A stretch of 64,000 nucleotides of DNA, taken from contig JAKPOP010000003.1 of the NCBI GenBank assembly GCA_029547805.1, positions 372,001 through 436,000 of the forward strand. Reading direction: 5' to 3'. The notes under the pieces are model-generated. The model was not told the origin of the DNA and made no database searches. It saw nothing but the letters and a program-made list of their open reading frames with translations. Position 1 is the stretch's first letter; each line of letters begins with the position of its first letter. Positions 1 through 64,000 of the stretch are shown here, one piece after another. This DNA is from Deltaproteobacteria bacterium. GTDB taxonomy: Bacteria; Myxococcota_A; UBA9042; DTJE01. A program made the translations under genes and the position numbers.

Positions 1-1601
1 AGCGCCACCTCCTGGGCCTCGATGGGCTCCTGGCCAACCGGGTGGCCACCCTGGAGTCCCAGACCCAGGTGAACTACGAGCACTACCAGCGTAAGACCGA
101 GGACCTGGAGCGCTACATCTACCTGATGGAACTCCAGAACCGCAACGAGACCCTCTACTACGCCCTGCTGCTTCGGCATCTGGAGGAGATGATCCCCATC
201 GTCTATACCCCCACCGTGGGCCAGGCCTGCCAGCAGATGAGCCACATCCAGCGCCGCGCCCGGGGCATCTACATCCACCCGGACAACCTCGCCTACGTGG
301 ACCAGATCTTCGACCAGGTGCCCAACCCCGACGTCCGCCTGCTGGTCGCCACCGACGGCGAGCGGATCCTGGGTCTCGGGGACCTGGGGGCCGACGGGAT
401 GGGCATCAGCATCGGCAAGGTCACCCTCTACGTCGCCGCCGGCTGCCTCCACCCGGCCTGCTGCCTGCCGGTCTGCCTCGACGTGGGGACCAACAACGAG
501 AGACTGCTCAACGACCCCTACTACACCGGCTGGCGCCACCCCCGGCTGACCGGGAGCGACTACGACCAGTTCGTGGAGCGGTTCGTCGTCGCCGTGAAGC
601 GGGCCTTCCCCCGGGCCCTGCTCCAGTGGGAGGACTTCGCCAAGCACCACGCCTTCGACCTCCTGACGCGCTACCGGGACCGCATCCTCTCCTTCAACGA
701 CGACATCCAGGGCACCGGGGCGACGGCCCTGGCGGCGCTGGTCTCCGCCGCCCGCATCCGGGGCCGGAAGATGCGTGACATGACCTACGTGATGACCGGC
801 TTCGGGGAGGCGGGGCGGGGGATCGCCGACAACATCCGCACCGCAATGGAGGTCGAGGGCCTCACCGAGGCCGAGGCCCGGGCCCGGATTTTCCCGGTGG
901 ACCAGCAGGGGCTCCTGTTCCTGGACGACCCCCGGCTGGAGCCCCAGCAGCGCCCCTATGCCCGGGACCGGGCGACCGTGGCCGGGTGGGTCCTGGAGAA
1001 TCCCGACCGGGTCACCCTGCTGGACGTCGTCCGCAACGTCCACCCGGATGTCCTGATCGGGGTCACGGCCCGCCGAGGGCTCTTCGACCAGGCGATCCTC
1101 TCGGAGATGGCCGCGGGCTGCGACCGTCCGACCATCCTGGCCCTCTCGAACCCGACCTCCAAGGTGGAGTGCACCCCCGAGGAGGTGGTCCAGGCCACCG
1201 GAGGGCGCTTCCTGATGGCCACCGGCAGCCCGTTCCCCCCGGTGTCGGTCGGGGACCACACCCAGGCCATCGCCCAGTGCAACAACCTCTTCATCTTCCC
1301 GGGAGTGGGCCTCGGGGCCATCATCTCCGAGAGCCCCAGGGTCACCGACCGGATGTTCACCGCCGGGTCCCACGCCCTGGCGGACCTCGTGACCGCCGAG
1401 GACCGGGCGGAGGGCCGCCTGCTGCCCAGGATGTCCGACATCCGGGAGGTCTCGGCCCGGGTCGCCCTGGCCGTGGCCCGGGAGGCCCGGGACTCGGGAC
1501 TCGGGCGCATCCTGGACGATGAGGGCCTCGATCGCCTGGTGCGCCGGGCCCAGTGGACCCCCCACTACGTCCCCTACCGCAAGGCCCCCTGCCCTCGCTG
1601 A
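1..1601 (+). CDS. maeA: NAD-dependent malic enzyme (5' end outside window)
   Basis: Oxidative decarboxylation of malate to pyruvate in central carbon metabolism, cytosolic. The frame is open from base 3 to the stop at 1601, so the gene starts upstream of the window and about 532 residues are present. Family blocks seen in order: the YTPTVGQACQ segment, the ATDGERILGLGDLG substrate/NAD region, the SFNDDIQGTG block, a Rossmann-type segment, and ALSNPTSKVECTPEE. These match the large NAD-malic enzyme family (about 560 residues) rather than the short NADP or bacterial MaeB types. The next gene is convergent with 142 bp between; no clear terminator is visible. Base composition matches the neighbours. 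Confidence 0.93.
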   Translation, partial: RHLLGLDGLLANRVATLESQTQVNYEHYQRKTEDLERYIYLMELQNRNETLYYALLLRHLEEMIPIVYTPTVGQACQQMSHIQRRARGIYIHPDNLAYVDQIFDQVPNPDVRLLVATDGERILGLGDLGADGMGISIGKVTLYVAAGCLHPACCLPVCLDVGTNNERLLNDPYYTGWRHPRLTGSDYDQFVERFVVAVKRAFPRALLQWEDFAKHHAFDLLTRYRDRILSFNDDIQGTGATALAALVSAARIRGRKMRDMTYVMTGFGEAGRGIADNIRTAMEVEGLTEAEARARIFPVDQQGLLFLDDPRLEPQQRPYARDRATVAGWVLENPDRVTLLDVVRNVHPDVLIGVTARRGLFDQAILSEMAAGCDRPTILALSNPTSKVECTPEEVVQATGGRFLMATGSPFPPVSVGDHTQAIAQCNNLFIFPGVGLGAIISESPRVTDRMFTAGSHALADLVTAEDRAEGRLLPRMSDIREVSARVALAVAREARDSGLGRILDDEGLDRLVRRAQWTPHYVPYRKAPCPR

Positions 1602-1743
1602 GCCCCCGGTCCCAGCCGCGCCCCCACGACCGCCTCCTCCGAAACACGATCGTGGCTACGGAGTCGTGAGCCTTGGCGATGATCTGGCGAACCGATAACG
1701 GAGGAAAGGCAGAGGAGGCAGGTCGGCAGGCGGGAGGATCGGC

Positions 1744-3588
1744 CTAGAAGATCATGTCCAGGGCGCTGCGGTCCTGGGTCTTCATGGCCTCGATGCGGCC
1801 CTTGCCCTGGGGCAGCACGTAGTTGCAGAAGAACTGCGTGGTCAGGACCTTCCCGTAGTAGAACTTGGCCTCCAGGTTGTCCTGGCACAGTTTCCGCTTG
1901 TCGGTCACGCTGGTGGCGCCGTTCTGGGCGTAGATCTGGTTCAGGGCCGCCTCGGCCACCAGGGCCTGCTGGCAGAGCCCCCAGGCCACGATCAGGTCAC
2001 CGAAGCACTCCAGGAACGGGGTGGCCTGCAGGGCCATGTAGGCCGGGTCCTGCATCGCCACCGTCAGCACCTTCATGCCGATCTCCGCAAGCCCGTTCTT
2101 GGCCTCGCCGACCTTCTGGACGAACTTGCCGATGGTCGGGTGCCCCTTGTACTTGTCCACGAACTGGCCGATCTCCTTCAGGTAGCCCATGAAGACCTGG
2201 GTGCCCTTCATCGGCAGCTTCCGGCCCATCAGGTCCAGGGCCTGGATCCCGTTGGTCCCCTCGTAGATCGGGGAGATGCGGACGTCCCGGTAGTTCTGCT
2301 CCACCGGGTACTCGCTGCAGTAGCCGTAGCCGCCATAGACCTGGATCGCCTCGTCGCAGGCCCGGCAGCCCATCAGGGACCCGTAGGCCTTGCAGATCGG
2401 CGTCAGCAGCTCGACGAAGCCCTGGTACTTCTCCTTCTCGGCCGGGTCCGAGGTCCCCCGGGCGATGTCGGCGTACATTGCCGTGGAATAGAGCAGGTAG
2501 CGCAGGCCCTCCACCACGGCCTTCTGGTACATCAGCATCCGGCGCACGTCCGGGTGCTCGATGATCGGCACCTTGGGGGCCTTCGGGTCCTTCATGGCCA
2601 GGATCGAGGTGCCCTGGAGGCGCTCCTGGGCGTAGGCCTTCGCCGCCTCGTAGGAGGCGCCGGCCGCGCCGAGGCCCTGCACGCCGACCATGATCCGGGC
2701 CTCGTTCATCATGTGGAACATGATCTTGATGCCGTCGAGCTCCTGCCCGAGCAGCTCGCCCTCGCACTGGCCGTCCTCGCCGAAGTTCAGCACGCAGGTG
2801 GGGGACCCCTTGATGCCCATCTTGTGCTCGATGCGGCCCACCTTCACGTCGTTGAACCCGACGATGTTCCCGTTCTCGTCCACCTTGTGCTTCGGGACGA
2901 TGAACAGCGACAGGCCCTTGGTCCCGGGAGGCGCCCCGGGGGTGCGGGCCAGCACCGCGTGGACCACGTTCTCCACGATGTCGTGGTCACCGCCGGTGAT
3001 GAAGATCTTGGTCCCGTTGATGCGGTAGCGCCCGTTGCCGATGGGCTCGGCGGTGGCCTTGTTGGCCCCGACGTCGGACCCGGCGCCCGCCTCGGTCAGG
3101 CACATCGTGCCGGACCAGGTGCCGTCCAGCAGTTTCGGGATGTACTTCTTCTTCATCTCCTCGGTGCCGAAGTCGTTGAGCAGGCTGACCACGCCCTCGG
3201 TCAGGCCCGCCGACAGCGAGAAGGCCACGCAGGCGCCGATGAAGAACTCGTGGACCACCTGGCCGATGATCCACGGAAGGCCCTGGCCCCCAACTTCCAT
3301 GTCCTGGATCGTGCCGATGTAGCCCCCGGCCGCCAGACGCTTCCAGGCCGCCTTGAAGGGCTCCGGCAGGATGACCTGGCCGTTCTCGAAGCGCGCCCCG
3401 ACCTGGTCCGAGACCTCGTTCATCGGGGCCAGGACCTCCCGGGCGAACTTGTAGGCCTCGCTGATCACCGCCTCGTACTCGTCCTTCCCGTAGTCCTGGA
3501 ACCGCGGGAACTTCTGCAGGTCCTGGATCTTCAGGACCTCGAACAACTGGAACCGGATGTCTCGCATGTCAGCACGGTAGTCGGCCAT
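1744..3588 (-). CDS. Acyl-CoA dehydrogenase, long form
   Basis: FAD-dependent dehydrogenation of an acyl-CoA thioester, beta-oxidation type. The 614-residue product starts MADYRADMRDIRFQLFEVL, the usual N-terminus of the long (about 600 aa) acyl-CoA dehydrogenase group with an extra C-terminal helical domain. MCLTEAGAGSDVG is the FAD/substrate motif, ITGGDHDI follows, and RISPIYEGTNGIQALDLMGRK is the C-terminal family block. The start at 3588 is chosen over the upstream in-frame ATG because GGAGGG lies just before it and because family members begin here. Substrate specificity cannot be read from the sequence. It is monocistronic and divergent from the metalloprotease gene. Confidence 0.92.
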   Translation of the reverse strand: MADYRADMRDIRFQLFEVLKIQDLQKFPRFQDYGKDEYEAVISEAYKFAREVLAPMNEVSDQVGARFENGQVILPEPFKAAWKRLAAGGYIGTIQDMEVGGQGLPWIIGQVVHEFFIGACVAFSLSAGLTEGVVSLLNDFGTEEMKKKYIPKLLDGTWSGTMCLTEAGAGSDVGANKATAEPIGNGRYRINGTKIFITGGDHDIVENVVHAVLARTPGAPPGTKGLSLFIVPKHKVDENGNIVGFNDVKVGRIEHKMGIKGSPTCVLNFGEDGQCEGELLGQELDGIKIMFHMMNEARIMVGVQGLGAAGASYEAAKAYAQERLQGTSILAMKDPKAPKVPIIEHPDVRRMLMYQKAVVEGLRYLLYSTAMYADIARGTSDPAEKEKYQGFVELLTPICKAYGSLMGCRACDEAIQVYGGYGYCSEYPVEQNYRDVRISPIYEGTNGIQALDLMGRKLPMKGTQVFMGYLKEIGQFVDKYKGHPTIGKFVQKVGEAKNGLAEIGMKVLTVAMQDPAYMALQATPFLECFGDLIVAWGLCQQALVAEAALNQIYAQNGATSVTDKRKLCQDNLEAKFYYGKVLTTQFFCNYVLPQGKGRIEAMKTQDRSALDMIF

Positions 3589-3694
3589 TCGTCCCTCCAA
3601 GTTGGCAAAAGCCTGCCGCAAGCGTAGGTGCCTGCTTCCGGTCTTGTCAAGAGAGATTGTTGCGGCAAGACGCGGTGTGTCACGGCCCTGGAAA

Positions 3695-3703
3695 TGCTAT
3701 ATT
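3695..3703 (+). promoter_or_regulatory. Extended -10 promoter element TGCTATATT
   Basis: TGCTATATT (-10 TATATT at 3698-3703) lies 33 bp before the metalloprotease start in the divergent gap. No good -35 is seen at 17 bp. Similar TGCTAT elements precede both type III leaders, the RT gene and cas4-cas1, so this may be the local style of an extended -10 promoter. Confidence 0.5.
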
Positions 3704-3735
3704 GTGTCGCCTGTTCCTTGCCCGGAGGTCCGTCG

Positions 3736-5316
3736 ATGCGCCGTGCCCTCGTGCTGGTCCTGGTGCTGGGAATGCCCGCCGTCCTCCGGGCCGAGATCAC
3801 CCCCGAGGACGTTGCCGTCGTGGTGGACACCGACGGGTCCATCGAGGAGTCGGCGACGGCGCCGGACACCTACCTGATGAAGGTCGCCTGCGCCTTCTAC
3901 AAGAGCCATCCCGATGCCTACGACGCCATCTTCGTCTTCACGACCCTGCCGGGCAACTTCTTCACCAACGTCCAGCAGGGCTGGCCGGTCCAGCAGCGCA
4001 ACAAGGGCATCGGCCGGGAGCCCCTCTACAACAACGCCCCGAAGTTCTGCGCCCGCCAGGGCCGGCTGCGCCACGCCGTGAAGATGGGGGACCTGAAGGC
4101 CCTGCCGAACAACCCCGACGACTACTACACCGGAATCCTGATGTACGGCCTGAGCGGGATCGAACTGATGGGCCACGAGTTCGGCCACCAGTGGCTCGCC
4201 TCCATCGAGTACCGGCGGCCCGAGGACAGCGAGAACCACTGCGCCCTCCGGGGATGGGAGGGGAGCAGCGAGCCCCAGCCCGGGGAACTGATGTGCGACG
4301 GGTGGGCCCGGAACGGCTACAACCAGCACTGGTCCTACTACCTGCACAACCCCTCGGTCATGTACGGCAGCGAGATCACGGACCTCGGCGGCGGCAAGTT
4401 CCGGATTCGCACCGCCAAGCCCTTCAAGTTCAGCCCCCTGGACCAGTACCTGATGGGCCTGCGGCTGCCCGGGGAGGTGCCTCCCTTCTTCCACGTGCTG
4501 GACCCCCAGGGCTACCCCCCCGGCGGTTCGGCGTCCCTGCCCTCCCGCCAGAACGAGAAGGGCACCGAGTTCACCGGCATCCGGGTGGACGTCACGATCG
4601 AGGACGTCCGGCGCGTCCACGGCGAACGGGAGCCTCCCCTGGAGAAGTGCCACTGGAAGGGGGCCCTGATCCTGGTCACCAACGCCCAGTGGCCCCAGCA
4701 TCCCGCGGCGCTCCAGAAGGTCGCCGACTACGGCAACCGGTGGGAGGCCTGGTACGACGAGGCCACCGACCATCGGGGGTCCTTCGACCTGACCCTCGAC
4801 GGCCGGGGATACGGCACTCCGACCTGCCCGTCGGGGCTGGTCCCGCCGCCGCCCGACGAGGGAGCCGAGGAGACGATCCCCGATGCCCCCCGAGACGTCC
4901 AGGAGCCCACCGAGACGGTCCCCGAGGACCTTCCCGGACCTCCCGACTGGTCCCACCTGGACTTCGGCCAGGGGTCCGACCCGTCCTCCGATCCCGGCCA
5001 GGGCGCTCCGGACCGGGGCGTGGCGTCGCCCGACCTCTCGGAGGGCGTCGCCGGCGAGTGCGTCCCGATGACCCGCAAGTGCCTGGGACAGGCCGTCCTC
5101 CTGTGCGCCCAGGACGGGAGATGGGCCTTCCTGCGAAACTGCGACGACGGCGAGCAGTGCATCGAGGACGGGGTCTGTGCCTCCGGCAGCGGCAAGTCCA
5201 GCGGTTGCGACGCCGGGTCTTCCACGGGAGGCCCCGTCACCCTCCTCGGGTCCCTGGCCCTGCTGGCCCTCTGGCGTCTCGGCCGGCGGCGGCGTCCTGC
5301 CACCGGCCTCCCCTGA
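3736..5316 (+). CDS. Secreted zinc metalloprotease-like protein with MYXO-CTERM-like tail
   Basis: 526 residues. The signal peptide MRRALVLVLVLGMPAVLRAE is followed by a large domain with HEFGHQW at about 150-156, a zincin HExxH motif, suggesting an extracellular or surface peptidase; no substrate can be inferred. A proline/aspartate-rich linker (about 370-430) precedes a small Cys-rich module. The C-terminus is Ser-Gly-Cys, a hydrophobic helix (about 500-515), then RRRR, the layout of myxosortase-type sorting tails. The ATG at 3736 was chosen over an upstream one because GGAGG precedes it and the signal peptide begins there. It is not obviously cotranscribed with the MFS gene 58 bp downstream. 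Confidence 0.82.
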   Translation: MRRALVLVLVLGMPAVLRAEITPEDVAVVVDTDGSIEESATAPDTYLMKVACAFYKSHPDAYDAIFVFTTLPGNFFTNVQQGWPVQQRNKGIGREPLYNNAPKFCARQGRLRHAVKMGDLKALPNNPDDYYTGILMYGLSGIELMGHEFGHQWLASIEYRRPEDSENHCALRGWEGSSEPQPGELMCDGWARNGYNQHWSYYLHNPSVMYGSEITDLGGGKFRIRTAKPFKFSPLDQYLMGLRLPGEVPPFFHVLDPQGYPPGGSASLPSRQNEKGTEFTGIRVDVTIEDVRRVHGEREPPLEKCHWKGALILVTNAQWPQHPAALQKVADYGNRWEAWYDEATDHRGSFDLTLDGRGYGTPTCPSGLVPPPPDEGAEETIPDAPRDVQEPTETVPEDLPGPPDWSHLDFGQGSDPSSDPGQGAPDRGVASPDLSEGVAGECVPMTRKCLGQAVLLCAQDGRWAFLRNCDDGEQCIEDGVCASGSGKSSGCDAGSSTGGPVTLLGSLALLALWRLGRRRRPATGLP

Positions 5317-5374
5317 GAGCGCCGGACCGGTTCCGTGCTTGCGGATTCCCGCGCCTTCCGCTATCACGCCTGCG

Positions 5375-6652
5375 ATGGAAGGCGCCTCCCCCGAACCCTT
5401 CTCTCCCGACGCCGAGCCCTCCCAGGTCGTGCTGCGCCGGGGCCTGCTGGCCGGTCGGACCTTCGCCTCCCTGCGCCACCCGGCCTACCGCCTCTACTTC
5501 TTCGGCCAGATGGTCTCCCTGGTGGGCCTCTGGATGCAGTCGGCGGCCCAGTCCTGGCTGGTCTATGACCTGACTCACTCCAAGGCCTTCCTGGGCATCG
5601 TCGGCATCGCCGGGTCCCTGCCCATCGTGCTGCTGTCGGCCTGGGGCGGCATCCTCGCGGATCGCTTCCCCAAGCGCCGCATCCTGATGATCACCTCCGT
5701 GATCGCCGCCCTGCTGGCCTTGACGCTCGGCCTGCTGACCCTCACGGGCATCACCCGCCCCGGGCATATCCTGGTCCTGGCGGCCCTGCTGGGCGTCGTG
5801 TCAGGGCTCGAGATGCCCGCCCGGCAGGCCTTCGCCGCCGAACTGGTGGGACGGAGCGATCTGGCCAACGCCATCGCCCTGAATGCCTCGGTCTTCCATG
5901 CCGCCCGCATCGTGGGTCCGGCCCTCGCCGGCGTCCTCATCGCCCAGGTCGGGACCGGCTGGGCCTTTGTCGGCAATGGGCTGAGTTTCGGGGCGATCCT
6001 GTTGGCCCTGGCTCGAATGCGCCTGGTGGACGTCGTTCCGTCCGCCTGCCGATCGGGCGACGGAGGGCTCTGGAAGGGCGTCGCCGTGGTCCGGGAGACC
6101 CCCGGGCTCCGGGCACTGCTGTTGATGATGCTGGTCGTCGGGGTCTTCGGCTGGTCCTACGTCGTGCTGATGCCGGCCCTGGCCCGTGACGGCCTGGACT
6201 CCGGTCCCCAAGGCTATGGACTCCTGATGTCGGCCATCGGGATCGGGTCGGTGGCCGGGGCCCTCACCCTGGCCTCCCTGGGGCAAATTCGCCGTCCCCG
6301 AGCGGTCCTCTGTGGGGTGGTCGGCGGCCTGGGCGCGGCGTTGCTGGTGCTGTCCCTGGCACGAGTCCCCTGGGTCGCGGCGACGGCACTGGCCCCGGCG
6401 GGATTCAGCCTGACGATCTTCTTCAGCCTGACCAACACCTGGCTCCAGATGGCCGTCCAGGACGACGTCCGGGGCCGCGTGATGGGGGTGTACACCGCCA
6501 TCTTCGGCACCCTGATCCCCCTGGGGGCCCTCTGGGCCGGCATGATGGCCGAGTGGATCGGGGTCCAGTGGACCATCGCCGCCGGGGCGGTCCTCTGCCT
6601 GCTGGCGGTCCCGGTCCTGCTGCCCGGTCTGCCCGAGGCCATGGACCGCTAG
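5375..6652 (+). CDS. MFS transporter (EntS/MFS_3-like exporter)
   Basis: Inner-membrane major facilitator, 425 residues, about 12 predicted hydrophobic helices. The N-terminal FASLRHPAYRLYFFGQMVSL and GLWMQSAAQSWLVYDLT blocks, and the GGILADRFPKRR loop between helices 2 and 3, are those of the enterobactin-exporter-like MFS group. The substrate is unknown. The start at 5375 lies about 25 residues before the first family block; upstream in-frame starts lie inside the metalloprotease gene and are rejected. No regulator is nearby. Confidence 0.87.
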   Translation: MEGASPEPFSPDAEPSQVVLRRGLLAGRTFASLRHPAYRLYFFGQMVSLVGLWMQSAAQSWLVYDLTHSKAFLGIVGIAGSLPIVLLSAWGGILADRFPKRRILMITSVIAALLALTLGLLTLTGITRPGHILVLAALLGVVSGLEMPARQAFAAELVGRSDLANAIALNASVFHAARIVGPALAGVLIAQVGTGWAFVGNGLSFGAILLALARMRLVDVVPSACRSGDGGLWKGVAVVRETPGLRALLLMMLVVGVFGWSYVVLMPALARDGLDSGPQGYGLLMSAIGIGSVAGALTLASLGQIRRPRAVLCGVVGGLGAALLVLSLARVPWVAATALAPAGFSLTIFFSLTNTWLQMAVQDDVRGRVMGVYTAIFGTLIPLGALWAGMMAEWIGVQWTIAAGAVLCLLAVPVLLPGLPEAMDR

Positions 6653-6699
6653 TCCTCAAGCGACGCGAATGGAGGACACCGTCCGGCAGCCCCGACGGT

Positions 6700-8907
6700 T
6701 CAGAGGTCCGGCGACAGGGTCTCGATGTTCATTCCGCCGGCATAGGCATAGGACACGTAGAAGTCCCACCCATAGACCGTGATGCCGACCCGCTTGTCGG
6801 CGCTCAGGGTGTGGCTCCCGGGCTGCATGGGCAGGCGCGAGACCATGTACTGTCCCCCCGGCAGGTTCTGGAACTGGGACGCCGACAGGACCGATCCGTC
6901 CAGCGTGACCTTCGCCCCGACGGGAGCGACGATGTTCACGAAGTTGCTGCGATACTTGATGGGGACCAGGAACACGTACTCCGACCGGAACTGCTCGATG
7001 GGCACCCCGACCAGGAAGGCCGGGTCCCCGATGTTGGCGTCGTCGGGGCTGCACTGGGCCTGCTTCGTGCACGAATTGAAGTTCGAATCGCAGACGCACG
7101 ACCCCGGAGACTCCTCGCACCACTCGCCTGTGAACTCGTTGTAGCATCCGCTGTGGGCCGAGTAGGGGGCGTTCTGTCCCTCCAGGTACTGTCCCACCAG
7201 GAAGGGCTGGTCCCCGGTCAGCAAGGTGTGGTCGCTGATCTCGAACTCGAACCACTCCCCGGCGTTCAGGGCCGGGATGGTGATGTTCTGGGGACTGGCC
7301 GTGATGTGCGTGCCGTCGTAGGCCGCCAGCACCCGGACCACGTCCGGGGCCTTGCCCCGGGGCATCGTCTTGCTGACGACGTAGGTCTTGCCCCAGGTGC
7401 TGATGGGCTGGATCTGCTCCTCCAGGTGGTCGCAGGCCGCGATGGAGGGACAATCGGTATCGAGCGTGCAGGAGAACAGCGGGTCATAGGAGCACCGCCC
7501 CCCTTTGCAGGTCGAGTAGGGGGCATTGGCGCAGACATGTCCGCCAAACACCGCCACCTTGCGGTTCGCCTCCACCAGGCTCCCGGTGAAGTCGTCGGGC
7601 ACCCCGGCAGCCTCCAGATTCAGCACCTGCCCCTTTTGCATCCGGAAGGTCTGGGTGGACCCCCGGGCCATCGACGGCACCCCCGGCCCCGACTGGACCG
7701 GGGCGGTGGTCGTGATCGTCACCTCCGTCTCCCCTTCCTCCACCGCCACCACCGTGAGCGTCGATGCCAGCAGTTGATAGTCACTGTTTTGCCCGATGGT
7801 CGGCCAGGACAGCACCCGGTAGTGCTTGCCCAGGGCGGTGGTGGGGAACAGCAGAGACGCGTCGTTCGAATAGACCTTCGCGTTCTCCAACGGGTTGAAC
7901 TGGTAGGCCACCACCGGCAGGTTCGAGGTCAGGTGCCAGGCATTGGTCGTCAGGCCCGACCCCGAGATGTTGTTGGCCGGCAGGCTGATGATCGTCGCGG
8001 TCTTTGGCGGCGCCTCATAGGTCCGCTCATAGCCCGAGGCGTTGGTGACCCGCACCGTGGCCTTGAAACTGGCGTTGATGTTCGACACCACGATGGCGTA
8101 GGGGGCGTTGGCCCCCCCGCCGTACTGGGTATCCTCCGAGTCCACGTACTGGTCCAGGTCCGTGGCCCAGTACTCGCAGCCCTGATTGGTCTTGAACTTC
8201 GCGTTGAACTCGCAGAGGTTCATGCAGATGCCCAGGTGGCAGAGCCGGCCCGTGTTCTCGGTGTCGCAGTCCTCCGTGAAGGCGAAGCCCGCTCCGTCCA
8301 GCGTGCAGGTCATCACGGACGACCCCTGGCAGATGCGGTATCCCGGCACGCACTCGACACACTGGCCGTTCACGCACCGCTGGCTTCCGCAGTCCTTCTC
8401 CTCCCAGCCGGATCCATCCAGGCGGCAGAGCCGGGCCACGTTGATCTGGGGGCAGTCCACGGACCCGGGGATGCAGGCGAGGCAGTCCCCTTCCCAGCAG
8501 ACCAGGTCCCCGCACTCGTGCTCGTCCATCGCCGTGCCCTGCTCGTTGCAGATGCGGGCCTTGTTCCGAGTGCAGGACTTCGACCCCGGCATGCAGAACA
8601 GGTCATTGCGGCAGGAGCCATTGACGCAGTAGCCCTGTCCCCGGCAGTCGGCCAGGTCGCGGCACTCCACGCAGACTCCGACCCTCGGGTCGCAGTAGGG
8701 GGTATCCCCTGAGCAGTCGTTCTCGTTCTGGCAGCGGGTCGCATCGGGGCCCGGGTCCCAGGGGACCTGCCCATCGCCGCCTCCAAAGTCCACGTGCACG
8801 ACCGGGATGTCCCTCGGTCCGAGGTCGGTCGTTCCCTCGCCTCCCCCGCAGGAGGCCATCCCGAGGGCCGTTCCCGCCACCGCCATTCCCGCCAGCCAGA
8901 CCTTCAT
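6700..8907 (-). CDS. Cys-rich surface lipoprotein with IgGFc-binding-like domain
   Basis: 735 residues. The N-terminus MKVWLAGMAVAGTALGMASC is a lipoprotein signal with the lipobox ending at Cys20. Residues about 60-230 form four or five Cys-rich modules (patterns such as CVNGQCVECVPG and CWEGDCLACIPG) resembling the short Cys-rich repeats of myxobacterial surface proteins. Residues about 240-735 match the bacterial IgGFc-binding N-terminal-type domain (YAIVVSNINASFKATVRVTN, VVAYQFNP, FGGHVCANAP, WGKTYVVSKT). Probably outer-membrane anchored; function unknown. A much longer upstream extension of this frame runs antisense to csb1 and is not used. Confidence 0.82.
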   Translation of the reverse strand: MKVWLAGMAVAGTALGMASCGGGEGTTDLGPRDIPVVHVDFGGGDGQVPWDPGPDATRCQNENDCSGDTPYCDPRVGVCVECRDLADCRGQGYCVNGSCRNDLFCMPGSKSCTRNKARICNEQGTAMDEHECGDLVCWEGDCLACIPGSVDCPQINVARLCRLDGSGWEEKDCGSQRCVNGQCVECVPGYRICQGSSVMTCTLDGAGFAFTEDCDTENTGRLCHLGICMNLCEFNAKFKTNQGCEYWATDLDQYVDSEDTQYGGGANAPYAIVVSNINASFKATVRVTNASGYERTYEAPPKTATIISLPANNISGSGLTTNAWHLTSNLPVVAYQFNPLENAKVYSNDASLLFPTTALGKHYRVLSWPTIGQNSDYQLLASTLTVVAVEEGETEVTITTTAPVQSGPGVPSMARGSTQTFRMQKGQVLNLEAAGVPDDFTGSLVEANRKVAVFGGHVCANAPYSTCKGGRCSYDPLFSCTLDTDCPSIAACDHLEEQIQPISTWGKTYVVSKTMPRGKAPDVVRVLAAYDGTHITASPQNITIPALNAGEWFEFEISDHTLLTGDQPFLVGQYLEGQNAPYSAHSGCYNEFTGEWCEESPGSCVCDSNFNSCTKQAQCSPDDANIGDPAFLVGVPIEQFRSEYVFLVPIKYRSNFVNIVAPVGAKVTLDGSVLSASQFQNLPGGQYMVSRLPMQPGSHTLSADKRVGITVYGWDFYVSYAYAGGMNIETLSPDL

Positions 8908-8992
8908 CCTGACACCTCGCCACGGCGCCGAACGGTTGATTGTAGCGGAAATGTCACGGAGGGAAAGCCCATGGCCGCAGGCTGAAATCACC

Positions 8993-9021
8993 TTGACAAC
9001 CAGCGTGGTCCTGGATAGCAT
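8993..9021 (+). promoter_or_regulatory. Sigma70-type promoter of the type I-G effector operon
   Basis: TTGACA (8993-8998), 17 bp spacer, TAGCAT (9016-9021). This is the cleanest -35/-10 pair in the window. It leaves a 5' untranslated region of about 170 nt before csb1 at 9202, in which no riboswitch-like structure was recognised. The 294-bp gap back to the divergent lipoprotein gene holds nothing else identifiable. Confidence 0.6.
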
Positions 9022-9201
9022 CGGTCTGCCAGCCGAAGGAAGAGACGCAGGTGGAACGGTCATGTCCCAGGTCGGTGGTAGCGTGGCAACATCACGGGAC
9101 TGGACTCCCGTGAGGAAGGCAATGGCTGGGCCATCCCGGGTTCCGAAGGAACGATGGCCCGAGGTTGCAACGGCGTCAGGCAAGGAAGGGAAGGAGGAAT
9201 C

Positions 9202-10425
9202 ATGCCGCAGGAGTTGACTCTTCAGACGTTGCAGGACCTTCTGTCGGGGGATGCGGTGGCCATCCGGCGCGTCCAGCAATTGCTGCCGGCCGGCGGCCCT
9301 GGGGACAAGGTCTTTCCCCCCACCTACGAGGGAAGCCAGTACGCGGAAGAGAACAGGATCCTCGATGGACGCGAGATCCCCTGCGTCCTGCTGGACAGCG
9401 TCCAGTCCCAGGCCAATCGCATGGAACAGGCCCTCAGGGAGACCTTCTATCGGGGACAGGACCAGGAGGCGGACATCCCCATTGTCCTGGTCGATTTCGT
9501 TTCGGCCGGCCTCCCCGAGGTGGGGGAACTGACCTCCCTGGATGTCCCGCATCGCCTGGCGGACGCGATCCTGCGGGACAGCGAGTACGAAGGGCAGCCG
9601 TTCCCTCAGAGCCCCATCGGAAGGGCTCTCACAGAGGCTTCCACATCCAATGCGACTGGTCTGTTCCAGTTCTCCCCCACCTCCCTGGTCTTTGGCGTCT
9701 GGGACTCGACGGGAAAGTCTGGGGGACTGGGAACCAAGTTCCAGCGGGTTCTTGTCGGAGAGGTCATCGCGTTCTTTGCAACGAAAGGGGTTCGCCCGAC
9801 CAGCCGAATCGACCCGCTTGGAATCGAACTCGACGCCGCGACGATCTACGAGGCCGCCGACGGATCGGTCTGGTCCTTGGACGCCAACCTCGCGGCAAAG
9901 GACGAAAAAGGCAATCCGAAGAAGATCAAACCTTCGGAAACCAACCATGGCAATGTGACCCCGACCCTAGAGAATCACAAGACGAAGCAACGCAACCATG
10001 GTGGGATCTCCTTCGAATTCGCGAAGCAGATGATCGTGATCAGCCTCCCGGCCATCCGCAGACTGCATTTCCCGGTCGGTGGTAGGGAAGACCAACGACG
10101 AAACGCCGCCGCCTGGACGGCCCTCACCGCCCTGGGAATCGCGGCAGCCGACCTGTCGATTCGCAAGGGCTGTGACCTCCGGAGCCGTTGTCTCCTGGTC
10201 CCGGACTCCTCTCGTCCTGTCGCCTGGGAATGCATCCGTGGGGATGGTTCCGTCGAGTCCTTCTCCATTGGCGACTCGACGCGGCTGCTCCGCGAGGCCG
10301 CCTCGGCTGCCGAGGCGCTGGGCCTTCCTTCCTGGCGACGCAAGCCCTGGGTGCTCCGTCCGTCCGGGAAACTGGTGGAACTGGTTCGCCGAAACCGAAA
10401 GAGCGGCCCCGTGGTGGAGGACTGA
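9202..10425 (+). CDS. csb1: Type I-G Cascade backbone Csb1 (Cas7 type, GSU0053 family)
   Basis: 407 residues. It would form the crRNA-binding filament of the type I-G (formerly I-U) interference complex. Recognised by overall similarity to the GSU0053/Csb1 RAMP family: an N-terminal SQANRMEQAL segment, the FGVWDSTGKSGGLGTKFQR block and the ISFEFAKQMIVISLPAIRRL region, and by gene order (csb1-csb2-cas3-large subunit). AAGGAGG precedes the ATG at 9202; an earlier in-frame start at 9154 lacks this. csb2 follows 2 bp after the stop, so the two are translationally linked. Confidence 0.87.
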   Translation: MPQELTLQTLQDLLSGDAVAIRRVQQLLPAGGPGDKVFPPTYEGSQYAEENRILDGREIPCVLLDSVQSQANRMEQALRETFYRGQDQEADIPIVLVDFVSAGLPEVGELTSLDVPHRLADAILRDSEYEGQPFPQSPIGRALTEASTSNATGLFQFSPTSLVFGVWDSTGKSGGLGTKFQRVLVGEVIAFFATKGVRPTSRIDPLGIELDAATIYEAADGSVWSLDANLAAKDEKGNPKKIKPSETNHGNVTPTLENHKTKQRNHGGISFEFAKQMIVISLPAIRRLHFPVGGREDQRRNAAAWTALTALGIAAADLSIRKGCDLRSRCLLVPDSSRPVAWECIRGDGSVESFSIGDSTRLLREAASAAEALGLPSWRRKPWVLRPSGKLVELVRRNRKSGPVVED

Positions 10426-10427
10426 CG

Positions 10428-11888
10428 ATGTTTGCGATTGCCTGGCAGTACCTGACTGGCCGGGCGGTGGCGACGAGTCCCTCCGATCGGACGGCTCCAG
10501 AATGGCCACCGCACCCGGATCGGGTGTTCATGGCCCTGGTGGCCTCTTGGGCGGACTCCGGAGCGCCACCGGCCGGACGAGCGGCACTGGAGTGGCTCGA
10601 GGCGCAGACTCCACCGTCTCTGGTCCTCCCCCAGAGCGTCAGCCTGGACGTCCAGGATCCGACCGCCAGCGTGATCAAGGTCTTCGTCCCGGTGAACGAC
10701 ATCGAGCCGCCGAAACGCGGTCGGGAGTATGGCGACACCTACCTGGGTCTGCTGCCATCGAGGCGAGAAAAGAAGGAACGCCATTTCCCCTCCGTCCTGC
10801 CGGGGGAAGAGGTCTGCATGCTGGTGTTTCGGGAGCCTCCCCCTCTGGAGCATCGGGCGGCACTGGCCTCGCTGTGCTCACATGTGGTCCGAATTGGCCA
10901 CTCCCGATCCCTGGTCCGTGTCTGGCTCGAGGACAATCCACCCGATCCCCTGTGGATCCCCAACAGCCCTGCCGGCGCGGACTTCCACCTGAGGGTCCCA
11001 TACAAGGGTCGTCTGGCGGATCTGCAGGATGATTTCAACATGGGCGTCCGCCCGAGGGCCGCCCGCTGGATCGCCTATGGATCGGTGCAGAGTCCAGACC
11101 TCCCCAGAGGGGAATTCGATGGACGCATGTTCGTCTTTCGTCGCACCGGGGGAGCCCAGTCCACCATTTCGCGAACTCTGGCGTGGACCGATGCCCTCCG
11201 AGGGGTCTTTCTGAAAGCGGCAGATGGCAATCGCGACTGGATGCAACTGGTGAGCGGACACTCCCCGGACGGGGGGCGCCTGAACGCTCCACACGTCGCC
11301 TTCGTACCCTTGGCGAATACCGGGCATTCCAACGCCACCGGCCTTCTGATGGGATTCGGTCTGCTCCTTCCCGCAACGCTGTCCCCCGATCAACAAAACG
11401 CGTTCCTGTACGATGTCCTGCCACGGGCGTTCCAGGATGCCGATCCTCCCACGATTCGTCTGGTGGCCGGTGCCCTGGGAGAGATGTTCCTGGAGCGGGA
11501 GTCACAGCCCGTCCCGGCCTTCAACCTTCGATCGACTACCTGGACGCGTCAGGGCCCACGATGGGCCACCGTGACACCCATCGTCCTTGATCGCCAGCCC
11601 CCGCGGCGTCATGAAGATCAGGACCAGTGGGCGATGGACCAGATCGCGGACGCATGCCGACGTCAGGGGCTGCCGGAGCCCCTCGACATCGCGGTCTCGG
11701 GGTTCTCTTCGGTGCCCGGGGTTCCTCCCGCCAGGGCCTTCCCTCCCCTTCCGCGTCGCAGCGACGGCGGCAGGCGTTGGCATCTCCACGCCACGATTCG
11801 CTTTCCCCGAAAAATCGCAGGGCCCCTGTTGCTTGGCGCCGGGCGTTACCGGGGATACGGCCTGCTCCGTCCTTGGGAGGTGCCATGA
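10428..11888 (+). CDS. csb2: Type I-G Csb2 (fused Cas5-Cas6 type RAMP protein, GSU0054 family)
   Basis: 486 residues. In type I-G this protein combines the Cas5 role (crRNA 5' handle binding) with Cas6-type pre-crRNA cleavage, which explains why no separate cas6 lies in this operon. The N-terminal FAIAWQYLTGRAVA and WPPHPDRVFMALVASW blocks are characteristic of Csb2. The C-terminus has a RAMP-like glycine-rich loop (GPLLLGAGRYRGYGLLRPW). The stop overlaps the cas3 start (ATGA). GTGGTGGAGG just before the csb1 stop supplies a plausible ribosome binding site for the ATG at 10428. Confidence 0.87.
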   Translation: MFAIAWQYLTGRAVATSPSDRTAPEWPPHPDRVFMALVASWADSGAPPAGRAALEWLEAQTPPSLVLPQSVSLDVQDPTASVIKVFVPVNDIEPPKRGREYGDTYLGLLPSRREKKERHFPSVLPGEEVCMLVFREPPPLEHRAALASLCSHVVRIGHSRSLVRVWLEDNPPDPLWIPNSPAGADFHLRVPYKGRLADLQDDFNMGVRPRAARWIAYGSVQSPDLPRGEFDGRMFVFRRTGGAQSTISRTLAWTDALRGVFLKAADGNRDWMQLVSGHSPDGGRLNAPHVAFVPLANTGHSNATGLLMGFGLLLPATLSPDQQNAFLYDVLPRAFQDADPPTIRLVAGALGEMFLERESQPVPAFNLRSTTWTRQGPRWATVTPIVLDRQPPRRHEDQDQWAMDQIADACRRQGLPEPLDIAVSGFSSVPGVPPARAFPPLPRRSDGGRRWHLHATIRFPRKIAGPLLLGAGRYRGYGLLRPWEVP

Positions 11889-14800
11889 ACCTTCAAACGG
11901 GTCATTTCGAGGAGTTCTTCCACGCCATCCATGGCAAGGAGCCCTTCCCCTGGCAGACAAGGTTGCTGCACCATGTCCTGGAGCAGGGGTGGCCTGAGAC
12001 ACTGTCCCTTCCGACGGCCACAGGCAAGACGGCGATTCTGGACGTGGCCGTGTTTGCGCTGGCTCTCCAGGCAGACCTTTCTCCTACGGAACGGGTCGCC
12101 TGCAGGAGAATCGCCCTGATCGTGGATCGCCGCGTCGTCGTGGACGAGGCCTCCAACCGGGCCAGACGCATCGAGCGTGCCATTCGGGAGGCGGCTTCCT
12201 CCGAAACGGCCAATCCCATCGTCACCGAGGTTGGGAACGCCCTGAAGCGACTCGGCGGAAATCCCCCTCTCCGCAGCACCACGCTTCGGGGGGGCATGTA
12301 TCTCGAAGAACTCTGGGCCGAATCCCCCTTGCAGCCGGTGATTCTGTGTTCCACCGTGGACCAGATCGGCTCCAGGCTCCTTCATCGAGGGTATGGACTG
12401 TCTTGCAGGTCACAACCCCTTCATGCAGGACTTCTCTCCCACGATACCTTGATCGTCCTGGACGAGGCCCACTGCAGCGATCCGTTCCTTCAGACCCTCC
12501 AGGCCATCCACCAACTTCGCCTGGTGGCCGAGGTGCAGGTCCCCGGACCTTTTCACGTCGTGGCCATGACCGCGACGCCGAAGAACGTGAAGGAACCATT
12601 CCGTCTGAACAGGGAGGACTACCAGCATCCTGTGTTGTCCCGGCGGCTCCAGACTCAAAAGCCGGCTCAACTGGTCGAGGCTAAGAAGGGACAGGACTCG
12701 GGACTGGTCGAAACCTTCGTCCAACAGGTGAGAAACGTCTTGGATTGGACATCCGACGGGTATTCGACCCCCGTGGTCCCACCTTCTGCAGAAAACCTTG
12801 CCACCTCCGAACTCCCTCTGGAGGGTCTTTGGAAGCGATCCGAACCACCTCCTGTCCTCCCAGTGAACACGGTTCTGGTGGTGACGAACCGTGTGGCGAC
12901 CGCCCGTCTGCTCTACGAACATCTAGTGAAGGAAGCGTCTTCAGGAACGGGAAAGAAATCCCGGAGGGCCTTCACAACGGAACTTCTGACCGGACGAACG
13001 CGTCCGCTGGATCGTGAGCGAATCCTGGAACGCTTGAAGCAGCGGATCTCGGCCGATCGTTCGCCCCGCAACCCCGAGGGAGCCATCCCCCTGGTCGTCG
13101 TTGCAACCCAATGCGTCGAAGTGGGAGCGGACTTCGATTTCGACGCCCTGGTCACCGAGGCCTGTCCCCTGGATGCCCTACGCCAACGACTGGGTCGTAT
13201 CGACCGCATGGGAGATCGAGGGATCTCCCCTGTCGTGGTGATATGCCGCAAGGAAGGCGTCGGAACCTCGACCAGCCCTGCAGACGACCCCGTGTATGGA
13301 CAGGCGCTGTCCAGGACCTGGCACTGGCTGCAATCACTCCCCCAAGGTCCCGACGGCTGCGTGGATCTTGGGCAGATCGCCTTGGAAGCCCATTTGCCGA
13401 AGGATCAGACGCCGCTTCAGACACCTTCCTCCGATGCGCCCCTGCTCTTCCCGGTGTACTGTGATCTCCTGGTGCAGACCGGGCCCCAACCGAGTGTCTC
13501 ACCGGATCCCTCCTTGTTTCTTCATGGTCCCGATCGGGGTGTCCCGGAGGTCCAGATCGTGTGGCGTTCGGACCTCGATCCGGAGTCCACGGAACACTGG
13601 GCCTCGACCATTTCTCTCTGTCCTCCCTTGGCCATTGAAGCACTGCCTGTTCCTCTGTATCTTGCCAGGGCCTGGCTTGCCGAGGATTCGAAGCGCCTTT
13701 CCCAAGATGAAGGAGGAGATCTCCCCGATCCCCGGGAGGACGAAGACAACCGCGTCGATGGTCATTCAAGGCCTTTTCTGAAGTGGGCCGGGCCAAAAGA
13801 GTCGGAAGTCATCACCGATCCGAGGCTCCTGAGTCCCGGGGACGTCCTTGTTGTCCCTTGTTCCTACGGGGGCTGCGACCAGCATGGCTGGAATCCTGAG
13901 TTCCAGGTTCCGGTGAGCGATCTGGCAGAAACCGCCATGATCCGTGTTCGTAGGCGACCCGTGCTTCGGGTCACGCCCGCCTTGTGGACTCGCCCTGGCC
14001 TCGAGGCGTTCGAGTCACCCTTCCAGGAACTGGCCCACCTGAAGTCCGATGAAGAATCCGAATGGCCAGACGACCTGAAGGACCGTGTCCGCTCGTCTCT
14101 TCGCAGCATCGACGAGCAACACCTTTCGGACGACTTTCGACAGATGCTGGATCATTTTCGCCATAAGAAATGGGAGGTTCAGCCTCATCCATCTGGCGTC
14201 GGAGTCGTGATTCTCTCCAGTCACCACATCGCCAGTGTTTCTTCCAGTGACGACGACTCCTCGTTGCTTCACGAAGGAACCGTCCCATTGTTTTCCCACA
14301 TGGAACAGGTCGGCCGGCTGGCCAGGGTGTTGGCCGAAAGGGTTGGGCTTGATTCAAGTCTCGTGGAGGACGTTTCTCTGGCAGCCCGTCTCCATGACCT
14401 CGGAAAGGCTGATCCCCGTTTTCAGGCATGGATGGCCGGAGGAGATTTCGTGCGGGCCAGGCGCCTTGGCCTGCTGGCGAAATCCGATGGAATCCTGATT
14501 GGGAGTCGCCAATCTGCCGAGGCCCAGAGACTGGCCGGCTATCCGGAAGGAGGGCGACACGAAATCCTTTCCGTCCGTTTGTTGGAGTCCTGTCCCCCCT
14601 TGATGGAACGGGCCCACGACCGTGATCTGCTTCTCCACCTGGTGGCCGCACATCATGGCCATGCTCGTCCCCTGGCCCCCGTAGTTCGTGACGATAGGCC
14701 CGTTCATGTCCAGGTGACCCTTGACGCCCACACGCTGATTGCTCCAAGTGACACCTCCCTGGAGCACATCGCGAGCGGTGTCGCAGAGAGATTCTTCCGG

Positions 14801-14911
14801 CTGATTCGCCGATACGGTTGGTGGGGTCTTTCGTTTCTGGAATCCATCGTGAAACTGGCCGACTACCAGGCCAGTAGACTGCCCGAGGTGTCTGGAGGCG
14901 ACCATGGATGA
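11885..14911 (+). CDS. cas3: Cas3 helicase-nuclease, helicase first and HD at the C-terminus
   Basis: 1008 residues. ATP-dependent 3'-5' helicase and single-strand DNase recruited by the type I-G complex to degrade target DNA. Walker A PTATGKT at about 43-49, DEAH box (VLDEAHCSD) at about 193, helicase motif VVATQCVEVGADFDFD near 400-415, QRLGRIDRMG after it. The HD nuclease domain lies at the C-terminal end, with LHDLGKADPRF near 836-846 and the second metal-site LVAAHHGHARPL near 920. This helicase-HD order is the reverse of most type I Cas3 proteins and is a type I-G hallmark. It overlaps both neighbours (4 and 8 nt). Confidence 0.95.
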   Translation: MNLQTGHFEEFFHAIHGKEPFPWQTRLLHHVLEQGWPETLSLPTATGKTAILDVAVFALALQADLSPTERVACRRIALIVDRRVVVDEASNRARRIERAIREAASSETANPIVTEVGNALKRLGGNPPLRSTTLRGGMYLEELWAESPLQPVILCSTVDQIGSRLLHRGYGLSCRSQPLHAGLLSHDTLIVLDEAHCSDPFLQTLQAIHQLRLVAEVQVPGPFHVVAMTATPKNVKEPFRLNREDYQHPVLSRRLQTQKPAQLVEAKKGQDSGLVETFVQQVRNVLDWTSDGYSTPVVPPSAENLATSELPLEGLWKRSEPPPVLPVNTVLVVTNRVATARLLYEHLVKEASSGTGKKSRRAFTTELLTGRTRPLDRERILERLKQRISADRSPRNPEGAIPLVVVATQCVEVGADFDFDALVTEACPLDALRQRLGRIDRMGDRGISPVVVICRKEGVGTSTSPADDPVYGQALSRTWHWLQSLPQGPDGCVDLGQIALEAHLPKDQTPLQTPSSDAPLLFPVYCDLLVQTGPQPSVSPDPSLFLHGPDRGVPEVQIVWRSDLDPESTEHWASTISLCPPLAIEALPVPLYLARAWLAEDSKRLSQDEGGDLPDPREDEDNRVDGHSRPFLKWAGPKESEVITDPRLLSPGDVLVVPCSYGGCDQHGWNPEFQVPVSDLAETAMIRVRRRPVLRVTPALWTRPGLEAFESPFQELAHLKSDEESEWPDDLKDRVRSSLRSIDEQHLSDDFRQMLDHFRHKKWEVQPHPSGVGVVILSSHHIASVSSSDDDSSLLHEGTVPLFSHMEQVGRLARVLAERVGLDSSLVEDVSLAARLHDLGKADPRFQAWMAGGDFVRARRLGLLAKSDGILIGSRQSAEAQRLAGYPEGGRHEILSVRLLESCPPLMERAHDRDLLLHLVAAHHGHARPLAPVVRDDRPVHVQVTLDAHTLIAPSDTSLEHIASGVAERFFRLIRRYGWWGLSFLESIVKLADYQASRLPEVSGGDHG

Positions 14912-16094
14912 ATTGCGATGCAAGGGACTGGATGGCAGGAATCCTTTGCACTTCCTGGCAGCACTGGGCGCCCTGCTCCTCTCCGACCGGATTTCACCCG
15001 GTATGCGACTTTCCTGGGAGCAGCGTGGCGCCGCATGGAACCCCATCTTGTCCCCCGTTTCCGATCCCCAGAAATTGTTCGGTCATCTTGCTGCCTGGTT
15101 GAATCGGCTGGGAGAAGTGGGTTCCTCGGACCCGTTTCTCCAAAAACGATTGAAGGAACTCCAACAAAGACTGAAAGCCAGGCAAGAATCCCTGAAATCG
15201 AAGAAGAAGGAACAGGGAAGAAAGCGTGGGAAGGGGTCCGCCTCCAATGCATCGGAGCCTTCCGCGGAGGAGGAGGAGATCCGTCGGATTCAGGAAGAGA
15301 TTGCTTCCTTGGAGGGCCGCCGAGCCTCGGAACTCGGATACGGAATCGCACACTGGGGAGACCTCATCGCGGTCAATGCCGAAACGGTCCGCCATTACGG
15401 CAAGAGGGCCCTTCGGGATTGGCTGATTGCGGCGCTGACAGAAAAGGGTTCAGGGACTATTGAACCGTTCACCGAGGACCCTCGGTTACGGATCTGTCTG
15501 GTTCCTGCTCTCGCCAGCGATGTTATTCGGAAGCGGGGAAAGGATTCGGGGTCCCTCGTGGAACCGACGCCCCTGAGTTTCAGCAACGGGGCCAGCAATC
15601 AGTACTTACTGAAGGATTTCCGGAACTGCACCCATCATGTCAATCCGGAACGTGTTGAAGCCACCCTCCTTGGATTCAATTCGCGTTTCGTGGAGGGAAT
15701 CACCGGACTCAACTGGGATCCCTCTGACTATCGTCCATACGCGATGTCCTGGAGCGATCCAGATGGAACCCCGAAGAACACTGACGTTGCCGCCAATGCA
15801 TTGGCCTACATTGGGCTTTCTTTTTATCCGGTCCTTCCCGCGAACCGTCGCGTCCACCTGTTTGGCATTCGCTCTTCGGGGAGGGCGTTCGCGTGGCCTC
15901 TGTGGGAATCCCCTCTGGACCCGACTCTGGTCCAACTGGTGATTTCCAGTTCCAGACTCGAGTTGGAGGAGGTTTCTCCGGAAGAACTATCTCATCGTGG
16001 AATTTCTGAAGTCCGGCAATCAAGCATCATCAACCCAAGCGGCAAACGCAACTATTTTTCGCCTTCCAGGCCCATCTTCACGCGGATGCCTTAG
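14904..16094 (+). CDS. Type I-G Cas8-type large subunit (GSU0052/Csb3- or Csx17-like)
   Basis: 396 residues, last gene of the effector operon, overlapping cas3 by 8 nt. The start GLDGRNPLHFLAALGALLLSD resembles the N-terminus of Csx17/Csb3 proteins, and LSFSNGASNQYLLKDFRNC and DPSDYRPYAMSWSDPDG match the conserved core of this group, proposed to recognise the PAM and stabilise the Cascade. Residues about 70-145 are an unusually charged Lys/Glu/Arg-rich stretch predicted to be coiled coil, probably lineage-specific. Whether it is best called Csb3 or Csx17 cannot be decided by eye. The array begins 40 bp after the stop, in the opposite transcription orientation. Confidence 0.72.
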   Translation: MDELRCKGLDGRNPLHFLAALGALLLSDRISPGMRLSWEQRGAAWNPILSPVSDPQKLFGHLAAWLNRLGEVGSSDPFLQKRLKELQQRLKARQESLKSKKKEQGRKRGKGSASNASEPSAEEEEIRRIQEEIASLEGRRASELGYGIAHWGDLIAVNAETVRHYGKRALRDWLIAALTEKGSGTIEPFTEDPRLRICLVPALASDVIRKRGKDSGSLVEPTPLSFSNGASNQYLLKDFRNCTHHVNPERVEATLLGFNSRFVEGITGLNWDPSDYRPYAMSWSDPDGTPKNTDVAANALAYIGLSFYPVLPANRRVHLFGIRSSGRAFAWPLWESPLDPTLVQLVISSSRLELEEVSPEELSHRGISEVRQSSIINPSGKRNYFSPSRPIFTRMP

Positions 16095-16134
16095 TACCTG
16101 TTGCGCCTCGTGGCAACGTCCGCCAGTCATCGCC

Positions 16135-19060
16135 TTTTCATTTTGGCCGCGTTCCTGGGAACGCGGAAACGGTCTGCCACTGCCGGGGTGCTCGCGCAGC
16201 AGGTGAGCTTCAATTTGGCCGCGTTCCTGGGAACGCGGAAACGGTTGATGATGCCGCCCGGCTCGGAGATTGCCATCGGCTTCAATTTGGCCGCGTTCCT
16301 GGGAACGCGGAAACCCTCCTCCCAGTCTGAGAAGCAGGAGGGGTAGGCATGCTTCAATTTGGCCGCGTTCCTGGGAACGCGGAAACGGTGACTATCGCCG
16401 GCGGGGCCCTGGCAGATCTGCTGCTTCAATTTGGCCGCGTTCCTGGGAACGCGGAAACGATGCAAGCGCGCGCGAAAGCGCCGCACTCCGCGGGCTTCAA
16501 TTTGGCCGCGTTCCTGGGAACGCGGAAACCAGGATAGCCAATGCGCCCCAACGATGGAAGCACGGCTTCAATTTGGCCGCGTTCCTGGGAACGCGGAAAC
16601 CGCGATCCGCGCCGCGTCACGCGCTTTGTCCGACCGGCTTCAATTTGGCCGCGTTCCTGGGAACGCGGAAACCCCACTCCCTTGCCACCAGGCCCGCATC
16701 GTCCGGGATGCTTCAATTTGGCCGCGTTCCTGGGAACGCGGAAACACGATTCTGACTAAGATGACCGACCTGGCCGTTCGTGCTTCAATTTGGCCGCGTT
16801 CCTGGGAACGCGGAAACTCATGCAGCGGCCTGGAAGATGGTTCTCCTGGCGTGGCTTCAATTTGGCCGCGTTCCTGGGAACGCGGAAACCGGCCCTGATC
16901 TGCTCTCCGTGATCGACGGTCGCCCGGCTTCAATTTGGCCGCGTTCCTGGGAACGCGGAAACCGCATTCCTCCGCTTTTTCCGCCGCCATTTCGGCCGTG
17001 CTTCAATTTGGCCGCGTTCCTGGGAACGCGGAAACCCACAGGCTGCGTTGGCCTCGCTGGTCCGATACCAGGCTTCAATTTGGCCGCGTTCCTGGGAACG
17101 CGGAAACACGGCAGAACCGTGCGGTGCCATGGCCCCCGCTGGTAGGCTTCAATTTGGCCGCGTTCCTGGGAACGCGGAAACATTCTTCCTCTGCGACGAT
17201 CCTTTCTGCGATCGCGCGCGCTTCAATTTGGCCGCGTTCCTGGGAACGCGGAAACCCGCGTCCGCCGCCACCGACACCGTCACCGCCAGCAACGCTTCAA
17301 TTTGGCCGCGTTCCTGGGAACGCGGAAACCCCTGATATCGACGTGGACGAAGGAATCATACAGCCCGCTTCAATTTGGCCGCGTTCCTGGGAACGCGGAA
17401 ACGGCTGGAAGGGTTGGTCCTTCAAGCCAGCGGGGGTGCTTCAATTTGGCCGCGTTCCTGGGAACGCGGAAACGAGCATGACGCCAGCGCCGAGCACGAG
17501 CCCCAGCCCGCTTCAATTTGGCCGCGTTCCTGGGAACGCGGAAACTCGACTCCGATCATGCTGCGCGATCGGCGCGGCATCATGCTTCAATTTGGCCGCG
17601 TTCCTGGGAACGCGGAAACCGACTGGACCTCCAGGGGCCCGCGCGCCAGAGTGGCGCTTCAATTTGGCCGCGTTCCTGGGAACGCGGAAACTGGCGAAGA
17701 AACGCAAATCAGAGGTGACGATGGACGCTTCAATTTGGCCGCGTTCCTGGGAACGCGGAAACCTTCCCACGACGGGGGCGGCAAATAATCCGTGAAAGGC
17801 TTCAATTTGGCCGCGTTCCTGGGAACGCGGAAACGTGGTTGAAGAAAAGGTGAAGGCGGGGGGCGAAAATGCTTCAATTTGGCCGCGTTCCTGGGAACGC
17901 GGAAACGGATGTTGCTATCACGAATCCAACCGGATCGGATGTGCTTCAATTTGGCCGCGTTCCTGGGAACGCGGAAACATGCATCCGGCACCTATGTTTC
18001 CGGCGTGTCTTTGGCTTCAATTTGGCCGCGTTCCTGGGAACGCGGAAACGTTCCCTGAGCCACGCCGCCAGGTCCGGGAGGATCGCTTCAATTTGGCCGC
18101 GTTCCTGGGAACGCGGAAACCTGCGGGCTGTGGCAGGTCCGCCCCGAGGTCCACGGGACGCTTCAATTTGGCCGCGTTCCTGGGAACGCGGAAACAGGTA
18201 TGGGCATCCGGTGACGATTCTGACGAAGATGCTTCAATTTGGCCGCGTTCCTGGGAACGCGGAAACAGGTATGGGCATCCGGTGACGATTCTGACGAAGA
18301 TGCTTCAATTTGGCCGCGTTCCTGGGAACGCGGAAACGAGGTTGCCCAGGGCACGAGCCACTGCCTCGGCCAGCTTCAATTTGGCCGCGTTCCTGGGAAC
18401 GCGGAAACCGTAGCAGGAGCGCCACGCGGACTCCCAGCGCTCAGCTTCAATTTGGCCGCGTTCCTGGGAACGCGGAAACGCCATCCCTGTCGCGATCCGT
18501 GGCGTCTCCGACGCGACGCTTCAATTTGGCCGCGTTCCTGGGAACGCGGAAACCCCAGGACCCCGCCGCGGCCCGCAAGCGCATCCTCGCTTCAATTTGG
18601 CCGCGTTCCTGGGAACGCGGAAACTCGATCTCCTCCCTGGATCGGCCGGGCGCGAGGTAGGCTTCAATTTGGCCGCGTTCCTGGGAACGCGGAAACCTCC
18701 CCGGAGCATGACCCGCTGCCAGTCCAGTGGCCTGCTTCAATTTGGCCGCGTTCCTGGGAACGCGGAAACGGCCTGCCTCCGCTCCAGCTCCAGCTGATCG
18801 AGGCCGCTTCAATTTGGCCGCGTTCCTGGGAACGCGGAAACGCGGATGCCGCTACCATGGCTGCCGCTATCACCTCTGGCTTCAATTTGGCCGCGTTCCT
18901 GGGAACGCGGAAACACCACCGATCGCCGGGAGAACCTCGTGCCGAAGAAGGCTTCAATTTGGCCGCGTTCCTGGGAACGCGGAAACGACCGCCCAGGCAA
19001 GCCATTCACCCTTCCAGGTTCCATGCTTCAATTTGGCCGCGTTCCTGGGAACGCGGAAAC
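16135..19060 (-). CRISPR. CRISPR array 1 (type I-G), 41 repeats and 40 spacers
   Basis: 36-bp repeat, spacers 35-39 bp. Read on the minus strand the repeat starts GTTTCCGCG, contains the perfect 9-bp inverted pair CCGCGTTCC/GGAACGCGG, and ends AAATTGAAGC, the expected crRNA 5' handle. Transcription is assigned to - for three reasons: the handle-like end, a promoter abutting the 19060 side, and the only degenerate repeat (16135-16170; three mismatches in its minus-strand 3' part) sitting at the far end, as terminal repeats do. Newest spacers should therefore be near 19000. Spacers at 18196-18230 and 18267-18301 are identical, a unit duplication. Confidence 0.98.
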
Positions 19061-19238
19061 AGCACGCCCCAACAATATCGTCTTTATCGGAACTTTCAAG
19101 AGGCGTTTCGAGAAGTCCCGCTTCTCCTTCCGATGGCCAGCATTGACCCACCTTCCTACGCGTCTTCAACCTTCGGTTATCACGAGCCTTCGAGCGGTTC
19201 CAGGGAGATCCGAGCCATTGAACCTCTCGCGGGGCATG
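19061..19238 (-). promoter_or_regulatory. Leader of array 1 with promoter next to the first repeat
   Basis: 178-bp region between the array and the cas2 stop, with no coding potential. On the minus strand TTGAAA (19094-19099) and TATTGT (19072-19077) are separated by 16 bp, with the -10 ending 11 bp before the leader-proximal repeat. This is the natural place for the pre-crRNA promoter and the integration-directing sequence. No IHF site was securely identified. Confidence 0.6.
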
Positions 19239-19529
19239 TCATACCACAACCGGTCGGCGCTCCCGAGGGCGATATGGAAGCCCCAAGGAACTGATCGAAA
19301 CCGATCCCCTCCCTTCTACAGGACCAAGATCAACAATCAGAATCTGGTCCACGTCGTGCTTCAGAAGAGGATCCAGCGACGACTTCATCAGGGCCAATTC
19401 CCTGGGCGAAAGGTCACATTGAAACACGGAGTACTGAACGTGAACCCCGAATGCCCCCGTCTTCTTGAAGACCCTGCGAAGCCTCTTCTCATCGCATATG
19501 TCATAGGTCACCAGGTATCTGTTTCTCAT
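19239..19529 (-). CDS. cas2: Cas2, type I-G adaptation
   Basis: 96 residues. Structural core of the Cas1-Cas2 spacer integrase. RYLVTYDICDEKRLRRVFK is the Cas2 beta-1/alpha-1 signature with the conserved Asp after TY; YSVFQCDLSP is the second strand block. It lies 9 bp after the cas4-cas1 stop on the same strand and just before the leader, the canonical adaptation order cas1-cas2-leader-array. It is distinct in sequence from the second cas2 at 39198, which belongs to the type III-type arrays. Confidence 0.96.
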   Translation of the reverse strand: MRNRYLVTYDICDEKRLRRVFKKTGAFGVHVQYSVFQCDLSPRELALMKSSLDPLLKHDVDQILIVDLGPVEGRGSVSISSLGLPYRPRERRPVVV

Positions 19530-19538
19530 CTGGTCCCC

Positions 19539-21278
19539 TCACCTGGGCTGAATCGACGGGAATTCCGGAATCTCCTCCAGTACGTACCTTGCGAGAAGCC
19601 GTGACTGGATCTCCATGATCTTCCGGTAGGAGACCTGGTACCCAAACACGGGATGAGTGATGACCTGTTCCAGTCGTCTCTCGTATGCCTCAATGACCCT
19701 CCTTCGCGCATGGGGTTTCAACGAAACTGCTCCAGCAGACCTCACGAAGTCGTCCGGTCGCACCTCCCCGTTATTGATCACGGCAACGACGACAGAATCG
19801 GCAAGAATCGGACGAAATTCCTCCATCATGTCCAGGGCAAGCGACTGACGCCCATGATGCGCTGTATGATAGAACCCCATGAAGGAATCGAACCCAACGG
19901 CCGCCAGCACGACACCAAAATCCTTTGCCAGCAAGGAATAGCAGAGAGACAGCATCGCATTGACCGGATCTCTGGGTGGCCTGCGATTTCTCCCGTTCAT
20001 ATCGAACGAGAAAGTCGCGTCCTGGACTCGTGGTCTGATCATTCGGGGGAAATGCTCGAAGTAGATTCGAGCAGCCATTCCTTCGATGCCCAGAATGCTC
20101 TCCAAGGAATCGGCCGAGACAGCCTCATTGGCCAGGTCAGCGAGTCGATCCAACACCGCATCAGGCACGTCATCTCCATTTCGGCGAAGCATGGTCCGCT
20201 GGTTCCGGATCTTCGCGTTCACGATACGGCGAGCCAGCCTAGTCCGAAAACCTTCGTCTTCCGCCTTCCGGAATTGTTGGCGACGTAGCATCACGTTGCG
20301 GCTTCCGAAGCCATGGGTGTAACCATAGAACCAACCGCCTGTCGTGAAATAGCAGATCGGGATGTCACGCATGCAGAGTTCATGGATCGTCTGGCTGCTG
20401 ACTTGGGCGTTTCCGAACAGACAGACCTGACTGACCTGAATCAGTGGAACCGCAAGAATCTCCTGCCCCTTCACTCTGATGATCAATTGTTCGTCGCGTT
20501 TCCCAATACTGCTGCCCTGCTCCTGGCAGTACACTGGAAGTCCATCGCTCAGAATGGGGTAGAGTCGCCGTACCTCCTCTCCGGCAGGAGTCAGTTCGGT
20601 CAGTTCCCGGCGAAGCGCAAGGACCTCGTCGGGAAGGCAGATGCCTACAATGGAACATCCGGCGCACTTCGGACTGTCTTCCAGTGGAGCCGGTGCCTGA
20701 GGCCGAGACGCCATCTCCCGGATCTGGCGACAAAGGTCCTGGACTTCGCGGATCAAGTCGTCAGTAATGGCGAATTCGACGCGTTCCCGACTCCCTGCGT
20801 AGTAGATGACAGCCTTCTCGCATCGGTACCCGTTTGCACGCAGACACAGGGCCTGGGCTCCCAATTGGATGCGATCCGTGTCCCAGACACCGTCTCCGTG
20901 ATCCGGCTTCCGACCATGTTTGTAGTCCACTGGCGTCACGGTCGAACCTTCGGCCTCAACCAGGTCCATCTTGGCGATGATCCCCGGATGTTCGGCCGAC
21001 AGGGTGACCGAGCGCGCATGAAGAACAGGCATTGGCTCACCCTCTTCGAGGGCATCCGGATCCGGCAGGAGTGGGCCGGCAACGTCCACCCGGCGATGGA
21101 GGGTCCGTCCTTCCACGGTGTCCGTCGATTCGGCCCACTCCTGCTGGACCCATTCCAGGTAGCAACGGCGAGGACAGTAGACGTAGTCGTTGATTCGACG
21201 TGCCGGGATCAGATCGCCCCAGGCGTCACCAGTCTGACCGCCAGCAGGAACCACGGATGGGCCAGGTCCCCTGTCCAT
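19539..21278 (-). CDS. cas4-cas1: Cas4-Cas1 fusion, type I-G integrase with prespacer nuclease
   Basis: 579 residues. The Cas4 part (about 20-230) has the first Fe-S cysteine pair in YCPRRC, the nuclease motif VDYKHGRKP, and the C-terminal cluster KCAGCSIVGIC. The Cas1 part (about 245-579) has GIEGMAARIYFEHFP with the catalytic Glu, then GFYHTAHHGRQSLALDMMEEFRP with the metal-binding His and Glu. Cas4 trims prespacers by PAM and Cas1 integrates them; the fusion is typical of type I-G loci such as Geobacter. GAAGGAGG precedes the ATG at 21278, and an extended -10 lies about 60 bp upstream. All catalytic residues appear intact. Confidence 0.96.
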   Translation of the reverse strand: MDRGPGPSVVPAGGQTGDAWGDLIPARRINDYVYCPRRCYLEWVQQEWAESTDTVEGRTLHRRVDVAGPLLPDPDALEEGEPMPVLHARSVTLSAEHPGIIAKMDLVEAEGSTVTPVDYKHGRKPDHGDGVWDTDRIQLGAQALCLRANGYRCEKAVIYYAGSRERVEFAITDDLIREVQDLCRQIREMASRPQAPAPLEDSPKCAGCSIVGICLPDEVLALRRELTELTPAGEEVRRLYPILSDGLPVYCQEQGSSIGKRDEQLIIRVKGQEILAVPLIQVSQVCLFGNAQVSSQTIHELCMRDIPICYFTTGGWFYGYTHGFGSRNVMLRRQQFRKAEDEGFRTRLARRIVNAKIRNQRTMLRRNGDDVPDAVLDRLADLANEAVSADSLESILGIEGMAARIYFEHFPRMIRPRVQDATFSFDMNGRNRRPPRDPVNAMLSLCYSLLAKDFGVVLAAVGFDSFMGFYHTAHHGRQSLALDMMEEFRPILADSVVVAVINNGEVRPDDFVRSAGAVSLKPHARRRVIEAYERRLEQVITHPVFGYQVSYRKIMEIQSRLLARYVLEEIPEFPSIQPR

Positions 21279-21338
21279 CGACGCCTCCTTCGACTGATTC
21301 GATTATCAAGGAACCCAGTCGCTCTGTCATCGCCCTGG

Positions 21339-21347
21339 ATGATAGCA
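21339..21347 (-). promoter_or_regulatory. Extended -10 promoter of cas4-cas1
   Basis: On the minus strand TGCTATCAT sits 61 bp before the cas4-cas1 start. TATCAT is a 5/6 match to the consensus -10 and has the upstream TG. No convincing -35 is visible. Confidence 0.5.
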
Positions 21348-21375
21348 GGATTCGTGGACGCAGTTCCTCATCTCA

Positions 21376-22413
21376 TCAGCCGCCAGCCTGCACCCTCCCC
21401 CGGGGCTCGAGGACCTCGACCTGGTCGCCGAGGCGGAGGATCCAGCACCAGACGGCCTCGGGGGCCCGGGTCTTGAAGGACAGCCGGATGCGGCCGTCGG
21501 GCAACGGGACCCGTTCCTCCCGGGGATGCCACGGCTCCCGAGCCAGGTAGTCCCGGAGGTCCTCGTCGGGACGGAGGACCAGGATAAAACGCACCGGCTC
21601 CCGGGTTGGATCGCCATAGCCGAAGTGACGTTCGGCCAGCCGCTCAGGCCGATAGACGACCTCGGAGGGATAGTAGAAGGTGTCCCCGGTACGCTTCACC
21701 GCCGTGATGCGATGGACCGCGATGGGCCGATACTGGGAATGGTCTGGCAGCCGAAACACCAGGAAGAGGTCCGACCCATGAAGCACCAGGGACAGGGGGT
21801 CCACCACGCCGCTCCAGGGCCCGTCAGGCAGGCGACACTCGATCCTCACCCGGTGCTGAAACTCGATGGCCCGGGTCAGTTCCTTCATGCACTCGGGCCG
21901 AGGAGCAGGCACCGGAGGCGCCAGGGGCAGCACGGCAAACTTGCGGTCCAGATGCCGCAGTTCCGTGCTGTCCATCTCGTGCAGATTCCTCACGTGCTCC
22001 CGGTATTCCTGGGCGATCTCCCGAAACCGGCAAAAGGGTTCCATGTCCAGAAGCCCTTCCAGGGCCCCCTCGGCAAACCGCAAGGCGGCCATCCGCTTGA
22101 AGAACAGGACGGCGTCCGTGCCCGTCGGCCGGGCATGCCTGCTCGCCCAGGCCAGCCGCAGGACCTTCCGGTTCCCATCGGTATGCAACTCGACCCGCCC
22201 GGCCCCGTCCTCCCGGTCCTTCCAGGGAAACCGAAACTGCTTCAGCCGTTGGATGTAGGCATACAGTGTGCTCGTGCTGACCCCCAGTTCCTCCTGGAGT
22301 TCCCGGAGATCGCAGCCCTTGGGCTCGGTCAACAGCCGAGCCACGATCCACACCATGCGCAGCCCTGGACTCCCACTCTCGGACACCGGATGAGACAGGA
22401 ACCTCCGAGTCAT
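21376..22413 (-). CDS. WYL-domain transcriptional regulator
   Basis: 345 residues. An N-terminal winged HTH (GCDLRELQEELGVSTSTLYAYIQRLKQF, about 30-60) is followed by a WYL-type ligand-binding domain (about 165-260, including VDPLSLVLHGSDLFLVFRLPD and IAVHRITAVKRT) and a WCX-like C-terminal extension ending near EVLEPRGRV. WYL proteins commonly regulate defence islands in response to nucleic-acid ligands. AAGGAGG precedes the ATG at 22413. It is divergent from the MoxR operon, 335 bp away, and ends 97 bp upstream of cas4-cas1, so it could control either neighbour. Confidence 0.85.
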   Translation of the reverse strand: MTRRFLSHPVSESGSPGLRMVWIVARLLTEPKGCDLRELQEELGVSTSTLYAYIQRLKQFRFPWKDREDGAGRVELHTDGNRKVLRLAWASRHARPTGTDAVLFFKRMAALRFAEGALEGLLDMEPFCRFREIAQEYREHVRNLHEMDSTELRHLDRKFAVLPLAPPVPAPRPECMKELTRAIEFQHRVRIECRLPDGPWSGVVDPLSLVLHGSDLFLVFRLPDHSQYRPIAVHRITAVKRTGDTFYYPSEVVYRPERLAERHFGYGDPTREPVRFILVLRPDEDLRDYLAREPWHPREERVPLPDGRIRLSFKTRAPEAVWCWILRLGDQVEVLEPRGRVQAGG

Positions 22414-22748
22414 GCAACCTCCTTCGGGGACGACCCGTTCGTCCCCTTTCCTCAACATCTGGATTGTCTCAGGGGGGTGGGACATGGCTGGGGACATGGC
22501 CCCTGCCCCCCCACTTCCGGACGTGCCCCCCCGGGGGCCCGATCCCGCCAGATTCCTCCGGCACCGACAGGCCTCCTCCATTTTCCCGACATCCGCTCCC
22601 CCGGGCCGGCCCAACTATCCGGCTTCCCTTCATTTTTTGGCCGACGACCACCCGGAGAATCCGGAAAGGGGGGTGCCATGATCCCATTGCGGTCAGCGGG
22701 GTGCCGGCCGGCGTTCGGGCCGGGCCCCCGAAAGACAGGAGGTGCAGG
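22414..22748. promoter_or_regulatory. Divergent control region between WYL regulator and MoxR operon
   Basis: 335 bp without a gene. A direct repeat GGGACATGG occurs twice (22479-22487 and 22491-22499, 12-bp period), close to the WYL gene, and is a candidate operator. A short T-rich patch near 22629 and a long G/C-rich tract follow. The MoxR start has AGGAGG just upstream. No confident -10/-35 pair was found in either direction. Confidence 0.35.
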
Positions 22749-24200
22749 ATGAAAGAGAGACGGATTCCGGACAAGGGGCAATGGGCCCCAGGGGTGCTGA
22801 GGCAACTGGGGGTCCACGGGCTGGACGACCTGGAGGACGGGTACCTGGCGGGACTCGCCCTGGGCGACCCGGTGCTGCTCCTCGGGGGCATCGGCCAGGC
22901 CAAGACGTTGCTGGCGGAACGGACCGCCCTGGCGATGAGGCTTCGATTCATCGCCTACTCGGCCGAGAAGGCCCTCTTCGAGGACATCCTGGGGCCCTTC
23001 GACCCCAGGGCCTTGATGAATGGCCAGGTGGACTACCTGCAGACCGAGGTCACCATCTGGGACAAGGAGTTCGTGCTGATCGATGAACTGTCCCGGGCCA
23101 ATCCCTCGATGCAGAACAAGTGGCTGGAGGTGATCCGGTCCCGGCGGGTGATGGGCAAGCACCTGTCATCGCTGCGCTACGTCCTGGCGGCGATGAACCC
23201 GCCGGGGCTCCTGGGCACCCATCCCCTCGACGAGGCGCTGGCGGGCCGCTTCCAGTTCCTGCTGACCTTCCCGGAGGTGCTGTCGATGAGCCCGTCGGAC
23301 CAACGACGGGTGGTCGAGACGCGGTCCGAGTCCGATGCGCCGGGACTCGGGGGGGCCGCCAACCGACCTCTGCTGGACCTGGAAGGACTGCTGAAGGCCA
23401 TCCGGGATCACTTCCCGGCGGTGCAGGACAACCTGGGGGAGATGACCTCCGCCTATGTCCTGAAGGTCGCCGAGTATCTGAAGACCAGGGATCACCTGTT
23501 GGACGGCCGGCGTCTGGCGATGATGCGCCGAGGCCTCCTGGGCCTGGTGGCCGCCCACCAGGTGCAGGAACCGGACGGCACCTGGGCTCCGGAATCGGCC
23601 CGGTTCACCGAGCGGGTGCTGGACCTCTACCGCCATGGGCTCGACATGCTGCTGCCGGGAGAGGCCATCGGGAAGATCGTCCCGGTGTCCGTCCGGAACG
23701 GGGCCCACGACCACGCGGTGCTGGCCATCCAGGGCAGACCGCGACAGGTCATCTCGTTCCGGAACCTGGTCCAGGCGACCCGGCAGATTCTCGACGGGCC
23801 CACGCTGGACCCGGAACTGGGCGCCATGCTGGTCAGCCGGATCACCCAGGTTGTGGAACGCCCGACACGGGAAGACCTGGCCATCCAGGCCGGGGCCGCC
23901 ATGATCCTGCTGGTGCTGAAACCGGAGGCCCTGAAACGGTTCCCGGTCGAGTCCAGGCATCGACTGCTGACCTGCTGGCGGGATGCCTGCTCCGTTCCGG
24001 TGGACCGGCAGCAGAACTTCCTGGACGAGTCCAGGAACGTGCTGCCCGAGACAACGCTGCCGCCGGAGGTGATCCCGAGCCTGCTCCGGTGCGCCTACGT
24101 CCTGTCGATCCGTGTCGATCAAATGCCCGCGGTCTCGTCGGACTTCGAGCGGGTGGTGCTGGGCCTCATCAGAACCCTGGAAGAAGGAGGTGTCCCATGA
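22749..24200 (+). CDS. MoxR-type AAA+ ATPase
   Basis: 483 residues. Walker A-like LLGGIGQAKTLL (about 40-51) with the MoxR-type Lys-Thr, Walker B EFVLIDELSRANPSMQNKW (about 108-126), and the MoxR block AAMNPPGLLGTHPLDEALAGRFQF with the sensor/arginine-finger region. MoxR ATPases act as chaperones or remodelers together with vWA-domain proteins. Here the partner is encoded two genes downstream and all three genes overlap by ATGA, so a three-component complex is likely. The C-terminal 250 residues are not assigned. Confidence 0.86.
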   Translation: MKERRIPDKGQWAPGVLRQLGVHGLDDLEDGYLAGLALGDPVLLLGGIGQAKTLLAERTALAMRLRFIAYSAEKALFEDILGPFDPRALMNGQVDYLQTEVTIWDKEFVLIDELSRANPSMQNKWLEVIRSRRVMGKHLSSLRYVLAAMNPPGLLGTHPLDEALAGRFQFLLTFPEVLSMSPSDQRRVVETRSESDAPGLGGAANRPLLDLEGLLKAIRDHFPAVQDNLGEMTSAYVLKVAEYLKTRDHLLDGRRLAMMRRGLLGLVAAHQVQEPDGTWAPESARFTERVLDLYRHGLDMLLPGEAIGKIVPVSVRNGAHDHAVLAIQGRPRQVISFRNLVQATRQILDGPTLDPELGAMLVSRITQVVERPTREDLAIQAGAAMILLVLKPEALKRFPVESRHRLLTCWRDACSVPVDRQQNFLDESRNVLPETTLPPEVIPSLLRCAYVLSIRVDQMPAVSSDFERVVLGLIRTLEEGGVP

Positions 24201-25318
24201 AGACGGAAGTGCTGCGGGTCGCGATGCGACAGCATGGGGTGACGGTACTGGCTCTGGACCGGCGGGAGATTCCTTTGAAGGGCCTCCTGGCCCATGGCCT
24301 CGCGGCCTTCCGGAAGGTCCGCCTGGACCCGGCCCTGCTGGGAACGCCGCTCGACGAGGCCGACGCCATGAACGGCCTGTTCCCGCTGCACCTGGACCAG
24401 GGGCCCGCCTGGGCCAGGGGCCGCCGGGGACTCGTCGTCGCCGACAACGTGGCCCGGGGACTGGAATTCCTGCTGGAACACTGGGTGCCCCGGGGGCGCC
24501 AGGACCCGGACGAGGCGATCCGGGAGGTCCGGACACTCCGGCGGTCCCGGGCTGCCCGGGTGGAGGCCCTCCTCGATCGGCTGTCCCCGGGTGAGGAAGT
24601 GGAAGTGGACGAGGATGCCTGGTTCCATGCTCCGCGTCGCCGACGGGACCGGGACGCAAGCCGTTCGTGCCGGTTCGTGTTGACGCAGGCTGCCTTCGGG
24701 TCGCGCTACACCACCGTGTCCACACCCCAGGGGCCCTGCTTCCTTCCGAAGGCAGCCGACGACGATGTGTTCGCCAGCGAGGGTTCGGACATGGCGGTGA
24801 TCCTGGAACGCACCGAGGAGGTCCGGGGCCATCCGATTCCCCGATGGGACGTGATGCGCTACGTCGCCCGATCCCGACCTGCACCGATCGTCCAGGGCTG
24901 CTGGCGGGGTCACCGGTTCCACGGCCCCCTGGCGCGCCAGGACGCCCGGATGCTGGACCAGTTCGAGGCGCATGGCCGCGTCGTTTCGGTCACCGAGGGC
25001 GACCTGCTGGCCGCGGAGACGCTCCGGGCCCGTTTCCTGGTGAAGGTGCCGCCGATGTCCCAGGGCCGGGCCTTCGACAGGGTCCCGGACCTGATCGGGG
25101 ACCTGCCCGGGGCCCTCATGTCCGACAGCCGGAACCCGGTCCTGATCCCGGACGACGTCCCGGTCATCGACGACCCTGCAGAGGCGAAGGAGGTCGTGGC
25201 GCGGATCAACGGCGGGGTCTTCCTGCCCGACGCGTCGCCGGAGCCCATCCCGAGTTCCTTCGCCGGGCTGGAGGGGGCCTGGCTGGTCGGGTCCCTGCCG
25301 GCGGGGAGGCTCCCATGA
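24197..25318 (+). CDS. Unknown middle component of MoxR-vWA operon
   Basis: 373 residues, no recognised family. Starts MKTEVLRVAMRQHGVTVLAL, mostly soluble, with an Arg-rich segment (RRRRDRDASRS near 150). It has no signal peptide, membrane helix or obvious catalytic motif. It is locked between the MoxR ATPase and the vWA protein by 4-nt ATGA overlaps on both sides, indicating fixed stoichiometry and joint function. In MoxR-vWA conflict systems the third gene often supplies a substrate, adaptor or effector; which of these applies here is not visible. Confidence 0.7.
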   Translation: MKTEVLRVAMRQHGVTVLALDRREIPLKGLLAHGLAAFRKVRLDPALLGTPLDEADAMNGLFPLHLDQGPAWARGRRGLVVADNVARGLEFLLEHWVPRGRQDPDEAIREVRTLRRSRAARVEALLDRLSPGEEVEVDEDAWFHAPRRRRDRDASRSCRFVLTQAAFGSRYTTVSTPQGPCFLPKAADDDVFASEGSDMAVILERTEEVRGHPIPRWDVMRYVARSRPAPIVQGCWRGHRFHGPLARQDARMLDQFEAHGRVVSVTEGDLLAAETLRARFLVKVPPMSQGRAFDRVPDLIGDLPGALMSDSRNPVLIPDDVPVIDDPAEAKEVVARINGGVFLPDASPEPIPSSFAGLEGAWLVGSLPAGRLP

Positions 25319-26784
25319 AGAGGACCGCCTCGCGAACCATCGAACGGGTGCTGGGGGAGGACCTGGCCATCCGACTTCGGGAGGCGATGACCGCAACGTC
25401 CTGCCCGGAGGATGCGGTCCGGGCGCTGGACCACCTGCTGCCAGAGGCCACGATCCAGGTCCGGGACGATGTCCCCACGGCCCGGATCGTCATGGCCGGG
25501 GACCGCTTCCGGATCGAGTTCGGGAGGGCCTTTCTGGACAAGGAACTCCAGGACCCCCGGGACCTGGCCTTCGTGTTCCTTCACGAGGTGTATCACCACG
25601 TGCTGGGCCACCTCTCGCGGCTGCCGGCCCGCTGGCGCGACCCGGGCCTGAATCTGGTCGTCAACCTGGCGGGCGACATGATGGTGAACCGCCACGTGCT
25701 GGATCACTATTTCGAAGGCCGCGCGGTGCCGCTGCTGGAGCGCCTCTATTCCAGTCGGGGCTTTCCCGACTTCCTGCTGCGCCCCCCGGCGTCCCTGGCC
25801 TCGAATCCGAGGATGGGGGAGGCGATTGTCGAGAGGCTCCGGTCCACCCAGGGAACTCCCCGTCGCAAGAGCCTGTTGTACCGCATCATGCGCCTGTGCG
25901 GGGTCCCCCCGACGCGGATCAGCGCCGCGATCCAGGCCTATCGGGCCGCCTGGGTGGGCCAGACCCCCTTCGAGAAGATCCTGGACCTGGTCGGTGCCCT
26001 GTTCCCCCCAGACGAGATGCCGATCTTGTGTCTGTTCCCGTTCCTGGGCAACCATGATCCCTGCCAGTCCGGTTGTCCGGGCCTTCCCTGGGAGAGTCCG
26101 AGCAGGAGTGACTGCGACGACGCATCGTGGGGACCCGGCGGAGACCTGGAAGAGGGAGATCTGGACGAAACCGTGGAACCTTCCCTGTCGCCGGTCCTGG
26201 CCCGGGCCATCCGGGAGGCCCTGGTCCAGGACCCCCAGAACCCCCTGCGCCAGTGGACGGCCCTCCGCCTTCCCGGGGTCCGCTTCGAACCCGGGCGCCA
26301 GGACTGGCTCATGATCGCCGCGGGGATCTGGCCGGGGATCTTCCACGGCGGACTCTACCGGGTGATGGACGAGAACGACCTGCGGGCCCACCTCTACATC
26401 GACGTCTCGAATTCCGTGAAGGACTATATCGGGCGCATCTACAGCCTGGTCCTGGCCCTCCAAGACGAGATCGGGTCCCCGGTGCACCTCTTCAGCACCG
26501 AGGTCCACGACATCTCGATCCAGGACCTGGCCCGAGGGCGCTTCCTCACCACCCATGGCACCGACTTCACGTGTGTCTTCCGCCACGCCCGAGAGCACGG
26601 CTATCGGCGCTTCCTGATGGTGACCGACGGCCTCGGGGAGATCGCGGCCGAGGAGGAACAGGCCTTTCGGAATTCCGGTGCCTCCCTCTACCTGTTGCGA
26701 ATCGGCTTCGCTGGAATCGGGCGATCCCTGTCCGATCCCCTGGAGCCCCTCGCCCGGGCCTCCTGGGACCTCGACCTCGCATGA
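25315..26784 (+). CDS. vWA protein with metallopeptidase-like N-terminal domain (DUF2201-like)
   Basis: 489 residues. The N-terminal domain carries FLHEVYHHVLGHLSRLP (about 93-109), an HExxH zinc motif with a nearby His, as in the putative metallopeptidase domain paired with a vWA-like domain in DUF2201 proteins. The C-terminal vWA-like domain has AHLYIDVSNSVKDY (about 359-372), close to a MIDAS DxSxS, and VHLFSTEVHDISIQDL. The domain pair fits the partner of a MoxR ATPase. Its last ~80 codons are repeated as a decayed copy at 34783-35032, showing that the 3' end was once duplicated. Confidence 0.83.
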   Translation: MKRTASRTIERVLGEDLAIRLREAMTATSCPEDAVRALDHLLPEATIQVRDDVPTARIVMAGDRFRIEFGRAFLDKELQDPRDLAFVFLHEVYHHVLGHLSRLPARWRDPGLNLVVNLAGDMMVNRHVLDHYFEGRAVPLLERLYSSRGFPDFLLRPPASLASNPRMGEAIVERLRSTQGTPRRKSLLYRIMRLCGVPPTRISAAIQAYRAAWVGQTPFEKILDLVGALFPPDEMPILCLFPFLGNHDPCQSGCPGLPWESPSRSDCDDASWGPGGDLEEGDLDETVEPSLSPVLARAIREALVQDPQNPLRQWTALRLPGVRFEPGRQDWLMIAAGIWPGIFHGGLYRVMDENDLRAHLYIDVSNSVKDYIGRIYSLVLALQDEIGSPVHLFSTEVHDISIQDLARGRFLTTHGTDFTCVFRHAREHGYRRFLMVTDGLGEIAAEEEQAFRNSGASLYLLRIGFAGIGRSLSDPLEPLARASWDLDLA

Positions 26785-27066
26785 GACAGGGGGCCGGTCC
26801 AAACCGGGTCAATCCGTGACAGGTCAGCCCGGGCAGATGGTTGACACCTTAGGGTGTACCGCACCCGGTTCCCTGGAGACTCCTATATACCTGACGACGT
26901 CCCCATCGTTGCGCCCAGCAGGACCGTTCGGTTCCTGCGTTCCACGGTCGGAATCACCGCCGCCCTTGCGGGCCAAGAGGTCGGCTTGATCGAACTCGAC
27001 GACGTCTGGCTTTTCCATTTCTGCGGACAGGACCTGGGGCTGTTCGAGGTCGGTGAGGCTGCCATC
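26785..27066. other. Non-coding decayed segment after the vWA gene
   Basis: About 280 bp separate the vWA stop from the sigma-like relic. The first part matches the sequence after the vWA relic near 35020. A 19-bp sequence (26855-26873) recurs exactly at 34759-34777. A 64-codon minus-strand frame (26824-27018) resembles nothing I recognise and has no start signal. Interpreted as what is left after deletion of the Lon-like and unknown genes from copy A. Confidence 0.5.
26855..26873. repeat. 19-bp direct repeat, left copy
   Basis: TGTACCGCACCCGGTTCCC, identical to 34759-34777. The pair brackets a 7.9-kb unit holding the sigma-like relic, cas2 relic, CAPP, cas1, array 2 and RT-CAPP. It lies just after the intact vWA gene. 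Confidence 0.85.
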
Positions 27067-27174
27067 TCACCCCTTGACACACATCACCGCGAGGGTGAAC
27101 GCCTTCCGGCGAAGGGGCATCTGGGGATATCGCTGGATATCCGCCAGCATCCTGAGGGCGTCCACTGCCGTCAT
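27067..27174 (-). pseudogene. 5' remnant of the sigma-like gene (copy A)
   Basis: Reads MTAVDALRMLADIQRYPQMP then LRRKAFT, matching the N-terminus of the gene at 37911-39047 (one Met/Ile and one Arg/Trp change), then diverges and stops after 35 codons. The homologous block continues through the divergent promoter region into the cas2 remnant. The rest of the gene is absent from copy A. Confidence 0.8.
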
Positions 27175-27410
27175 GGGTCCCTTTTCTTCCAAGAGAAGTC
27201 AATCCTCACGGAAAAACGTGTTTGTCCCAACCAGCCGCCCTCGTCAACCGCATCCTTCCCATGAGTGATGCTCCAGGAACAGGCCCGGTACAGTCCTTTG
27301 AAGGGATGGGATCGCAGGAGGTGGCCATGCTGGTGCTGGTGACCGACGACATCACGGACCCCCAGCGACTGCGGCGAGTAGCCAAGGTCTTGGAGGGCTT
27401 CGGCCGCCGG
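27095..27410. repeat. Duplicated divergent sigma-like/cas2 region, copy A
   Basis: Nearly identical to 38947-39281. It covers the start of the sigma-like gene, the intergenic region and the first 28 codons of cas2. Copy B has a 21-bp insertion repeating the ATGACGGC start context. Confidence 0.85.
27327..27410 (+). pseudogene. cas2: Truncated cas2 (copy A)
   Basis: MLVLVTDDITDPQRLRRVAK followed by VLEGFGRR matches residues 1-28 of the intact cas2 at 39198, with Tyr7 of the TYDI signature changed to Asp. Homology ends abruptly at 27410 and the frame runs on into unrelated sequence, so no functional Cas2 can be made here. The ribosome binding site CAGGAGG is retained. Confidence 0.88.
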
Positions 27411-27418
27411 ACTATCAT
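27390..27418 (+). promoter_or_regulatory. Possible promoter of CAPP, formed at the cas2 deletion junction
   Basis: TTGGAG (27390-27395, inside the cas2 remnant), 17-bp spacer, TATCAT (27413-27418, just past the break). The -10 is a 5/6 match; the -35 is weak. It sits 28 bp before the CAPP start. Confidence 0.4.
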
Positions 27419-27445
27419 CGACACATCGTCGTCGAGGAGTCTGGC

Positions 27446-29491
27446 ATGGAATGGCAGGATGCCCTTGGGGCCGGGTCCGAAGTGGGCACCGATGCGCTGG
27501 TCCGGCTGGTGGCGGAGGGCCGACTGGAGGAGGCCCGGGCCCTGGTGCGATCCCGTGCCGACGGCACCTCCGAGGCCCGGCAGCACCAGGCCCTGGCCGA
27601 GGCGGCCGAGGCGGCCGGCAACGTCGCCCTGGCCATCACCGAGTACAACCTCTGTCTGCGTGAGGACCGGAACCAGCCACCGGTGCTGCTCCGACTGGCT
27701 CGGTTGCGGGCCGACATGGGGGACCTGGACCGGGCCATGCGGGCCTACCGCAAGTACCTGGAAGAGAGACCTGAGGACATGGCCGTGCGTCAGGAAGCGG
27801 CCGAGTGCGTCAGCGAGATGGGCCGACCGGACCTGGCCGTCGGTTTCCTGGTCCACGATGCCACCGGAGCGGCCTGCGAGGTCCCGAAGGCCTCCGCCAG
27901 CGTTGCCATCGGCGAGGTCCGTTCCCGGGCAGCCAGGCCTCCGGCAACCGATGACGACCCGTCCTTCCTGCCATCGGACAGCGACTGCGTGACCTTTGCC
28001 ACGATCTTCGCCGGGCGGGAGGGTGTCCATGCCCGACAATGGGCCAGCGCCACCGGACGCACCGGCTACAGCCCCGTTCGGGAGCCCTTCACCGCGGAGG
28101 TCGCCCGCCAGCACCTGCTGGGGACCTACACCGTCGGCATCTACCCGGTGCGCATGGACCAGACGGTCCTCTTCGCCGCGCTGGACTTCGACGTCAGCGC
28201 CGCTGGCAGGACTTCGCCCGACCCAGGGCGGGCCTTCGCCGATCGCATGCGCCGGGCCCATGAAGCGGCCCTTCGGGCGGTGGACGCGGCGGCATCGCTG
28301 GGCCTGTCGGTGCTGCTGGAGGACTCCGGTCACAAGGGGCGACATGTGTGGCTGCTGTTCGCCCAGCCGGTTCCTGCAGCCGCCGCTCGCCGGCTCATGG
28401 CCATCCTGATCGAGACCGCCGCCGTCCACGACCGGGAGGTGTCCATCGAGGCCTTCCCCAAGCAGTCCCGAGTCGCCCCGGGAGGGCTCGGCAACCTGAT
28501 CAAACTCCCCCTGGGGATTCACCGCCTGACCGGCCGGCGAGGCCTGTTGCTGGACCCTGCCACCGGCTTGCCCTTGACGCATCCCTTCGAGGCCCTGGAG
28601 GCCTGCCCCCGCATTCCCCGCAGCCGAGTCCAGCAGATCCTGGAGGCCCAGGATGACGGGGGCATGCCGGCCGGACCGCCGCCGACCCTTCGGGTCCTGG
28701 CCGGAGGCGATGAGGAATTTTCGGCGAAGGGTTGTGAGGCGGAGGCGGAAGACCGGGATCTTGCCGAGTCGGTTCCCGCTCCCAGAGTCCATTCCCCCCC
28801 GGACCCGCGCCCACCCCTCCCGGTGGCACCAACCCCGGCACCATTGCCCGAACGGGAGCCCTATGACCCCATGTCGGACGTCGAGGTGCTGGTGATCCTG
28901 GATCGCTGTCCCGTCCTGGCCGAGGTGGTCCGGCGCATCGGCCAGGGCGGCGTGCTGTCCACCGACGAGCGGGTGGTCCTGACCCACACATTCGGGCACC
29001 TGACACGGGGTCCGGAGGCCGTCAACCACTGGTTGTCCCGGGCTCTGAACCTCGACCCCTGTCTGCTGCTGAAGTCCCGCCTGCGAGGCCACCCGGTCAG
29101 TTGCGCGCGGATCCGCGCTCGCCTGCCCCTGGTCACCGCGGCGGTGGACTGCGCATGCACCTTCGACCCGGGTGCGGGCCTCTACCCCACCCCCCTGCTG
29201 CACCTGGGCAGTCTCCGGGCCACGGACCGGTACGGGGCAGACCCGATCCAGATGAGCCGCCTGGACGCCGATCGGATGGTGGCCGACCTGGTCCAGGCCC
29301 GCGCCCAGGCTGCCCGGGCACTTGAACTGGCGCGCCAGATCGAGGCGCACCTGAAGGCCATCCTGGAGGCGCAGCAGGTGGACCGTCTCCAGGTCACCCG
29401 GGGGACGGTGCGGCTGGTGGCCGATGGCCTGGTGCTGGACCTGTCCGATTCTCTTTCACCGGAGAAAGGCCCATGCCCGTCCTCTACGTGA
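27446..29491 (+). CDS. CRISPR-associated primase-polymerase (CAPP) with helical-repeat N-terminus
   Basis: 681 residues. The N-terminal ~140 residues are TPR-like helices. An archaeo-eukaryotic-type primase-polymerase domain follows (about 180-400) with motif I LDFDV (Asp247-x-Asp249), motif II SGHKGRH (294-300) and the IKLPLG block near 352-357. A C-terminal domain has four spaced cysteines (Cys488, 553, 569, 571) with HPVSC and YPTPLLH, suggesting an Fe-S module like that of primase large subunits. CAPP proteins are known to be operonic with cas1 and cas2 in type III systems and to synthesise DNA during adaptation. The gene overlaps cas1 by 19 nt. Confidence 0.88.
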   Translation: MEWQDALGAGSEVGTDALVRLVAEGRLEEARALVRSRADGTSEARQHQALAEAAEAAGNVALAITEYNLCLREDRNQPPVLLRLARLRADMGDLDRAMRAYRKYLEERPEDMAVRQEAAECVSEMGRPDLAVGFLVHDATGAACEVPKASASVAIGEVRSRAARPPATDDDPSFLPSDSDCVTFATIFAGREGVHARQWASATGRTGYSPVREPFTAEVARQHLLGTYTVGIYPVRMDQTVLFAALDFDVSAAGRTSPDPGRAFADRMRRAHEAALRAVDAAASLGLSVLLEDSGHKGRHVWLLFAQPVPAAAARRLMAILIETAAVHDREVSIEAFPKQSRVAPGGLGNLIKLPLGIHRLTGRRGLLLDPATGLPLTHPFEALEACPRIPRSRVQQILEAQDDGGMPAGPPPTLRVLAGGDEEFSAKGCEAEAEDRDLAESVPAPRVHSPPDPRPPLPVAPTPAPLPEREPYDPMSDVEVLVILDRCPVLAEVVRRIGQGGVLSTDERVVLTHTFGHLTRGPEAVNHWLSRALNLDPCLLLKSRLRGHPVSCARIRARLPLVTAAVDCACTFDPGAGLYPTPLLHLGSLRATDRYGADPIQMSRLDADRMVADLVQARAQAARALELARQIEAHLKAILEAQQVDRLQVTRGTVRLVADGLVLDLSDSLSPEKGPCPSST

Positions 29492-30585
29492 CCGAGCAGG
29501 GAGCCGAGGTGGGCGTGCGGGGGCCCCGGCTGGTGGTTCGCAAGGGGCGGACGGTCCTGGGGGATGTCCGACTGGAGGACTGCCCCCAGGTGGTGCTGAT
29601 GGGCAACGTCCAGGTATCCACCCAGGCCGTCCGGGCGATGCTGCTGGCCGGCGTCGAGGTCCTCTATCTGACCCTGGGGGGACGGTTCCTGGGCCGCCTC
29701 TCCGGCGGCCTGTCCGGCCACATTGCCCTGCGGCAGCGCCAGTTCCAGCAACTCGGGGACGCCGCGTTTGCCCGCGACCTGGCCTCGGTCGTGGTGGACG
29801 GCAAGATCCACAATCAACAGACCCTGTTGCGACGCCATCAGAAGGACATCCAGGACGAGCGGTTGGCCGCGGCCCTGACCCGCATGAGGGCCGCACGGGC
29901 GGCCCTGGAGGGTGCCGGGACGCTCGACCAGGTTCGGGGACTGGAGGGGATCGCGTCCCGAGAGTTCTTTGGGGCCTTCGGGCGACTGATCCGGGCCGAG
30001 GGCATCGAGTTCAGCCGGCGACTGCGCAGGCCGCCTCCCGACCCCGTCAACCTGTTGCTGTCGTTCGGCTACACCCTGCTGGCCGGGTCGATTCACGGCA
30101 TGGTCGAGCAGGCCGGCATGGACCCCTACCTCGGGGCTCTGCACGCCGCCGAGCGCGGCCGCCCGTCCCTGGTCCTGGACCTCATGGAGGAATTCCGACC
30201 GGTGCTGGTCGATGCCACCGTCCTGCGGGTGCTGAACACCCGGGCGATGAGTCGGAGGGACTTCATCTGGCTGGCCGAGGGAGAGGAGACCGAGGTAGAG
30301 GACGAGTGGGAGCGGGAGGAATGGGAGGCGCGGCAGGCGGGGGAGGACCTATTGGGCTCCGACGAGGATCCGGAACCTCCCGCCGGGCGGCGGCGCCTCC
30401 TGCTGACCCCCATGGGCAGTCGGAAGTGGGTGACCGCCTACGAGCGTCGATTGGCCGAGACGGTCGAGTATCCTCGGGCCGGTTGTCGGCTGACCTATCG
30501 CCAGGTCCTGCGGGAGCAGGTATACTGCCTGGCGAGGCATTTCCTGGGCCAGGAGCGGTACCAGTGCTTCCGTTACTCCTGGTGA
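29473..30585 (+). CDS. cas1: Cas1, type III-associated, with acidic insertion
   Basis: 370 residues. Spacer integrase. The catalytic Glu is in GLEGIASREFFGAFG (about 157-171), the His in ALHAAERGRPSLVLDLMEEF (about 219-238) with the following Glu. A highly acidic loop (about 272-310, GEETEVEDEWEREEWEARQ onward) is inserted before the C-terminal RKWVTAYERRL block and makes the protein about 35 residues longer than usual. The start at 29473 has GGAGAAAGG upstream and lies within the end of CAPP, so the two are translationally coupled. It is the only intact Cas1 for the 37-bp-repeat arrays. Confidence 0.95.
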   Translation: MPVLYVTEQGAEVGVRGPRLVVRKGRTVLGDVRLEDCPQVVLMGNVQVSTQAVRAMLLAGVEVLYLTLGGRFLGRLSGGLSGHIALRQRQFQQLGDAAFARDLASVVVDGKIHNQQTLLRRHQKDIQDERLAAALTRMRAARAALEGAGTLDQVRGLEGIASREFFGAFGRLIRAEGIEFSRRLRRPPPDPVNLLLSFGYTLLAGSIHGMVEQAGMDPYLGALHAAERGRPSLVLDLMEEFRPVLVDATVLRVLNTRAMSRRDFIWLAEGEETEVEDEWEREEWEARQAGEDLLGSDEDPEPPAGRRRLLLTPMGSRKWVTAYERRLAETVEYPRAGCRLTYRQVLREQVYCLARHFLGQERYQCFRYSW

Positions 30586-30850
30586 CTGGGGGGTCTTTGA
30601 CAACTGGATCGGTGACATCATGAACGAGCCGAAAAACCTCGCACCTCCCCAGTACCCCCCCGATCGGCGCCAACCCCTGGAAATTCCTACCAGTGGCCCG
30701 AAGGGGTCCGCGGTTTCCGATTACTCTGCAATTTCCGTGACTTGCGCCATTCCGGTCGGTCGTTGGTTGTCATGGGGGGGAGGGGGGTGGGGGGGTCCGT
30801 GGAAACGTGCTATGCTCCCCCTGTTGGGAAGCGGGGCCCCGATGGGTAGG
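30586..30850 (+). promoter_or_regulatory. Leader of array 2 with G-tract and extended -10
   Basis: 265 bp, nearly identical to the array 3 leader. It contains a run of G7-A-G6-T-G7 (30774-30795), able to form a G-quadruplex, followed by TGCTATGCT (30808-30816), an extended -10 placing transcription start about 25-30 bp before the first repeat at 30851. No usual -35 is present at 17 bp; the G-tract occupies that place. Confidence 0.7.
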
Positions 30851-32110
30851 GTCCGAAGAACCACCCCGATGAAGAGGGGATTGAGACATGACCTTTTCCT
30901 CCACCGAGGTGGAAGACTCGGTGTCCGAAGAACCACCCCGATGAAGAGGGGATTGAGACCAGGACTCGTTCATGATCACCTCGCCGGCGTCCGGGATCGT
31001 CCGAAGAACCACCCCGATGAAGAGGGGATTGAGACGTCTCGATTCCTAAAACGACGTTGTACATGCTCGGTGTCCGAAGAACCACCCCGATGAAGAGGGG
31101 ATTGAGACTGTGCACCATGCTCGTTAGCCCAGTGACGTCGGGCCGTCCGAAGAACCACCCCGATGAAGAGGGGATTGAGACGCTATCGCGAGGAGGATTT
31201 TCTGCGAAGCGGCCATGTGTCCGAAGAACCACCCCGATGAAGAGGGGATTGAGACGTAAGACCTCCAGTGGCGGCGGGGCAAGGCCCCAGGTCCGAAGAA
31301 CCACCCCGATGAAGAGGGGATTGAGACCCCCCAGGCCCGGAGATGCGCATCCCGGAGATTGCCGTCCGAAGAACCACCCCGATGAAGAGGGGATTGAGAC
31401 GGCACTTTGTCCTGCTCTTCCATCAGGGCTACGACGGTCCGAAGAACCACCCCGATGAAGAGGGGATTGAGACAGATCCAGGGTGCCTCCCCTGCTGTCA
31501 GTCAGGGGAGTCCGAAGAACCACCCCGATGAAGAGGGGATTGAGACTCCACAGAATACTCCCCCCCGACATCCACACGGATGTGTCCGAAGAACCACCCC
31601 GATGAAGAGGGGATTGAGACCATGGCAGCGGAGGTATCGGCGGTGCAGAAACACTGGTCCGAAGAACCACCCCGATGAAGAGGGGATTGAGACACTGGAG
31701 GTGGAGCATGTACTCTACGTCGCAGATGTGTCCGAAGAACCACCCCGATGAAGAGGGGATTGAGACTCCTCGGCGGCCTCACATGATACACATTCGTCCT
31801 TGTCCGAAGAACCACCCCGATGAAGAGGGGATTGAGACTGATCGCACCGACGACGGCCTCATAGCTGGACGCAGTCCGAAGAACCACCCCGATGAAGAGG
31901 GGATTGAGACCCTCCACCCGCAGCTGAGCGCAATCCCGACACGGGAGTCCGAAGAACCACCCCGATGAAGAGGGGATTGAGACAAGGAAGATTACGGCAG
32001 AAATCATAGCCAGAGAGAAGTCCGAAGAACCACCCCGATGAAGAGGGGATTGAGACAAGAAGGTCTTCGCGAACTCGTACGGCTGGTCCGGGTGTCCGAA
32101 GAACCACCCC
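30851..32110 (+). CRISPR. CRISPR array 2 (type III-type repeat), 17 repeats plus a truncated terminal repeat
   Basis: 37-bp repeat starting GTCCGAAGAACC and ending GGGGATTGAGAC, with CCCC/GGGG forming a short stem; 17 spacers of 35-39 bp. The final repeat (32094-32110) keeps only its first 17 bases, after which sequence runs into the RT promoter, so orientation is +, with the leader at 30586-30850. Repeats are identical to array 3. Spacer 31547-31583 is identical to one in array 3. Cas6 at 44167 is the likely processing enzyme. Confidence 0.98.
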
Positions 32111-32137
32111 ACCCCACACCCCCCAACCCAGCACCCA

Positions 32138-32146
32138 TGCTATCCT
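32138..32146 (+). promoter_or_regulatory. Extended -10 promoter of the RT-CAPP gene
   Basis: TGCTATCCT, 28 bp after the truncated terminal repeat and 29 bp before the GTG at 32176. It overlaps the alternative ATG at 32137, which argues that the real translation start is the downstream GTG. Confidence 0.45.
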
Positions 32147-32175
32147 CGGCCCATCTCAATCTGGCTGGAGGCAGC

Positions 32176-34746
32176 GTGCCCCCGATCACCCTCGAGACCC
32201 TGGCCGACCGGAATCGCCTCCGACGGGCCTTCGACGAGGTACTGGCACGGCGAGGCATGGCAGGAACGGACCGAGTCACCGTGCAGGACTTCGCCGCGAA
32301 CCTCGAGGCCCACATCGCGCAACTGGCCAAGGAACTGGCCTCCGAGACCTACCGTTCCCTGCCGGTGCTGCGGGTCCTCATCCCCGAACAGGACAAGACC
32401 CGCCCTCTGGCGGTCCCGACGGTCCGGGACCGGGTCGTGCAGCGGGCACTCGCGGACCTGCTGCAACCTGTCCTGGAACCCTACCTGTCCCCGGCAGCCT
32501 TCGCCTTCCGCCCCGGAAAGGGAGCCCTCGCCGCCGTGAAGGCCGTCACGAACGCCCTGGAGGAAGGGCACCGTTTCGTGCTGAAGGCCGATATCCAGCG
32601 ATTCTTCGAGCACATCGATCACGGACTGCTGCTGACCTCCCTGGGGACACACGTCACGGACCCCCGCCTGCTTCGCCTGATCCTGGGCATCGTGCGGGCA
32701 CAGGTCCTCGACCACATGACCCTCCATGACTCCATGGTGGGTGTCCACCAGGGGTCTCCCCTCTCCCCGCTGCTGTCGAACCTCTACCTGCTGCCCTTCG
32801 ACCAGGCGGTCACGAATGCCGGTTTCCAGCTGATCCGCTACTGCGACGACTTCGTCGTGCCATGCTCCGAACCCCAGCAGGCCAGGCAATGCCTGGAACT
32901 CTGCCGCCGGTGCCTCGCGGACCTGCGGCTCGCGCTCCATCCGGTCAAGACGCGCCTGTGCACGCCGGAGGAGCCCTTCACCTTCCTGGGCTTCCAATTC
33001 CTGGAGAACCGGGCCGAACCAAGCCCCGACGCGATCGCCTTCCTTCAAAGTCGTCTGGGTGACGTGGCCGCCCGTGGAGGCCAGGCCTCTGAACTCGGAG
33101 AGGTCCTCCGGGGATGGCTCCAGTATTTCGGGACCGTCCCGGAGGCCGTGGTCAGGACCCCCGAAGGAAGACTGGCATGTCAGGGTGCCGGATTGCCCGT
33201 CCCCGTGGAGGCCGAGGCGGCTCCCACTTCCCCTGCGATCACGGATCCCATCGCCACAACTCCCCTCGATGTCACCGATCACCGCTCTGACCAGAAGGCG
33301 CCCCCGAACCCCCTGGGAACCCCTGTTGATTTGGGGCCGTCGGGTCCTTGCCTGCTGGCTCCCGACCACCAGGAGCGGTTTCTGTTCCTCTTTTCGGGCC
33401 GCGAGGACTGCCATGCCCGGGAAATCCTCGATTCCCGGGGACAGCGACGGTTCCAGGTCATCCCCCGCCCCCTGGCTGCGGAGGACCTCGTGGACCACCT
33501 GGCAGGGCGCTGCTGCCTGGGCATCCTGCCGCTGCGCACCAACGGCACGATCCGCATGCTGGTCTTCAACCTCAACGCTCGTCGGGTCCCGTTGGACGCG
33601 GACCCGTCGGAGTGGGAGGCCCGTATCCAGGCAACCCACCGCCATGCCATCGAGATCCGCCAGGCTGCGGCAACCCTGGGACTGGATGCGCTGGTCGAAG
33701 ACTCGGGCGCCAAGGGCCGCCACGTCTGGTTGTTCTTCCAGGAGGCCGTCCAGCCGGCCGTGGCCCGGAGGCTGGCAGCGGAGATCCTGCAGACCGTGAA
33801 GGCTGCCGACTGGGACGAGGTGATCCAGTGCTTCCCCGACCGGGACCGATGGCGACCGGGCTTGGAGGGGCCGATCCTGAAACTGCCTCTGGGCATCCAC
33901 GGTCGGACGGCCCGGCGGTGCTGGCTCCTGGATGACGAGGGTCGCCCGTTGCCTGACCCCGGCGAGGCCCTCCTGCGCGTTCAAGCCATTCCTCGAGAGC
34001 GCCTGATCCAGTGGATGGAGGACGGAGAGACCTCCCAGGCCGGCGACCCCGCACCGGAGGGATCCAGACCGGCCGACCGCCGGGAACCCCCGTGGTCTCT
34101 GAATGACGAGGCGCCCATGGCGGCGTTCCCCAATGTCTGCCGAGTCCTGGCAGGCTGTGCCGTCGTTCGCCATCTCTACCGGAAGGCCCGAGCGACCGGG
34201 TGGCTGTCCCATGGCGAGCGCCTGCTGATGCTCTATTCCCTGGGCCACCTGGGGTCCGAGTCCGAGGCGGCGATCCACCAGGTCATGTCCTTCACGATGA
34301 ACTACAACCGCAAGGTGACCCAGCGATGGTTCGAGTCCCGGAAGGATCACCCGATTTCCTGCATTCGGGTGCAGGAGAGTTTTTCGGGTCTCAGTGCCGG
34401 CGTGGTCTGTGACTGCCGGCTCCGGTCTCCCCGTGGTGGCTATCCATCCCCGGTGCTGCATGCCCTGGCGGCCAGCGAGGTCGATGCCTTTCGCCGGACC
34501 GCGGAGGAACAGGGACGCCAGCGCATGAAGGGCCATCCGGTGGAACGGGCCGAGGCAGAGAGGCTCCTGGGACGGCTGGCTGAACTACGGAGGCAGCAAC
34601 GGGGCATCGAGCAGGCCATTGCTGAGGTACACTCGCTGCTGGCGGCCTTGATGGATGCCACGGGCGGGGATCGCCTGGACCTGTCCAGCGGAACGCTGGT
34701 TCGGGAGCGACAGGAGGGCGGCTGGGCGTTCCGGATGGAGTTGTAG
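32176..34746 (+). CDS. Reverse transcriptase fused to a CAPP-like primase domain
   Basis: 856 residues. The RT domain (1-300) has motif A LKADIQRFF (Asp139), motif B HQGSPLSPLLSN (192-202) and motif C RYCDD (Asp224, Asp225), all consistent with an active group II intron-type RT. The second part (about 395-650) aligns with the CAPP at 27446 (FSGREDCHAREI, SGAKGRHVWLFF, LKLPLGIHGRT), but motif I reads VFNLNAR: Asn465-x-Asn467 instead of Asp-x-Asp. The C-terminal four-Cys module (HPISC, CDC, YPSPVLH) is kept. The GTG start at 32176 follows GGAGG at 4 bp; an ATG at 32137 has no ribosome binding site. Likely role: making or converting prespacers, possibly from RNA. Confidence 0.88.
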   Translation: MPPITLETLADRNRLRRAFDEVLARRGMAGTDRVTVQDFAANLEAHIAQLAKELASETYRSLPVLRVLIPEQDKTRPLAVPTVRDRVVQRALADLLQPVLEPYLSPAAFAFRPGKGALAAVKAVTNALEEGHRFVLKADIQRFFEHIDHGLLLTSLGTHVTDPRLLRLILGIVRAQVLDHMTLHDSMVGVHQGSPLSPLLSNLYLLPFDQAVTNAGFQLIRYCDDFVVPCSEPQQARQCLELCRRCLADLRLALHPVKTRLCTPEEPFTFLGFQFLENRAEPSPDAIAFLQSRLGDVAARGGQASELGEVLRGWLQYFGTVPEAVVRTPEGRLACQGAGLPVPVEAEAAPTSPAITDPIATTPLDVTDHRSDQKAPPNPLGTPVDLGPSGPCLLAPDHQERFLFLFSGREDCHAREILDSRGQRRFQVIPRPLAAEDLVDHLAGRCCLGILPLRTNGTIRMLVFNLNARRVPLDADPSEWEARIQATHRHAIEIRQAAATLGLDALVEDSGAKGRHVWLFFQEAVQPAVARRLAAEILQTVKAADWDEVIQCFPDRDRWRPGLEGPILKLPLGIHGRTARRCWLLDDEGRPLPDPGEALLRVQAIPRERLIQWMEDGETSQAGDPAPEGSRPADRREPPWSLNDEAPMAAFPNVCRVLAGCAVVRHLYRKARATGWLSHGERLLMLYSLGHLGSESEAAIHQVMSFTMNYNRKVTQRWFESRKDHPISCIRVQESFSGLSAGVVCDCRLRSPRGGYPSPVLHALAASEVDAFRRTAEEQGRQRMKGHPVERAEAERLLGRLAELRRQQRGIEQAIAEVHSLLAALMDATGGDRLDLSSGTLVRERQEGGWAFRMEL

Positions 34747-34758
34747 GGTCCGAAGGTC

Positions 34759-34777
34759 TGTACCGCACCCGGTTCCC
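34759..34777. repeat. 19-bp direct repeat, right copy
   Basis: Exact copy of 26855-26873, 12 bp after the RT-CAPP stop and just before the vWA relic. It marks the junction between duplicated copies A and B. Confidence 0.85.
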
Positions 34778-34782
34778 AACGT

Positions 34783-35032
34783 TACCTGACCACCCATGGC
34801 ACCGACCCCATATGGGTCTTCCGCCATTCCCGGAAGCACGGCCATCGGCGCTTCCTGATGGTAACCGATGGCATCGGGGACCTCATCGCCGAAGAGGAAC
34901 AGACCTTCCGAACTCGGCTGCTTCCCTCAACCTCTTGCGAATCGGCCTCTGGGATGCGGCCGTCCCGGTCCGAGCCCCAGGAGGCCCTCGCCCGCACGTC
35001 CTGGGACCTCACTTGAGACGGGGGGCCGGTTC
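34783..35032 (+). pseudogene. Decayed 3' end of the vWA gene (copy B)
   Basis: About 250 bp aligning with 26541-26800: matching stretches include CACCCATGGCACCGAC and CGGCGCTTCCTGATGGT, the region around the GAGGAACAG codons, and the tail after the stop (GGGGGCCGGT). Small deletions and substitutions break the frame. Only the final third of the vWA domain is represented and there is no start. It shows that copy B once had a vWA gene ending just before the convergent Lon-like gene. Confidence 0.8.
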
Positions 35033-35048
35033 CCGGAACACCGCCACC

Positions 35049-36848
35049 TCAGTAGGGGTAAAAACGCCAGACCATGTCTTCAAACGGGCGTCCCATCGCC
35101 TTGGCAAACGCCTCCAGGTTTCGCATGAGGCCCGGCGTAACTGCCCGTAATGCCTGGAGTTGCACCCTCACACCTCCTCTGTCTCCCTGCTCGATGGCGA
35201 GCCACAGGCCCAACAGAGCCCGATTGCAGGTCACGGACCCGTCCTGATCGTGCAGGCTTCCGGTCAGCCCATCGAACCGCTTCAACCCTTCCTCCGCCTC
35301 CCGCTTCCGTCCCGACTTCCACAGCCATGTCACGCGCCATCGCAAGGCCGACCATCCAATATGCGCAGGGACCCCACTCTCGGGGTCAAGGCCTTCCAGT
35401 AACTGGAAAGCCTCGTCATCCAAATCGCCCAGCAGCACCTTTCCGCTGGCGTAGGCCAGTGCCACGAAAGGGTTCTCCCGGATCAGGTCCCTGATGACTT
35501 GCTGCTCCAGGGTCCTGCGAAATCTGTCGGCACGTTTCCATTCACGGCGGTCTTCCAGGGCAGCCGCCAGATGGTACCAGAGGCACAGCGGATGCGCCGA
35601 CTGGTCGTCCAGGAACCGGCTTGTCCAGCCCGTTGCGGCCTCCCGAGCCAACGCGATCGCTTCCACGGGATCGCCTGCCACCGCTTCATACCGCGCCAGG
35701 GCGCCCAGTACCCGGAGGTGATCCGGATGGGCCTCGCGACCACGGACCAGGCAACGCCTGGTGACCCGCAAGACCTCGGCCCGATCGGCACAGCCCGTAT
35801 CAGCCGCCTGCTGGACCCAGTGGGCGATGTAGGCCAGCCTGACGGTGACGGGCACGGATCGAAGCATGTCCCCTCGGGGCACAGAGAGGAGGACATCCTC
35901 CCTGCCCAGATGACGAGACGCAATGGCCTGGGCGCACTGGAGTTTCCATCGCTGGGTCGCGGAGATCGAAGTCCAGACCTCCAGTGCCCGGCCGGCCATG
36001 TTCCTGACAGGTTCCCATGTCGAAAGGCCAAGGCTATCGTGCATCGCCAATCGAAACAGCCCATCCACGATGGCGCGACGTTCCCCAGGGCTGTTAAACC
36101 TGTTCTCGACCAGCCTCCAGATATCACTGCCAAAGACCAGGGCCAGGGCCTGGTCGAATCGATCCACCGGGATGACCTCCATCGACCCTTTCGATGCTTC
36201 CCGTGCCTCTTGGGCGTTGTCCGGAGCCACCAGAATGCGGCGCACCCTGGGTGCCATCTCCCGCAATGCGCGGACCTTGCGCCCAATCGCATCCACCGGC
36301 AGGACCTCCCCCATGGCATTCACCGCGGCGGAGGCTGCCAGGTCATCCGGCACACACACCCCCAACAGGTCGGATGTCAGGGCCAGTCCGAAGGACAGCC
36401 CGAATGAGCGCCCATCCAGCGCCACAGGGAAAGATGGACTCTCCGTTGCTCCCCCATCATGACGGGCCTCTATCTCCAAGGCCTGTCGATGCAGACTTCG
36501 ACGGTGGGACAGCGAGGTCCAGATGACCGGCAAGTGCCGTGGCAACGCTGCGAGGACATCCTTCCAGGCCTCCTGGGCCTGCTCGATGAAATGGCGCCCC
36601 TCATTGCCAAAAGGGTTCCGATCATCGACAGAGAAGACCCAAAGGGAGACGTCGCCCCTCCCAACCGCGATCAAGGCAACCAGGCCCGGTCGCTGGGGTG
36701 GGCCGTCCAGGCCGGATATCTGGCGGGCTCGATCCATCGCCTGAACATCCTCGGATCGAGGCCATGACCAGGGCGAACTCCGCAGGGCCAGCCGGGCCCT
36801 TTCCAGGTCATCAGGTTCCAGTTCGTCGTGCGTGAACCACCGTCGCAT
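35049..36848 (-). CDS. Lon-like (S16-type) protease domain with C-terminal helical repeats
   Basis: 599 residues. About 140-240 matches the proteolytic fold of Lon: ALDGRSFGLSFGLAL resembles the Lon catalytic block DGPSAG, placing the nucleophile at Ser148, and GEVLPVDAIGRKVRAL matches the GRVLPVGGLKEKLLAA block, giving catalytic Lys191; ILVAPDN follows as in Lon. No AAA+ domain is present. Residues about 300-599 are TPR-like helices, plausibly a sensor or substrate-binding part. The start at 36848 overlaps the upstream stop by ATGA; a longer start at 36893 is unsupported. It forms an operon with the next two genes on -. No SAVED or CARF domain is evident. Confidence 0.75.
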   Translation of the reverse strand: MRRWFTHDELEPDDLERARLALRSSPWSWPRSEDVQAMDRARQISGLDGPPQRPGLVALIAVGRGDVSLWVFSVDDRNPFGNEGRHFIEQAQEAWKDVLAALPRHLPVIWTSLSHRRSLHRQALEIEARHDGGATESPSFPVALDGRSFGLSFGLALTSDLLGVCVPDDLAASAAVNAMGEVLPVDAIGRKVRALREMAPRVRRILVAPDNAQEAREASKGSMEVIPVDRFDQALALVFGSDIWRLVENRFNSPGERRAIVDGLFRLAMHDSLGLSTWEPVRNMAGRALEVWTSISATQRWKLQCAQAIASRHLGREDVLLSVPRGDMLRSVPVTVRLAYIAHWVQQAADTGCADRAEVLRVTRRCLVRGREAHPDHLRVLGALARYEAVAGDPVEAIALAREAATGWTSRFLDDQSAHPLCLWYHLAAALEDRREWKRADRFRRTLEQQVIRDLIRENPFVALAYASGKVLLGDLDDEAFQLLEGLDPESGVPAHIGWSALRWRVTWLWKSGRKREAEEGLKRFDGLTGSLHDQDGSVTCNRALLGLWLAIEQGDRGGVRVQLQALRAVTPGLMRNLEAFAKAMGRPFEDMVWRFYPY

Positions 36849-37897
36849 CAGAACTCCCAGACGTCTCCGACATGGGAATCCCGGGCCCACCATGCACCGG
36901 GGTCCAGACTGGCCACCTCCCGAAGGCGTGTGACCTCGGTTGTGATTCGGCGCGGCAGACCAACCCGGAAGTTGTCCCCCTGCTCGTCCAGCGATCGCAG
37001 TTCCGCATCGAGTCGTGGACTCCCGCCGCGCAAATCGACCAGAACCCGAAGGGCCTCCAGGTCATCCCGTGACTCGCACCAGGCGATCCAGCGACGAATC
37101 CAGGCCGGTTCCTCAGGGTCCAGTGTCTCTTCCACTTCGTGGAGCAGGTCCCGGAGGCGTCGCACTTCCTCCAGCGCCAGCGACTCAATGCGCCGCACCT
37201 CCTCCATCGACTGGCTCTGAATCCAGTCATCGATGAAATCACTGAGAACCGTGGCATCTTGGGCCATGGCCCGCTCGATGGCGATCCGCACCTCGTCTGC
37301 AGTCGTGCACAGGCAACGGAATCGTCTGAACACCGCAAGGGCCATGACCTGTGACAGCGCATCCATGCCATCCAGGTGACGGAGGACGGCTGAACGCAAC
37401 CACTCTGGGGACTTTTCGTCCAGGCGCGCCCTCAGGACCTCCAGCACCTGCTCGAAGCGGTCCTGCCGATCGCCCGCTTCCGTTGCCAGGCAACGATGAA
37501 AATCCCCACGGGCGTCCCGGAGGATCGCAAGCACCGTTTCTTCATCCAGGCGAATGGAGAACGCCGATTCCGGGGCCAGCGAAGCCTTCAAGAGACCAGA
37601 ACGGTTGACATCAAACCGTACTCCCCCGATGGTCCCCCTCACCTCGAAAGCCCGCATGGTCTCATCGAAGGACAGTCGCACGAGGCCATCTGCAGGGCGA
37701 TATTCCTCCGTCAACCCGCACCGCAACGGCGTGACCACCATCCATGCGTCCACGGGCTGCTGCATCACCATTTTCCCGTGGTGAATCACGTCCGCCGTGG
37801 CTCGCACCGGGTGCCAACGCAAGGGCGCCCCTGCCGGCAGGCCCAGCGCATCCCTCTCCCTTGGCTCAAGTCTGATCCCTTCCGTTTCGTCGATCAT
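36848..37897 (-). CDS. Unknown protein between Lon-like and sigma-like genes
   Basis: 349 residues, not recognised. The N-terminal ~130 residues look beta-rich (WHPVRATADVIHHGKMVMQQ; DAWMVVTPLRCGL), and the C-terminal ~200 are helical and acidic (SMEEVRRIESLALEEVRRLR; LHEVEETLDPEEPAW). No signal peptide or membrane helix. GGGGGAGG precedes the ATG at 37897. It is coupled to the Lon-like gene by ATGA and follows the sigma-like gene by 13 bp, so it could be the protease substrate or an inhibitor of the sigma-like protein; this is inference from position only. Confidence 0.65.
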   Translation of the reverse strand: MIDETEGIRLEPRERDALGLPAGAPLRWHPVRATADVIHHGKMVMQQPVDAWMVVTPLRCGLTEEYRPADGLVRLSFDETMRAFEVRGTIGGVRFDVNRSGLLKASLAPESAFSIRLDEETVLAILRDARGDFHRCLATEAGDRQDRFEQVLEVLRARLDEKSPEWLRSAVLRHLDGMDALSQVMALAVFRRFRCLCTTADEVRIAIERAMAQDATVLSDFIDDWIQSQSMEEVRRIESLALEEVRRLRDLLHEVEETLDPEEPAWIRRWIAWCESRDDLEALRVLVDLRGGSPRLDAELRSLDEQGDNFRVGLPRRITTEVTRLREVASLDPGAWWARDSHVGDVWEF

Positions 37898-37910
37898 CGT
37901 GCCTCCCCCA

Positions 37911-39047
37911 CTAGGAAACGGAGGTCTTCGCCGGATCTGAGCGCTCACCATCGATCCGGGGTGACCGCTGATAGACGCGAAGGTCCTCGATCCACTTCCG
38001 AGCGGTCAGCAGCCCCTTGAGCGTGGGACCTCCTGGCCGGGGACCCGCCTGCCTCACAGCGGCCTCAAGTTGCTTCCGGGATTCCTCGAGCCTTTTCAGG
38101 AAATCGCAGACCCGGCGGTACAGACGATTTCTCATCTTCGTGAAATCCTGGTCCTCCCGTGTCCTTCCTTCGTGAGCAAGTTCCTCTTCTGCCCGCTTCG
38201 TCACGGTGGTCCGGTCCAGGCGAATGTCCACCAGGAGTCGGTAGGTCGCCACGAACAGTTCCATGCGATCGGGCTGGATGACGTCATCCATGCAATTCCG
38301 CAGCACACAACCATAGGCCTTGACACTCTGGATCAGTGTTTCCCATCCTGCCTGGGGGCCACCGTCTGGCAAGTCCCAGTATTTCGGTTCAGTCAGAAGT
38401 TCCATGAGGGGTGCCACGCGGGGTTCCAGGTGTTCCTGCATTGCCCTGAAGACCTCCCCCCCGAACCCTCCTTGGCCCGCCCTGGCCCATGTCTCCATAT
38501 CGCCAAAGCGTCGCCGTTCCTCTTCCATCAGGGTGACCAACCTCTGTTTCGCTCTTTCCAGGTCCTGTTGTAGCCGCGATAGAACATGTGAGAGGCGTCC
38601 GTCTTGACCCAAGAACTCCTCAGGAATGCCAGCCCCCTTCGCCTGGAGGCCACCATGCGCCTCATCGGCCTGATTGGAACGCGCGTGGACCTCGAGGGCA
38701 CTCTTCGAGTCGTCTGGCAATGGCACATGCCGGAGTGATCTTTGATGGTCTTTGATTCTGTTTCGGATGGCCGTCATCAGGTAGGCGATCGCGTGATCAT
38801 CGGTCACCAGCTCCTGACAAAGATCGAACCCATTGTCAAGCCAGAACATCAGAGAAATATGGAGGCATTCCACCTCCTCAGGAACCTGTGCTGTGATATT
38901 CGCGCCATCGTAGTGGAGGCGCTTGCAGACGGCCTGGAAAAGGACAGTGAACGCCTTCCAGCGAAGAGGCATCTGGGGATATCGCTGGATATCCGCCAGA
39001 ATCCTGAGGGCATCCACTGCCGTCATGGAACCGTTTCCGGCCGTCAT
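37911..39047 (-). CDS. Sigma-factor-like protein (region 2-like N-terminus)
   Basis: 378 residues. Residues about 15-105 resemble sigma70 region 2: WKAFTVLFQAVCKRLH, an acidic helix, then AIAYLMTAIRNRIKDHQRS, very close to the AWLxxxxRNRxxDHLR pattern of ECF-type factors. The middle is a long Arg/Glu coiled coil (QQDLERAKQRLVTLMEEERR). A Lys/Arg-rich helical segment (KMRNRLYRRVCDFLKRLEES) near the end could be a region 4-like DNA-binding part, but this is weak. It is first gene of the operon with the unknown and Lon-like genes and divergent from cas2. Two in-frame ATGs (39047 and 39026) come from a 21-bp insertion; either could be used. Confidence 0.55.
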   Translation of the reverse strand: MTAGNGSMTAVDALRILADIQRYPQMPLRWKAFTVLFQAVCKRLHYDGANITAQVPEEVECLHISLMFWLDNGFDLCQELVTDDHAIAYLMTAIRNRIKDHQRSLRHVPLPDDSKSALEVHARSNQADEAHGGLQAKGAGIPEEFLGQDGRLSHVLSRLQQDLERAKQRLVTLMEEERRRFGDMETWARAGQGGFGGEVFRAMQEHLEPRVAPLMELLTEPKYWDLPDGGPQAGWETLIQSVKAYGCVLRNCMDDVIQPDRMELFVATYRLLVDIRLDRTTVTKRAEEELAHEGRTREDQDFTKMRNRLYRRVCDFLKRLEESRKQLEAAVRQAGPRPGGPTLKGLLTARKWIEDLRVYQRSPRIDGERSDPAKTSVS

Positions 39048-39281
39048 GGGTCCTTTTCCATCCAAGAAAAGTCAATCCTCAAGGGGGCAGAGTCTGTCCC
39101 AACCGGCCGCCCTTGTCAACGCATCCCTTCCATGAGTTATGCTCAATGGACAGGCCCGGTGCAGTCTTTTGGAAGGATGGGATCGCAGGAGGTGGCCATG
39201 CTGGTGCTGGTGACCTACGACATCACGGACCCCCAACGACTGCGGCGGGTGGCCAAGGTCTCGGAGGGCTTCGGCCGCCGG
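38947..39281. repeat. Duplicated divergent sigma-like/cas2 region, copy B
   Basis: The intact counterpart of 27095-27410. The candidate cas2 -10 here is TATGCT (39138-39143), with TTGTCA at 39113-39118 (long 19-bp spacer); in copy A the same -10 reads GATGCT, consistent with decay there. Confidence 0.8.
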
Positions 39282-39473
39282 GTCCAGAAGAGCGTCTTCG
39301 AGTGCGAGATGGACGAAAAGGGGATCGTGCAGTTGCGTCGGGCCCTGGAGGACGTGATGGACCCTCAGGTGGACTCGGTCCGCTTCTATCGCCTCTGTGG
39401 TCGTTGTCGCGGGTCCGTGGAGGTGATGGGGATCGGCACCCTTCCCCGGGAGGATGACCTGGTCGTGTTGTAG
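39198..39473 (+). CDS. cas2: Cas2, type III-associated (the intact copy)
   Basis: 91 residues. MLVLVTYDITDPQRLRRVAK is the Cas2 N-terminal block with the conserved TYD; VQKSVFECEMDEK is the second strand. AGGAGG precedes the ATG. It is the partner expected for the Cas1 at 29473, since the copy next to that cas1 is truncated. Immediately downstream the CAPP and cas1 genes of this copy are reduced to a fusion remnant. Confidence 0.95.
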   Translation: MLVLVTYDITDPQRLRRVAKVSEGFGRRVQKSVFECEMDEKGIVQLRRALEDVMDPQVDSVRFYRLCGRCRGSVEVMGIGTLPREDDLVVL

Positions 39474-39518
39474 GGGCCTCCTCATGTCCCGGCAGCCGGA
39501 CCATCACCCACTCCTGGC

Positions 39519-39850
39519 TGGCCCGGGCCCAGGCTGCCCGGGCTCTTGAACTGGCGCGCCAGATCGAGGCGCACCTGAAGGCCATCCTGGAGGCGCGGCA
39601 GGCGGGGGAGGACCCATTGGGCTCCGACGAGGATCCGGAACCTCCCGCCGGGCGGCGGCGCCTCCTGATGACCCCCATGGGCAGTCGGAAGTGGGTGACG
39701 GCCTACGAGCGTCGGTTGGCCGAGACGGTCGAGTATCCTCGGGCCGGTTGTCGGCTGACCTATCGCCAGGTCCTGCGGGAGCAGGTATACTGCCTCGCGA
39801 GGCATTTCCTGGGCCAGGAGCGGTACCAGTGCTTCCGTTGCTCCTGGTGA
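39519..39850 (+). pseudogene. CAPP'-cas1' deletion remnant (copy B)
   Basis: 39519-39602 matches a segment near the CAPP 3' end (29293-29377), and from about 39590 the sequence matches the cas1 3' end (30324-30585). The join lies in a shared GGAGGCGC(A/G)GCAGG, so about 1 kb was lost by recombination at a 14-bp near-identity. The cas1 part keeps about 87 codons, including RKWVTAYERRL, but lacks every catalytic residue. Confidence 0.88.
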
Positions 39851-40116
39851 CTGGGGGGTCTTTGACAACTGGATCGGTGACATCATGAACGAGCCGAAAA
39901 ACCTCGCACCTCCCCAGCACCCCCCCGATCGGCGCCAACCCCTGGAAATTCCTACCAGTGACCCGAGGGGGTCCGCGGTTTCCGATTACTCTGCAATTTC
40001 CGTGACTTGCGCCACTCCGGCCGGTCGCTGGTTGTCATGGGGGGGAGGGGGGTGGGGGGGTCCGTGGAAACGTGCTATGCTCCCCCTGTTGGGAAGCGGG
40101 GCCCCGATGGGTAGGG
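39851..40116 (+). promoter_or_regulatory. Leader of array 3 with G-tract and extended -10
   Basis: Almost identical to 30586-30850. G7-A-G6-T-G7 at 40039-40060 and TGCTATGCT at 40073-40081, 36 bp before the first repeat. The strict conservation of both elements between copies whose upstream coding parts have decayed suggests that both leaders are still used. Confidence 0.7.
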
Positions 40117-41702
40117 GTCCGAAGAACCACCCCGATGAAGAGGGGATTGAGACCAACCAGCACCACAAAGGGTGCTAGTACCTGCGGCATGTCCGAAGAA
40201 CCACCCCGATGAAGAGGGGATTGAGACTTTTTGACCGTGTCCCTGGCCAACACCACTCCCAGGGGTCCGAAGAACCACCCCGATGAAGAGGGGATTGAGA
40301 CAGTCTCATGGCCCCCTTCTTGGTCGCCGCCCCGCAGATGTCCGAAGAACCACCCCGATGAAGAGGGGATTGAGACTTCCAGGATCCTTTTCGCCTCCAG
40401 GGGCACTCCGTCTCGTCCGAAGAACCACCCCGATGAAGAGGGGATTGAGACTCTCTTTTTGTCATTTGTTCTCCTCCACAATAGCGTAGTCCGAAGAACC
40501 ACCCCGATGAAGAGGGGATTGAGACTTCACCGCCCACAAGACGTAGACCACTCGAAGAACCGGGTCCGAAGAACCACCCCGATGAAGAGGGGATTGAGAC
40601 AGAACCTCCGGCAGCTCCCGCCCTGTATGCTCAATCCGTCCGAAGAACCACCCCGATGAAGAGGGGATTGAGACCTCCTCCTGGAGGCTCCTGACCAACT
40701 CTTCTTTCAAGTCCGAAGAACCACCCCGATGAAGAGGGGATTGAGACAGCATGCAACCAATAATTAATAGCCCACCTCCCGGCGTGTCCGAAGAACCACC
40801 CCGATGAAGAGGGGATTGAGACCAAGAACTTCGGGCAGCTCCTGCCCCGTGTGCTCAAGTCCGAAGAACCACCCCGATGAAGAGGGGATTGAGACCTCAG
40901 AGGGGAAGACGACGTACAGGATATCCCGGACGTCCGAAGAACCACCCCGATGAAGAGGGGATTGAGACAAGCCCTTCCAGTAGTCCGACTCTCCACCTGA
41001 CCGGGTCCGAAGAACCACCCCGATGAAGAGGGGATTGAGACGCCCAACTCGCTCTGCTTCATGACCAAGCCTTTCATGTCCGAAGAACCACCCCGATGAA
41101 GAGGGGATTGAGACTTCACGAACAAATCTAATGATCAAATCAAGATCGCGGTCCGAAGAACCACCCCGATGAAGAGGGGATTGAGACTCCTCATTGTGGG
41201 AGACCTGGAGGGCCTCCCACAATGTCCGAAGAACCACCCCGATGAAGAGGGGATTGAGACATGAGGGACGGGAAGTAGAACACCATCTTGACCTCCTTGG
41301 TCCGAAGAACCACCCCGATGAAGAGGGGATTGAGACTCCACAGAATACTCCCCCCCGACATCCACACGGATGTGTCCGAAGAACCACCCCGATGAAGAGG
41401 GGATTGAGACAGTATAAACGAGCCAGCACCGTTCGTGCTGGCTGTCCGAAGAACCACCCCGATGAAGAGGGGATTGAGACCAGGGGAGGCAGTGATGCAT
41501 GCAGCCAGTAATTAATAGGTCCGAAGAACCACCCCGATGAAGAGGGGATTGAGACGGAACATGAAGTTCACCTCGTCTTGTGGGTTGCTCGTGTCCGAAG
41601 AACCACCCCGATGAAGAGGGGATTGAAGACTCCACGGCGAGGGTGCTCTCTCCGCCGTTGCCGTTGGCCAGAGAGCCCCCCCGAGGAAGAGAGACTCAAG
41701 AG
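40117..41702 (+). CRISPR. CRISPR array 3 (type III-type repeat), 21 repeats plus a degenerate relic
   Basis: Same 37-bp repeat as array 2; 20 spacers of 33-39 bp between 40117 and 41630. The 21st repeat (41593-41630) has a 1-bp insertion near its 3' end. A further spacer-sized gap is followed by a relic (41666-41702) matching the repeat at 25 of 37 positions. Orientation + from the leader and decayed 3' end. Notable spacers: 41337 shared with array 2; 40601/40823 and 40748/41481 homologous pairs; 41188 and 41411 perfect inverted repeats. Confidence 0.98.
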
Positions 41703-41866
41703 GCCGACAAGTGGCTACCGGTCATCATGGCCTTGGCAACTGGAGGCCCCGCACTCCTCCAATGCCGATTTGCAATGAACAGATCCGCTTCCTGTCTGGT
41801 TGTCGTTCCTTGAAACCGTTGTTGGTTCCAACTCCTGTCACACTCCAAAGAAGGAGCACCCCTGCC

Positions 41867-42544
41867 ATGTCCAAGCGCTATCAGATTCTGGAAATCCTGC
41901 AATTTTCATGGTCTCGTCAGAAAGGCGTCATCACAGCCCCGATTGCCGCGGCCGCTGTCCTGCTGGTCGCCGCCTGCTTGTCAGGCAGCATTGACAAAGC
42001 CAATCTGTGGTCGGTCATCGAGCCGGTCCTGAGTCTTGTCACGCTGGCCGTCGCGGTCGTGATCTGGTGGGGAGAACAGCAGGAGGCATGGGAACGCAGC
42101 CTCCCCAAACGACTGACGGTCTCCTTTGTCGTCAACGAGGGCGGCCGCAGTATCGAGGTGATGCGGTGCGAGAAGGCCTACCTCGCCGGCGAGGCCGATA
42201 TTCGAGCCTGGGGACAGCAACTGGGCTCGCAGATGGCCATGGATCAACTCCAGTTCTTTCCGAACTACCAGCAGGAATCCCTGCCCCCGAAGCGTGACGA
42301 GGATGGCCGTTTCTACAAGGACTATCGTCTGACCATCCAATTGCGAGAGTTCCCAACAAATATCGCCCGATCGGGAAGCCCTCCCTACGTTCATTGGACA
42401 GCCCCGGAATTCTCGGACTCGAGGAACCATCCCGCGAAGCCCAAGGCGACGTCCAATGGCGGCCCGGAGACTCCCCTCAACCCGCCATCCACCGCACCCA
42501 GTGAAATCGCCGGTCCCGCTGGTCCCCATCAGATCAGAGAATAA
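41867..42544 (+). CDS. Two-helix membrane protein, candidate type III accessory protein
   Basis: 225 residues, family not recognised. Two hydrophobic helices near the N-terminus (VITAPIAAAAVLLVAACL, about 26-43; SVIEPVLSLVTLAVAVVIWW, about 54-73) are followed by a soluble domain of about 95 residues (KRLTVSFVVNEGGRSIEVMR ... YRLTIQLREFP) and a Pro/Ser-rich tail. AAGGAG precedes the ATG. It lies between array 3 and the convergent CARF-HEPN gene, overlapping it by 16 bp. Small membrane proteins with a soluble domain are common accessories of type III loci, so a membrane effector role is plausible but unproven. Confidence 0.65.
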   Translation: MSKRYQILEILQFSWSRQKGVITAPIAAAAVLLVAACLSGSIDKANLWSVIEPVLSLVTLAVAVVIWWGEQQEAWERSLPKRLTVSFVVNEGGRSIEVMRCEKAYLAGEADIRAWGQQLGSQMAMDQLQFFPNYQQESLPPKRDEDGRFYKDYRLTIQLREFPTNIARSGSPPYVHWTAPEFSDSRNHPAKPKATSNGGPETPLNPPSTAPSEIAGPAGPHQIRE

Positions 42545-44133
42545 CTTCGGAAACGCACAAAACGAAAACGCACCGTCTTCACCCCGCCCTCCCCTGTCAC
42601 CACGTCCCGCCGGGAGGTGGCCGCCAGACACTGGATGCCCCTGCGGTTCAGCCCGTGAACCAAGAACCACGTCAGCGTGAACTCCCCCTGGACCATCGCA
42701 TGGCTGGTCCCTTCCGGGACTTTTTCCAACAGGTCCTCGGCCATCTTCTTCACGTCATCCTCAGATGCGTCGGGAGGCACCTCGGGAAACGCAAAGTCCA
42801 CAATCCGTGGGGCCAACGCCAGTGCTGCCTCCCGCTGGGTGTCCTCCCACCTCTCCGAGGCGTGATTGCTGAGATTCAGAAACACGGGCGTCCCCTGCGC
42901 CTCGGCCCCCCTGGTCTGGCCGACGCTCCGGCGCAGCACATCCACCTCACGGGACACCACCCCAATCAGCGTTCTCGCCGGGGCCGGGGATGGGTTCATG
43001 CCCCCGTGGTCAATGTCGTTGCGCATGTCGGAGATGCGCCGGAAGGTGTCTCGGTCCATCCGTGCACATGCAAACTCGGCCAGGTTCCGTGCCTGCCTGG
43101 AATGGCCAGGACCGGGCGTGGCCGCTTCGGGAGACGCGTAGCGGGTCACCCATGCCTCCCGCACCGTGGTGGCCGCCTCGGAGTACCGTTGCATGTCCAG
43201 GTACAGCCCCGCCAGCGAGGCCAGGGCTTCCTCCCCACGGCGATCCCGCAACGAGGTCACGCCGGTCAGCGGCTCCAGGAAGTCGCGGATCCGCTGCACG
43301 ACATCAGCCAGCGGAGGGAGGTGCCTGCGGACATCCGGCTCGGCGTCCTGCAAGGCGCGCACCAGGGCATCGACCGATGAGGATTCGCCCTGGCGGCCCA
43401 GCAACAGGGCCCCGGTGCGGATGGTGGCCAGGTCCTCCCCGAAGGCCTTCAGGGCCGCGGCCAGCCGATCCAGTTGTGGTTGCGGCCCCTGCATGCCTCC
43501 GCGGGCCCATGCCTTGCGCAAGGCCCGACCGAGCCGTTTGGTCGGGTCCACCACGTCCTCAACCCTCCCGGTCTTCAGGAAGAGGGCCAGCGCCTGGGCC
43601 CAGTCCACCAGTTCGGTGAAGGGCGTCAAGTCCCAGATGGCCGTCGGCTTCTCCGGCACCAGGTTCCCGGCGTAGTACACCCGGACCTCTGGCCGTTCTG
43701 GGTCCACGGCCCGGACAAAGGACAGTGCCGCCGCGGCAAAGAACGGCTGGGACCGGAACCCGTTCGTGATGTCCAGCACCAGGCTCCTCCCCGAAGGCAC
43801 CCGAAAGGCGTCCCGAAGCGTGGCGAACTGGTCCCAGAGTTGTTCCTGAGTTTCCCCGTAGGGAATCGGACGATGGGTGGGCCGAACCCCGGTGATGGCC
43901 GCCACCTCTTGACTCAGGGCACCCCCGTGCATCGCCCAGGCCTCGTCGGTGCTGACGATGCACACCTCCTGCGGCGGCGTCTCCTCCTTCGTCAACATCT
44001 GGCAGACGGCAGCCGTGGCATAGCGGGACATGTACCGGTCCTCGGCACCGTCGCCCCAGGCATAGGTGGTCTGCTGATAGTTGGCCTTCCCCAGAAACGA
44101 CACGAGCCGGATTCCCTCGACCTCCTCTTCCAT
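42529..44133 (-). CDS. CARF-HEPN ribonuclease (TM1812/Csx2-Csx1-like) with extra C-terminal CRISPR-associated domain
   Basis: 534 residues. The CARF domain (1-170) has VSFLGKANYQQTTY and LDITNGFRSQPF, the TM1812-family signatures for cyclic oligoadenylate binding. The HEPN domain (about 300-400) carries RNDIDH, R371-x4-H376, the ribonuclease motif. A third domain (about 416-534) begins FLNLSNHASERW and continues MVQGEFTLTWFLVHGLNRRG; similar small proteins occur alone in type III loci and belong, as far as I can recall, with the Csx15/16/20-type proteins proposed as ring nucleases. It is the last gene of the cmr operon, 33 bp after cas6. Likely activated by Cas10 signalling and possibly self-limiting. 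Confidence 0.82.
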   Translation of the reverse strand: MEEEVEGIRLVSFLGKANYQQTTYAWGDGAEDRYMSRYATAAVCQMLTKEETPPQEVCIVSTDEAWAMHGGALSQEVAAITGVRPTHRPIPYGETQEQLWDQFATLRDAFRVPSGRSLVLDITNGFRSQPFFAAAALSFVRAVDPERPEVRVYYAGNLVPEKPTAIWDLTPFTELVDWAQALALFLKTGRVEDVVDPTKRLGRALRKAWARGGMQGPQPQLDRLAAALKAFGEDLATIRTGALLLGRQGESSSVDALVRALQDAEPDVRRHLPPLADVVQRIRDFLEPLTGVTSLRDRRGEEALASLAGLYLDMQRYSEAATTVREAWVTRYASPEAATPGPGHSRQARNLAEFACARMDRDTFRRISDMRNDIDHGGMNPSPAPARTLIGVVSREVDVLRRSVGQTRGAEAQGTPVFLNLSNHASERWEDTQREAALALAPRIVDFAFPEVPPDASEDDVKKMAEDLLEKVPEGTSHAMVQGEFTLTWFLVHGLNRRGIQCLAATSRRDVVTGEGGVKTVRFRFVRFRSYSLI

Positions 44134-44166
44134 CCCCTGTCCCCCTGTCGTCCAGTTCCCGTGTCG

Positions 44167-45129
44167 CTACGCCCCATCCACGACCCGGAGCCTGCCAAGG
44201 CCGATGGCCGTCTTCTTGCCGACGCCCACCACCTCCGCCGCGGCCAGCAGGTCCCCAAACCGCGCCAGTTCCGACCCCTCGAAGTCGATCTCGCCGACCC
44301 ACCCGTCCAGCGGGATCTCCCGATGGCCCTGGCGCGCCGAGGACGTGTGGGTCCCGGTCACCCGGGTCAGCCGGTGCCGGGTGGCCCGGATGTCGCCCGC
44401 GGCCTGCAGCAGGTCCCGGAAGTCCAGGTCGATGGCCTCGGCGGCGTGGAAATAGGCGATGGAGGACAACTGCCCCAGCACGGACTTCATGATGCGCAGA
44501 AACGTCACCTCTGTTGGGTCCCGGGGCTCGGGCCTCCCCAATTGCAGGGGCGTCAGAAACCGCACCGTGACGGCCCGTTCGAAGTGCAGGGGCCGAGGGG
44601 GCATCCGGCAGATCGGAGGCTCGTGGCCGGTGTCCCGCCCCTGGACGACCAGGGGAACGTCCCCGTCGGGGTGCCGGGCCACGGCATCCAGGAGTCCGAC
44701 GGGCCGCGGATCGGGCATCTCCAGCACGAGGCGGTCCAGACTGGTCCGCACGAACGGCCAGAGGCCGGCCCCACGTCCCATCAGCAGCAGGCGGAAACTC
44801 GCCTTGCGGTCGTCATCCGAAGGGACCACGCGCAGGGCCGATGGAATCTCCCGCTCCGACCGGCGGCGAGTGGACCAGGGCGGAACCCGCGGGTCGAACA
44901 ACAGCCCGAAGGGGCATCCGAAGATGGCCGAGCAGTCCCCACACTCGATGCGGTCCGGATGCAGGCACCACACCTGTCGCCGGAATGCCGTCTTCAAGGC
45001 CCCCCGGATCGCCGACGGCGGGACCGCCACGATGCCCCGGCCCCCTGGACCCGACAGCCGGCACGCGATGTCCAGGTAGAAAATCAACCCCAGGGCGTCG
45101 TGACGCGGCGATATTCCGTCCTCACCCAT
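44167..45129 (-). CDS. cas6: Cas6 pre-crRNA endoribonuclease
   Basis: 320 residues. C-terminal GWVGEIDFEGSELARFGDLL then VGVGKKTAIGLGRLRV is the glycine-rich RAMP signature of Cas6 (PF10040-type). A Cys cluster (CGDCSAIFGCPFGLLF) in the N-terminal third is typical of this subgroup. It cleaves repeats to leave the ATTGAGAC handle; the 37-bp repeats of arrays 2 and 3 are the probable substrate. The ATG at 45129 overlaps the cmr6 stop by 8 nt (ATGGGTGA). Confidence 0.88.
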   Translation of the reverse strand: MGEDGISPRHDALGLIFYLDIACRLSGPGGRGIVAVPPSAIRGALKTAFRRQVWCLHPDRIECGDCSAIFGCPFGLLFDPRVPPWSTRRRSEREIPSALRVVPSDDDRKASFRLLLMGRGAGLWPFVRTSLDRLVLEMPDPRPVGLLDAVARHPDGDVPLVVQGRDTGHEPPICRMPPRPLHFERAVTVRFLTPLQLGRPEPRDPTEVTFLRIMKSVLGQLSSIAYFHAAEAIDLDFRDLLQAAGDIRATRHRLTRVTGTHTSSARQGHREIPLDGWVGEIDFEGSELARFGDLLAAAEVVGVGKKTAIGLGRLRVVDGA

Positions 45130-45853
45130 GGAACCGTCCATAGCCGGCCCTCGTCTTGGCCCCGACGCCGTGTTCCACCAGGGCCCGCTGCAGCAGATCC
45201 ATCGAGAGGCGCGCCAGATCCTGGCTCCCGGCCTCCACGGCAAAGAAGAACCGTCCACGAACCGTCACGAAGGTCACCGGCGTCGGGTCGTCCCAGTCGG
45301 CCGCCGGATGGTCATCCGTGCTGCCATACTGCAGGTGATGGGGGGTCATCACCTCTCGAACGAAGGGCGTCGGGTGATCCCGGGTGGGCACCCACCAGGC
45401 ATCATGAAAGATGGAGACCCCGGCCTGGTCCGTGGTCCCGAAAATCGCGCAGGCCATGGCGTCCCACTCCGTCGGGTCCCCGCCGGCCTGCGCCACCGCA
45501 TCCCGACGAGCCTGCACCATCGAGCGCACCACGCCCTTCAGGCTGGACCCGGGAATGATCGGCATGCCGTAGGTGTGATGCAGCCGGATTCCCCACTCGA
45601 AGACGCCCCGATCCCCCATGCCCGTGATCAGGCGCAAGGAGACGTCCATCTCCCTGCAGTCAGACCAGAGGCCGCCCGGCCCTGCCCCATCGGGCGTGAA
45701 TCCGGCCTTCCACCGGTTCAGCACCGCCTGGTAGGTCGAGTCCGGGCGGATTTCGCAGATGTTCTTCATCAACGTGTCCCGGGACGCCGGCGACTTGTAG
45801 CACTCCACGTAGGTCTTGCGCACCTTGAACCACAGTCCGGGATGCCGGTCCAT
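45122..45853 (-). CDS. cmr6: Cmr6 (Cas7-type subunit, type III-B)
   Basis: 243 residues. Caps the crRNA 3' side of the Cmr complex. HHTYGMPIIPGSSLKGVVRS is the RAMP signature shared by Cmr4/Cmr6, and GVGAKTRAGYGRF is the C-terminal glycine-rich loop. FGTTDQAGVSIFHDAWWVP lies between. It starts 13 bp after the cmr5 stop. Confidence 0.9.
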   Translation of the reverse strand: MDRHPGLWFKVRKTYVECYKSPASRDTLMKNICEIRPDSTYQAVLNRWKAGFTPDGAGPGGLWSDCREMDVSLRLITGMGDRGVFEWGIRLHHTYGMPIIPGSSLKGVVRSMVQARRDAVAQAGGDPTEWDAMACAIFGTTDQAGVSIFHDAWWVPTRDHPTPFVREVMTPHHLQYGSTDDHPAADWDDPTPVTFVTVRGRFFFAVEAGSQDLARLSMDLLQRALVEHGVGAKTRAGYGRFHG

Positions 45854-45866
45854 GATCCCCCCCGAT

Positions 45867-46289
45867 TCAGTCGGACCACCGCGCCTCGGCCAGCCTCTTG
45901 AACCACAGGGACGCCCGGGACACGATGCCCGTCATCTGGCGGTAGGCCCGCACGTCCGACCTCACGGCCCGATCGATCAGGGTGGTGACCGTCTCCGATG
46001 CGCCGGCCCACTGGATCCCGGTCCTGTGCCTCAACGATTCACTGGCCAGCACCGCCGCCAGCCGGTCCAGATAGGTCTGGTGCTTCTCGCTGTCCGACTT
46101 TCCCTGGAAGAAGGTCAGGGCCAGGGTCAGGCCGTTCTGCCGCAGGCAGCGTGGGAAATCCTGACACCGGTTCTTGAAATCCTTTCGTCCTTTTTCGGAC
46201 AGCGGCTGGTGCTGCCCCTCACCCCTCTCCAGGGCCAGGATCTGTGTCCAGACCGCCTCTGCCAGGGCCTTGTCCAGTGAATGTCTCAT
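45867..46289 (-). CDS. cmr5: Cmr5 (small subunit, type III-B)
   Basis: 140 residues, all-helical. Identified by position between cmr4 and cmr6, size, and the pattern of the family (NGLTLALTFFQGKSDSEK followed by a conserved helical C-terminus). It forms the second filament along the crRNA-target duplex. The ATG at 46289 overlaps the cmr4 stop by one base. Confidence 0.85.
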   Translation of the reverse strand: MRHSLDKALAEAVWTQILALERGEGQHQPLSEKGRKDFKNRCQDFPRCLRQNGLTLALTFFQGKSDSEKHQTYLDRLAAVLASESLRHRTGIQWAGASETVTTLIDRAVRSDVRAYRQMTGIVSRASLWFKRLAEARWSD

Positions 46290-47236
46290 CAGACACCTCC
46301 CTGCACCCGGGTCAGGCGCACCCGACCATGGCCCGTGGTCTCCTTGCCGCCGAAGGTGTGGACGACGCGGGTGTGACCATTCCAGAGTTCGTCCAGGCAT
46401 TTCCGCCCCTCCCAGGACGGTTCCCCAGCCCCGTCCCTCTGCTTCCGGCTGCCGAAGGACTGGAGGATGCCCACCAGCACCGACTCGGCGGGAAGATACT
46501 CCTCGTTCCAGAGGGCCCCGTGGGCCACCGTCCGGGTCGCCGAATCGATGCGGACCCGAGCATTCACCTCGGTCGCATGCTCGGCGAAATAACAGAAGGA
46601 ATCGTCCGGCAGCAGGCAGAGGCGCCGGGTCAGGTAGTCGTCCTCCCCGGACAGCAGGTGCTGCGCCAGGAACCGCCCGAGGATGGTCAATCGGGGATCC
46701 TCCTGGAGCGTGGTCTCCATGTCCTCCAGGTCCACCCTGGTGCTGGCGCCCTTCATCAGCAGGCTTCCCTCGGCCACCCGGGCCGGCTGGTCCTCGGTCA
46801 TGGCGCCCAGGTCCTGCAGGAGTTCTTTCAGCGCCTTCAGGATGTCGTCGGCGCCGATGCCCCCGTCCTCCAGCAGTCGCAGCAATCGCCGCAAGGCCAG
46901 AGGGCAGGTCGTCATGGCGAAGACGCCCCGGGAGGCCCGGACGGGCAGCAGCAGCAGCCGCGCATCGGAGATGGCGAGGGCCCCGGCGAAGGTGTCCCGG
47001 TCCGAATCCTCGTCCTCGCGACGCTTCCGGAAGCCGAACAGGATGTCCTCCACGTTCCTGTTGCCTCGGGCCTCCACCATCGCACGAAGCGCCCCCTTCA
47101 CCGAGGACCCGGGAAGATAGGGATGGCCGGTGCTGCGCTCCCGGATCAGCGGGAGGTCCACGATGTCCACCGAACTGCCGGAGCCGACGTGGACCGGCGA
47201 CAGGGCATGGACGAAGAACAGGTCGGTAGCGGCCAT
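46289..47236 (-). CDS. cmr4: Cmr4 (Cas7-type backbone and target RNase, type III-B)
   Basis: 315 residues. LFFVHALSPVHVGSGSSVDI and LPLIRERSTGHPYLPGSSVK are the N-terminal Cmr4 blocks; the Asp in the VDIVDLP segment is near the position of the target-cleaving residue in the family, but the exact residue cannot be assigned without alignment. KETTGHGRVRLTRV is the C-terminal RAMP loop. Repeated along the crRNA, it cuts target RNA at 6-nt intervals. Confidence 0.93.
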   Translation of the reverse strand: MAATDLFFVHALSPVHVGSGSSVDIVDLPLIRERSTGHPYLPGSSVKGALRAMVEARGNRNVEDILFGFRKRREDEDSDRDTFAGALAISDARLLLLPVRASRGVFAMTTCPLALRRLLRLLEDGGIGADDILKALKELLQDLGAMTEDQPARVAEGSLLMKGASTRVDLEDMETTLQEDPRLTILGRFLAQHLLSGEDDYLTRRLCLLPDDSFCYFAEHATEVNARVRIDSATRTVAHGALWNEEYLPAESVLVGILQSFGSRKQRDGAGEPSWEGRKCLDELWNGHTRVVHTFGGKETTGHGRVRLTRVQGGV

Positions 47237-47246
47237 GACGTTCCTC

Positions 47247-48467
47247 CTACTGGATTCCTTGGATGATGTCCCAGGCCTGGTCCATCTGCGAGGCGGTGTC
47301 TTTCGGAAGCCCTCCCACCGCCACCAGACCATATCCCTGCAGGCGGTCCTCCGGGCGACTGCCCACCTTGCAGAACCACATCCGGTGCGCCGCTTCCAGG
47401 GCCTTCTGGGGGTCCGGGTACCGAACCACGAAGACCGACCCGGCCGGAACCGCTCGACGGGCCGGCCGGGGCTCTGCACGGCCCTTCTCCAGCAACCGAC
47501 TGCCCGAGACCGGCATCGGTCCCGGAACTGCGGCCGCCCGGACCTCGCCTCCTAGCAGGTCTTCGGGACCGGGCATCGAACCATGGGAGAACAGGGCCGG
47601 GGTCAGCACCAGCACCCGCAGATATCCCCCAGACCCCTCGATGGCCTGGTGGACCTCGTCGGGCAGGGCCCCCGGCGCGGCGCCTGGGAACCCTCCTGGA
47701 GCCGCGATCAACCGGGCCAGCCCCTGCTGTCCCCCCAGCGTCAGGGGCAGGGGCGCCTCGCCTGCCTCGAGGGACTCCGTCGCCATCCACCAGGCCCCCT
47801 GGAGTCCATCGTTCAACTCGATCTGCTCGGTCACGAACAGCCCCCCCTTCTCGGCCGTGCGGCCCGGGGTCAGGACCACGTGAACCTGGGTGCTGGTCTG
47901 GCTGATCTCGATGCCGTCCAGTTGGGCGATGGTGGCCCGGAGGCCCTCAAAGTCACCGATGGCCCACCGGACCAATGCCGGGAAGGGAATCCAGGCGGGA
48001 GGGCGGGCCATGGGCTTTGCCTGGGGCGGACTGGCCAGGGACCACGGGACCAGACGCGGCCGCCCCCCCTGGAGGTCCCAGAGGCCGTCCCCCGGTTCCA
48101 ACAGGACCGGCTTCAAGGGCTCAACGGAGATCGCCCGGTCAGGGTCCGTCGGCCCGAAGACCTCGAAGTCCAGGGGCCGCGGCACCCAGACCTGCTGGGT
48201 CCCCTCCCAGAGAGCCGACGGCAAGGGCCCCCGGATGTCGAGGGTGCCCAGGTCATCCCGCCCGCCGATCCGTGGGTCGATGGGCTGCGCACCGCCATCG
48301 ATCAGTTCGGACAGCCGCTTCATGCGATGGGCCAGAGCCGTCCGGATGGCACCCCGAAGAGTCTGGGGCCACGGGATCGAGAGTGTCCGGGTCATGCCGC
48401 CGGACCCCGAGGCGCGCCCGTCCCCGAACTGCAATGCCTGGAGCGGTACGATCAGAAAGTCCGCCAT
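47247..48467 (-). CDS. cmr3: Cmr3 (Cas5-type subunit, type III-B)
   Basis: 406 residues. Binds the crRNA 5' handle and contacts Cas10. The start VPLQALQFGDGRASGSGG and IPWPQTLRGAIRTALA match the Cmr3 N-terminal RAMP fold; SGSRLLEKGRAEPRPARRAV and GYGLVAVG near the end fit the family. It lies 6 bp after the cas10 stop. Confidence 0.9.
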   Translation of the reverse strand: MADFLIVPLQALQFGDGRASGSGGMTRTLSIPWPQTLRGAIRTALAHRMKRLSELIDGGAQPIDPRIGGRDDLGTLDIRGPLPSALWEGTQQVWVPRPLDFEVFGPTDPDRAISVEPLKPVLLEPGDGLWDLQGGRPRLVPWSLASPPQAKPMARPPAWIPFPALVRWAIGDFEGLRATIAQLDGIEISQTSTQVHVVLTPGRTAEKGGLFVTEQIELNDGLQGAWWMATESLEAGEAPLPLTLGGQQGLARLIAAPGGFPGAAPGALPDEVHQAIEGSGGYLRVLVLTPALFSHGSMPGPEDLLGGEVRAAAVPGPMPVSGSRLLEKGRAEPRPARRAVPAGSVFVVRYPDPQKALEAAHRMWFCKVGSRPEDRLQGYGLVAVGGLPKDTASQMDQAWDIIQGIQ

Positions 48468-48473
48468 GGCCGG

Positions 48474-50162
48474 TCACCTCGTTTCTTTGGGACAGTGGAG
48501 GTGCAGAAAACGTCCCGCGAGCAGCAGGTCGATGAAGGCTCCCAGTCCCTGGACGCCGCTGCCGTGAACCGCCTTCGCCCAGGCCGACAGGGCCTCCACT
48601 TCCGCCCCCCCTGTCCCCTCGGAGGCCCCTGACCCTTGCTTCCGGGAGAGGATGTATCGGGCCATGTCCCACCTGGCCTCCTCCGGCACATCCAGCAGGC
48701 CCGCGCGCAGATCATAGGCGGCCTTTTCGACCAGGAGCCGGTTGTCATAGAGAGATCGGGCCTTTCCAAGGGCCCAGTCCAACGTGCCGGGGGCATTCGG
48801 ATCGGGGTCGGGAGCCGCAGGACCCAGCACGGTCAGGGCGTCGCCGCTGCGTTTCTGGATCCGCAAGGCCAGGGCGCCCCGGGCGGCCAGGGAGGCAGGG
48901 AGCCGGGCCCTCCAGGCCTTGGCGGCCCGCTCGGCCTCCTGGGCCCATTCCCGAACCCGGTCGAAGGGCTCCAGCATGTGGGCCACCGCGATGCCGGCCG
49001 ACAGGCTGTATCCCTGGACCTTCTGGCCGAAACATGCCGCCAGGGCCGCGGTGGCCCGGGTGGCAGTGGCCATCGGGAAGGCCGCCAGCACGTCATCCCC
49101 GCCGCAATAGATCAACGACCCCAGGTCCTTGTCCGGATCGTTCTGGAACCGTGTGCGGACCTCCCGGGCAAAGTCGGCCATGGCCTTCGAGATCTGCTGG
49201 TGTCCTTCGGGGTCGGAACAGCCCGAGATGGCCGCGCCGATGCCGTCGCCATCGCCCATCACCAGGGCATAGTAGGGGGTGGATCGGAACCCGGACTTGC
49301 TCAAGAGGCGGCGGAGTTCCTGGATCTCCTCGGTCTGCAGGCCCGCATCCCGGCCCTCGACTTCCAGTCGATCCTGGAAGTACCAGGCCGCGTCCACCTG
49401 CGTGACATCGAACAGTTCCTTGGCCTTCGCTTCAAAGGCCTCAAGCCGCGACCGGGCAGCGTCCGAAAGGGCCTCCCGGGCCGCCCGGACCGCCACGTCG
49501 TTGACACTGGCAAAGGATTCCCGGAACTCGCCCAGGCGCTTCACCGCCCCAAGGGCATCCAGCCGCTCCTGTCCCTTCAAGAGCAGGCGCCGTCGGAGGC
49601 GGTCCAGCGCGGCGGGGTTCCCCCGCTGCAGCACGTCCTCCCGTCCCGCATCCTGCCACGACTTGGCCCGGGTCGGCGCACCGGGCGTGCCATCGCGGGA
49701 CGGAAAGTCCCGGGTCCGCTTCCGGCCGTCCAGCAACCGCTCGGCGGCCTGCCGGGCGTCGGCATAGGTCGGCCGGGTGGCCCAGGCGACATAGAACTGG
49801 CACCAGTCCTCCAGCCGCGCCTGGTCCCGAAAGACGGTCAGGTCCAGACAGTCCTGGAATTCCGATTCCACCGCCTGGACACACTGCTCCCAGCGTGCGG
49901 CGGTGGCCTGCCGGGCGGCCTGGGCGGCGGCCCGGGCCTGTGCGGGACCTTCAGGGCAGAGAGCCAGGACCTTGTTGGGACACCCCTCGGCGGTCCCCAC
50001 CGCCGGGAAGATGGTCCGGGCACCGGTCTGGCCGATGGCCTCCGCCGCCGCGGCGGCCAGTTCGGACAAGATGCGGGAACCGGCCTGGAGGTCCGACATC
50101 CGCCGGGCCGCGGCGATGAATGGCTGCACAGGTCCCAGGTGGAGCACCAGCACGGTGGTCAT
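48474..50162 (-). CDS. cas10: Cas10 (Cmr2), HD-less, GGDD cyclase
   Basis: 562 residues. Starts directly at VLHLGPVQPFIAAARRMSDL, the block that follows the HD domain in full-length Cmr2, so the DNase domain is absent. The first palm has MGDGDGIGAAI (about 302-312) and the second has YCGGDDVLAAFP (GGDD about 354-357), so cyclic oligoadenylate synthesis from ATP should be intact. Activated by target RNA binding, it would signal to the CARF-HEPN protein in the same operon. The ATG at 50162 overlaps the cmr1 stop (ATGA). Confidence 0.95.
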   Translation of the reverse strand: MTTVLVLHLGPVQPFIAAARRMSDLQAGSRILSELAAAAAEAIGQTGARTIFPAVGTAEGCPNKVLALCPEGPAQARAAAQAARQATAARWEQCVQAVESEFQDCLDLTVFRDQARLEDWCQFYVAWATRPTYADARQAAERLLDGRKRTRDFPSRDGTPGAPTRAKSWQDAGREDVLQRGNPAALDRLRRRLLLKGQERLDALGAVKRLGEFRESFASVNDVAVRAAREALSDAARSRLEAFEAKAKELFDVTQVDAAWYFQDRLEVEGRDAGLQTEEIQELRRLLSKSGFRSTPYYALVMGDGDGIGAAISGCSDPEGHQQISKAMADFAREVRTRFQNDPDKDLGSLIYCGGDDVLAAFPMATATRATAALAACFGQKVQGYSLSAGIAVAHMLEPFDRVREWAQEAERAAKAWRARLPASLAARGALALRIQKRSGDALTVLGPAAPDPDPNAPGTLDWALGKARSLYDNRLLVEKAAYDLRAGLLDVPEEARWDMARYILSRKQGSGASEGTGGAEVEALSAWAKAVHGSGVQGLGAFIDLLLAGRFLHLHCPKETR

Positions 50163-51700
50163 AGGGCCATCCTCCGTTGCTGATTTCCAGCGATGCGACA
50201 CAGCAGGGCGCAGGGGGCGGGCCCCCATCCCCCGGCTTTCAGGGGTTCGACCTGCCTGCCATGCTGTGACAGGCCGGCCCAGGGCTCGGCCTCCCGGGGC
50301 ACCAGGATCCCCTGTCCCTGCTGCCTTGCCCCCTTCACCAGCACCAGGCCGCCTGGAGGCTCCAGCGGAGTGTTCAGCAACAGACCGACCAGCGCGTACT
50401 GGTCCCCCCCCTCGAGGCGCAGGGGCCGCAAGATCAGCGGCGACGCCATGCGCTGGAGATCCCTCGCCGGAAAGAGCGTGATCTGCCCCTCGGGGTCCCC
50501 CGGGGCCTGGGTCGTGTTGAACTTGAACACGATCGGCAGCCCCAGGGCGGCTCGGGGGAAAAAGGTCGGAAGCCGCGGTTGATGGTTCGGGGCCCATCGA
50601 CGCAACAGCCGCCGGATCGCATCGGGCTCGGGCCAGCGGCTGCGGCCAGGCCGGCGACCCTGGCCCGAATTGCGGGCAAAGCCGACCCCCTGACGGAAGT
50701 CCTGCATCGTCCTGCCAACGGCCTCACCGACCCGTTCGGGCATCGCCAGGGGGGCCTTTGGCTGATTCCTATCCGACCACTGCGGGGATCGCTCCAGCCT
50801 CAGTTCGGACACGGCCACACAGGCACCCTTCAGCACCGGGATGTCGCCTGCATGACGTGCCTCTCCGGTCACAAAGAATTCGGCGGCCTTCTTCAAGCCT
50901 TTCAGGACCTCGTCAACGGACCGGTATGCCGGCGCCAGCCATTGGTGGTGGGGTCCCTGGACATCCTCCATCACGACGGCACCGGCCCCCCGGCGGGTCC
51001 GGGCCCCGATGCCGCCAAAATGGCCCCAGGCCCACAGGGCCGCGGCGACCTGCCGCACCAGGTCCTCCTGGAGCGCCGCATCCAGGGTCCGGTCCCGGAA
51101 AGACCCCAATCGACGCAGGTTCGCCTTCACCTGGTCCAGGTCCAGTTCGACCCGGACCTTCGCCACGGGGCCCCACCAGTAGGAGAGGGCATCCCGGGCA
51201 TTGGCGCCCCGGATCTCCCGGGCCGGAAAGAAGAGATAGCCCAGCCCGCTGCCCATCGGGGCCCGGTCATCGGTCACCTTGCGCCGCTGCAGCCTGTGAC
51301 CCGGATCCTCGACGAGGTCCAGGGCAACCCGGACCGCCGAGGCCATCGGCTCCTGGTGACTCTGCCGCCGGTCATCCTCCGCGACCGAGGCCATGCCCCA
51401 CAGCAGGGCCTCGGCCTCCCGGATGGGCCGATAGTCCACCTTTCTTCCGTTTTGCGAAGCCAGGGGAAACCGGGCCCCCTGGGTCGCCCGCCACCAGAAG
51501 CGCAGTTGGCCCCGGATCGACGGGATGCGGAAGGGGCGATCCTCCTCGACCTCGCCGGGCTTCATCCCCCCACCGAGGGCCGGCGTCAGCAGACCCAGAT
51601 CGAAGGTCCAGCAGACCCTGGAGGTCGGATCCTGCCCGGAGACCAGTCCCTGCCACACCTTGACCGACATCGCCATCCGTGCGTCCACCCGTCCTGGCAC
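50159..51700 (-). CDS. cmr1: Cmr1 (double RAMP subunit, type III-B), first gene of the operon
   Basis: 513 residues with two RAMP-like parts. IPSIRGQLRFWWRATQG and IRGANARDALSYWWGPVAK carry the Cmr1 signature; GGIGARTRRGAGAV is a glycine-rich loop. It helps anchor the target RNA near the crRNA 3' end. The GTG at 51700 is chosen because GGGGAGGG lies 5 bp upstream; downstream in-frame Met codons lack one. It leads an eight-gene operon with overlaps or gaps under 35 bp throughout. Confidence 0.92.
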   Translation of the reverse strand: MPGRVDARMAMSVKVWQGLVSGQDPTSRVCWTFDLGLLTPALGGGMKPGEVEEDRPFRIPSIRGQLRFWWRATQGARFPLASQNGRKVDYRPIREAEALLWGMASVAEDDRRQSHQEPMASAVRVALDLVEDPGHRLQRRKVTDDRAPMGSGLGYLFFPAREIRGANARDALSYWWGPVAKVRVELDLDQVKANLRRLGSFRDRTLDAALQEDLVRQVAAALWAWGHFGGIGARTRRGAGAVVMEDVQGPHHQWLAPAYRSVDEVLKGLKKAAEFFVTGEARHAGDIPVLKGACVAVSELRLERSPQWSDRNQPKAPLAMPERVGEAVGRTMQDFRQGVGFARNSGQGRRPGRSRWPEPDAIRRLLRRWAPNHQPRLPTFFPRAALGLPIVFKFNTTQAPGDPEGQITLFPARDLQRMASPLILRPLRLEGGDQYALVGLLLNTPLEPPGGLVLVKGARQQGQGILVPREAEPWAGLSQHGRQVEPLKAGGWGPAPCALLCRIAGNQQRRMAL

Positions 51701-51782
51701 GATGCCCTCCCCTGGCGGCTGACCGCCGAGATCCTGCCGTCACGCCAATCGTCCCCACCGGGTCTTCAGGTGCGCCGATGGT

Positions 51783-51807
51783 CCTGTAGCAAGCGCCCCA
51801 CTGTCAA
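51783..51807 (-). promoter_or_regulatory. Possible cmr operon promoter
   Basis: On the minus strand TTGACA (51802-51807) is followed, after a short 13-bp spacer, by TACAGG preceded by TGC (TGCTACAGG, 51783-51791). The spacing is poor for sigma70, but both elements resemble others in the island. It lies about 85 bp before cmr1. Confidence 0.33.
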
Positions 51808-51837
51808 GCCTCAAGACACGCAGCCCGGTCCCCTGCC

Positions 51838-52179
51838 CTACCCCAGCAGGCTGTCCACGGTCGCCTGGGCCCGGGCCTTGACATCGTCATCGATGTAGGC
51901 GGCCACGGTGCCGATGGCAGAGGCCAGCACCCCCGCATCGTCGCTGTAGCCGACCCCCGGGATGACGTCCGGCACCACATCGAAGGGCAGGATGAAATAG
52001 GCCAGTGCCCCGATGATCACCGTCTTCGCCCAGACCGGAACCTCCGGTTTCTGGAGCGTGTAGTACAGGATCAACACCGGCTTCAGCACGGCCCGGCCGA
52101 TCTGGGATGCATACCTGCCCACCTTGTCCCAGAACGCCTCTTCGCTGTATTCGCCCTGTCCCTGCCTGCCTTTGCTCAT
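51838..52179 (-). CDS. YkvA/DUF1232 family membrane protein
   Basis: 113 residues. VWAKTVIIGALAYFILPFDVVPDVIPGVGYSDD is the DUF1232 signature: one helix, then the conserved PxDxxPD segment and a second short hydrophobic stretch. Function of the family is unknown. Separate from the cmr operon by 137 bp and from the kinase gene by 36 bp, same strand as both. First ordinary gene to the right of the island. Confidence 0.87.
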   Translation of the reverse strand: MSKGRQGQGEYSEEAFWDKVGRYASQIGRAVLKPVLILYYTLQKPEVPVWAKTVIIGALAYFILPFDVVPDVIPGVGYSDDAGVLASAIGTVAAYIDDDVKARAQATVDSLLG

Positions 52180-52215
52180 CGGTTCCCTCCTTTTTGTTCT
52201 TGCACCGGTCCTTCC

Positions 52216-52842
52216 TCAAAGGCACGGAGTGGTCCGCCAGGTCCGATTGTCTTCAGGCCTGGGACATGCCTGGAAGGCGTCGATGCGTTCCAGCACGTCG
52301 GCCAGGCTGGCAGCCACCGGCCGGTCCATCGTGGACACGGGGTCCGAGACCATGAGCCCCCACTGGCGAGCAATCGCCTCGGCCCGCATCGCCACCTGCC
52401 ACAGCCACGGCACCATCATGTCCGGCGGCCCGGCCTCCTGCAGGCGCCGCTGCACGGTTTCAAGGTCGATGTGCAGCGGGATGACCAGGAGACCAGGCGC
52501 CCGACGGCTCAGGGTTCGCAGACGGGGACGCCACGCCTCGGCCAGGCGGGGGTCTCGGGCCTCGCAGTAGGCCAGGTTTCCCGGGTGCCACGTCTCGACG
52601 ACCCGGGGGCCACCCTTCCGACGCACTCGGTCCCGGGCCACCTCGGCCTCCATCACCCGCCGGTCGAAATCGGGCTGCGGCCTGGCCGCGTGGGCCGTCG
52701 GGTCCTGGACCAGGGCCTCCCGACGCATGCGCTTTCCGATCTCGTCGTCGAAGGGCCACCCCAGGACCCGGGACAGTTCCTGCCCCAGCGTGGTCTTCCC
52801 GGATCCGTGGGGCCCCACCAGCACGACCGTCTGCACGTTCAT
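52216..52842 (-). CDS. P-loop NTPase/kinase-like protein
   Basis: 208 residues. VLVGPHGSGKTTLGQELSRV is a clear Walker A; the lid-like region (RRLRTLSRRAPGL) and VIPLHIDLETVQRRLQE fit a nucleotide or small-molecule kinase of the AAA_18/28-type group. The substrate is unknown. It is the last gene of a coupled cluster (zinc-ribbon protein, GreA-like, thymidylate kinase-like, radical SAM, this gene), overlapping the radical SAM stop by ATGA. Confidence 0.72.
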   Translation of the reverse strand: MNVQTVVLVGPHGSGKTTLGQELSRVLGWPFDDEIGKRMRREALVQDPTAHAARPQPDFDRRVMEAEVARDRVRRKGGPRVVETWHPGNLAYCEARDPRLAEAWRPRLRTLSRRAPGLLVIPLHIDLETVQRRLQEAGPPDMMVPWLWQVAMRAEAIARQWGLMVSDPVSTMDRPVAASLADVLERIDAFQACPRPEDNRTWRTTPCL

Positions 52843-53801
52843 GGCAGGCTCCTGTCAATGAAGCGGTTCCAGGCCGCAGCCGCCGCGTCGATGCCCCGGG
52901 AGATCAGGGGCTCCAGGGGCAGCGTCAGGTCCGGCCGGTCCATGCACAGCCGCAGGTCCCCTCGAAAACCCAGTCTCAAGGCGAAGATCCCCTCGCGACA
53001 CCGTTCCCGCTTCGGACACTCGGGACACCACTTCCAGGGGGCCACCTCTCCCAGGCGAGCCTGCTTCACCTCCACCCGAAGCCCGTCCTCCCACTCCAGG
53101 TGCATCGTCGGCAGGCTGTCGGGATCGGGGTCCACCTCCTCCACCAGATACTCCCCTCGGATCCGGCGCAGGGCCCGTGACACGGTCATGGCCGATGCGC
53201 AGGGGTCCGACAGGTCGTCCAGCACGTTGACCAGGACGCCCCACCGGCTGGCCACGTCGAGCAACGACCGCAGGTCCTCGTCGTCTTGAGGCCCCGAATA
53301 GACGTAGTTCAACTTCAGGGGCCGACCGTTCCGCCGCAGGAACTCCAGGTTCCGGTCCCGCAACCGGCGCAGGTCCTCGGTGCCCCCACGACGATGGAAT
53401 GCCTCGGCCCCCCAGCCGTGGATGGTCAGGTTCGCCCGGTCCAGGCCCGCGGCAAAGACCCGTTCCAGGTTCTCCACCGGGGCCACCCCGCCGGTGATCA
53501 GCGACAGATCGGCCTCGGGGGCCGCCCGGCGCAGTCCCTCCACGATCCCGGGCAGGTCTGGCCGCAGGAGCGGCTCGCCACCCAGGAACTTGAACTTGCG
53601 AATGCCGGTCCGAACCGCCGCCTCCAGGCAGCCTCCGATCACGTCGCTGCCAGGTCCTCGGGGGCGCTGGCCTGGAGCCCGGGGCAAGGCCTCCCCCTCG
53701 GCATGGCAGTACGCGCACTGCATCGGACAGCGCCCTGTGACCAGCACGCGCAGATAGGTCGGACGCCGTCTCCCCTGGAGGTCGATCCTGCCGCCGTTCA
53801 T
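52839..53801 (-). CDS. Radical SAM protein, MoaA-like
   Basis: 320 residues. CPMQCAYC (about 26-33) binds the radical SAM [4Fe-4S] cluster; FKFLGGEPLLRPD is the GGE SAM-binding motif; a C-terminal Cys cluster (CPECPKRERC and RLCMDRPD) may hold an auxiliary cluster, as in MoaA/SPASM proteins. No other molybdopterin genes are nearby. The location between two kinases suggests a modified nucleoside or cofactor rather than molybdopterin synthesis, which is inference. Overlaps both neighbours by ATGA. Confidence 0.82.
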   Translation of the reverse strand: MNGGRIDLQGRRRPTYLRVLVTGRCPMQCAYCHAEGEALPRAPGQRPRGPGSDVIGGCLEAAVRTGIRKFKFLGGEPLLRPDLPGIVEGLRRAAPEADLSLITGGVAPVENLERVFAAGLDRANLTIHGWGAEAFHRRGGTEDLRRLRDRNLEFLRRNGRPLKLNYVYSGPQDDEDLRSLLDVASRWGVLVNVLDDLSDPCASAMTVSRALRRIRGEYLVEEVDPDPDSLPTMHLEWEDGLRVEVKQARLGEVAPWKWCPECPKRERCREGIFALRLGFRGDLRLCMDRPDLTLPLEPLISRGIDAAAAAWNRFIDRSLP

Positions 53802-54409
53802 GCTGCCACCTCCTGCAATTGCAACAGGCCCACGATCCGGTCCGCCACCTCCTCCGGGGTGTCCCGGTTCGCGTCGATCACATGCCAGGTCCCGGGGCAC
53901 CAGGCCGGTCCCAGCGTGAGATAGGCCTCCAGGAGCCGGGACTCGAATGTCGCCTCGACCGACCGGTCGTCCTCTCGCCGAAGGGCGCCCCGAAGACGCA
54001 TCCGTTCCCGCCGGACCTCGGCACTGGCGTCCAGGAAGAACGTGGCCGTCGGTCGCAGCAGGCGCCCCTGGATCTCGTCCGGCGGCACGACGTCACCCCG
54101 AGCGGCGGCATAGGCCAGCGTCGAGAGGTAGTACCGGTCGCAAACCGTGTGGATCCCCGCCTGGAGGTTGCGCCGTGCCTGTTCCGAGACCCAGGCGCCC
54201 ATCGACGCATAGAAGAGTGGCCGCGCCAGGGGTCGGTCCTCCAGCAGCCCATCGATCTGCCCGCGGATGTCGTCCAGTCCCGCCGGCGGGGTCTTCAGCA
54301 GACAGGCGCCCAGGCGGTCGGCCAGCAGGCCGCACACCGTGGACTTCCCGCACCCGTCGAGCCCTTCCAGCACGACGAAGACCGGTCCTGACAGCATCGC
54401 GCGGTTCAT
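53798..54409 (-). CDS. tmk: Thymidylate kinase-like dNMP kinase
   Basis: 203 residues. FVVLEGLDGCGKSTVCGLLA is the Tmk P-loop; HTVCDRYYLSTLAYAAARGD is the DRY block that binds the monophosphate; ATFFLDASAEVRRERMRLRG is the Tmk LID entry. Phosphorylates dTMP or a related dNMP. Whether this is the cell's main Tmk or a paralogue dedicated to the neighbouring pathway is not known. Coupled to both neighbours by 4-nt overlaps. Confidence 0.85.
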   Translation of the reverse strand: MNRAMLSGPVFVVLEGLDGCGKSTVCGLLADRLGACLLKTPPAGLDDIRGQIDGLLEDRPLARPLFYASMGAWVSEQARRNLQAGIHTVCDRYYLSTLAYAAARGDVVPPDEIQGRLLRPTATFFLDASAEVRRERMRLRGALRREDDRSVEATFESRLLEAYLTLGPAWCPGTWHVIDANRDTPEEVADRIVGLLQLQEVAA

Positions 54410-54966
54410 TCCGCCCCCTCGTCGTCCTGGGCCGTCCCACACCGGATGGCCACCACCTCGGCCAGCCGGGGCGACTCCGGGGGCCCCCACCGGACGTCGT
54501 CCCCGACCTCCTTGCCGATCAAGGCCCGGCCCAGCCCGGCGTTGTAGGCCACCCGCCCTGCCGCCGGGTCCCCGTCGTCCCAACCGGCCAGGAACCAGGC
54601 CTGTTCGGACCCGTCCTCCAGCCGGATCGTCACGACCGTGCCCAGGCGGACCGCCGTGGCCTCCCCGGTGGGCAGGTCGTGGACCCGGCAGGCATCCCGC
54701 ATCGCCTCGAGGTCCCGGACCCGCCGGGCCGCCTGGTGCTTCTGGCGGGTGTTCTCCTCGAAGGCGAAGTTGTCATGCCAGACCGACGTGTCCCCGGACT
54801 CGGCAGCGACCTCCGTCTCGGCGCAGACCGCGAAGTAGTCCCGCCGAGCCGCCTCGATCCGCGCCACCAGCCGCCGGTATCCGCCCGGGGTCAGGTGAAT
54901 GATTCGCGCCTCGGAGGACATCGCCGGGTTCCCAATGCCACGGTCATCCCTCATGGTCTCTTTCAT
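54406..54966 (-). CDS. GreA/GreB-like transcript cleavage factor homologue
   Basis: 186 residues. IIHLTPGGYRRLVARIEAARRD and DTSVWHDNFAFEENTRQKH fit the GreA N-terminal coiled coil; VRLGTVVTIRLEDGSEQAWF and NAGLGRALIGKEVGDDVRW fit the C-terminal FKBP-like domain (usual blocks GSxV, SPLGxALLGKxxGD). The family usually has acidic residues at the coiled-coil tip; here that region reads TEVAAESGDTS. GGAGAGGAGGG precedes the ATG at 54966. It is the start of the coupled kinase/radical SAM cluster. Confidence 0.75.
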   Translation of the reverse strand: MKETMRDDRGIGNPAMSSEARIIHLTPGGYRRLVARIEAARRDYFAVCAETEVAAESGDTSVWHDNFAFEENTRQKHQAARRVRDLEAMRDACRVHDLPTGEATAVRLGTVVTIRLEDGSEQAWFLAGWDDGDPAAGRVAYNAGLGRALIGKEVGDDVRWGPPESPRLAEVVAIRCGTAQDDEGAE

Positions 54967-55025
54967 GTGTCCCTCCTCTCCTGGCGGCCCCTGGGGCCGT
55001 CCCATCGCTCGATCCCCCCTGCCGC

Positions 55026-55196
55026 TCACGAAGCGATCAGGGTCTGCCGATGGCCTTCCAGCAGGGACCTCCAGCACCGAAAGCAGAGGTCGTGGTCCGA
55101 GTCCCAGCGCACCTCGCCCCGAAACCGGTAACGAGCCCACTGCTGGCCGCATCCCTTGCAGAAATGCTTGCTCCGTCGGTATTCGCAGCGTTTCAT
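55026..55196 (-). CDS. Small zinc-ribbon protein
   Basis: 56 residues: MKRCEYRRSKHFCKGCGQQW then a second pair, LCFRCWRSL. The CxxC...CxxC arrangement predicts a single zinc site. GGAAGGAGGT sits just before the ATG at 55196, a strong signal that this short gene is real. It lies 59 bp upstream of the GreA-like gene on the same strand and may be its first operon member. Function unknown; could act with RNA polymerase or nucleic acids. Confidence 0.7.
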   Translation of the reverse strand: MKRCEYRRSKHFCKGCGQQWARYRFRGEVRWDSDHDLCFRCWRSLLEGHRQTLIAS

Positions 55197-55504
55197 CGGC
55201 CACCTCCTTCCAGACCTTCCAACGGATGACGAGCCGCCGCCCGGGATCTGACATGTCCGGCCCGGCGCCCGGGGGCATCCCTTCGACGCCCCTGCCCGGT
55301 TACGAAGAGCCCGACCCGATCTGAGCGAAGACCGTTCGTGATGAAGGGCCCGGACCCCTGACGCCGGCCCCTGGAGATGACCCAATGTCAGACCGCCGTG
55401 ATGAAACGGCTTGATATTTCGAGAATTTCCCGGGCCACGGGGGCCCGGATTACGGAAGAAGAGAAAGACCGAAGGCGGACCTCAGGTCCGCGGCAGGGGG
55501 ACTG
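55197..55504. other. Non-coding gap with a GC-rich hairpin
   Basis: 308 bp between same-strand genes. CCGGGCC/GGCCCGG at about 55429-55447 forms a 7-bp stem with a 5-base loop; there is no T-tract in either direction, so it is not a convincing intrinsic terminator. No promoter or gene recognised. Confidence 0.35.
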
Positions 55505-55915
55505 CTACGGGGCCGGGACCCACTCGCCGCAGGCCGGCAGGGCCGTCAGCACGCCGGCCGCAATGGACTCGCAGGTCTGGTCCGGGATGTCGCAGATGCA
55601 CTCCTCGAACTTGGCGGCGCTGGCCACCGGGTCCGTGAAGTCCGGGTCGCAGCCGCCGAATGCGTCCTCGCTGTCGAACCAGTTGCCGCACTCGACCTTG
55701 TCGGCGAAGGAGTTGCAGGCGACCAGTTTCGTGCACAGCGCGTCCCGGAACTTCAGGCAGCCGTCGTACACGTTGCTGGCGCTGGCCGTGCAGGCCGGGG
55801 TCTGGTCGGTCGTGGTCTGGTCGGTCGTGGTCGCGTCGGTGTTGTTGTCGGTGGCCTCGCAGGCCCCGAAGGCCAGCAGCGCCGCCGCGGTCATGGCCCA
55901 CAGAATCCGCTTCAT
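55505..55915 (-). CDS. Small Cys-rich lipoprotein
   Basis: 136 residues. MKRILWAMTAAALLAFGACE is a lipoprotein signal with lipobox Cys19, followed by a Thr/Asp-rich linker (NNTDATTTDQTTTDQ) and a compact domain with about ten cysteines. This layout is common in myxobacterial surface proteins of unknown function. GAGGAGGAAGG precedes the ATG at 55915. An upstream in-frame start is not supported. Confidence 0.75.
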   Translation of the reverse strand: MKRILWAMTAAALLAFGACEATDNNTDATTTDQTTTDQTPACTASASNVYDGCLKFRDALCTKLVACNSFADKVECGNWFDSEDAFGGCDPDFTDPVASAAKFEECICDIPDQTCESIAAGVLTALPACGEWVPAP

Positions 55916-55973
55916 GATCCTTCCTCCTCGTCTGGTCAAAGACACTCCCTCGGGAACCGGCCCGGGCCGATTC

Positions 55974-56381
55974 TCACTTCTTCTGGAACATGCCCTTGCC
56001 CTTCTTCTCGACCACCGGGGCGGTGGCGCCCGTGGAGGTCTTCTTGGGCTCCGGCTCCTTCTTGGCGGCGGGCTTCTTCGCGGGGGCCTTCGCAGGCTCC
56101 GGCTGGGCCGGCTGCTGGGCCGCGGCCAGCGTGGCCTCCAGTTCGGCCACCCGGGCCACCAGGGCCTCCTTCTCCTTGCCCAGGGCCTCGAACCTGGCCT
56201 TCGTGTCCGCCAGTTCCTTCTTCACGGTGTCCAGTTCGCCCTTCGCGGCGTTCAACTCGGCGCCCATCTTGGCCGAGTCGGCCTGGCACTTCGCCAGGTC
56301 CTGCTTCACCTTGCCGTCGCACCCGGCGAGCCCCAGGGACAGAACCGCCATCGCCAGCACCGAACCGAGAACCCTCTTCAT
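55974..56381 (-). CDS. Coiled-coil lipoprotein
   Basis: 135 residues. MKRVLGSVLAMAVLSLGLAGC gives lipobox Cys21. Residues about 25-88 are heptad-like coiled coil (ELNAAKGELDTVKKELADTK), then a Pro/Ala/Lys-rich tail ending in basic residues. Lpp-like in layout but not homologous by eye; possibly an envelope spacer or tether. AAGGAGG precedes the ATG. The same frame stays open for 2001 codons upstream, which is a GC artefact running antisense to the next genes. Confidence 0.75.
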   Translation of the reverse strand: MKRVLGSVLAMAVLSLGLAGCDGKVKQDLAKCQADSAKMGAELNAAKGELDTVKKELADTKARFEALGKEKEALVARVAELEATLAAAQQPAQPEPAKAPAKKPAAKKEPEPKKTSTGATAPVVEKKGKGMFQKK

Positions 56382-56618
56382 CTGCGTTCCTCCTTGTGTT
56401 TCCTTCCCCATGCCGCCAGTCCCCCTCGCGGACTCCGGAAGGAGGATCGTGTCGGGCAGCAGGGCGATCGTAGGACGGACCTGGGCACCTGTCAACGAGG
56501 CCGGGCCCGTCACCGACGGCCCGGCCGAAAGTGGGCTCCCGGAGGGACCCGACGGCGAAGACGGTTGCCGACGAGGACGACGACCGCTAGGCTTGGCCTC
56601 GGGACCGCGGGAGGGGTC

Positions 56619-58328
56619 ATGGGAACGGCCGTCCGGCGAACCGTCGCCCTGGCATCGGTGGCGACGTGGGTCATGGCGACGTGGATGCCCGGGGCCGCCA
56701 GTGCCCTGGACGAGTACCGGGCCTCGGGGGACCGGATCCACTGGGTGCTGGTGACGACCGACACGCACATCGGGACGTCGGGAGACCGGCCCCAGGAGAA
56801 TCTGGCCTGGGTCACCCGGGAGGCCTGCCAGGCCGTGCAGCCCGAGTGGGTCGTGGTCACCGGGGACCTGACCGACGCCTCGCCGGGAGGGCTGATCCCC
56901 TGGGGGCCCCAGGAAGGCGAGTGGCGGGACTACCGGGCGCTGGTGGAGGCGTCGGGCATGAACGCCTCGGTGTACCTGGACCTGCCGGGGAACCACGACC
57001 AGTACAACGACCGGGGGATGCCCCACTTCCTGCAGTGGTCGATCCAGGGGGCCGCCACGGGGCGGACCCAGCAGTCGGTGGTGATGGGGGACCCGGACGG
57101 GGGCGTGCACCTGCTGGGCCTGGCGACGCCGGGCAACGACGGGGCGGTGCCGCCGCTGGACAACGCGGGACTCGACGCTGGGGAACTGCTGTTCGCCCAG
57201 CAGGCCCTGGAAGACCACGGCGACGCGGTGGCCCACGTGCTGTTCGGACATCACCCCCTGGACGACCTGACATACGGCCGACAGGAGATCGAGGACCTGA
57301 TGCGGACCTGGGACGTGGCGGCCTACCTCTACGGGCACACGCACAAGTATGAGGCGTCCTTCCAGGGCCGCACGCTGCTGCTGAACCTGGACTCCCTGGG
57401 CAAGGCGGACCACAACCACGTGGCGCTGCTGGCCCTGGATGGGGGCATCCTGTCGGTCCGGGCCTTCGACGCCGGGAAGTGGCCGATGATCCTGGTCACG
57501 GTGCCGGCCGACGCGGCGTTGGGCGGCGGCAATCCCCGGGCGCCGTCGCTGCCGCCCGACTGGCCCCAGTGCCCCATCCGGGCGCTGGTCTTCGGGGATC
57601 AGCCTGCCGGGGAGGTGACGGCCCAGGTGGACGACCGGGAGCCGGTGCCGCTGCGACCGGCGGGATACGGTCGATTCGAGGGGACGCTGGACACGACGGG
57701 GCTGTCCGTGGGGCAGCACCGGCTGCGGGTCCGGGCGGCGCCCTGGAACCGGGGGGACCACGAGATCGCCTTCCGAGTGGGGGCCACGGCCTGTCGGAAC
57801 GGCAAGGACGACGACTTCGACGGGCTCACGGACTGGCCCGACGACCCGGGATGCGAGTCGCCGCTGTCGGAGCGGGAGGACCGGGTCCCGCCGGACCCTG
57901 GGGACCCGGGAGGCGGCGAGGACGTGGGCGTGGCCGACGGGGGGCCCGAGACGATCGCCGGCGAGGAGGTCCCAGGCGACTCGGAACTGGTTCCGGAGGC
58001 GGCGGACGAGGCCCCTGGCGACGGGATGCCCGAGGCCGTCGCCGAAGAGGTCCCGGAGGCCGGGGCCCTGGACACGGGGGAGTCGGAGGAGGATCGGAAC
58101 CCGGTTGCCCGAGACGCCTGGGAGAACCCCGAGACCGGGGCCCTGGACGCCCCGGACGGCCCCTCGGAGGACACCCCTGCCCCCGCCCGGAAGGGTGGCG
58201 GTTGCGCCGCTCCTGCGGGGTCCCCGGAGTCCTGCCTGCCGCTGCTGATCCTCCTCTGGGGGACCGTCACCGCCTCCTCGCGCCGGACCTTGCGGCACCG
58301 CGATGGTTCCCGCAGGGAGACGCGGTGA
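56619..58328 (+). CDS. Secreted metallophosphoesterase with MYXO-CTERM-like tail
   Basis: 569 residues. A signal peptide (about 1-30) is followed by a calcineurin-like phosphoesterase domain with TTDTHIG, VVTGDLTDA, LPGNHDQYND, LFGHHP and YGHTHKYE, the five metal-binding blocks in order. An Ig-like or beta domain follows, then ACRNGKDDDFDGLTD (an acidic motif frequent in these surface proteins), a long Glu/Pro-rich linker (about 435-540), and a C-terminal Cys, hydrophobic helix and Arg residues. Exported and probably sorted to the surface. The start at 56619 has GGGAGGGG upstream. Confidence 0.82.
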   Translation: MGTAVRRTVALASVATWVMATWMPGAASALDEYRASGDRIHWVLVTTDTHIGTSGDRPQENLAWVTREACQAVQPEWVVVTGDLTDASPGGLIPWGPQEGEWRDYRALVEASGMNASVYLDLPGNHDQYNDRGMPHFLQWSIQGAATGRTQQSVVMGDPDGGVHLLGLATPGNDGAVPPLDNAGLDAGELLFAQQALEDHGDAVAHVLFGHHPLDDLTYGRQEIEDLMRTWDVAAYLYGHTHKYEASFQGRTLLLNLDSLGKADHNHVALLALDGGILSVRAFDAGKWPMILVTVPADAALGGGNPRAPSLPPDWPQCPIRALVFGDQPAGEVTAQVDDREPVPLRPAGYGRFEGTLDTTGLSVGQHRLRVRAAPWNRGDHEIAFRVGATACRNGKDDDFDGLTDWPDDPGCESPLSEREDRVPPDPGDPGGGEDVGVADGGPETIAGEEVPGDSELVPEAADEAPGDGMPEAVAEEVPEAGALDTGESEEDRNPVARDAWENPETGALDAPDGPSEDTPAPARKGGGCAAPAGSPESCLPLLILLWGTVTASSRRTLRHRDGSRRETR

Positions 58329-58406
58329 CTCTCCCCCGGTGGACCGCGGTTGACGCCCATCGACGGGGGCGGCGATAATGGGGCCGGCTTTGTGGAGCGG
58401 CATCCC

Positions 58407-60254
58407 ATGAGCGAGCCTCCGGTCCACTCGGCGGCCTTCCGGCGGCGACGATTCCTCAACTGGTTCCCCCTGGGGCTCACCTACGCGTTCCTGTACATGG
58501 GGCGCTACAACCTGACCGTGGCGAAGAACGCCCTGGGAGACCTGCTGTCCAAGGAGGACTTCGGGACGGTCTTCGGGATCGGGACGGCCGTCTATGCGGT
58601 GTCCTTCCTGCTGAACGGCCCCCTGACCGACCGGGTCGGGGGCAAGAAGGCCATCCTGGCCTCGGCCATCGGGGCGGGCATCGCGAACCTGGCCCTGGGC
58701 CTCGCAGTCCGGGACGTGCTGTCCGGCCAGGGGTGGATTCCCTTCAGCCTGGTCACGACGCTGTCGGTCCTCTACGCCGTCAACATGTACTTCCAGAGCG
58801 CCGCCGCCGTGGCCATCGTGAAGGTCAACTCGTCGTGGTTCCACGTCCGGGAACGGGGCGGCTTTTCGGGCATCTTCGGCACGATGATCGCGTCGGGGGT
58901 CTTCTTCGCCTTCTCGGTCAATGAGTGGGTGCTGGCCCTGACCCGGATGCTGTCGGGCGACGGGCGGGTGCTGCCCTGGTGGGTCTTCTTCGCCCCGGCG
59001 GGGCTGCTGCTGGGCATGGCCGCCCTGGAGGCCTGGCTGCTCCGGGACCGGCCGGGACAGGCGGGCTTCCAGGACTTCGACACGGGCGACGCATCGTCGG
59101 GGGTCGGGGAGGACGTGCCCCTGCGGCGCATCCTGAAGGGGGTGATCACGAACCCGATCATCCTGACGGTGGCCCTGGTGGAGTTCTGCACGGGGGTGCT
59201 GCGGAACGGAGTCATGCACTGGTTCCCGATCCATGCCCGGGAGATCCTGTCGCTGCCGTCGAGCCACATGCTGCGGAACGGGTCCTGGGACCACTGGCCC
59301 TGGCTGCTGGGGGCCCTGGCCGTGGGGGCGCTGGCGATGGGGCTGGGAAGCCGCCTCCAGGGCCGCCGGAAGTCGGCCTGGGTCACGGTGGGGGGCCTGA
59401 TCGCCCTGGCACCGTTCCTGTGGACCGGCTGGGGAGGATGGCTCTTCGTGGCGGGGGTCCTGGGGGCCAACGTGGCGGGGTTCGTGAGCGACCATCTGTT
59501 CCAGAGTCGGCGGGCCCCGGTGGCGGCCCTGCTCTACATCCTGGCCGGGGTGTCGGTCATCGCGATGTGGCCGGCCCTGGAGCGGCGGCCCCCGGTCATC
59601 GGCTGGGTGGATGCCTCGAAGGTCCCCCTGCAACCCGGGGACGAGGTGCTCAGCGTCAACGACCCGGCGGCCCGCCGGGAGCAACGATCGACCCTGGAGT
59701 GGTGGAACTCGCTGGTGGGCAGCATCCGGTGCATCCCGTCCCAGTGCCAGGGCGAGGGCGTCCGGTGGGACCTGGAGCGGTGCCTGTGCACCCGGAGCCC
59801 GACCCGGCCGGCGCCGGCCCCGATCCCCACCAGCGGGAAACTGGTCTTCCAGGTCCGCCGGGACGGGGAGGTCCGGACGGTGGAGATGGAGGACCCGCTG
59901 TTCCACGCCAGGGCCGGGGACCAGCGGATCCTGCCGATGGGCCCCCCGGAGGACGGCCGGATGTGGCTGCTCTTCGTGTCGGTGTTCCTGATCTCGGTGG
60001 CGGTGATCGGGACCCACGGGCTCCTGTCGGGCACCGCGACGATGGACTTCGGGGGGCGCCGGGGGGCCGCCACGGCCGTGGGGCTGATCGACGGGTTCGT
60101 GTACCTGGGGACGGCCTTCCAGTCCTTCGCCCTGGGGCACCTGACCTCGGCCAACTGGTCCCACTGGCCGACCCTGCTGCTGCCCTTCGCGCTGCTGGGA
60201 CTGTTCCTGCTCACGCGCATCTGGCATGCCATCCCGAAGGGGGGCCGGCACTGA
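58407..60254 (+). CDS. OPA-type MFS transporter (GlpT/UhpT-like) with an inserted PDZ-like domain
   Basis: 615 residues, longer than the usual ~450. TYAFLYMGRYNLTVAKNALG and GPLTDRVGGKKAIL are organophosphate:phosphate antiporter blocks; DFGGRRGAATAVGLIDGFVY is the matching C-terminal block. Between about residues 395 and 515, inside the C-terminal half, sits a soluble insert beginning IGWVDASKVPLQPGDEVLSV, typical of a PDZ peptide-binding loop and strand, with several Cys. The ATG at 58407 is 78 bp after the phosphoesterase stop; no strong ribosome binding site is evident. Confidence 0.78.
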   Translation: MSEPPVHSAAFRRRRFLNWFPLGLTYAFLYMGRYNLTVAKNALGDLLSKEDFGTVFGIGTAVYAVSFLLNGPLTDRVGGKKAILASAIGAGIANLALGLAVRDVLSGQGWIPFSLVTTLSVLYAVNMYFQSAAAVAIVKVNSSWFHVRERGGFSGIFGTMIASGVFFAFSVNEWVLALTRMLSGDGRVLPWWVFFAPAGLLLGMAALEAWLLRDRPGQAGFQDFDTGDASSGVGEDVPLRRILKGVITNPIILTVALVEFCTGVLRNGVMHWFPIHAREILSLPSSHMLRNGSWDHWPWLLGALAVGALAMGLGSRLQGRRKSAWVTVGGLIALAPFLWTGWGGWLFVAGVLGANVAGFVSDHLFQSRRAPVAALLYILAGVSVIAMWPALERRPPVIGWVDASKVPLQPGDEVLSVNDPAARREQRSTLEWWNSLVGSIRCIPSQCQGEGVRWDLERCLCTRSPTRPAPAPIPTSGKLVFQVRRDGEVRTVEMEDPLFHARAGDQRILPMGPPEDGRMWLLFVSVFLISVAVIGTHGLLSGTATMDFGGRRGAATAVGLIDGFVYLGTAFQSFALGHLTSANWSHWPTLLLPFALLGLFLLTRIWHAIPKGGRH

Positions 60255-60317
60255 CCCCGTCCTTCCACAACGATTCCATGTAGAATCCCCCGTTCCCGTG
60301 CCTGGAAAGGAGGCAGG

Positions 60318-62291
60318 GTGAGACGTGACCTGTGGCGTTCGGCAAGGTGGTGGGCGGCGCTGTTGGCCGCGTTCTGGGCCGTTCCGGCAATGGCCGACGG
60401 GGTCCCGGAGACGGCCATCGGTCCCTGGGCCCGGAACCTGCGGCAGGAACTGGAGGCCCTCCCGAGGGTCTTCCGGCCGGACCTGGGCCGGGAGTGGCTG
60501 CGGCTGGTGAGGACCCAGGTGCGACTCGCAAGACCGGAGGCGGCCCGGGTCGGGGAACACCGGGTCGTGCACTATGCCGGGGATGTCCGCATCGACCCGA
60601 CCACCCGGCAGATGCAGTCGGACCTGCGGGTCCGCATCCTGTTCGTGGATGCGGGGACGACGGCGGTGGACCTGCTGGCCTTCCTGCCCCTGACCGGCGT
60701 CGAGGGACCCGATGGAACCCCCCTCGCCTGGACCACCCAGAACATCCAGGGATACGACGTTCCCCGGATCCCGCTGGACCCTCCGTCGGAGGCGGGCGAG
60801 ACCCGGGACTTCACCGTGCACCTGCAGGGGGTCCCGGACTGCTCGATGAGCGGGCCCATCTCGGTGAACCTCTGCGGCTTCGGCAAGACGGGCTACATCG
60901 CCGGGGAGATGCTGCTGCCGACCTCGCTGCAGAGGGACTTCGCCACGATGGAACTGGACGTGCACCTGCCGGCGGGACTTGTGGTCGCCGGGACGGGCAT
61001 CGTGACCGCCGTGACGCCGGAGGTCGAGGGGCAGGAGGTCCACCACCTGCGGCAGGACTTCCCGACCGACAGCCACTCCTTCGGCCTCGCGCCGTATCAG
61101 GTCGCCCGACTGCCCTGGGGCACCGGCCACCTGGGGACCTACACGCTGAACGACTCCCGGATCCAGTCGGGCATCGCCGAGGTGCTGACGGACATCCTGG
61201 ACGTGCTGCAGTACTACGGCAGCCGCTTTGGGCCGTTCCTGTTCCCGAAGATGGAGGCGTGCCAGGTGGGCAACGACGCCGGGGCGGCCTTCGGGTGGCC
61301 GGCCCTGCTGTGGATCCCCGACGGGATGTGGCGGGACCGGGGGTCCTCCCGGACCGCCCTGTTCGCCCATGAACTGGGGCACCAGTGGTTCCCGGACATC
61401 CTCCAGAACAACGACTCCTTCGGGGCCTGGCTGTCGGAGGGGTTCGCGGAATTCCTGTCGCTGTCCTTCGTCCGGGACCGCCGGGACCTGCCGGACTTCG
61501 CCCGGGCACACTATGACTGGTACGCCCAGGCCTATTTCTACTTCGTGGGGGAGGCCCAGGACTACGGGCTGTCGTCGATGGACTCGGTGTACGTCAGCAG
61601 CGGATGGGTGTACCAGGTGGTGACCTACTACAAGGGGGCCATCATCGCGAACCTGCTGGAGCAGCGGGTCGGACGGGAGGTCTTCGACCAGGCGATCCGC
61701 GACCTGTACCAGGACATCGGCGGCAAGGCGATCTACTACGACACGTCGGGGCTGAAGGCGTACCTGGAGCGGGCCTCGGGGATGAACCTGGACCAGGAGT
61801 TCAGCCAGTGGGTCTGGCGGAAGGGCTATCCGATCCTCACGGTGGGGGTCGTGCGGCCCGAGGCCCTGGGCACGCCGGAGGTCGAGGTCCAGGTGGACCA
61901 GCAGTCCTCGACGCAGTTCAACGAGTTCCGGTTCCCGGTCACGGTGCGGGTGGTCACGGACAGGGGGGAGCAGGACCACACGGTGCAGGTGGAGCCTGGG
62001 TCCCAGTCGGTGCGACTGCCGGTGGAGGGGCGGCTGACGCGGGTCCGGATCGACCCCGAGGGGGCCACGCTGGAGCGGGTCCGCAGCGCGCTGCCGGGGG
62101 ACATGGACCTGTCAGGAGAGGTGGACGGCATCGACCTGGTGTACGCCGCCTGGGCCCAGGGGGGATCCTTCGGCTACACGGACAACTTCCTGCCGTCGGT
62201 GGACTTCGACGGGAACGCGGTGGTGGACCAGCGGGACCTGGCGGTGGTGACGGACCACTTCGGGGAGACGCTGGCGGGAGGTGCCCGATGA
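60318..62291 (+). CDS. Secreted M1-family metallopeptidase with C-terminal dockerin-like repeats
   Basis: 657 residues. Signal peptide (WWAALLAAFWAVPAMA). HELGHQWFP at about 353-361 with WLSEGFAEF about 17 residues on gives the HExxH-(x)18-E zinc site of gluzincins/M1 aminopeptidases. The C-terminal 60 residues hold two calcium-loop-like repeats (GDMDLSGEVDGIDLVYAA and VDFDGNAVVDQRDLAVVT), a type I dockerin pattern. GTG start at 60318 preceded by AAAGGAGG. The stop overlaps the next gene (ATGA), which encodes a cohesin-like lipoprotein. Confidence 0.85.
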   Translation: MRRDLWRSARWWAALLAAFWAVPAMADGVPETAIGPWARNLRQELEALPRVFRPDLGREWLRLVRTQVRLARPEAARVGEHRVVHYAGDVRIDPTTRQMQSDLRVRILFVDAGTTAVDLLAFLPLTGVEGPDGTPLAWTTQNIQGYDVPRIPLDPPSEAGETRDFTVHLQGVPDCSMSGPISVNLCGFGKTGYIAGEMLLPTSLQRDFATMELDVHLPAGLVVAGTGIVTAVTPEVEGQEVHHLRQDFPTDSHSFGLAPYQVARLPWGTGHLGTYTLNDSRIQSGIAEVLTDILDVLQYYGSRFGPFLFPKMEACQVGNDAGAAFGWPALLWIPDGMWRDRGSSRTALFAHELGHQWFPDILQNNDSFGAWLSEGFAEFLSLSFVRDRRDLPDFARAHYDWYAQAYFYFVGEAQDYGLSSMDSVYVSSGWVYQVVTYYKGAIIANLLEQRVGREVFDQAIRDLYQDIGGKAIYYDTSGLKAYLERASGMNLDQEFSQWVWRKGYPILTVGVVRPEALGTPEVEVQVDQQSSTQFNEFRFPVTVRVVTDRGEQDHTVQVEPGSQSVRLPVEGRLTRVRIDPEGATLERVRSALPGDMDLSGEVDGIDLVYAAWAQGGSFGYTDNFLPSVDFDGNAVVDQRDLAVVTDHFGETLAGGAR

Positions 62292-62965
62292 CGACGCTGC
62301 GTCACGTGGCGGTGGGGGCGGCCCTGGTGATGGGCCTCGGGTGCGACACCGGCGGCACGGTGGGGATCCCGGCCGATACGGGCCGGGCCGACTGGCTCCC
62401 CTGGGTCGAGGACGTGCCGGACATCCCGGCGGGTGATGCGGAGCCGGAGATCCACGACAGCGCGCCGACCGACGGCTCGGGGACGGACGGGCCCGCGGCC
62501 TCCGACGAGGGACCCGGGGGGGCCCGGGACGCGGTGCTGCCGGCGGAGTACGTGCCGGCCCGGTCGATGCGCTTCCGGATGGCGGGTCGCGAGGACGGAG
62601 ACCTGGTCGTCGAGGTGGTGGGACGGGACTTCACGGGGGTCTTCGGGATCGCGCTGCGGGTCGAGTGGGACCCGGCCCTGGCGACGCTGGTGTCGGCGGC
62701 TCCCGGCACGGCCCTGGACAGTGCCGGAGAGACCGTCGGGGCGGCGGCGGAGGTCCGGCCCGGGTCCCTGGCCGTGGGCCTGGCCCTGGCGACCTACACC
62801 GACGCCGCCGACTGGTCCGGGGACCGGGTCGTGGCGACGCTGCGCCTGCGTCCCACCGGGACCGGGCCGATCCCGCTGTCCTTCCTGGAGGTCCGATCCC
62901 TCGTCTTCGATGGCGGTCTGAACCGCCAGACGGTCACGTGGCTTCCGGCGGTGGCCTGGCCCTGA
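62288..62965 (+). CDS. Cohesin-like domain lipoprotein
   Basis: 225 residues. MTTLRHVAVGAALVMGLGCD is a lipoprotein signal with Cys19; then an Asp/Pro-rich linker and, from about residue 95, a beta-sandwich domain (LVVEVVGRDFTGVFGIALRV then EWDPALATLVS; VVATLRLRPTGTGPIPLSFL) matching the cohesin pattern. Translationally coupled to the dockerin-bearing M1 peptidase, so it probably anchors that enzyme at the outer membrane through cohesin-dockerin binding. Confidence 0.7.
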   Translation: MTTLRHVAVGAALVMGLGCDTGGTVGIPADTGRADWLPWVEDVPDIPAGDAEPEIHDSAPTDGSGTDGPAASDEGPGGARDAVLPAEYVPARSMRFRMAGREDGDLVVEVVGRDFTGVFGIALRVEWDPALATLVSAAPGTALDSAGETVGAAAEVRPGSLAVGLALATYTDAADWSGDRVVATLRLRPTGTGPIPLSFLEVRSLVFDGGLNRQTVTWLPAVAWP

Positions 62966-62995
62966 CCGGGAAGCCCCGGAGGGCGCCGCCAAGAT

Positions 62996-64000
62996 TCAGA
63001 GGCGAGTCTTCCGGAGGACCTGGATCCCTTTCCGGGCCGCGGTGATCAGCGGCGCCGCCGAGAGAGGCTCCCCGACGGCCCCCTGCATCCAGACCTGGGG
63101 CGGCAGCCGACCCTGCACGCACATCCGCTCCATCTCGGGTGCCAGGGCCCGGCCGCCCTCCAGGAACTGTTCGATCTGGAACTGGATCAGGTGCCCCAAA
63201 GGATAGTCCGGGAGGTAGAGACCGTAGGCGATCAGGTGGCTGTAGATGGCCAGCACGGGGCTGTCCCGGACGCCCAGCACCGGGGCGTAGTAGCGGTTCC
63301 AGAGGTCCACGGCCAGGGACACCACGGCCTCCCGCAGTTGATCGGGGGTGGCATCGGGATGGGCGTAGAGCCATCGCCAGGCCAGCATGTCCAGCAGGCC
63401 GACGCCGGCGATCTCGAAGGTCATCCAGTAGGTGTCCACGGCCCGCAGCGCCCGGGTCTTCGCGTCGGGCTCCCCGAGTCCCAGCACCTGCATGTCCCGG
63501 TCCTGAAACAGGAAGGCGAAGGCCTCGGTGAAGGCGGTGTTGGGGACGCCGGCCATCAGGACGTGGTCCACCCGGTTCAGCGTGAAGACCTGCTCGACGC
63601 AGTGCCCCAGTTCGTGCATCGCGATGTTGAAGCCCTTGTAGTCCATGCCCTCCTTCGGCACCCGGGTCCGGAGATGGGCCGAGTCGGTCCGCATCCCGGC
63701 CCCCATCGCGTGGCCGGCGCCCCGGGCGGGGTCCACCGCGATGTGGTCCGACAGGAAGCGGGCGGTGTCGGGGGTGAACCCGAGGCCCTCCAGCAGCGCC
63801 GGGAGCCCCTGGGCGAAGGACTCGAGGGTGGGATACCGCTGCCGGACCATCCGGTCCAGCGTGGCCGGGTCGTAGGTGCTCCGGGCCTTGAAGCCGTCGT
63901 ACCAGATGTCGAAGGGCTCCAGGGGACGGCCCAGGCGCTGGCGGATCAGGGCCGCCACGTCCCGGGCCACCGGGGCCGACAGGACGTCCCGGAGCAGGCC
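62996..64000 (-). CDS. Zinc metallopeptidase (N-terminus outside window)
   Basis: At least 334 residues; the frame is open to the window edge. IAMHELGHCVEQVF gives HExxH, and NTAFTEAFAFLF, about 26 residues later, supplies the third zinc ligand Glu, a gluzincin layout close to the M2/M3 type. The rest (TYWMTFEIAGVGLLDMLAWR; LIAYGLYLPDYPLGHLIQFQ) is helical as in those families. The signal region and true start are not visible. Convergent with the cohesin lipoprotein gene, 30 bp away. Confidence 0.75.
   Translation of the reverse strand, partial: GLLRDVLSAPVARDVAALIRQRLGRPLEPFDIWYDGFKARSTYDPATLDRMVRQRYPTLESFAQGLPALLEGLGFTPDTARFLSDHIAVDPARGAGHAMGAGMRTDSAHLRTRVPKEGMDYKGFNIAMHELGHCVEQVFTLNRVDHVLMAGVPNTAFTEAFAFLFQDRDMQVLGLGEPDAKTRALRAVDTYWMTFEIAGVGLLDMLAWRWLYAHPDATPDQLREAVVSLAVDLWNRYYAPVLGVRDSPVLAIYSHLIAYGLYLPDYPLGHLIQFQIEQFLEGGRALAPEMERMCVQGRLPPQVWMQGAVGEPLSAAPLITAARKGIQVLRKTRL

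Follow-up and report, generated by a model that had tools for sequence, protein, structure and literature searches.

We show, at the level of sequence, that the fusion protein RT-CAPP of a Deltaproteobacteria bacterium keeps the catalytic acids of its reverse transcriptase (RT) domain and has lost those of its PrimPol domain, that a separate TPR-CAPP encoded in the same locus has its acids intact, and that this arrangement is conserved in a sister species. The analysis covered a stretch of 64,000 nucleotides of contig JAKPOP010000003.1 (the window). In the explanation we favor, RT-CAPP is probably a pseudo-primase that docks a live RT to CAPP, Cas1, and Cas2, forming a subunit of a type III-like adaptation complex.

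Domain architecture and catalytic residues of RT-CAPP

The RT-CAPP gene (P0001; 32176..34746, plus strand) encodes 856 amino acids from a GTG start, which is consistent with the homolog in G011 (L033), the nearest relative. A group II-like RT domain (residues 6-332; 32191..33171, plus strand; RVT_1, 1.5e-33) is followed on the same chain by a PrimPol (AEP) domain (residues 395-610; 33358..34005, plus strand; AEP-TOTE, 2.9e-24), for which the fold prediction resembles the MsCAPP PrimPol, and by a PriCT-like CAPP C-terminal domain (CTD; 34096..34743, plus strand) with four cysteines (C661, C729, C745, and C747) that are common to nearly all CAPPs. This order of domains is that of the CART-CAPP architecture, as are the intact catalytic residues of the RT, namely Asp139 of motif A (GAT, in VLKADIQRFF; 32590..32592, plus strand) and the YCDD of motif C (residues 222-225; 32839..32850, plus strand), in which Asp224 and Asp225 are encoded by GAC GAC. 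The initial annotation had described the RT motifs as complete and the remainder as a CAPP-like half that aligns well with the neighboring CAPP, and both descriptions are borne out; the alignment of the PrimPol part with the TPR-CAPP of the window extends over 542 amino acids (31% identity, E 4e-49) and includes SGAKGRH and the four cysteines.

The PrimPol site itself is altered. Motif I reads N465-L466-N467 (AAC CTC AAC; 33568..33576, plus strand) in place of D-x-D, as had been noticed at the outset, and motif III has Gln551 (CAG; 33826..33828, plus strand) in place of the conserved Glu (VIQCF, compared with VSIEAF or DVEIF), while motif II is kept (SGAKGRH, residues 510-516; 33703..33723, plus strand). 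Measured against the AEP superfamily, the protein thus has the sxH of motif II and lacks both hhhDhD/E of motif I (VFNLN) and hD/E of motif III (I-Q551). In an alignment to Marinitoga CAPP PDB chains, N465 and N467 fall on the columns of MpCAPP D177 and D179, and an HMM built from non-RT CAPPs alone gives an identical register; misalignment of motif I was ruled out, as three independent alignments agree. A model of the PrimPol domain and CTD reached a pLDDT of 82.5 (20-sequence alignment), and its PrimPol part has the PrimPol fold, superposing on MsCAPP PrimPol structures (7nqd) with a target-normalized TM score of 0.91 and 2.2 Å. On this predicted fold, which still stands, the metal site is neutralized by three near-isosteric changes (D-to-N, D-to-N, and E-to-Q).

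We conclude that the PrimPol domain has very probably lost its catalytic activity, because all three metal-binding acids are replaced, N-x-N is kept in the nearest relative, D177A/D179A abolishes MpCAPP activity (PMC8211822), and published work on RT-CAPPs has used D-to-N pairs to inactivate their RT domains (PMC10415136). The initial annotation had reached the same view from motif I, overlooking Q551, with which all three carboxylates have become amides. The NF040561 model (CAPP type A1) nonetheless matches P0001 with 212.8 bits, above its curated cut-off of 200, and automatic annotation would therefore mislabel the protein as an active primase-polymerase; family models give an active-primase label to a site that is probably dead.

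Organization of the locus

Upstream of RT-CAPP, the window encodes a TPR-CAPP (27446..29491, plus strand) with an intact PrimPol site (D247-x-D249, SGHKGRH, and E335), a candidate live primase partner, and Cas1 (29473..30585, plus strand; 4.5e-81). CRISPR array 1 comes next (30851..32056, plus strand; 37-nt repeat, 16 spacers), and RT-CAPP starts about 120 bp past its last full repeat, shortly after the trailer end. A complete Cas2 (39177..39473, plus strand) lies upstream of array 2, which has the same 37-nt repeat and 20 spacers (40117..41629, plus strand). As in CART-CAPP loci, cas1, cas2, and CRISPR arrays are thus nearby, and the order is shared with G011 (L033 and L034), in which Cas2, TPR-CAPP, Cas1, and an array lie on one contig and an array and RT-CAPP on another. 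The sole type III component identified within the window is a CARF-HEPN-Csx20 type protein (42529..44133, minus strand), a type III signaling effector. It had been proposed that the active CAPP nearby would supply DNA synthesis; its catalytic residues agree with this, but the RT domain of RT-CAPPs can itself prime and polymerize (PMC10415136), and DNA synthesis thus need not depend on this CAPP alone.

The adaptation region of the window is partly duplicated (26544-27410 and 29296-30850 against 34785-35030 and 38947-40115). The first copy has complete TPR-CAPP and Cas1 and just a 5' fragment of Cas2 (about 27306-27410), and the second has a complete Cas2 with TPR-CAPP and Cas1 as remnants; the 3' end of a vWA gene is likewise duplicated. 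Three minus-strand genes lie between the arrays (35049-39065); one of them has a Lon-like protease domain and matches CARF/SAVED-Lon weakly, and the other two have no convincing family match. One identical 37-nt spacer occurs in both arrays (31547 and 41337), and array 2 contains pairs of similar, non-identical spacers (40601/40823 and 40748/41481), which could stem from targets that are related or from one site sampled more than once. At 16135-19060 and 19542-21302, the window has a further, type I-G-like array together with a dedicated Cas4g/Cas1g fusion (749 bits).

Conservation and selection

The RT-CAPP of the congeneric genome G011 (L033/L053) is 62% identical to that of the window and has N-L-N at motif I with the same codons, AAC-CTC-AAC, which rules out a local mutation or sequencing error; N-L-N is therefore not a local accident. 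Its motif III retains the Glu, unlike Q551 of the window. Identity between the two proteins is 68% for the RT domain, 57% for the PrimPol domain, and 67% for the CTD, compared with 74% and 67% for the PrimPol domain and CTD of the TPR-CAPPs and 78% for Cas1. The corresponding dN/dS values (Nei-Gojobori), which are rough because dS is near 1, are 0.24 for the RT domain, about 0.38 for the PrimPol domain, 0.23 for the CTD, and 0.26 for the PrimPol domain of TPR-CAPP. The PrimPol domain of RT-CAPP is relaxed yet still under purifying selection: with 0.38 against 0.26, the predicted dead domain evolves faster than its live counterpart but remains constrained.

Active sites among RT-CAPP relatives

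Searches of about 1,950 genomes yielded 14 RT-CAPPs in which both sites could be read, and a profile scan of genome contigs gave 19 loci; further class- and order-level searches returned no additional RT-CAPPs, and a plasmid search returned helicase-fused AEPs only. Nine of the 14 (group A) keep YxDD in the RT and have lost motif I of the PrimPol domain, which reads NLN in the window and G011, ETR in G108, RVV in G077 and G198, EVR in G265, RLL in G290, EVS in G029, and EVE in G384. Motif II, SG(A/S)KGRH, is complete in the window and G011 and lost in most other motif-lost RT-CAPPs. Four others (group B: G180, G143, G038, and the planctomycete G790) have the D-x-D, sxH, and E of the PrimPol site and YxDN in the RT, one (group C, the planctomycete G819) has both sites intact, and none of the 14 has lost both. 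YxDN was found in all four group B RTs and in 0 of 34 other RTs compared, and D-x-D is kept in 36 of 37 non-RT CAPPs examined. RT-CAPPs with an intact PrimPol site were noted at L042, L049, L077, and L080, and four of the five such proteins have YxDN for YxDD; an RT with YxDN may not be dead.

Asn-x-Asn itself is thus kept in G011 and is replaced by other residues in the remaining motif-lost relatives. Homologs with D-x-D, which the initial annotation had named as grounds for regarding Asn-x-Asn as a local mutation, do exist (five of the 14), but they are distant and four of them have YxDN, so the objection applies in letter only. Taken from the sequences, the pattern suggests that, of the two DNA-making sites of an RT-PrimPol fusion, usually only one is kept complete. 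Fisher tests on this reciprocal pattern gave small values, but the sequences are related: group B forms one side of a branch (support 89/86), and a one-clade origin of group A was not rejected (p-AU 0.667 for the PrimPol domain and 0.207 for the concatenation). The nine motif-lost cases may therefore represent few independent events, and the whole pattern as few as two old ones. In another locus (L085, 6607-8721), a CAPP-like PrimPol with SVR at motif I and an altered motif II is fused to Cas1 and is an apparent pseudo-primase.

A separate D-x-D CAPP was found in six group A genomes; it shares the locus in G000 (the genome of the window), G265, and G384, and in G011, G108, and G029 it lies at another place in the assembly. 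In all six, RT-CAPP lies outside the CAPP-cas1 pair. The PrimPol region of the G265 TPR-CAPP contains an in-frame TAA (L038, about 6314-6316), either an error of the MAG or a broken partner, so the state of this partner is unsure. In the RVV/RLL clade (G077, G198, G290, and G062, in which the RT lies off the contig), RT-CAPP occupies the usual place of TPR-CAPP beside cas1 or cas2, and no live CAPP partner was found at these four loci; in G198, a second CAPP lies next to a different Cas1. A strict rule of pairing with a live CAPP is thus unsupported, and, given these four motif-lost RT-CAPPs, a live partner is not required in general. There seem to be two uses of RT-CAPP, a paired form, as in the window, and a replacement form of the kind put forward by Zabrady et al.

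Proposed role of RT-CAPP and alternatives

Our preferred reading is of a complex of two CAPPs, Cas1, and Cas2 in which the RT half of RT-CAPP would be the live polymerase and the pseudo-primase half would keep its fold, motif II pocket, and CTD. With N, N, and Q in place of the D, D, and E that coordinate the two metal ions, the PrimPol half would not catalyze. MpCAPP molecules associate with one another by CTD-CTD and TPR-deltaCTD contacts, and the part of MpCAPP bound by Cas1 is TPR+AEP (PMC8211822). By analogy with these yeast two-hybrid and pull-down data, on which the docking roles rest, the CTD of RT-CAPP would bind TPR-CAPP and its PrimPol half would bind Cas1 and nucleic acid, bringing the RT to the integrase. 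RT-CAPP would then copy RNA or single-stranded DNA, TPR-CAPP would prime or fill DNA strands, and Cas1-Cas2 would integrate them, with one live site per polypeptide. We infer all of the contacts and the division of labor in this paired hetero-complex by such analogy. The selection acting on the domain and the CTD is compatible with the initial suggestion that the PrimPol half may bind nucleic acid or dimerize CAPP.

The main alternative, which we regard as distinctly less probable, is simple redundancy, in which an RT able to both prime and extend has left the PrimPol half functionless and decaying, with no present role. This was suggested in the Discussion of PMC10415136, and it would account for the faster divergence of the PrimPol domain relative to the RT and CTD and for the many ways in which motif I has been lost in relatives (RVV, RLL, EVR, ETR, EVS, and EVE). 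A decaying domain is, however, difficult to reconcile with a dN/dS of about 0.38, the lack of any frameshift, the retention of motif II and 57% identity, an intact predicted fold, and a CTD constrained as much as the RT; N, N, and Q are also the most conservative replacements possible, unlike random decay. The PrimPol half could instead act in cis, as a sensor of nucleotides or 5' triphosphate ends or as a clamp for its own RT, with no link to TPR-CAPP. The completeness of motif II in the window and G011, set against its loss in most other motif-lost RT-CAPPs, speaks for such a role, but members of this superfamily bind nucleotides largely by way of the metals that the lost acids hold, and we consider such a role improbable. 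Some polymerases tolerate an Asn beside the catalytic Asp, as in the GDN of negative-strand RNA virus polymerases, and with motif II and the surrounding pocket retained, the N-x-N/Q site might still work with an altered metal requirement, such as Mn2+ only. This is the least credible of the alternatives, as all three carboxylates are gone rather than one, almost all AEPs have the acids of motif I and a change of DID to LIL kills PolpTN2 (PMC5862659), and D-to-N pairs inactivate the RT domain in RT-CAPPs (PMC10415136).

Inverted repeats in spacers

Perfect inverted repeats with a second arm that finishes precisely at the 3' (leader-distal) end of the spacer are present in the RT-CAPP arrays (positions 30888, 31474, 31547, 40228, 41188, 41337, and 41411 of the window, and 5329 and 5768 of L034). 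With arms of at least 6, such repeats occur in 9 of 54 spacers (8 distinct) against 0.4 expected, a count reached by 0 of 2000 dinucleotide shuffles, whereas only 1 of 54 is anchored at the 5' end and none of these spacers has inverted repeats placed 1-8 nt from its end. Other CAPP and type I-G arrays have 3 of 226 against 2.1 expected, and the type I-G array of the window has none with arms of at least 7. Reverse complements of spacer ends were found in the same spacer in 17% of cases, compared with 0.34% in other spacers. The pattern was spotted by eye before testing, and G011 serves as an independent replicate; the window alone (35 distinct spacers) has 6 such spacers against 0.28 expected, and G011 alone has 2 with arms of at least 7 against 0.034 expected. 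It is absent from the 41 spacers of G384 and is therefore not general to paired loci.

The origin of these repeats looks like snap-back DNA synthesis or the capture of RNA 3' stem-loop ends. Snap-back synthesis by RT-Cas1/Cas2 is known in vitro (PMC11014452), and in the literature searched, which covered few subscription papers, it is described for a CRISPR RT in vitro only. A tentative extension of our reading is that RT-CAPPs follow a rule of one live site, keeping either the RT with a pseudo-primase or the primase with YxDN, and that in this genus the live RT, held by the pseudo-primase on a live TPR-CAPP and Cas1, makes snap-back prespacers that are recorded as leader-distal-anchored inverted-repeat spacers. 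Phage searches for protospacers gave nothing convincing; three viral contigs matched exact 20-mers of the hairpin spacers, but the similarity ends after 20 nt and is compatible with chance.

Comparison with known systems and implications

The window protein resembles the CART-CAPP (CAPP-RT) type of CAPP_A known from Caloramator australicus (CCJ33120) and Geobacillus lituanicus (Zabrady 2021, 2023), with the same RT-PrimPol-CTD order near cas1 and CRISPR arrays. In these two Firmicutes RT-CAPPs, CaCART-CAPP and GlCART-CAPP, the PrimPol halves are inactive and the RT halves are active as primase and polymerase (PMC10415136). That RT-CAPPs can have inactive PrimPol halves is thus already known from biochemistry, and the core idea is not new; the same inactivity is predicted here from N465, N467, and Q551. 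Unlike the published cases, compared here by their description in the literature, the window has a visible sequence cause (N, N, and Q) and an intact TPR-CAPP in its locus. The available parts of Zabrady 2021 and 2023 contain no account of sequence-level motif loss, paired loci, or a YxDN counterpart, and a sequence cause, a paired locus, or a reciprocal RT/PrimPol pattern was likewise not found in the literature searched, with its few subscription papers. The reciprocal pattern among the 14 RT-CAPPs, together with the shared separate D-x-D TPR-CAPP, appears to be new.

P0001 shares the PrimPol fold, motif II, and four-Cys CTD with the TPR-CAPPs (MpCAPP/MsCAPP, NF040561), but has none of the three acids of MpCAPP (D177, D179, and the motif III Glu), which in turn has no RT. 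RT-Cas1 and Cas6-RT-Cas1 of Marinomonas mediterranea also place a group II-like RT with a live YxDD in CRISPR adaptation, but their fusion partner is Cas1 and they have no PrimPol. DNA polymerase epsilon is like RT-CAPP in that it retains an additional polymerase module that is inactivated and serves structurally, although fold and pathway are unrelated. UG10/DRT RTs with a fused primase have an RT and an AE primase on one chain (PMC8934634), as RT-CAPP does, but are not CRISPR adaptation genes, and membership of P0001 in this group found no support, as UG10 is absent from its 25 best PADLOC matches.

Why RT-CAPPs retain an inactive primase half was a puzzle that remained in 2023, and these results give it a cause that can be read from the sequence. 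Where loci are paired, the RT activity is expected from one polypeptide and the PrimPol activity from the other, and the reciprocal pattern, if true in more genomes, would point to selection for one polymerase site per polypeptide. The end-anchored hairpin spacers would be natural evidence of RT/primase activity shaping spacers.

What the first reader, a model, noticed from the sequence alone, without database searches (positions are those of the whole stretch)
35049..39473. Lon-like protease, unknown protein and sigma-like protein in one operon, head to head with type III cas2
Seen: three coupled minus-strand genes encoding a Lon-type Ser/Lys protease (DGRSFG Ser148, Lys191) without AAA+ domain but with helical repeats, an unknown protein, and a protein with sigma region 2-like AIAYLMTAIRNRIKDHQRS. 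Known: in the CalpL/CalpT/CalpS type III system a Lon-domain protease senses cyclic oligoadenylate and releases a sigma factor by cutting its inhibitor. Inference: this could be an analogous protease-controlled transcriptional response with a different sensor (helical repeats instead of SAVED), linked to the type III machinery and to a MoxR-vWA operon.
Basis: partly seen in the sequence, partly recalled or inferred. Interest (0 to 1): 0.8.

Follow-up and report, generated by a model that had tools for sequence, protein, structure and literature searches.

The report
Lon protease–sigma switch beside CRISPR
Next to a bacterial CRISPR immune locus lies a conserved gene set that looks like a protein-cutting alarm switch (a sensor-protease, a likely inhibitor and a transcription-starting factor); related sets occur in many bacteria, some with a different sensor, which suggests that bacteria plug different detectors into one and the same gene-activation circuit.

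Summary
35049-36848 (-) encodes a Lon-type (S16) domain without AAA+ but with TPR-like helices; Ser148 and Lys191 are invariant in 21 of 21 aligned sequences. 37911-39047 (-) has a sigma region 2 (family profile matches sigma factors of its own genome); region 4 is unproven. The middle protein matched no known family.

The three genes belong to a conserved operon. Among 48 Lon-TPR loci from 42 genomes of three phyla the middle gene is found in 42, the sigma-like gene in 37, and a DUF3800-like fourth gene in 29 (absent from the window's genome). In the sister genome the operon stands head to head with cas2-PrimPol-cas1. Nine of 48 loci adjoin detected type III or adaptation genes, a linkage that changed repeatedly; 39 do not.

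In two loci the same cassette carries a CARF-Lon, a predicted cyclic-oligoadenylate sensor, in the protease's place. That sensor swap is the best evidence for a Calp-like circuit: sensor-Lon cuts an inhibitor and frees a sigma factor. Cleavage, inhibition and the TPR trigger are inferred. The MoxR-vWA link is not supported. I found no description of this family in the papers searched. New variant of a known kind.

The parts
37911..39047 (-). gene B: sigma-like protein (378 aa), sigma region 2 at about residues 44-104; C-terminal half possibly a derived region 4 (unproven)
   Evidence: AF2 pLDDT 67.7, pTM 0.44 (61), fold search inconclusive (67, 68)
36848..37951 (-). gene C: unknown protein, likely start 37897; confident helical C-terminal domain (residues 144-341) ending in a conserved WW motif, poorly predicted beta-rich N-terminus; proposed anti-sigma factor and Lon substrate
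   Evidence: (W225, R277, D304, W336, W337 invariant in 19 of 19)
35049..36848 (-). gene D: Lon S16 protease domain (about residues 55-245) followed by TPR-like helical region (about 260-599)
36405..36407 (-). codon of catalytic Ser148
   Evidence: invariant in 21 of 21; aligns with the Lon Ser, where chain 1rr9 has Ala (that it is the Ser-to-Ala mutant is recalled)
36276..36278 (-). codon of catalytic Lys191
   Evidence: invariant in 21 of 21; aligns with the Lon Lys
39048..39197 (.). divergent intergenic region between gene B and cas2; proposed site of sigma B autoregulation (inference)
39198..39473 (+). cas2, head to head with the operon
   Evidence: 77% identical to the cas2 of the sister genome
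27095..27410 (.). decayed copy of the B start, divergent promoter and cas2 start, just upstream of PrimPol-cas1
   Evidence: 84% identical to 38947-39281; frames broken
27446..29491 (+). PrimPol (TPR + AEP primase), adaptation polymerase
29473..30585 (+). cas1
   Evidence: PF01867 match in G000:C25 at this place; 77% identical to the sister genome
30836..32057 (+). CRISPR array 1
40102..41700 (+). CRISPR array 2, same repeat (end approximate)
42529..44133 (-). Csx1 (CARF-HEPN) fused to Csx20
48474..50597 (-). Cmr2/Cas10 with intact GGDD

Best explanation
The operon is a protease-gated transcription switch of the Calp kind. C holds the sigma-like protein B inactive; when the Lon protease is activated through its C-terminal sensor it cuts C, B is freed and directs RNA polymerase to its target promoters. 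In the window the sensor is a TPR-like helical region, probably activated by the type III (Cmr) effector complex or something it makes or binds; in sister cassettes the sensor is a CARF domain, expected to bind cyclic oligoadenylate. The divergent cas2-PrimPol-cas1 operon is the most likely nearby target, so infection would raise spacer acquisition. Shown: the Lon match and invariant dyad, sigma region 2, operon conservation, repeated type III linkage, sensor replacement. Inferred: B-C binding, cleavage of C, the TPR trigger, the regulon.
For: Ser/Lys dyad invariant in 21 of 21 and aligned with Lon. B: Sigma70_r2 in 6 of 19 members, ECF sigma chains in the PDB by profile E 0.001, hhalign 96.5% against sigma factors with negative controls at 0.1 and 0.3%. 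B and C both near Lon in 36 of 48 loci; in the 20 loci not used to build the profiles C 16, B 13. Type III genes follow Lon on the same strand in G180 and G266, the next start 36 and 21 bases after the Lon stop; Lon lies beside Cmr/Csx1 genes in G115 and a Planctomycete. Linkage is scattered on the Lon tree: 8 changes for 9 linked rows, at least 4 forced. CARF-Lon in the slot of TPR-Lon behind A-B-C in G089 and G315; Ser140/Lys181 invariant in the 4 CARF-Lons. Sister genome: A-B-C-Lon head to head with cas2-PrimPol-cas1. Known parallels: CalpL/T/S (87) and Csx29/Csx30/CASP-sigma, whose sigma has binding motifs in its own locus, cas1 included.
Against: In 39 of 48 loci no type III or adaptation gene was detected nearby (some contigs are short, and detection used the window's proteins and two families, 22, 45-47). 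B-C pairs also occur without a detected Lon (7 of 11 loci inspected, 109). Six of 48 Lon loci lack a detected C, 11 lack B (106). B's region 4 did not align and its fold search is inconclusive. C matches nothing known, so its anti-sigma role rests on position only. No conserved promoter motif was found between window and sister genome. For two of the four CARF-Lon loci the sigma-like neighbour is weakly supported (L141: 120, 125) or seen by eye only (L139: 120, 124), and no homologous C was detected there. A single CARF-Lon against the Lon profile gave only 3.2%; the alignment of four gave 84.8%.
Confidence: 0.6

Rival explanations
1. The switch is a general stress or phage sensor independent of type III; CRISPR genes are only among its targets, which is why the operon sits beside adaptation genes in some genomes.
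For: 39 of 48 Lon loci without detected type III or adaptation genes nearby; Cas1 enrichment (24 of 38 against 71 of 339) is at least as strong as Cas10 enrichment, and among Cas10-negative genomes Cas1 is still enriched (8 of 22 against 45 of 295, p 0.017); head-to-head arrangement with cas2-PrimPol-cas1; B-C pairs without a detected Lon.
Against: Within Cas1-positive genomes Cas10 is still enriched (16 of 24 against 26 of 71, p 0.017, uncorrected for kinship, 101); Lon next to Cas10/RAMP genes in apparent operons; CARF sensors in two sister cassettes.
Confidence: 0.22
2. C is a toxin or effector that Lon releases by cleavage; B is only an autoregulator of the operon.
For: C has two parts, a poorly predicted beta-rich N-terminus and a firm helical domain (63); the fragment of the corresponding protein CRISPR-T (CalpT) was first likened to the toxin MazF (92).
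Against: B-C pairs persist without a detected Lon in 7 of 11 loci inspected (109), as expected of a sigma/anti-sigma pair; no toxin family matched C in 19 members (34).
Confidence: 0.1
3. B is a sigma-derived adaptor that binds RNA polymerase or C but cannot start transcription, since region 4 is not demonstrated.
For: hhalign aligned only region 2; fold comparison of the window's B stayed below Z 8.
Against: The conserved C-terminal helix around the nearly invariant R324 (29) resembles a sigma region 4 recognition helix by eye; sigma factors align colinearly over about residues 9-329 in several rows, though below the significance line (68).
Confidence: 0.08

Closest known systems
CalpL/CalpT/CalpS (type III CRISPR Lon protease system)
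   Same: Lon protease, a middle protein and a sigma factor; read in PMC11417357, passages; that CalpL has the same Ser-Lys dyad is recalled
   Different: CalpL senses cA4 by a SAVED domain; here TPR-like helices (or CARF in sister loci); no SAVED match in the window protein outside its Lon part; no PDB relative of C found; extra DUF3800-like gene in 29 of 48 loci
Craspase / CASP (type III-E Csx29 TPR-CHAT, Csx30, CASP-sigma)
   Same: TPR-bearing protease, inhibitor, sigma factor, link to adaptation genes; read in PMC10028731, passages
   Different: Protease is Lon, not a CHAT caspase; separate Cmr2 and RAMP genes instead of Cas7-11
CARF-Lon fusions (predicted type III effectors)
   Same: Lon domain; in L123 and L140 the CARF-Lon sits behind homologues of A, B and C (C strongly in L123, by profile comparison in L140)
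   Different: Sensor is CARF; the one paper found for the term speculates on a killing protease and names no sigma partner in the passages seen (PMC9704534; search listing)
SAVED-CHAT proteolytic cascade of Haliangium ochraceum (host and sigma part recalled; only a mention of SAVED-CHAT read, PMC11229360)
   Same: type III system with a protease cascade; Myxococcota and sigma factor recalled
   Different: CHAT/caspase proteases; its sigma and inhibitor could not be compared here

Membership tests
S16 Lon peptidase domain | Lon profile match | tested here: met
S16 Lon peptidase domain | Ser-Lys dyad | tested here: met
   21 of 21, alignment to Lon
LonA/LonB | AAA+ ATPase domain | tested here: not met
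   no AAA family listed for the window protein at E up to 5
CalpL/T/S | SAVED cyclic-oligoadenylate sensor fused to Lon | tested here: not met
   no SAVED in Pfam scan; PADLOC SAVED-Lon hit covers only the Lon part, residues 140-218
CalpL/T/S | sigma factor encoded with the Lon | tested here: met
   region 2; near Lon in 37 of 48 loci
CalpL/T/S | middle protein homologous to CalpT | tested here: inconclusive
   no PDB chain below E 0.6; CalpT itself not compared
CalpL/T/S | Lon cleaves the middle protein | not testable with these tools
   needs biochemistry
Craspase (III-E) | TPR-CHAT caspase and Cas7-11 | tested here: not met
   protease is Lon; effector genes are separate Cmr2 and RAMP genes
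ECF/sigma-70 | sigma region 2 | tested here: met
   negative controls 77, 78
ECF/sigma-70 | sigma region 4 | tested here: inconclusive
   not aligned in 75, 76; fold rows below Z 8
type III-B CRISPR in the window | Cas10/Cmr2 with GGDD, RAMP genes | tested here: met
DUF3800 (gene A) | Pfam match over cut-off | tested here: not met
   1 of 13 members matched at all, E 0.07, below cut-off; acidic residues D65, E66, D332 of L030 invariant in 13

The most novel reading that the evidence does not exclude
A family of interchangeable-sensor switches: one homologous sigma/anti-sigma cassette (A-B-C) accepts Lon proteases with different sensors. The CARF version reads cyclic oligoadenylate; the TPR version is read directly off the type III effector complex as in Craspase, a third independent solution to RNA-triggered proteolytic transcription control, and it switches on spacer acquisition.
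Probability: 0.35. Interest if true: 0.87.

Novelty: new variant of a known kind. Interest (0 to 1): 0.74.

Why it matters
If true, it adds a family found in three phyla to the known designs in which a CRISPR-linked protease frees a sigma factor, shows that the sensor part is exchangeable while the transcription part is kept, and makes testable the proposal that infection turns on spacer acquisition. It also offers new RNA- or nucleotide-triggered proteases. A specialist would be most surprised by the sensor swap in homologous cassettes and by the many copies without detected type III genes nearby, which ask for an unknown trigger.

Tried and rejected
MoxR-vWA partnership: rejected; with the window's MoxR and vWA proteins one weak vWA hit in L031 was the only match in the homologous loci searched.

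Fold of C: AF2 gives a firm helical C-terminal domain but no informative match. Fold of B: low pTM, sigma rows present but under the significance line. D and complexes were not modelled.

Conserved promoter motif between the window's two copies and the sister genome: none found. L139's neighbour as a B homologue: not supported by profile comparison (0.8%), so not counted. Single-sequence comparison of A3 with the L123 CARF-Lon gave only 3.2%; the four-sequence alignment gave 84.8%. L006, L086, L087 and L090 have Lon hits without a detected A, B or C (L006 and L090 have under 2 kb upstream). One literature search was badly built and useless. Plasmid search with the CARF-Lon: no match. First genome-contig scan with the window Lon: no relatives. 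PDB search with the single CARF-Lon: no match.

Correction: my notebook says 4 bases between Lon and the next gene in L035 and L074. Those were frame bounds; the first ATG lies 36 and 21 bases after the Lon stop.
Full report
WHAT IS THERE. In the window, genes B (37911-39047), C (36848-37951; likely start 37897) and D (35049-36848) run on the minus strand; the C stop and D start overlap. cas2 (39198-39473) stands head to head. Two CRISPR arrays with one repeat flank the region. Around them lie PrimPol, an RT fused to a primase and a Csx1-Csx20 fusion, cas1 and Cas10 plus RAMP genes of type III-B kind; the Cas10 keeps GGDD.

GENE D IS A LON PROTEASE WITH HELICAL REPEATS. Single-sequence and profile searches find Lon. 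Ser148 and Lys191 align with the catalytic pair and are invariant in 21 of 21 aligned sequences, the window's included. TPR is suggested only weakly (TPR_16 E 0.05). No AAA, CARF or SAVED match falls outside the Lon part.

GENE B HAS SIGMA REGION 2. Alone it matches nothing. In its family 6 of 19 members match Sigma70_r2 at E up to 1, the best at 2e-6; the family profile finds ECF sigma chains in the PDB (best E 0.001, among unrelated weak rows); and it matches six sigma factors of the window's own genome, six of the nine found there, at 96.5% with 14 compact members and 96.1% with all 19 (E-values are for one pair). Controls with the C family gave 0.1% and 0.3%. Region 4 was not recovered; the AlphaFold model is poor (pTM 0.44), Foldseek gave nothing significant, and the structural rows of the second look, several of them sigma factors, stay below Z 8.

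GENE C IS A NEW FAMILY. Six columns are invariant in 19 sequences: the start Met, W225, R277, D304, W336 and W337. No Pfam family matched more than one member, no PDB chain came below E 0.6, and the firm helical C-terminal domain has no informative fold match.

THE OPERON IS CONSERVED. A search of 184 relatives (most of its 161 hits are ordinary Lon), of 377 genomes of the phylum (42 hits at E 1e-20 or better, of which I dropped G049, G069, G215 and G309, which cover only the Lon domain, leaving 38) and one scan of named genomes (11 loci) gave 48 Lon-TPR loci from 42 genomes. Left out were five named records that repeat loci already held (L091, L098-L101), the fragment L018, two hits not fetched (G136:C96, G187:C20) and two loci met later (L119, L126). 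L096 and L097 are near-copies, as are L089 and L090. Near Lon, C is found in 42 of 48, B in 37, both in 36, a DUF3800-like gene A in 29 (in L026 the match is weak and lies downstream), all three in 26. The profiles were built on the first 20 loci and the window; in the 20 fetched later, C 16, B 13, A 13, and four of those contigs end within 2 kb upstream of Lon. Record titles name Myxococcota or Myxococcales, Acidobacteria or Vicinamibacteria, Planctomycetota and, for two genomes held here in the window's phylum, Proteobacteria; the window's phylum is Myxococcota by the title of L091, the record of its sister genome. The reverse search with C matched 38 of 377 genomes at E 1e-6. Of eleven loci fetched there because no Lon-TPR had been seen beside C, seven hold a B-C pair with no Lon match in the stretch, two hold a further Lon match, one (L125) has C and a piece of A without B, and one has CARF-Lon. 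In L027 a weakly region-2-like stretch and C share one open frame, either a fusion or a deletion.

LINK TO CRISPR. Cas10 is present in 16 of 38 Lon-positive genomes against 44 of 339 others (Fisher p 4e-5). Cas1 is enriched too, 24 of 38 against 71 of 339 (p 2e-7); among Cas1-positive genomes Cas10 still is (16 of 24 against 26 of 71, p 0.017), and among Cas10-negative ones Cas1 is (8 of 22 against 45 of 295, p 0.017). None of this is corrected for kinship, genome size or assembly quality. Physically, nine of 48 loci adjoin detected type III or adaptation genes: the window, its sister G001 (adaptation genes), G115, G074 (Csx20/Csx1-like), G180 (C96), G266, G251 (Csx1 and RT), G210 (C24, one Cmr6-like match) and a Planctomycete. 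In G180 and G266 type III genes follow Lon on the same strand. A tenth case, G187:C20, was seen only as a partial Lon hit on the contig of Cas10 and RAMP genes and is not counted; in G222 Cas10 is 50 kb away. On the Lon tree (quick method, long branches present) the linked rows need 8 changes, at least 4 forced by well supported branches, and are no more clustered than shuffled labels, so linkage was gained or lost repeatedly. Of 112 near neighbours (picked by me, up to two a side, very large frames left out, the window not included), the largest single PADLOC count is the CARF-HEPN-Csx20 family (5), with other Csx1-type families and helicase-type families at 4 (25 of 150 families shown); Cas10 palm matched 3.

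THE WINDOW'S HISTORY. Stretches 27095-27410, 29296-29381 and 30324-32056 match 38947-39281, 39520-39605 and 39589-41336. Each copy lost what the other kept: one has PrimPol-cas1 and broken starts of B and cas2, the other has cas2 and the operon. In G001 the end of contig C92 and the start of C94 share 157 bases inside gene A with one mismatch; read together the order is Lon, C, B, A, then divergent cas2, PrimPol, cas1. So head-to-head pairing with the adaptation operon is probably older than the duplication, and the window has lost A: no match in its genome.

SENSOR SWAP. In G089 (L123) A, B and C are followed by a protein that matches the PADLOC CARF-Lon family at E 2e-37. A search of 66 chosen genomes for that family gave matches in 13, four of them near full length. 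In G315 (L140) the order is A (E 2e-46), B (E 3e-20), a protein whose middle matches the C family (88%, E 3e-6 for one pair; not found by the C profile with HMMER) and CARF-Lon. In G042 (L141) CARF-Lon lies by RAMP genes with a possible sigma region 2 protein further on (Pfam E 0.002, below cut-off; hhalign 43%). In G200 (L139) it lies by a Cmr operon, with a sigma-like neighbour by eye only. Ser140 and Lys181 are invariant in the four, and the Lon parts of the two families match (84.8%; 3.2% with one sequence alone). A cassette that accepts either a TPR or a CARF Lon is hard to explain unless Lon acts on B or C.

MECHANISM. I propose that activated Lon cuts C and frees B, as CalpL cuts CalpT, which is thought to lead to release of CalpS (PMC11417357, passages), and as Csx29 cuts Csx30, the inhibitor of CASP-sigma (PMC10028731, passages). 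The latter paper reports sigma binding motifs in its own locus, cas1 included, which parallels the head-to-head arrangement here. The TPR trigger is open: contact with the Cmr complex (the TPR domain of Csx29 senses target RNA), a nucleotide, or a signal unrelated to CRISPR in the many unlinked loci. The Cas10 proteins of the window and of L033, L035, L074 and L092 all keep GGDD, so nucleotide signalling is not excluded.

NOVELTY. Searches of the held library and passages of PMC11229360, PMC11237760, PMC9704534, PMC8195603, PMC10910872 and PMC7159879 showed no Lon-TPR/sigma/DUF3800 operon and no sigma partner of CARF-Lon. PMC8195603 does describe caspase-based conflict systems with ECF sigma and TPR proteins. 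Most subscription papers and all supplementary tables were not seen, so this is absence from what I searched, not proof.

Noticed in passing
window 32137-34746 (+): Reverse transcriptase fused to an AEP-TOTE primase domain, beside a CRISPR array; the sister genome has it too (60% identity).
   Followed up: partly
window 27095-32056 against 38947-41336: Duplication with complementary gene loss between two CRISPR-adaptation blocks.
   Followed up: yes
window 22749-26784 (+): MoxR ATPase, unknown protein and a weakly DUF2201/vWA-like protein in one operon, next to a WYL-like regulator (by eye); not linked to the Lon operon in the homologous loci searched.
   Followed up: partly
window 18157-18298: Two successive repeat-spacer units in the first CRISPR array are 99% identical.
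   Followed up: no
L116, L117, L118, L120, L121, L122, L124: B-C pairs without a detected Lon; L120, L121 and L122 share similar neighbours by eye.
   Followed up: partly
window 41711-42544 (+): Protein with a weak SLATT-like match (E 0.04) and a relative in G001 (41% identity).
   Followed up: no
L086 (2696-7816), L087 (3879-9083): Very large predicted frames directly upstream of Lon-TPR genes that lack detected A, B and C; possibly another partner.
   Followed up: no
L123 (5501-7042): A Fic-domain protein follows the A-B-C-CARF-Lon cassette of G089.
   Followed up: no
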